The notes under the pieces: model-generated
Told to the model about the DNA's origin: nothing
The model's database searches: none
Seen by the model: only the letters and a program-made list of their open reading frames with translations
Part shown: in pieces, positions 1 to 13,937 of the stretch
How positions within the stretch are numbered: the stretch's first letter is position 1
How the letters are laid out: each line of letters begins with the position of its first letter
DNA from: Candidatus Aerophobota bacterium
GTDB taxonomy: Bacteria; Aerophobota; Aerophobia; Aerophobales; B3-G15
Direction: 5' to 3'
Assembly: GCA_014859225.1 (NCBI GenBank)
Contig: JACUUP010000030.1
Coordinates: forward strand, 1-13,937
DNA length: 13,937 nt
Program-made: the position numbers and the translations under genes

Positions 1-74
1 AGAGCAAGCAGGGGAGAAGCTAATAGTCCCACTGCAAACAAACTTACCGTCAATAACGTTAAAAGTTTTCTCAT
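1..74 (-). CDS. 5' end of an exported protein (signal peptide only)
   Basis: Only the first 24 codons lie in the window; the gene continues past base 1. It starts with ATG at 74 behind a strong AAGGAGG site (complement of 81-89) at normal spacing. The translation begins MRKLLTLL, followed by a hydrophobic stretch of about 12 residues and then ASPLLA, which is a textbook Sec signal peptide with an A-x-A-like cleavage region and no lipobox cysteine. The mature domain is missing, so function cannot be read. It lies 163 nt downstream of the catabolic operon on the same strand. A periplasmic substrate-binding protein for uptake of the operon's substrate would fit, but that is inference from position alone. 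Confidence 0.75.
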   Translation of the reverse strand, partial: MRKLLTLLTVSLFAVGLLASPLLA

Positions 75-133
75 TTATACTTCCTCCTTTTTTTCAGGCA
101 TAACACAGCCTGATGTTCTCATTTCACATTCTT

Positions 134-181
134 GAGCTCGTATATATTTTCATCACCTCCTCTTCTATTATACGAGAGCTC
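134..181. repeat. imperfect inverted repeat around an orphan Shine-Dalgarno
   Basis: The arms are 134-144 (GAGCTCGTATA) and 169-181 (TATACGAGAGCTC). They pair as 6 bp plus 5 bp with a two-base bulge, leaving a 24-nt loop. On the minus strand the loop carries GAGGAGGTG, a near-perfect ribosome binding site with no credible gene start behind it. The nearest ATG (153) is too close to it and opens only nine codons. There is no U-run, so this does not look like an intrinsic terminator. It could be an operator or a hairpin in the leader of the exported-protein gene. Confidence 0.4.
167..172 (-). promoter_or_regulatory. possible -10 box for the exported protein
   Basis: The minus strand reads TATAAT, a perfect consensus -10 hexamer, 92 nt upstream of the start at 74. 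No good -35 is seen at 16-18 nt: the hexamer at 17 nt is CAATTC, and a TTGTCA is present but only 9 nt away. It could serve as a separate promoter for the downstream gene, or be chance in AT-rich DNA. Confidence 0.3.
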
Positions 182-254
182 TGACAAATGAATTGCTGCC
201 CTCTACTTCGGTGTTCTCCAACGGTGGCGGCTATGTTCTACGTGCTGACAAATG
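181..254. repeat. 10-bp direct repeat bracketing a 54-bp segment at the AOR 3' end
   Basis: CTGACAAATG occurs at 181-190 and again at 245-254. The 54 bp between them look more GC-rich than the flanks and contain the stop codon of the second AOR gene. If one repeat copy and the segment are removed, the AOR reading frame continues through the second copy and ends a few codons later, at a TAA inside the TATAAT box. This is the pattern left by an insertion with target duplication, but the segment has no recognisable transposon ends. Confidence 0.4.
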
Positions 255-2091
255 TATCTATCCTCAGCTGATGAATCTTCTCCCGGGAGGGGATGCCCGT
301 GTGCACACCCCAGCCACAAACGCTGTAAAACTCATCCAGCATCAAGCTAAAATCTTTTCCTAAAATCTCTCCCCTGGAAGGACCATCGGGAAGAGCCTCC
401 TGCAAAAGTCTGAGGGGAAGAGTATCATCTTCACGCCGTAGACCCTCACGCACATTGTAAAGCCTCTCCAGGTTGCTTATCCTCTCACCTGCGTAAATAA
501 GCTCTTTCTCATCCACATCCCATCCAACTGATGCGCTAAGAAGCTCAGAGGCAACATCCAATCCAAAAGCAGAGGCTAAAAATGCACAGTATATAGCAGA
601 ATCCATCACCGCCCGCAGGTCGCGCGCCTGCCGGACGAGAGGCCCTTTTCCTTGTGCCTGCATCCTGTCATACCTGCCACTGGTAAGTTCTGCTGCGATT
701 ACATATCCTCCCGCATGATGGCAACCGCCGCGCGGACCACAGGCAAGAACGAGAGCCTGAGCTTTGATTCCCCTCGGGTCATAGCCTCCAAGCTCCATAC
801 CCTTCGCATGCATGGCAAATCTTTCAGTCCCCTGACCAATTTTTGCTGCCGCCTCCTTCACACCATCACATAAAAGTGCCCCTGGCCCTTCTTTTTTAAC
901 CATTTTTTCCAGTATCTGCGGAATAACCTTATAATTGCCAAAACAAAGCTCAAGCTTATCTGTATCCTTCAGCGTAAGAGTTCCCTTCTCAAAGGATTCC
1001 ATGGCAAAAGCAATGCTCACCCCTCCAGCTATAGTATCAATACCCATCTTATCGCAAAACATATCTGCATAGATGATAGACTCCATGCTAATATTCTCAC
1101 AGGCACCGCCAAAAGCATAAACTGTTTCATACTCAGGTCCTTCTGTTTTAGCACCTGAGAAAAATCCCGAGGAAACAGCAGTAATTTTTGAACAGGCAAC
1201 AGGACAGTTAGGACACGCCTTATCTTTGAGTGTAAAATTTTTCTTCATTGCCTGAGGGCTAATAGCATCAATCCCTTCTAAATTTCCTTTTTGCCAGTTA
1301 CGCACCGGGAAAACTCCAAAGGAGCTGGTAAGATTTACCGAGACAGAAGTTCCGAAAGTGGAAATGCCTTCGGTTAAAAAAGAGTTATTTTCTATAAGCT
1401 GGCGTGTTTTTTTTACTATCTTTTTAAATGCAATTTCATCATAGACGGCAACCTGACCTTTTTCTGATGCTACAACCACCGCTTTAAGATTCTTGGAGCC
1501 CATTACCGCTCCGGCTCCCCCCCTTCCGGCAGCTCTTCTTTCACTTATGATACAGGAGATGCGAAGCATCTTCTCCCCTGCAGGGCCAATGCAGGCAACA
1601 GATAATCTTTTTCCCCCGGAAAGTATCCGGTGAAGCTCTTGCTCAGTTTTTTCCGTGTCAAGACCCCATAAAAAGTTAGCATCCTCCATAACTACTTTTT
1701 CCTCATCTATGTATAGATACACTGGATGAGAAGATTTTCCTTCCACTATCAAAACGTCATATCCACATTTTCGCATTATCTGACCAAATCTTCCCGAACA
1801 AAGAGAAAAAAGGTAAACCCCCGTCTCGGGTGATTTGGTGCTCACGCAAAATCTTCCACTGCAAGGAGAGATTGTTCCTACTAAGGGTCCGGTAGTAAAA
1901 ATTAATTTATTTTCAAAACTTAAAGGAGCCACTCTCTCATCCACTTCCCGGTAAAGAAGATAAGCTCCTAATCCTCTTCCCCCGATGAAGGAGCGCAAAA
2001 CTTCCTGGTCTACCTTCTCTTTACGGAAGGATTTATCGGTTAAATTGACCCGTAAAAGGTTTCCCGGGTAAAACTTAGAACTCTCAGGCAT
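238..2091 (-). CDS. tungsten aldehyde:ferredoxin oxidoreductase, second copy
   Basis: Catalyses ferredoxin-linked oxidation of an aldehyde to its acid (or the reverse) at a tungsten bis-pterin centre in the cytoplasm. At 617 residues it has the family length of about 600. The N-terminal pterin-binding domain carries GGRGLG (37-42), CSGRFG (98-103) and AGRGGAGAVMGSKNLKA (188-204). The [4Fe-4S] ligands are Cys293, Cys296, Cys300 and a distal Cys502. The PEYET motif (319-323) and His458/His459 after GPRGG are the expected residues near the metal. I start at ATG 2091, which overlaps the stop of the cupin gene (ATGCCTGA) behind a GGGAAG site, rather than at 2166, which would add 25 hydrophobic residues foreign to the family. 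It has no FeS subunit of its own nearby and may share the ferredoxin at 10187. In the proposed pathway it would oxidise one of two pyridine aldehydes; the substrate is inferred. Confidence 0.9.
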   Translation of the reverse strand: MPESSKFYPGNLLRVNLTDKSFRKEKVDQEVLRSFIGGRGLGAYLLYREVDERVAPLSFENKLIFTTGPLVGTISPCSGRFCVSTKSPETGVYLFSLCSGRFGQIMRKCGYDVLIVEGKSSHPVYLYIDEEKVVMEDANFLWGLDTEKTEQELHRILSGGKRLSVACIGPAGEKMLRISCIISERRAAGRGGAGAVMGSKNLKAVVVASEKGQVAVYDEIAFKKIVKKTRQLIENNSFLTEGISTFGTSVSVNLTSSFGVFPVRNWQKGNLEGIDAISPQAMKKNFTLKDKACPNCPVACSKITAVSSGFFSGAKTEGPEYETVYAFGGACENISMESIIYADMFCDKMGIDTIAGGVSIAFAMESFEKGTLTLKDTDKLELCFGNYKVIPQILEKMVKKEGPGALLCDGVKEAAAKIGQGTERFAMHAKGMELGGYDPRGIKAQALVLACGPRGGCHHAGGYVIAAELTSGRYDRMQAQGKGPLVRQARDLRAVMDSAIYCAFLASAFGLDVASELLSASVGWDVDEKELIYAGERISNLERLYNVREGLRREDDTLPLRLLQEALPDGPSRGEILGKDFSLMLDEFYSVCGWGVHTGIPSREKIHQLRIDTFVST

Positions 2092-2461
2092 TTTTCTTCC
2101 CTTTCCAATCCTTGGTAGGAGGATACTCTGGATGAGAAAAAACATAAACCATAACAACATCCACATCCCCTGTATTTTTTACCCCGTGAGGAGCACCGGG
2201 AGGAATATAAATAGCCGAGGGAGCCTCATAGCTAATTTCTTTTCCCTCCACAGTAATGCTGCCTTTTCCCTTTATTACAAAACAAAGCTCTTCTTCTGTA
2301 TGAATTTTTTGAGGAGTATCGCTGCCCGGAGTAAAAGTTGACAATCCCAGCATCACCTTTTTTGAGTGCACAGTATTTTTATTTAATAAATGAGAACTCC
2401 AGCTGCCCCTGCCAAGGTCAATTCTTTCCCCTTCACCTACAGAAACTACCTTAATCTGCAT
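2084..2461 (-). CDS. small single-domain cupin
   Basis: A 125-residue protein that is essentially one cupin barrel. Cupin motif 1 is seen around 46-67 (G-x7-H54-x3-E58-x5-G), with only one His in place of the usual H-x-H. Motif 2 is at 84-96 (IPPGAPHGVKN, with His92). A two-His, one-Glu metal site is therefore still possible. The start has a good AGGAGAG site overlapping the TAG stop of the upstream gene, and the 3' end overlaps the AOR start by 8 nt, so translation of the two is probably coupled. Stand-alone cupins of this size can be isomerases, decarboxylases, ring-cleaving dioxygenases or binding proteins. In an anaerobic operon a non-oxygen role is more likely. The function is not known. 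Confidence 0.85.
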   Translation of the reverse strand: MQIKVVSVGEGERIDLGRGSWSSHLLNKNTVHSKKVMLGLSTFTPGSDTPQKIHTEEELCFVIKGKGSITVEGKEISYEAPSAIYIPPGAPHGVKNTGDVDVVMVYVFSHPEYPPTKDWKGKKNA

Positions 2462-2472
2462 CTTTGTCTCTC

Positions 2473-3474
2473 CTATGCAAGCAGTTTGCCCTTATCCATA
2501 ATTATTTTCCCATCAACCCTTACTGTTATATCCCTTAGTGAACCATCTAAATGGAGCTTGCTTACATTTTGTCCTCCCGGGTAGCAGTGAGAGTTATCCC
2601 CTAAAGCAAAATGAGCTGTTCCCAGCATTCCTTTCTCAGAGGGAGACCCATAGCTTTCCTTTTCACTTGTCCCTAAAGCAAACTCTCCAATAATATCTGC
2701 ATTCTCATCCGATTCATCAACCACCTTCTTTAGTCTTTCAGCTTCCTCCCCTCCCTGAATCTGAACCGCTCTTCCCGCTTTAACAGTAAGCTCTATAGGA
2801 TTTCTTAAAGAGCCAGGAACTCCTACTCCAAGCATAATTCCATCAAAAACTATTTTACCTTCTGTTTTAGTTTCCAGCGGCGCATAGGCTACCTCTCCCC
2901 AGAGAGGCACAGGGCCCATCATATCTCCTTTTCCCTTCACCGGAACAACCTTGAGAGCGGGTCTTCCTTCCAAGCAAAGGGTTACATCTGCTCCGGAAGG
3001 TGAGCTGATATGCACATTTTTTGCTCCCTGCATGGCATTAATAATTTTCTCCGTTCTTTTTAGCGTGGCCTGAATATCATCCGGGGTTAAATCCCATCTA
3101 TCCATCCCTTCCTCAACCGAGGCAATCTTAGCTCCTCTTTCGCAGCTCTGGCGAACAGGGTCAACATGGGCAAAACGATTTGCCCATTCCATAACAGCAG
3201 TAATCAAGATGACATCAGAGTTAAGCATAGCTGCACGTAAATTGGACGGAGGCTCCATGGGAGCCTTCATGGAAACCGAGGCAGCTATTACCTGACAAGT
3301 TACATCAGCAATAACTGGACTTGCTCCCACCGCCCAGCAGGCACCGCTTAAAGCCTGAGCTTCTGGTAGATGGGTAAAATCGCTTATAATAAGAACGGTG
3401 CTGCCGGGTTCAATCCTCATGCACTCCTCTACGACTAATCTTGCTCCTTTAATTAACGTGGTAAAAGACTTCAT
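2473..3474 (-). CDS. M29 aminopeptidase / NicX-like metalloenzyme
   Basis: A 333-residue member of the clan that holds M29 aminopeptidases (AmpS/AmpT) and the iron enzyme 2,5-dihydroxypyridine 5,6-dioxygenase NicX. Visible family marks are GEVAYAP (193-199), GKIVFDG (206-212), GEFALG (263-268, Glu264), Glu280, His288 in TAHFALGDN and the H-L-D triad His308/Asp310. These positions match metal ligands as I recall them for M29 and NicX. I start at ATG 3474, which sits 7 nt behind AAGGAGGTG (3482-3489). The longer start at 3510 adds 12 residues and lies inside the upstream gene. In an operon with pyridine-catabolic enzymes, a hydrolytic or ring-opening role on an N-heterocycle fits better than peptide trimming. 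A plain peptidase remains possible. Confidence 0.8.
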   Translation of the reverse strand: MKSFTTLIKGARLVVEECMRIEPGSTVLIISDFTHLPEAQALSGACWAVGASPVIADVTCQVIAASVSMKAPMEPPSNLRAAMLNSDVILITAVMEWANRFAHVDPVRQSCERGAKIASVEEGMDRWDLTPDDIQATLKRTEKIINAMQGAKNVHISSPSGADVTLCLEGRPALKVVPVKGKGDMMGPVPLWGEVAYAPLETKTEGKIVFDGIMLGVGVPGSLRNPIELTVKAGRAVQIQGGEEAERLKKVVDESDENADIIGEFALGTSEKESYGSPSEKGMLGTAHFALGDNSHCYPGGQNVSKLHLDGSLRDITVRVDGKIIMDKGKLLA

Positions 3475-3478
3475 ATTT

Positions 3479-4441
3479 TCACACCTCCTTATCCTGTCTG
3501 CAATAGCCAAGCTCTTTTAACAGCCTGACATACTTTTTGACTCTTTCCTGATTTAACTTGAGAGAATCAATGCTTTTGTAGCTGTAAAATCCCTCCCCGC
3601 TTTTCATACCCAACTTTTCCCTGTCTACCTTATCCTCAACCAGTTTCTGGGGCTGGGGGGAGGCATCAAGCTCTTTGTAAAGATACTTAGAAACATTGTA
3701 AAAAATGTCCATTCCTGCCATATCAATGGTCTCCAGAGGTCCAATTACGGGAAATTTAAAACCAAAACCCGCTTTTACCATAGTATCAATATCTTCTGCG
3801 CTGGCTACATTCTCTTCCAGAAGGTGAACTGCCTCACGCATCAAGGCATACTGCATCCTATTTCCTAAAAAACCCGGTATATCTTTTTTTACCAGAACAG
3901 GTTTTTTATTTAACTTAACTACCAGCTGGCAAACAGCTTCCACAATGTCGGTGCCTGTCTTTTCCCCTTTAATTACCTCTACAACTGGAATGATATAGGG
4001 AGGATTCCACCAGTGCATCCCTATTACTCGCTGCGGGTTTTCAGTGACCGAAGCTATGAGGCTTATGCTGATTCCTGAAGTATTGGTGGCTAAAATCACC
4101 TCAGAAGAAAACATCTCGTCCAATTTTTGAAATAGAGCTCTCTTTAGCTCTATTTTTTCCGGTATAGCCTCTATTATTATATCTACATCCTTTAGCCGGC
4201 TTAGCTTGCTGGAAAAGCTTAGATTCTGGAGCGCCTTTTTTAATCTTTCCCCGGATAACATTCCCTCCTCGTGCAAAAGAAACAAATTAGTTTTTATCCT
4301 CTCTTTTGCTTTATTTAAAATATCCTCATCTAAATCATTAAGTATTACTAAAAATCCTTCCTGGGCAAATACCTGGGCAATCCCGCTCCCCATAACCCCT
4401 GCCCCAACTATCCCTGCTTTGCGAAAAATGTAATTTTTCAT
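3479..4441 (-). CDS. HAD-fold dehydrogenase, likely FHMPC dehydrogenase of B6 catabolism
   Basis: A 320-residue NAD-dependent enzyme of the 3-hydroxyacyl-CoA dehydrogenase fold. The Rossmann motif GAGVMGSG is at 13-20; Ser122, His143, Glu155 and Asn194 occupy the family's catalytic positions, and the C-terminal domain has GPLETIDMAGMDI (234-246). The active-site motif is HWWNPP instead of the beta-oxidation HFFNP, followed by YIIPVVEVIKGEKT. From memory, 5-formyl-3-hydroxy-2-methylpyridine-4-carboxylate 5-dehydrogenase of Mesorhizobium loti has HWSNPP followed by an almost identical stretch, a matching VKKDxPGF motif and a matching GxKSGEG tail. That enzyme oxidises the C5 aldehyde of the 4-pyridoxate pathway to a carboxylate. 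The gene starts 18 nt after UbiD. It could also oxidise the 5-hydroxymethyl group, or be a general hydroxyacid dehydrogenase. Confidence 0.8.
   Translation of the reverse strand: MKNYIFRKAGIVGAGVMGSGIAQVFAQEGFLVILNDLDEDILNKAKERIKTNLFLLHEEGMLSGERLKKALQNLSFSSKLSRLKDVDIIIEAIPEKIELKRALFQKLDEMFSSEVILATNTSGISISLIASVTENPQRVIGMHWWNPPYIIPVVEVIKGEKTGTDIVEAVCQLVVKLNKKPVLVKKDIPGFLGNRMQYALMREAVHLLEENVASAEDIDTMVKAGFGFKFPVIGPLETIDMAGMDIFYNVSKYLYKELDASPQPQKLVEDKVDREKLGMKSGEGFYSYKSIDSLKLNQERVKKYVRLLKELGYCRQDKEV
3482..3489 (-). promoter_or_regulatory. ribosome binding site deciding the M29-like start
   Basis: The minus strand reads AGGAGGTG, nearly the full anti-Shine-Dalgarno complement, 7 nt before ATG 3474. 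It lies at the very end of the dehydrogenase gene, whose TGA stop is at 3479-3481. This rules against the in-frame start at 3510. Confidence 0.8.
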
Positions 4442-4459
4442 TGTTTTATTCCTTCAGCC

Positions 4460-5875
4460 TCATAATCCATACTCTTCCCACTGTTTTTCCACTTTATGTA
4501 AATACTTGGAAGGAGGTAAAGCTATCTCTGGATACTTCCACTTCCTGGTAGCATTAATTAAAACCTTGGAGGAAAGAGGTCTTTCCCACAAAGGAACATC
4601 TGGAGGGGCAACAGATGGGTCAAGGAGAAGTGAGGATGTGCCGGGAAAAATATGGATGTCCTTAGATGGCTCAACCCTCCAGCTAAGAACCCATTCGCGA
4701 ATGAAAGCATCTCGTATATCAATATCCTCATCAGTAACCACAATCCATTTGGCAAGAGTGGGATGATGAGTCCATGCTGCACAAAGAACCTGTTGAGCAT
4801 GACCTGGATAGGCGGTTTTCATTCTTATCCATAAAATAGCATAACTTCCTCCTGCCTCAGGCAGGTGCACATCAATGACGCCAGGAATCTTCAATTGATG
4901 CACCAGATGTTTGTACACATTAGCCTCCTCTGCAATCTGACGCAAAAGAGAACTCTCACTGGGAGGCATTTGACTGTGCAGAGCCTGATAAATAGGGTCC
5001 TTTCTATGGGTGATACATTTAATATGAAATAAGGGAAGCTCATAAGGACCTCCCATATAGCCTGTATACTCTCCAAAAGGTCCTTCTATCCCCTTTTCCC
5101 CGGGCAAAATCTCTCCCTCAAGGATAATTTCTGCTGTTGCCGGAACTTCTAAATCTATACTCTTGCACTTTACCAGAGAAACAGGCTCTCCCCTCAATCC
5201 TCCAGCTACAGCCAGCTCATCTACCCCAAGAGGAACCTTAGCTGCAGCAGCCATTAAAATGCAGGGGTCCACCCCTATAGCTACAGCTACTGGCATGGGA
5301 ATTTTTTCAGCTTCGTATTTAGCAAAATGGATAGCAGCGTGCTGGCTGGGAAGGTCCCAGAGCACCCCGGTTCTGTTAGCACCTTTAACCTGCATTCTGT
5401 AAATCCCTACATTTCTTATCCCGCTTTTTAGGTCCCTGGTAATCATGCAGGGAGCAGTAATATAAGGACCAGGGTCCTTATCTGGAGTCCAGGTGGGGAT
5501 GGGAAACCAGTTTAAATTTACGTCTTTACCTTCTCTTACCACTTCCTGGCATACTCCATGGTTGGAGATTTTTGGCTCCTGAGGATAGGTTAAAGCCTTA
5601 TCCCACCGAGCTATAACCTCCTCAACCTCGGGACTTATCTGGAGAGAAGTAGCATAAACTCCTCTTGAGGCGGCAACTGTTCCCACCACTACAGAGCCGG
5701 AGTGCCCCTTTATCTTTTTAAATCCCAGAGCAAATCTTTTATCCGGCTCCCGCTGAAAAACCTTGCGAGCAATACAGGTTATCTCCCAATCTTTGTCCAC
5801 CTCTTTTTCCACCCACTTCATTAAACCTTTACTGGTAAGAGCCTGCAAATATTCTCGCAAGTCCTTGTAGGCCAT
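4460..5875 (-). CDS. UbiD-family prenylated-FMN decarboxylase
   Basis: A 471-residue UbiD-type enzyme that removes or adds CO2 on aromatic or unsaturated acids using prenylated FMN, Mn and K. The E-R-E catalytic set is visible as Arg160 (NVGIYRMQ), Glu264 (IEGPFGE) and Glu269 in GEYTGY, with the same spacing as Arg173/Glu277/Glu282 of fungal Fdc1 as I recall them. The TDEDIDIRD segment (381-389) is also typical. A TAGGAGAT site precedes ATG 5875. No UbiX prenyltransferase is in the window, so the cofactor must come from elsewhere. In the proposed pathway it would take the place of the 3-hydroxy-2-methylpyridine-4,5-dicarboxylate decarboxylase used by aerobes. The substrate is inferred from neighbours only. 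Confidence 0.92.
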   Translation of the reverse strand: MAYKDLREYLQALTSKGLMKWVEKEVDKDWEITCIARKVFQREPDKRFALGFKKIKGHSGSVVVGTVAASRGVYATSLQISPEVEEVIARWDKALTYPQEPKISNHGVCQEVVREGKDVNLNWFPIPTWTPDKDPGPYITAPCMITRDLKSGIRNVGIYRMQVKGANRTGVLWDLPSQHAAIHFAKYEAEKIPMPVAVAIGVDPCILMAAAAKVPLGVDELAVAGGLRGEPVSLVKCKSIDLEVPATAEIILEGEILPGEKGIEGPFGEYTGYMGGPYELPLFHIKCITHRKDPIYQALHSQMPPSESSLLRQIAEEANVYKHLVHQLKIPGVIDVHLPEAGGSYAILWIRMKTAYPGHAQQVLCAAWTHHPTLAKWIVVTDEDIDIRDAFIREWVLSWRVEPSKDIHIFPGTSSLLLDPSVAPPDVPLWERPLSSKVLINATRKWKYPEIALPPSKYLHKVEKQWEEYGL

Positions 5876-5908
5876 TTTTATCTCCTACCTTTCATTTTTT
5901 ATCTGTTG

Positions 5909-7126
5909 CTACCAGCCGGGTAGTTTTACCTTTTCTCCTGTTTCCTTGTTGAGCATTGAAATGGCATCTCGTGGACACATCCAGTAACATACCCCACATC
6001 CGTAGCACTCCTTCTCTCGTACCACTTGAGCTTTACCATCAACCAGATTTATAACCAGACAGTGACCAATTCGGGTGCATATCCCACATCCGTTGCATTT
6101 TTCTAAATTAACTTCAGGAATCATATTTAAATATTCAACTTTTTCCGGAGAAACGATATACCTCAAGGCTATTCCTCTGAAATCATTTAGGGTCAAATAG
6201 CCCATCTCATCCATATACCGGGTAAGCTTTTTCTCTATTTCCGGGATAACCTCAAATCCTTTAAGGTAAAAAAGTGTGCAAAATGTAGGCACCGTAGCTC
6301 CATACATAATCATCTCTACCGCATGGCGCCAGGTTGTAAGACCACCCCCTCCGGCAATGGGGATATCGGGTAGACGCATTCTAATCTGAGCTATATGTCT
6401 GTAAGCAAGTGGTCTAATCCAGGGACCGCAGAGTCCGGCAAAGGACTGATTTTTAGCATTGGGATAGATGGGTCGCCCTTCATTATAAATATCCACACCG
6501 GGCAAAGACTGGGGACAATTAATTGCCGATATCGCCGCTGCTCCTCCCCGGCTACATTCCTGAGCTACTATGGGGGTATTAGCCTCCGGGGTCATTTTAG
6601 CCATAACTGGAATGTTTACTGCCCGGGCTACAGCACGAGTAACTTCTCGGGAAAGGTCAGGATTTTGTCCAAGAGCCGCTCCCAGCTCAGGTGATGCGTG
6701 TATACCCAGCTGTTTAGCCATAAGACCAATATTAGGACAGGACATATTCATCTCAATCATGTCCGCTCCTGCATCCTCCAGCTTCTTAGCTAAATTAGCC
6801 CATCCGTTAAGTTCACCTCCCGGTCCCATCATATTGGCAATTATAATAAGGCTGGTTTTTCGTTTAGCCTCATCTATCAATTTTTGAGCATCTTCTACGC
6901 TGAGTCTATCTCCGGAGGGAGAAAAAAAACCTGCTCTTTTTTCTACAATATGATAAGGTTTGGCGAAAAAGGGGACTTTTAAAAAGCAAAGTTTTGTGCT
7001 TACTGCGCTTGCCCCGAACTTTTCTGCCCTCTTGATTTTCTCCAGTGTGTTAGTGAGCTCAGAGGATGCCACCACAAAGGGATTTTTCAGTTTAAGACCA
7101 GCAAAATCTACACTCAAATCTGGCAT
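5909..7126 (-). CDS. PreA-like dihydropyrimidine dehydrogenase-type flavoprotein with two FeS clusters
   Basis: A 405-residue FMN barrel of the dihydroorotate/dihydropyrimidine dehydrogenase family fused to a C-terminal diferredoxin. The barrel shows NPFVVASSELT (15-25), NMSCPN (127-132) whose Cys130 is the position of the DPD active-site cysteine, AINCP (201-205), CGPWIRP (233-239) and the phosphate-binding AGGGG (258-262). Cluster cysteines are 344/347/350/356 (last spacing five residues, with no following Pro) and 374/377/380/384. Relatives reduce a ring C=C of uracil or thymine. PreT, which supplies NAD(P)H electrons in E. coli, is absent, so reduced ferredoxin from the AORs is a plausible donor. 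ATG 7126 has an AAGGAGAGG site. In context it may reduce the pyridine ring where aerobes use a flavin monooxygenase. That role is inference. Confidence 0.88.
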   Translation of the reverse strand: MPDLSVDFAGLKLKNPFVVASSELTNTLEKIKRAEKFGASAVSTKLCFLKVPFFAKPYHIVEKRAGFFSPSGDRLSVEDAQKLIDEAKRKTSLIIIANMMGPGGELNGWANLAKKLEDAGADMIEMNMSCPNIGLMAKQLGIHASPELGAALGQNPDLSREVTRAVARAVNIPVMAKMTPEANTPIVAQECSRGGAAAISAINCPQSLPGVDIYNEGRPIYPNAKNQSFAGLCGPWIRPLAYRHIAQIRMRLPDIPIAGGGGLTTWRHAVEMIMYGATVPTFCTLFYLKGFEVIPEIEKKLTRYMDEMGYLTLNDFRGIALRYIVSPEKVEYLNMIPEVNLEKCNGCGICTRIGHCLVINLVDGKAQVVREKECYGCGVCYWMCPRDAISMLNKETGEKVKLPGW

Positions 7127-7146
7127 ATACCTCTCCTTGCTCTTTC

Positions 7147-8310
7147 TTAAAAGTACTTTAAGACCTCTCCCACACCGACTCCGATTGTAACTGGAAACCT
7201 CAGCTTTTGCAGGGTTTTCTCCAGGGCGGCAATAGTCACCAGAGCATTATCCAGGCGAGCACTGTAGCCCATATGACCTATCCGAAAAATTTCTCCCTTT
7301 AGCCCGGGAACCTCACCTGCAATAAGCACGCCATAGTCTTTCGCCATAAGATGCCTCAATTTCTCCTCATCTATTCCTTGTGGGACTTTTATAGCAGTTA
7401 CAGTGTCCGAAGCAATTTCTTTTGATTCGGGCCACAGCTTAAGACCTATAGCCTCAACTGCATCTCGTATAGCCCGGGCCACTTTTTTGTGTCTGATAAA
7501 AACATTCTCCAGGCCTTCCTCCAGAATTTCACTCACAGACTCATCAAGAGCATACACCTCAGAAACAAAGGGAGTAAAAGGAAAAGTTTTATTTTTTACA
7601 CAGGTTTCCCGGTAATCCAACATACTAAGATAACTGTTACGCAAAGGTTTTTTCTTTTTTTCCATGGCTTCCCAGGCATCCTGACTCACAGAAATAGGAG
7701 CAAGAGCAGGCGGACAGGACAGGCACTTTTGTGAGCCACATATACAAATATCAATTCCCCACTCATCGGGTTTAATCTCCATCCCTCCTAAAGCGGCAAC
7801 AGAATCAACAATGGTTATAACCTCATATTCTTTTGCTAACTGGCAAATCTCTTTTACCGGGTTTGTTATTCCCACCGGCGTATCCATGTGAACTAAAGTT
7901 AGCGCTTTTATATTTTTTTCTTCTTTTAGCCTCTCTTTCACTTTATCAGGGTCAATAGCCCGGGTATACTCTTCTTTTAATCTAACCACTTCCCCGCCGT
8001 GATTCTCCACATAAATACCAAACCAGGCACCATAGGGTCCATTATCCAGGACAAGAACCCTGTCTCCCGGATTTAAGATATTAGCCACTGCGGCTTCTAA
8101 TCCTACCACCGCTTCGCCCTGCATAATTATAAGGTCTTTTGCTGTTTGAAATATTCTCTTAAGTTTTCCCACAGTTCCCTGGAAAAGTTCAATAAATTCA
8201 GGAGAGTAGTGATGAGTAACCGGCAAGGATAAAGCTTGTAAGGTTCTTGGTGAAATTTCCACCGGCCCGGGGGTCATAAGATATCTAATTCTGCCACGGA
8301 TATCTTTCAT
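7147..8310 (-). CDS. ppaT: pyridoxamine-pyruvate transaminase (class V aminotransferase fold)
   Basis: A 387-residue class V aminotransferase of the alanine-glyoxylate type, with Lys195 (SQK) as the Schiff-base lysine, Asp169 in VDS, and Arg343 in FRIGHMG for the substrate carboxylate. The phosphate cup of ordinary members (S-G-T/H) is replaced by MQGEAVVGLEAA, putting Glu66 where a phosphate-binding Ser sits. This means pyridoxal is likely handled as a substrate, not held as PLP. From memory the Mesorhizobium loti enzyme has HGEPVLGLEAA with Glu68, Tyr95, Thr146, Lys197 and Arg345. Here the same residues fall at 66, 93, 144, 195 and 343, a constant offset of two, and FPFTPxVSE and HxDTPxG are shared. 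Reaction: pyridoxamine + pyruvate gives pyridoxal + L-alanine. AAGGAGGA precedes ATG 8310. A general serine or alanine aminotransferase is the alternative. Confidence 0.82.
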   Translation of the reverse strand: MKDIRGRIRYLMTPGPVEISPRTLQALSLPVTHHYSPEFIELFQGTVGKLKRIFQTAKDLIIMQGEAVVGLEAAVANILNPGDRVLVLDNGPYGAWFGIYVENHGGEVVRLKEEYTRAIDPDKVKERLKEEKNIKALTLVHMDTPVGITNPVKEICQLAKEYEVITIVDSVAALGGMEIKPDEWGIDICICGSQKCLSCPPALAPISVSQDAWEAMEKKKKPLRNSYLSMLDYRETCVKNKTFPFTPFVSEVYALDESVSEILEEGLENVFIRHKKVARAIRDAVEAIGLKLWPESKEIASDTVTAIKVPQGIDEEKLRHLMAKDYGVLIAGEVPGLKGEIFRIGHMGYSARLDNALVTIAALEKTLQKLRFPVTIGVGVGEVLKYF

Positions 8311-8343
8311 AACCCGTTCCTCCTTATCTTTTTTAAATTTGCT

Positions 8344-10185
8344 TTATCTTCCACTTTTCACAAGATAAAAGTAGCTTTCCAAACCCAGCTCTTTTAACTT
8401 CCTTTCTGTGGGAAACCCCTTCTCATCCCAGCCTCTTTGTCTGTAATAATCTCTTAGCAGTGTTTCTAAATCCAGCCTTTGACCCTTAGAAGCACCCAGA
8501 GGTAACTCCTCCTGGATAAATCTGGAGGGCATAGTATCATCTTTTTTTCCTCTATAGCCTTCCCGCAGGGCAAAAAGTCTTTCCAGATTGGAGATTCTTT
8601 CCCCTATCTTTAAAATTTTCTCGGGGCTCATTTTCATTCCAGTTATGGCTGTTATGCTGGTGGAAATAAAGTCCAGTGTATACCCAAAATCCAGAGCAAA
8701 CATGCAAAATATGGCAGAATCTATAGCTTTTGATTTATCCTGAATCTCCATGGTTAGCTTACCCTTACCTTCTAAAGTTAACCTGTCCACTCCTTCTACA
8801 TAAAGCTCCTCGGCAATAGTCCAGCCGTCATTATGGTCTGCTCCCCGGGGAGCTGTTGCGTAATTTAAACCAATGCCTTTCGCTCCTCTCGGGTCATATC
8901 CTGGAACTTCCAGCCCTTTAACCTGCATGGCATATTTTTCTGAGTCCCGACCTATTTTTTGCGCCGCTCTGAGAGAGCCCTCAGCCAGGATGTCTCCAAA
9001 GCCTTTTCTGAGGGCAATCATTTCAATGAGTTCGTTAATTACCTGAGAGTTTCCCCAGGTAAGTGCAAGTCCATCTGTATCTTTCTGACTGAGAATTTTT
9101 CTCTGGTAGCATTCCATAGCAAAGGCAATAGTTCCTCCTGTGGAGATACTATCAAGACCCAACCTATTACAAAGAAGGTTAGCCCTGATAACCTCTTCGG
9201 TATCTGCATTTTCCAGAAGTGAGCCTAAGGCAAATGTAGTTTGATGCTCAGGACGAGAAAAGGTTACTTTTTTACCCTTGAGATATCGTCTGCAGTATAC
9301 GGGGCAGCCCCAGCAGGAAAAAGGTTTTAAAGAAAGTTCAAAATAAGCTTTCTCATCCACAGTTGATATTTTCTCAAAAAAACCTGACTGGAAGTTTCTG
9401 GTGGGCATGAAACCAAGTTCATTAACTAAAGCAACAGAGCTTGCAGTTCCGTGGTCATGGAAAATTTCTACAACCGGGTTTTTAGCCATGATATCCAGTA
9501 TTTCATCATAAACCTGCCATATCTTATCTGGAGAAGAGGCTACATGTATCCCCTTTGTTCCCTTTACCACAAGTGCCTTAAGATTCTTGGAGCCCATAAC
9601 CGCCCCCATACCTCTTCTTCCCACGAGAAAGTGTCCGTCGTGAACCACGCAGGCAAAACGAACCTGATTTTCACCTGCCTGTCCTATGCAGGCTACCTGC
9701 ACTCTTTTGTCACCAAGCTCCTTCTTAATTACATCTTCCGTTTCAAAAGTATCTTTTCCCCAAAGATGAGTGGCATCTTCTATCTGCACCTTATCATCAT
9801 TAACCTTTATGTAAACTGGTTTATCTGATTTTCCCTCTATGACTATTCCGTCCCATCCACAAAATTTCAATTCGGGACCAAAATACCCCCCACTAAACCC
9901 GCATCCTATAAGATTGGTGAGGGGAGATTTAGCTGAAATACAAAGACGCGAGGTGGTCGGAACCACCGTGCCGGTAAGAGGGCCGGTAATAAAGATAATC
10001 TTGTTCTCTGAGCCTAAAGGGTCAATGCCCGCCTCTATCTCATCCATAAGGAGTTTGGAAGATATACCCCTTCCTCCTATGTAATTTTCAGCTAAACCTT
10101 CAGGTAGGCTTTCTTCTTTTATTTTTCCGGTGGTAAGATTGACTCTCAAAAGTTTTCCATAATACCCGCCATATCTGGTCATCAT
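8344..10185 (-). CDS. tungsten aldehyde:ferredoxin oxidoreductase, large subunit, first copy
   Basis: A 613-residue AOR with the family's pterin-binding motifs IGGRGI (36-41), GCGFSGGYFGPE (94-105) and RRGMGAVMGSKNLKA (190-204). Cluster cysteines are 291, 294, 298 and 494, and His451 follows APRGAD. The usual PEYET motif near tungsten is PEHQT here (312-316), so the second acidic residue is Gln. It directly follows the four-cluster ferredoxin with a 1-nt gap, the usual pairing of a tungstoenzyme with its electron-transfer subunit. Two tandem ATGs compete: 10185 lies 4 nt and 10182 lies 7 nt from AAAGGAG, and the second may be used. Expected reaction: aldehyde + water gives acid + reduced ferredoxin. 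In the proposed route the aldehyde would be pyridoxal and the product 4-pyridoxate, which is inferred. Confidence 0.92.
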   Translation of the reverse strand: MMTRYGGYYGKLLRVNLTTGKIKEESLPEGLAENYIGGRGISSKLLMDEIEAGIDPLGSENKIIFITGPLTGTVVPTTSRLCISAKSPLTNLIGCGFSGGYFGPELKFCGWDGIVIEGKSDKPVYIKVNDDKVQIEDATHLWGKDTFETEDVIKKELGDKRVQVACIGQAGENQVRFACVVHDGHFLVGRRGMGAVMGSKNLKALVVKGTKGIHVASSPDKIWQVYDEILDIMAKNPVVEIFHDHGTASSVALVNELGFMPTRNFQSGFFEKISTVDEKAYFELSLKPFSCWGCPVYCRRYLKGKKVTFSRPEHQTTFALGSLLENADTEEVIRANLLCNRLGLDSISTGGTIAFAMECYQRKILSQKDTDGLALTWGNSQVINELIEMIALRKGFGDILAEGSLRAAQKIGRDSEKYAMQVKGLEVPGYDPRGAKGIGLNYATAPRGADHNDGWTIAEELYVEGVDRLTLEGKGKLTMEIQDKSKAIDSAIFCMFALDFGYTLDFISTSITAITGMKMSPEKILKIGERISNLERLFALREGYRGKKDDTMPSRFIQEELPLGASKGQRLDLETLLRDYYRQRGWDEKGFPTERKLKELGLESYFYLVKSGR

Positions 10186-10186
10186 C

Positions 10187-10660
10187 TTACTCCTTTATGG
10201 CAAATTTCTCATAAAGTGCTTTCTCTGAGCCTTCCTTAGCTTCAATGGATTTTTCCCAGGGGATAAAATTAAGACAGCTCACCGGGCAGTACTTCACACA
10301 CACAGGCTCTCCTGCACATAAATCACACATTAGAGCAAGATTCGTCTGTGGATGCAAAAATACAGCTCCAAAAGGGCAGGCATCCACACATAATCCGCAA
10401 CCTGTACACCTCTCAGAGCTAACTACCACAGCATTGTCTGAGCGACGGGAAATAGCATCATAATCACAGGCTTCTTTGCAGGGTGCATCAGCGCATTGTC
10501 TGCATACCACCGGAACATCCGTATGAGAGGAGAAACTGTATACCTTGATTCTACTCAAGTGCGGGTTTACCTTTCCTTCCCTGGATAAAGAACAGACAAT
10601 CTCACACATCCTGCAGTTTACACATTTTTTCTCATCTACGCTAATAATTGAGTATGACAT
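10187..10660 (-). CDS. four-cluster [4Fe-4S] ferredoxin subunit of AOR
   Basis: A 157-residue electron-transfer protein with sixteen cluster cysteines in four groups: 13/16/19/23, 53/56/61/65, 85/88/91/95 and 112/115/121/125, plus an extra Cys129. The arrangement is that of the DmsB/HycB/AorA-type subunits that accompany molybdo- and tungstoenzymes. There is no signal peptide, so it is cytoplasmic. I choose ATG 10660 because AAGGTG (10667-10672) is 6 nt upstream; a GTG at 10669 is in frame but overlaps this site. It is cotranscribed and nearly contiguous with the AOR at 8344. It may also serve the second AOR and pass electrons to the PreA-like enzyme. Confidence 0.92.
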   Translation of the reverse strand: MSYSIISVDEKKCVNCRMCEIVCSLSREGKVNPHLSRIKVYSFSSHTDVPVVCRQCADAPCKEACDYDAISRRSDNAVVVSSERCTGCGLCVDACPFGAVFLHPQTNLALMCDLCAGEPVCVKYCPVSCLNFIPWEKSIEAKEGSEKALYEKFAIKE

Positions 10661-10666
10661 GTTACT

Positions 10667-10672
10667 CACCTT
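10667..10672 (-). promoter_or_regulatory. ribosome binding site deciding the ferredoxin start
   Basis: The minus strand reads AAGGTG ending 6 nt before ATG 10660. The upstream in-frame GTG (10669) falls inside this element and has no site of its own, so the shorter protein is preferred. Confidence 0.65.
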
Positions 10673-10742
10673 GAGAAAATATTTATGGTTTTGCTTTTCT
10701 GTTTCTATGCAGTGTTTAACCTGTGAGCACGTTCAGTTTACT

Positions 10743-11291
10743 TTAGAACGAGGGTGGAGTTATGGCCCATATAGAAACACTCCTTTTTCCATCAGCGCTC
10801 TTAAATCTATGAGGAATGGTGCTTTCAAAATAAATACTGTCCCCTTGATTTAAATAATAATCTCTCTCACCCAGAATAACCTTCATCTTGCCCTCAATCA
10901 CGTACCCACACTTTTCACCCGAATAAGAAACCAGTTCATAATCGCCATCTTTTCCCTCTATCTCAATAAGAAGAAACTCTATTTTTCTACTCTCGATGGG
11001 TGAGAGTAATTCAAACGCCACTCCTGCCGAGGATAAAAAAAGCTTTTTTCTTTGATGTTTTTGAATAACAGGATTCTTTTCAGTCCCCAGAAAAAAAGAA
11101 ACCAGCGGAACCCCAACTGCATTGGAAACCTTTACCAGTGTGGGAATGGAGGGCGTAATTAAACCCCTTTCTACTTGAGAAATGAGACTGGCGCTCAAAT
11201 TGGTACTCTGGGCAAGTTGTTTTACCGTCATTCCTTTTTCTAATCTAATTCTCCTGATAGCTTTTCCAATTTCGGAAGTAATTTTCTTCAT
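10743..11291 (-). CDS. XRE-family regulator with C-terminal cupin sensor
   Basis: A 182-residue transcription factor. Residues 8-63 form an XRE helix-turn-helix (MTVKQLAQSTNLSASLISQVERG is the core, with helix 3 around SASLISQVE). Residues about 118-180 form a cupin domain ending in IPHRF and WAITPP. Family members of this layout (SutR, PuuR types) bind a small ligand in the cupin and repress or activate the adjacent catabolic genes. The first cupin motif has SGEKCGYVIEG in place of the metal-binding H-x-H, so the pocket probably binds an organic ligand without metal. It is the first gene of the ten-gene run and 82 nt precede the ferredoxin start. Its own Shine-Dalgarno is poor, which would keep its level low. 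A pyridine or B6-type ligand is inference. Confidence 0.9.
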   Translation of the reverse strand: MKKITSEIGKAIRRIRLEKGMTVKQLAQSTNLSASLISQVERGLITPSIPTLVKVSNAVGVPLVSFFLGTEKNPVIQKHQRKKLFLSSAGVAFELLSPIESRKIEFLLIEIEGKDGDYELVSYSGEKCGYVIEGKMKVILGERDYYLNQGDSIYFESTIPHRFKSADGKRSVSIWAITPPSF

Positions 11292-11330
11292 GGCAATTTC
11301 ATCTTAAATTACTTTTTTCCACTTTTATTC

Positions 11331-11359
11331 ATTTTCACTAAATTCCTATTTTATGTCAA
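11331..11359 (-). promoter_or_regulatory. candidate sigma-70 promoter of the regulator and catabolic operon
   Basis: On the minus strand a perfect TTGACA (11359-11354) is followed, after a 17-nt spacer, by GAAAAT (11336-11331), a four-of-six match to the -10 consensus. The predicted start is about 33 nt before the regulator's ATG at 11291. Its position at the head of the ten-gene run makes it the main promoter candidate. The weak -10 suggests it needs activation. Confidence 0.5.
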
Positions 11360-11382
11360 GACATAAATAGATGAATTTGCAG

Positions 11383-11407
11383 TAATTTAGTTAACAAATC
11401 TAAATTA
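11383..11407. promoter_or_regulatory. perfect 8-bp inverted repeat, possible regulator operator
   Basis: TAATTTAG (11383-11390) and CTAAATTA (11400-11407) are exact reverse complements separated by 9 nt. The repeat centre is about 40 bp upstream of the -35 box, a position more suited to activation than to steric repression. XRE proteins usually bind such dyads as dimers. The AT-rich setting lowers its significance. Confidence 0.4.
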
Positions 11408-11454
11408 AAAGCTAGGATTAACAAATAGATAAATGATAAAAGGTGTAAACAAAT
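11391..11454. repeat. three phased AACAAAT direct repeats
   Basis: AACAAAT occurs beginning at 11393, 11420 and 11448, spaced 27 and 28 nt. The first two copies share a longer TTAACAAAT. The first copy lies in the spacer of the inverted repeat. They could be iterated binding sites for the regulator, but the local base composition is strongly AT-biased. Confidence 0.3.
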
Positions 11455-11480
11455 TTTTCCAATCACACACAAATCAACAG

Positions 11481-11535
11481 AAATAAATAAAGAGAACAGC
11501 CAGTGCTTCTGCATCATAACAAAACGGCTGTCCCC
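11481..11535 (-). terminator. intrinsic terminator after the methyltransferase-like gene
   Basis: The minus-strand RNA forms a 10-bp stem, GGGGACAGCC (11535-11526) with GGCUGUUCUC (11501-11492), counting G-U pairs. The loop is 24 nt and UUUAUUUAUUU follows. It begins 21 nt after the stop codon at 11557. It separates the upstream two-gene unit from the regulator's promoter. The GGGGACAGCC arm also resembles ends of small dispersed repeats seen in many genomes, so it may derive from one. Confidence 0.6.
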
Positions 11536-11556
11536 ACCCCCAGTCAGAGATTAACA

Positions 11557-12702
11557 TTATTTTGTATTTTTATCAATCGGATACCTGCCAAACTCTATTG
11601 CCATATCATACAATGCACAGATTTTTTCAGGAGAAACATCATATTGAATGTTATGAACCGGAGTAAATACAAATCCTCCTCCAGGCGCAAGGTCCTTGAT
11701 TCTTCTTTTCACCTCTTCTTTCACCTCTCTTACTGTGCCAAAGGGAAGAATCCTTTGTGTATCACACCCCCCTCCCCAGAAGGTTATTCTGTCCCCAAAC
11801 TCCTTTTTTAGCTTTCTGGTATCCATATTTTTCGCACTGACCTGGACCGGATTTATAGCATCCACTCCAATCTGTATAAGGTCAGGTATAAAATCGTATA
11901 TTGAGCCACAGGAGTGAAGAAGAATCTTTGCTCCCGAGTTCTCTTTAATAAACTGGTAAAGCTTTTTTTGTCTTGGCTTAATAATTTCTCTGTAAAGGGA
12001 AGGGGAAATAATGGAACCTTTTTCCGTTCCAAAATCATCAGATACCCTCACCACATGTACATATTTTCCCACCTCCTTTAAAGTATTTTGCATTAGCCTC
12101 AACTCATAATCAAGAAGCATGTCTAAGAAAGCGTTTACAAACCTCTTGTTAGATATAAGATCCATGTAAAACTGGGCATATCCTCTAAGATAAGCAGGAA
12201 AACCAAATAAGCACTCCCCAAATCCACTTAAAACTATAGTATAATCAGTATTATTGTACAAATCCTCGGCCTTCTCTCTTAAACCTTCCACTCTGCGAGG
12301 GTTATATGGATCCGGCCATCGGTACCTATCAAGATCCTCTAAGGTAGCCTGCGCCAACGGGTGCTCACACATATCGTAATAATGGCTGCCTTCGGGTTTT
12401 GTCCATTTTATGCCCCACTCATCCACATATCTTCCATCTTCAAGCTTTTGCCATCCTCTGGCAGAGCTTACACTTATGTGTCTTGTATCAACAGAAAATC
12501 TTCTCAAAACAGGCTCATCCACCACCACTACCTGCTGCATATTATGTAGTATTCGGGGCTTTGTTTTATTTATACCCAGGTATTTTTTTAACCTTACATA
12601 AGTATCTATATGAATGGAGGTGACAGAGGAGCCAATATCTACCGGGACTCTGTCCGGTTCGTCATGACTTAAAGCTCTTAAGAGTCTTTCTCTTGGTTTC
12701 AT
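11557..12702 (-). CDS. uroporphyrinogen decarboxylase-family (MtaA/CmuA-like) methyltransferase
   Basis: A 381-residue TIM-barrel protein of the URO-D superfamily branch that transfers methyl groups between corrinoid proteins and thiols. The zinc motif typical of methyltransferases is visible: His263-x-Cys265 (LLHSCGS) and Cys313 in GGGCDTQ, absent from true heme-pathway UroD. Other family marks are HDEPDRVP (13-20), SDDFG (221-225) and FTPVHNIQYDVSPE (346-359). A GGGAGGT site precedes ATG 12702, 16 nt after the metallo-beta-lactamase-fold gene. No corrinoid protein or other partner is present here, so the methyl donor is unknown. It is set apart from the catabolic operon by a terminator. Confidence 0.87.
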   Translation of the reverse strand: MKPRERLLRALSHDEPDRVPVDIGSSVTSIHIDTYVRLKKYLGINKTKPRILHNMQQVVVVDEPVLRRFSVDTRHISVSSARGWQKLEDGRYVDEWGIKWTKPEGSHYYDMCEHPLAQATLEDLDRYRWPDPYNPRRVEGLREKAEDLYNNTDYTIVLSGFGECLFGFPAYLRGYAQFYMDLISNKRFVNAFLDMLLDYELRLMQNTLKEVGKYVHVVRVSDDFGTEKGSIISPSLYREIIKPRQKKLYQFIKENSGAKILLHSCGSIYDFIPDLIQIGVDAINPVQVSAKNMDTRKLKKEFGDRITFWGGGCDTQRILPFGTVREVKEEVKRRIKDLAPGGGFVFTPVHNIQYDVSPEKICALYDMAIEFGRYPIDKNTK

Positions 12703-12718
12703 CTAAACCTCCCGCACT

Positions 12719-13937
12719 TTAACAAATAGAAAACTGCTCCTGGTAAGAGTAGTAGTTCCCGTGACCAGGGAAAATTATTACTGAACTTTTCTTTTCTTTC
12801 AGTTTTTTGTTTAAAGAAAAGATAACCTCTATGAGATGCTTTGATTCTTCTCTGAATAGTTGACTATTGGTGTTTGTACTGGTCATAAGGTATCTTGGTA
12901 ATTTCAAATATTCTCTTTCCTCATCAGAGAGACTTTCAACGTTTATAAGGTAATCAGATGTAAAAATTAAACCATGCTCCCTGTTAAGAAAAAAGACCTG
13001 CCCGGGAACATGTCCTCCCTGGCTTTCCAGAACTTCGAATTTTAAACTGCCCACCCGGAAAGTATGTATTATATTAAAGACCCCAATTTTACTTAAAGGT
13101 TCGGTGGGGAAAAAGTTCATATTTTTCGGATACTTGCATTGTGTAAATCTGTTTACCAGCATAGTAAAATGTTTGTTAAGTCTTGACAGTTGAGTATTAG
13201 CACCGTAACCCCTATTTTCTTTATCCATTACTCCTTTACAATCAGGATGTATAAAAACCTGTGCACCAAACTCCTCGGAAAAGTATCCAGCGCACCCTAT
13301 ATGGTCTGCATCAGCGTGAGATACAAATATTCGTTTAACCCTGGAGGGGTTTATTCTTTTACTCACAAGAAGACTTTTAAAATCCTCGTAGTATAATCCG
13401 TATCCGGCATCAAACATGGTAAACTCATCATCATGCTGGAAAACAAATATATTTCCTCCTGTGGGAAGGCAGAAGGTTAAAATCCGGGTAGTGTTAAATT
13501 GCAAAGGGGTAAGCTGTTTCGCTTTGAAATTTTTTCCCAGCCTGACAATAGAGGTTGAGGCAAAAGCTAAAACGTTTGAGAAAACATCCCCCTTTTCTGG
13601 ATGATTTCCCACCTCAGAATAAAAATTTACAAGTTCAGAGTAAAGTTTTCTTGAAGAATCAACGATAGCCATAAGCTGTTTTACATCACGGTCACTGACC
13701 AGCTTCCGCAGTCGCAAAAAGAACTTTTCCACCAGTTTAAGCCCAATAATGCGCTCCACCTCTTCGGTATCTGAACCTCTGTATACCACCTTGTAGTTAT
13801 AGCCTCTATTGTTTATAACACTTAGGAGGGTGTTAACTTCATCAGGGTTTTCTGTAGCTAAAGCTATATTAGCTGATTCAGAATCAATATCCTCATTATA
13901 CAGCATATATATGACATTAGCCCTGTATTCTTTAAGA
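12719..13937 (-). CDS. metallo-beta-lactamase-fold hydrolase, 5' end outside the window
   Basis: The frame stays open to the window edge, and the ATG at 13906 has no ribosome binding site, so the true start is probably upstream. Counting from that ATG, metal-ligand motifs are SHADADH (196-202), His299 in GGHVPGQ, Asp318 in SDYL and His382 in GHG. The first motif is H-x-D-x-D-H, with Asp in place of the usual second His. The N-terminal part, including ten extra residues before the ATG, reads like the end of an ACT domain (SANIALATENPDEVNTLLSV, then a glycine turn and a strand). A helical linker (about 45-125) joins it to the hydrolase. ACT domains bind small ligands, often amino acids, so ligand-controlled hydrolysis is possible. 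The substrate is unknown. Confidence 0.8.
   Translation of the reverse strand, partial: LKEYRANVIYMLYNEDIDSESANIALATENPDEVNTLLSVINNRGYNYKVVYRGSDTEEVERIIGLKLVEKFFLRLRKLVSDRDVKQLMAIVDSSRKLYSELVNFYSEVGNHPEKGDVFSNVLAFASTSIVRLGKNFKAKQLTPLQFNTTRILTFCLPTGGNIFVFQHDDEFTMFDAGYGLYYEDFKSLLVSKRINPSRVKRIFVSHADADHIGCAGYFSEEFGAQVFIHPDCKGVMDKENRGYGANTQLSRLNKHFTMLVNRFTQCKYPKNMNFFPTEPLSKIGVFNIIHTFRVGSLKFEVLESQGGHVPGQVFFLNREHGLIFTSDYLINVESLSDEEREYLKLPRYLMTSTNTNSQLFREESKHLIEVIFSLNKKLKEKKSSVIIFPGHGNYYSYQEQFSIC

Follow-up and report, generated by a model that had tools for sequence, protein, structure and literature searches.

A candidate operon for oxygen-independent vitamin B6 breakdown in Aerophobota and Spirochaetota

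Gene content, continuation, and conservation of the locus

The window analysed, a stretch of 13,937 nucleotides (contig JACUUP010000030.1, assembly GCA_014859225.1), comes from a Candidatus Aerophobota bacterium, an uncultured organism with no sign of oxygen respiration. A preliminary description had named ten same-strand genes and their families, and all ten minus-strand open reading frames (238 to 11291) were confirmed with those families, separated by short gaps or overlapping (Table 1). The ten-gene operon is real; chance is excluded because its gene order is conserved elsewhere. Three further genomes share most of the genes in the same order (59-80% identity), namely another one from Aerophobota (L025/L103, whose contig stops after UbiD) and two from Spirochaetota (L026/L114 and L027/L112), so that with the window genome the synteny covers four genomes in two phyla. 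Two annotated starts are probably internal to the open reading frame calls: homologues of the M29 gene start at MKSF (window gene 2473-3474), and AOR2 probably starts at MPESS (gene about 238-2091, by comparison with L162).

Table 1. Predicted genes of the window, with coordinates and supporting matches
Feature	Position	Strand	Evidence
XRE-family HTH + cupin regulator, operon head	10743..11291	-	Pfam HTH_3 and Cupin_2; orthologues in the same place in L025 and L026 (67-73% identity)
Ferredoxin-like 4Fe-4S carrier, probable AOR partner	10187..10669	-	Pfam Fer4 families; 59-65% in three clusters
AOR1, tungsten-type aldehyde:ferredoxin oxidoreductase	8344..10185	-	Top PDB match Pyrococcus AOR 1aor, 511 bits
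PPAT-like aminotransferase	7147..8310	-	PDB 2z9u PPAT, 256 bits; NCBIfam NF046070, 369 bits; PPAT clade
PreA-like flavin/4Fe-4S ring reductase (dihydropyrimidine-dehydrogenase family)	5909..7126	-	NCBIfam PreA, 243 bits
UbiD-family prenyl-FMN decarboxylase	4460..5875	-	TIGR00148, 347 bits; top PDB matches in the UbiD family
HCDH, 3-hydroxyacyl-CoA-dehydrogenase-family enzyme, FHMPC-dehydrogenase-like, without CoA-enzyme motifs	3479..4441	-	NCBIfam FHMPC_DH, 291 bits; PDB 4om8
M29-type metallohydrolase, likely start 3474	2473..3510	-	Pfam Peptidase_M29; weak PDB match to NicX
Small cupin protein	2084..2461	-	Pfam Cupin_2; about 69-70% in two clusters
AOR2, likely start about 2091	238..2166	-	Top PDB matches AORs; 65-68% conserved
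BMP-family substrate-binding protein, signal peptide only, cut by contig end	1..74	-	Remainder on G000:C77 (L161)

The operon runs past the window contig, which ends in an exact 55-nt overlap with contig G000:C77 of the same genome. There it continues with a BMP-type ABC importer, followed by a three-subunit Mo hydroxylase, an M20 amidohydrolase, UbiX, MocA, and XdhC. Gene order in genome G101 matches that of the window and G000:C77 across the contig break, and the reading of the two contigs as one operon is well supported. The genes of the window had been put forward as a full replacement for the aerobic B6 pathway; for the window alone this fails, because the predicted functions of ring hydroxylation, prenyl-FMN supply by UbiX, and transport sit on G000:C77.

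Enzyme families and transporters

The aminotransferase had been read as similar to pyridoxamine-pyruvate transaminase (PPAT), and the tree agreed: the window protein fell not with general alanine-glyoxylate aminotransferases but in one clade with authentic PPATs (support 100/98; 98/95 with the motif columns removed), including Mesorhizobium loti PPAT and a rhizobial PPAT above the NCBI cut-off, with AGT, PucG, and BhcA outside; L006 and L117 also belonged to this clade. The PPAT structure was its top PDB match and NF046070 its best NCBIfam model by far; because the NF046070 score is below the equivalog cut-off of 600, the protein is labelled PPAT-like rather than a member by NCBI's rule. PPAT Glu68, which blocks the PLP phosphate site (role taken from the published 2z9u structure), aligned with Glu66 of the window protein and was Glu in all orthologues, whereas general aminotransferases have Ser, Thr, or Pro; Tyr95 (Phe in general enzymes), the Schiff-base Lys197, and Arg345 were also kept. 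In PPAT, Arg345 and Arg336 are carboxylate ligands; Tyr35 is replaced by His and Arg336 by Val, the latter exchange leaving the amino acceptor uncertain.

For the dehydrogenase (HCDH), identity as an FHMPC dehydrogenase is a weaker assignment than that of the PPAT-like enzyme. The expectation that it would not group with beta-oxidation enzymes stood, since it split from the CoA-dependent HBDs at 96/98; its proposed link to FHMPC dehydrogenase was not settled by the tree, and no close FHMPC dehydrogenase relative to anchor it was found in the plasmid collection. Nor was its billing as diagnostic for B6 catabolism borne out: FHMPC_DH (NF042925) was its best NCBIfam model (next model, 277 bits) at a score below the cut-off of 500, and branching order with its top PDB match, 4om8, was not fixed.

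Both AORs have AFOR domains and the 4Fe-4S Cys ligands (CxxCxxxC + Cys); AOR1 keeps His448 and has Gln for Glu313, and AOR2 keeps the Glu313 equivalent. PreA, below its NCBIfam cut-off (335 bits), retains the DPD residues N668, C671, and N736, with Ser at N609; a suspected loss of the DPD catalytic Cys was ruled out by the alignment, in which Cys671 is kept. UbiD scored over the TIGR00148 cut-off, as did UbiX on G000:C77 over its own. The M29 protein is distantly related to 2,5-dihydroxypyridine dioxygenase (NicX), whose Fe ligands are His265, His318, and Asp320; it has Glu at the His265 position and keeps the HLD pair, and NicX-type oxygenolytic ring opening was rejected because the metal ligand differs. 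An AlphaFold model of this protein built from 3 sequences (pLDDT, 33) was not usable. The Mo hydroxylase shares its three-subunit layout with the 4-hydroxybenzoyl-CoA reductase (HbCR)/xanthine dehydrogenase family, and its large subunit scored best with HbCR alpha (473 bits). Unlike in HbCR, its FAD subunit fits XDH models and HbCR beta in part only (134 of 405 bits), which led us to reject HbCR-type reductive dehydroxylation; the presence of MocA and XdhC suggests that the Mo cofactor is of the CTP type.

Those importer components that were scanned best matched putative B6 ABC transporter models rather than nucleoside models. Against NF047927/30/29, they scored 363, 570, and 345 bits (cut-offs 400, 670, and 400), all under the cut-off and each still with its best family; the 363 bits belong to the BMP part on G000:C77 (ABC_BMP_B6). 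The B6 ABC transporter model is itself a prediction. Among 72,556 plasmids, the three best matches to the importer were the three records holding the three closest PPATs. The four syntenic clusters carry B6-type importers of three different kinds; G102 has another B6-type BMP, and G003 has ECF parts with a PF07155 S-component. PF07155 is the family of PdxU and PdxU2/HmpT (PMC9997740), and HmpT binds pyridoxamine (PMC4860826); its S-components are not exclusive to B6. For most prokaryotes, B6 importers are unknown (PMC9997740).

Proposed pathway and alternative readings

As had been stated for the locus, no MHPCO was seen: the window genome, which is 91% complete, yielded no hit to the MHPCO-type FAD_binding_3 family (PF01494) at E <= 1e-5, and the operon yielded none either. 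No haem-copper oxidase (COX1) was found in the hosts tested. To our knowledge, every bacterial route of B6 catabolism described so far relies on an oxygenase for pyridine ring opening, and the preliminary statement that no oxygen-independent route had been described agreed with the open literature, in which we found none.

We consider it probable that the operon serves to import B6 and degrade it independently of oxygen, with entry at pyridoxamine or pyridoxal. The interpretation as B6 catabolism gained support from the unity of the operon, PPAT kinship with the phosphate-blocking Glu, the B6-type importers, an alanine dehydrogenase beside PPAT, the Mo hydroxylase and UbiX, and the lack of a haem-copper oxidase in the hosts tested and of the NicX ligand set in the M29 protein; B6 as the substrate class is well supported. 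From sequence we infer the substrates, step order, regiochemistry, and enzyme activities as follows. The BMP-type importer would take in a B6 vitamer, and the PPAT-like enzyme would convert free pyridoxamine and a 2-oxo acid to pyridoxal and an amino acid; were pyruvate the acceptor, the product would be alanine, which the alanine dehydrogenase adjoining PPAT in the AUK148 cluster (one of the four syntenic clusters) would recycle. AOR1 with ferredoxin would oxidise pyridoxal to 4-pyridoxate, HCDH the 5'-hydroxymethyl group, and AOR2 the 5'-aldehyde to the acid, yielding 3-hydroxy-2-methylpyridine-4,5-dicarboxylate. The carboxylate ortho to the 3-OH would then be lost through the action of UbiD, with prenyl-FMN supplied by UbiX. 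Next, the Mo hydroxylase would place a water-derived oxygen on the ring and PreA would reduce it; ring opening and release of the fragments would fall to the M29-type hydrolase together with the M20 amidohydrolase.

Importer and PPAT could alternatively provide pyridoxal for PLP in an oxygen-free salvage route bypassing O2-dependent PdxH, the other genes belonging to unrelated aromatic metabolism. This would suit two Spirochaetota genomes (G098 and G099) that have PPAT and a B6-type importer without UbiD or the operon's HCDH, and in which the pair can have another role because these are missing; it would also suit the absence of PdxJ from the four Spirochaetota genomes and of PdxS, too, from G101 and G102. 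Both cluster-bearing Aerophobota, however, have PdxJ and therefore no need of salvage, and uptake looks catabolic because the window genome keeps B6 biosynthesis. Since in four genomes PPAT is, moreover, embedded among conserved genes for a decarboxylase, a reductase, AORs, and a hydrolase, salvage seems unlikely. We likewise doubt that the same chemistry serves another aminomethyl/hydroxymethyl heteroaromatic, such as the pyrimidine half of thiamine (4-amino-5-aminomethyl-2-methylpyrimidine). The pyrimidine reductase kinship of PreA with its retained DPD residues, the breadth of PF07155, and the exchanges at Arg336 and Tyr35 would fit such a substrate, but Glu68/Tyr95, the FHMPC-dehydrogenase-like enzyme, and a B6-type BMP importer that also occurs at rhizobial PPAT loci point to B6, and two AORs plus a dehydrogenase suit two side chains needing oxidation.

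It is very improbable that the locus serves purine/ureide catabolism, a reading in which the aminotransferase would be a PucG-like enzyme acting on ureidoglycine and would work alongside xanthine dehydrogenase, the M20 amidohydrolase, and a BMP importer of the nucleoside type. PucG was the second PDB match of the aminotransferase (218 bits), the PPAT orthologue of L024 lies near a purine-type cluster, and the AU test, which alone does not exclude this reading, left a grouping with PucG unrejected (p 0.16). Yet PucG has Thr at Glu68 and Phe at Tyr95 and lies outside the PPAT clade, the importer matches B6 rather than nucleoside models, and no role in breaking down purines is known for UbiD, AOR, or an FHMPC-type dehydrogenase; we rejected the purine/ureide reading on the Glu68/Tyr95 motif and the importer family.

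For B6 breakdown, we lean slightly towards the further proposal of a complete oxygen-free pathway in which tungsten AORs, UbiD, Mo hydroxylase, and PreA-type reductase replace every O2-dependent step, and whose genes form a transferable operon that is exchanged between Aerophobota and Spirochaetota living in anoxic habitats. A B6 pathway operating without oxygen would explain recycling of a universal cofactor in anoxic sediments and give functions to "orphan" family members (PPAT-like, FHMPC-dehydrogenase-like, PreA-like, M29-like, and BMP-type importer); it would also provide candidates for B6 import.

Comparison with known systems

The best reading of the predicted pathway is that it was assembled partly from known B6 modules. 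Aerobic B6 degradation employs pyridoxal dehydrogenase/lactonase, an FAD oxidase, HMPDC decarboxylase, and O2-dependent MHPCO. Here, AORs would take the place of pyridoxal dehydrogenase/lactonase and FAD oxidase and UbiD that of HMPDC decarboxylase, and the Mo hydroxylase, PreA, and metallohydrolase would stand in for MHPCO. Shared with the aerobic pathway described for Mesorhizobium loti and Pseudomonas MA-1 (PMC3538738), in the roles predicted here, are PPAT-type entry, 4' and 5' side-chain oxidation through pyridoxate-type acids by an FHMPC-dehydrogenase-like enzyme, decarboxylation, and terminal amide hydrolysis. At rhizobial plasmid PPAT loci (R. daejeonense, Rhizobium ACO-34A, and Ochrobactrum quorumnocens), PPAT also adjoins a BMP-type B6 importer, which belongs to the same subfamily (44-45% identity), and annotated clusters contain an M29-fold protein; unlike the operon, these clusters have HpaB-type oxygenase, flavin reductase, and 2,5-dihydroxypyridine dioxygenase, with no AOR, UbiD, or PreA annotated. 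In nicotinate fermentation by Eubacterium barkeri, a Mo hydroxylase adds water-derived oxygen to a pyridine carboxylate, and a ferredoxin-type reductase and hydrolases then open the ring. The operon would follow the same sequence of Mo hydroxylase, reductase, and hydrolases but would differ in its substituted B6 ring, its UbiD step, and its reductase, which is of the DPD/PreA type and would take the place of 6-hydroxynicotinate reductase.

Extent and conservation of the operon

All ten genes from which the preliminary description had proposed anaerobic vitamin B6 degradation were present, on the minus strand throughout, in the window (contig C89 of a 1.8-Mb, 91% complete metagenome-assembled genome), and their families agreed with Pfam and NCBIfam. 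The conserved unit extends beyond the window. The window's reverse complement ends in the same 55 bases with which contig C77 of this genome begins, and the gene for the importer's substrate-binding protein (BMP) is split between the two (signal peptide in the window, remainder on C77). C77 continues with the ATPase, two permeases, a Mo-hydroxylase large subunit, an M20 amidohydrolase, three genes of unclear role, FAD and 2Fe-2S subunits, UbiX, MocA, and XdhC. The join is supported by Spirochaetota genome G101, where importer, hydroxylase subunits, M20, and UbiX lie on one contig behind the second aldehyde:ferredoxin oxidoreductase (AOR2).

Orthologous clusters in the same order were found in AUK148 (Aerophobota, of the same taxonomic order as the window genome; L025/L103), Spirochaetes Zod_Metabat.958 (L026/L114), and HyVt-370 (Spirochaetota; L027/L112). 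Such clusters are rare in both phyla (judged by UbiD, 2 of 17 Aerophobota genomes; judged by the aminotransferase, 4 of 296 Spirochaetota genomes, the four already known included), and high identity across the two phyla points to horizontal transfer.

Several neighboring features were recorded (see table). Three genes interposed among the Mo-hydroxylase genes on C77 (L161) encode a membrane protein of no known family, a THEP1-like NTPase, and a DUF364/DUF4213 "heavy-metal chelation" protein, and could conceivably supply metal or cofactor. Both Spirochaetota clusters carry, between the aminotransferase gene and PreA, a MoaD/ThiS-like small protein with a Gly-Gly terminus, absent from the window; the L026 copy had no match in Pfam or NCBIfam. 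Upstream in the window, on the same strand but outside the conserved cluster, a URO-D/MtaA-like methyltransferase and a metallo-beta-lactamase-fold protein lie near the contig end. HyVt-370 (G102 contig C65) retains just a C-terminal remnant of the 3-hydroxyacyl-CoA-dehydrogenase-family enzyme (HCDH) between UbiD and M29; farther along, an HCDH (51% identity), a broken BMP gene, and an HTH-cupin regulator fragment look like a partly decayed second cluster copy.

Coordinates of features in the operon and related loci
Feature	Locus	Position
Ten-gene operon, minus strand	Window	238-11291
BMP signal peptide	Window	1-74
Methyltransferase and metallo-beta-lactamase-fold pair	Window	11557-13936
Three interposed genes	L161	8151-10092
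MoaD/ThiS-like protein	L026	5751-6026
MoaD/ThiS-like protein	L027	about 11181-11471
HCDH remnant and second-copy features, HyVt-370	L112/L113	3857-4118, 19020-19994, 20199-20513, 21544-21852
Third-branch aminotransferase	L117	11983-13125
HCDH, AOR, and BKACE-type genes	L123	3125-8064

Evidence for a B6 vitamer substrate

Several lines of evidence give good support to a B6 vitamer as the substrate class. The binding protein matched only one NCBIfam model ("putative B6 ABC transporter"), and the ATPase and one permease best matched B6 transporter models. When 72,556 plasmids were searched with the orthologous binding protein from locus L024, the three best records (44 to 45% identity) were exactly those holding the three closest pyridoxamine-pyruvate transaminases (PPATs), followed by two Thioclava records (41%) and a fall to 29%. 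HyVt-370 has a further B6-type BMP operon adjoining its cluster. AUK148 differs: ECF ATPase and T-component genes lie within its operon, and an S-component of family PF07155 is encoded close to UbiX. PdxU and PdxU2/HmpT belong to this family (PMC9997740), HmpT with a preference for pyridoxamine (PMC4860826).

The aminotransferase had PPAT as its top PDB match (2z9u, 256 bits; PucG, 218 bits) and top NCBIfam model, and the HCDH best matched FHMPC dehydrogenase in both databases; since both scored below the model cut-offs, neither is classed as an equivalog member. Alignment placed Glu at PPAT position 68, the residue reported in the 2008 structure paper to exclude the phosphate of PLP, in the window enzyme and all orthologues. 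Among the other rows compared, only PPATs (M. loti, three rhizobial records, and Haematobacter), L006, and L117 had it, the remainder having Ser, Thr, or Pro; Tyr95 was common to the window enzyme and PPATs only. Glu68 rows formed a single clade (100/98 support; 98/95 after removal of motif columns). Arg336 of PPAT is not conserved, which leaves pyruvate as no more than a candidate for the 2-oxo acid acceptor. In AUK148, an alanine dehydrogenase (494 bits; cut-off, 392) immediately follows PPAT, which fits recycling of alanine made from pyruvate. L117 and L006 (Peptoclostridium acidaminophilum, G038) form a third Glu68 branch with Phe replacing Tyr95, possibly also phosphate independent; no B6-type genes were annotated among the L117 neighbors.

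The HCDH has an NPPxxxP motif and fell outside the CoA-dependent enzymes, in a tree that did not settle its branching relative to 4om8 (FHMPC dehydrogenase). A 43% identical HCDH on a haloarchaeal plasmid (Halalkalicoccus, L123) adjoins AOR and BKACE-type genes, perhaps another non-CoA hydroxy-acid pathway.

Catabolism, salvage, and oxygen

Oxygen-independent B6 catabolism is the best reading. PdxJ was present in both Aerophobota genomes, which probably make their own PLP, and B6 import and dismantling there are therefore read as catabolism; PdxJ was not found in four Spirochaetota genomes, nor PdxS in four genomes tested. For Spirochaetota genomes G098 and G099, where PPAT and importer occur but UbiD and window-type HCDH do not, anoxic B6 salvage is a fair alternative. 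The G099 (bin100) loci L109 to L111, with PPAT, B6-type importer, and MocA but UbiD missing, are a candidate module for salvaging pyridoxamine under anoxia, or for using B6 in some other way; a cluster of purine type (SsnA/YgfK/carbamoyltransferase/XDH-like, as judged by eye) lies nearby.

No haem-copper oxidase was found in four host genomes, and the window genome gave no match to PF01494; in an incomplete assembly such absences are only suggestive. One draft genome title, cited in PMC6472368, describes a facultative Aerophobetes bacterium, so strict anaerobiosis is not assumed.

Candidate ring chemistry and known systems

The step order would follow known B6 intermediates (pathway context, PMC3538738), with the later ring steps as hypotheses. 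Both AORs have intact Fe-S ligands, with Gln replacing Glu313 in AOR1. Of four DPD residues examined in PreA, three are retained (N668, C671, and N736; N609 is Ser), a pattern plausible for a ring reductase whose pocket is altered. The Mo enzyme scored with HbCR alpha and nicotinate dehydrogenase models, and its XDH-type FAD subunit would suit a hydroxylase using water.

R. daejeonense PPAT scored above the NCBI cut-off, and NCBIfam found no close 4-pyridoxolactonase or pyridoxal dehydrogenase in its cluster. Each of the rhizobial plasmid clusters L116 and L118 encodes an HpaB-type oxygenase, an M29-fold dioxygenase, and an amidase, and might represent a third B6 route, this one aerobic. The operon's M29 protein is distantly akin to NicX but has Glu where NicX has its first iron His, and is for that reason likelier a hydrolase than a dioxygenase.
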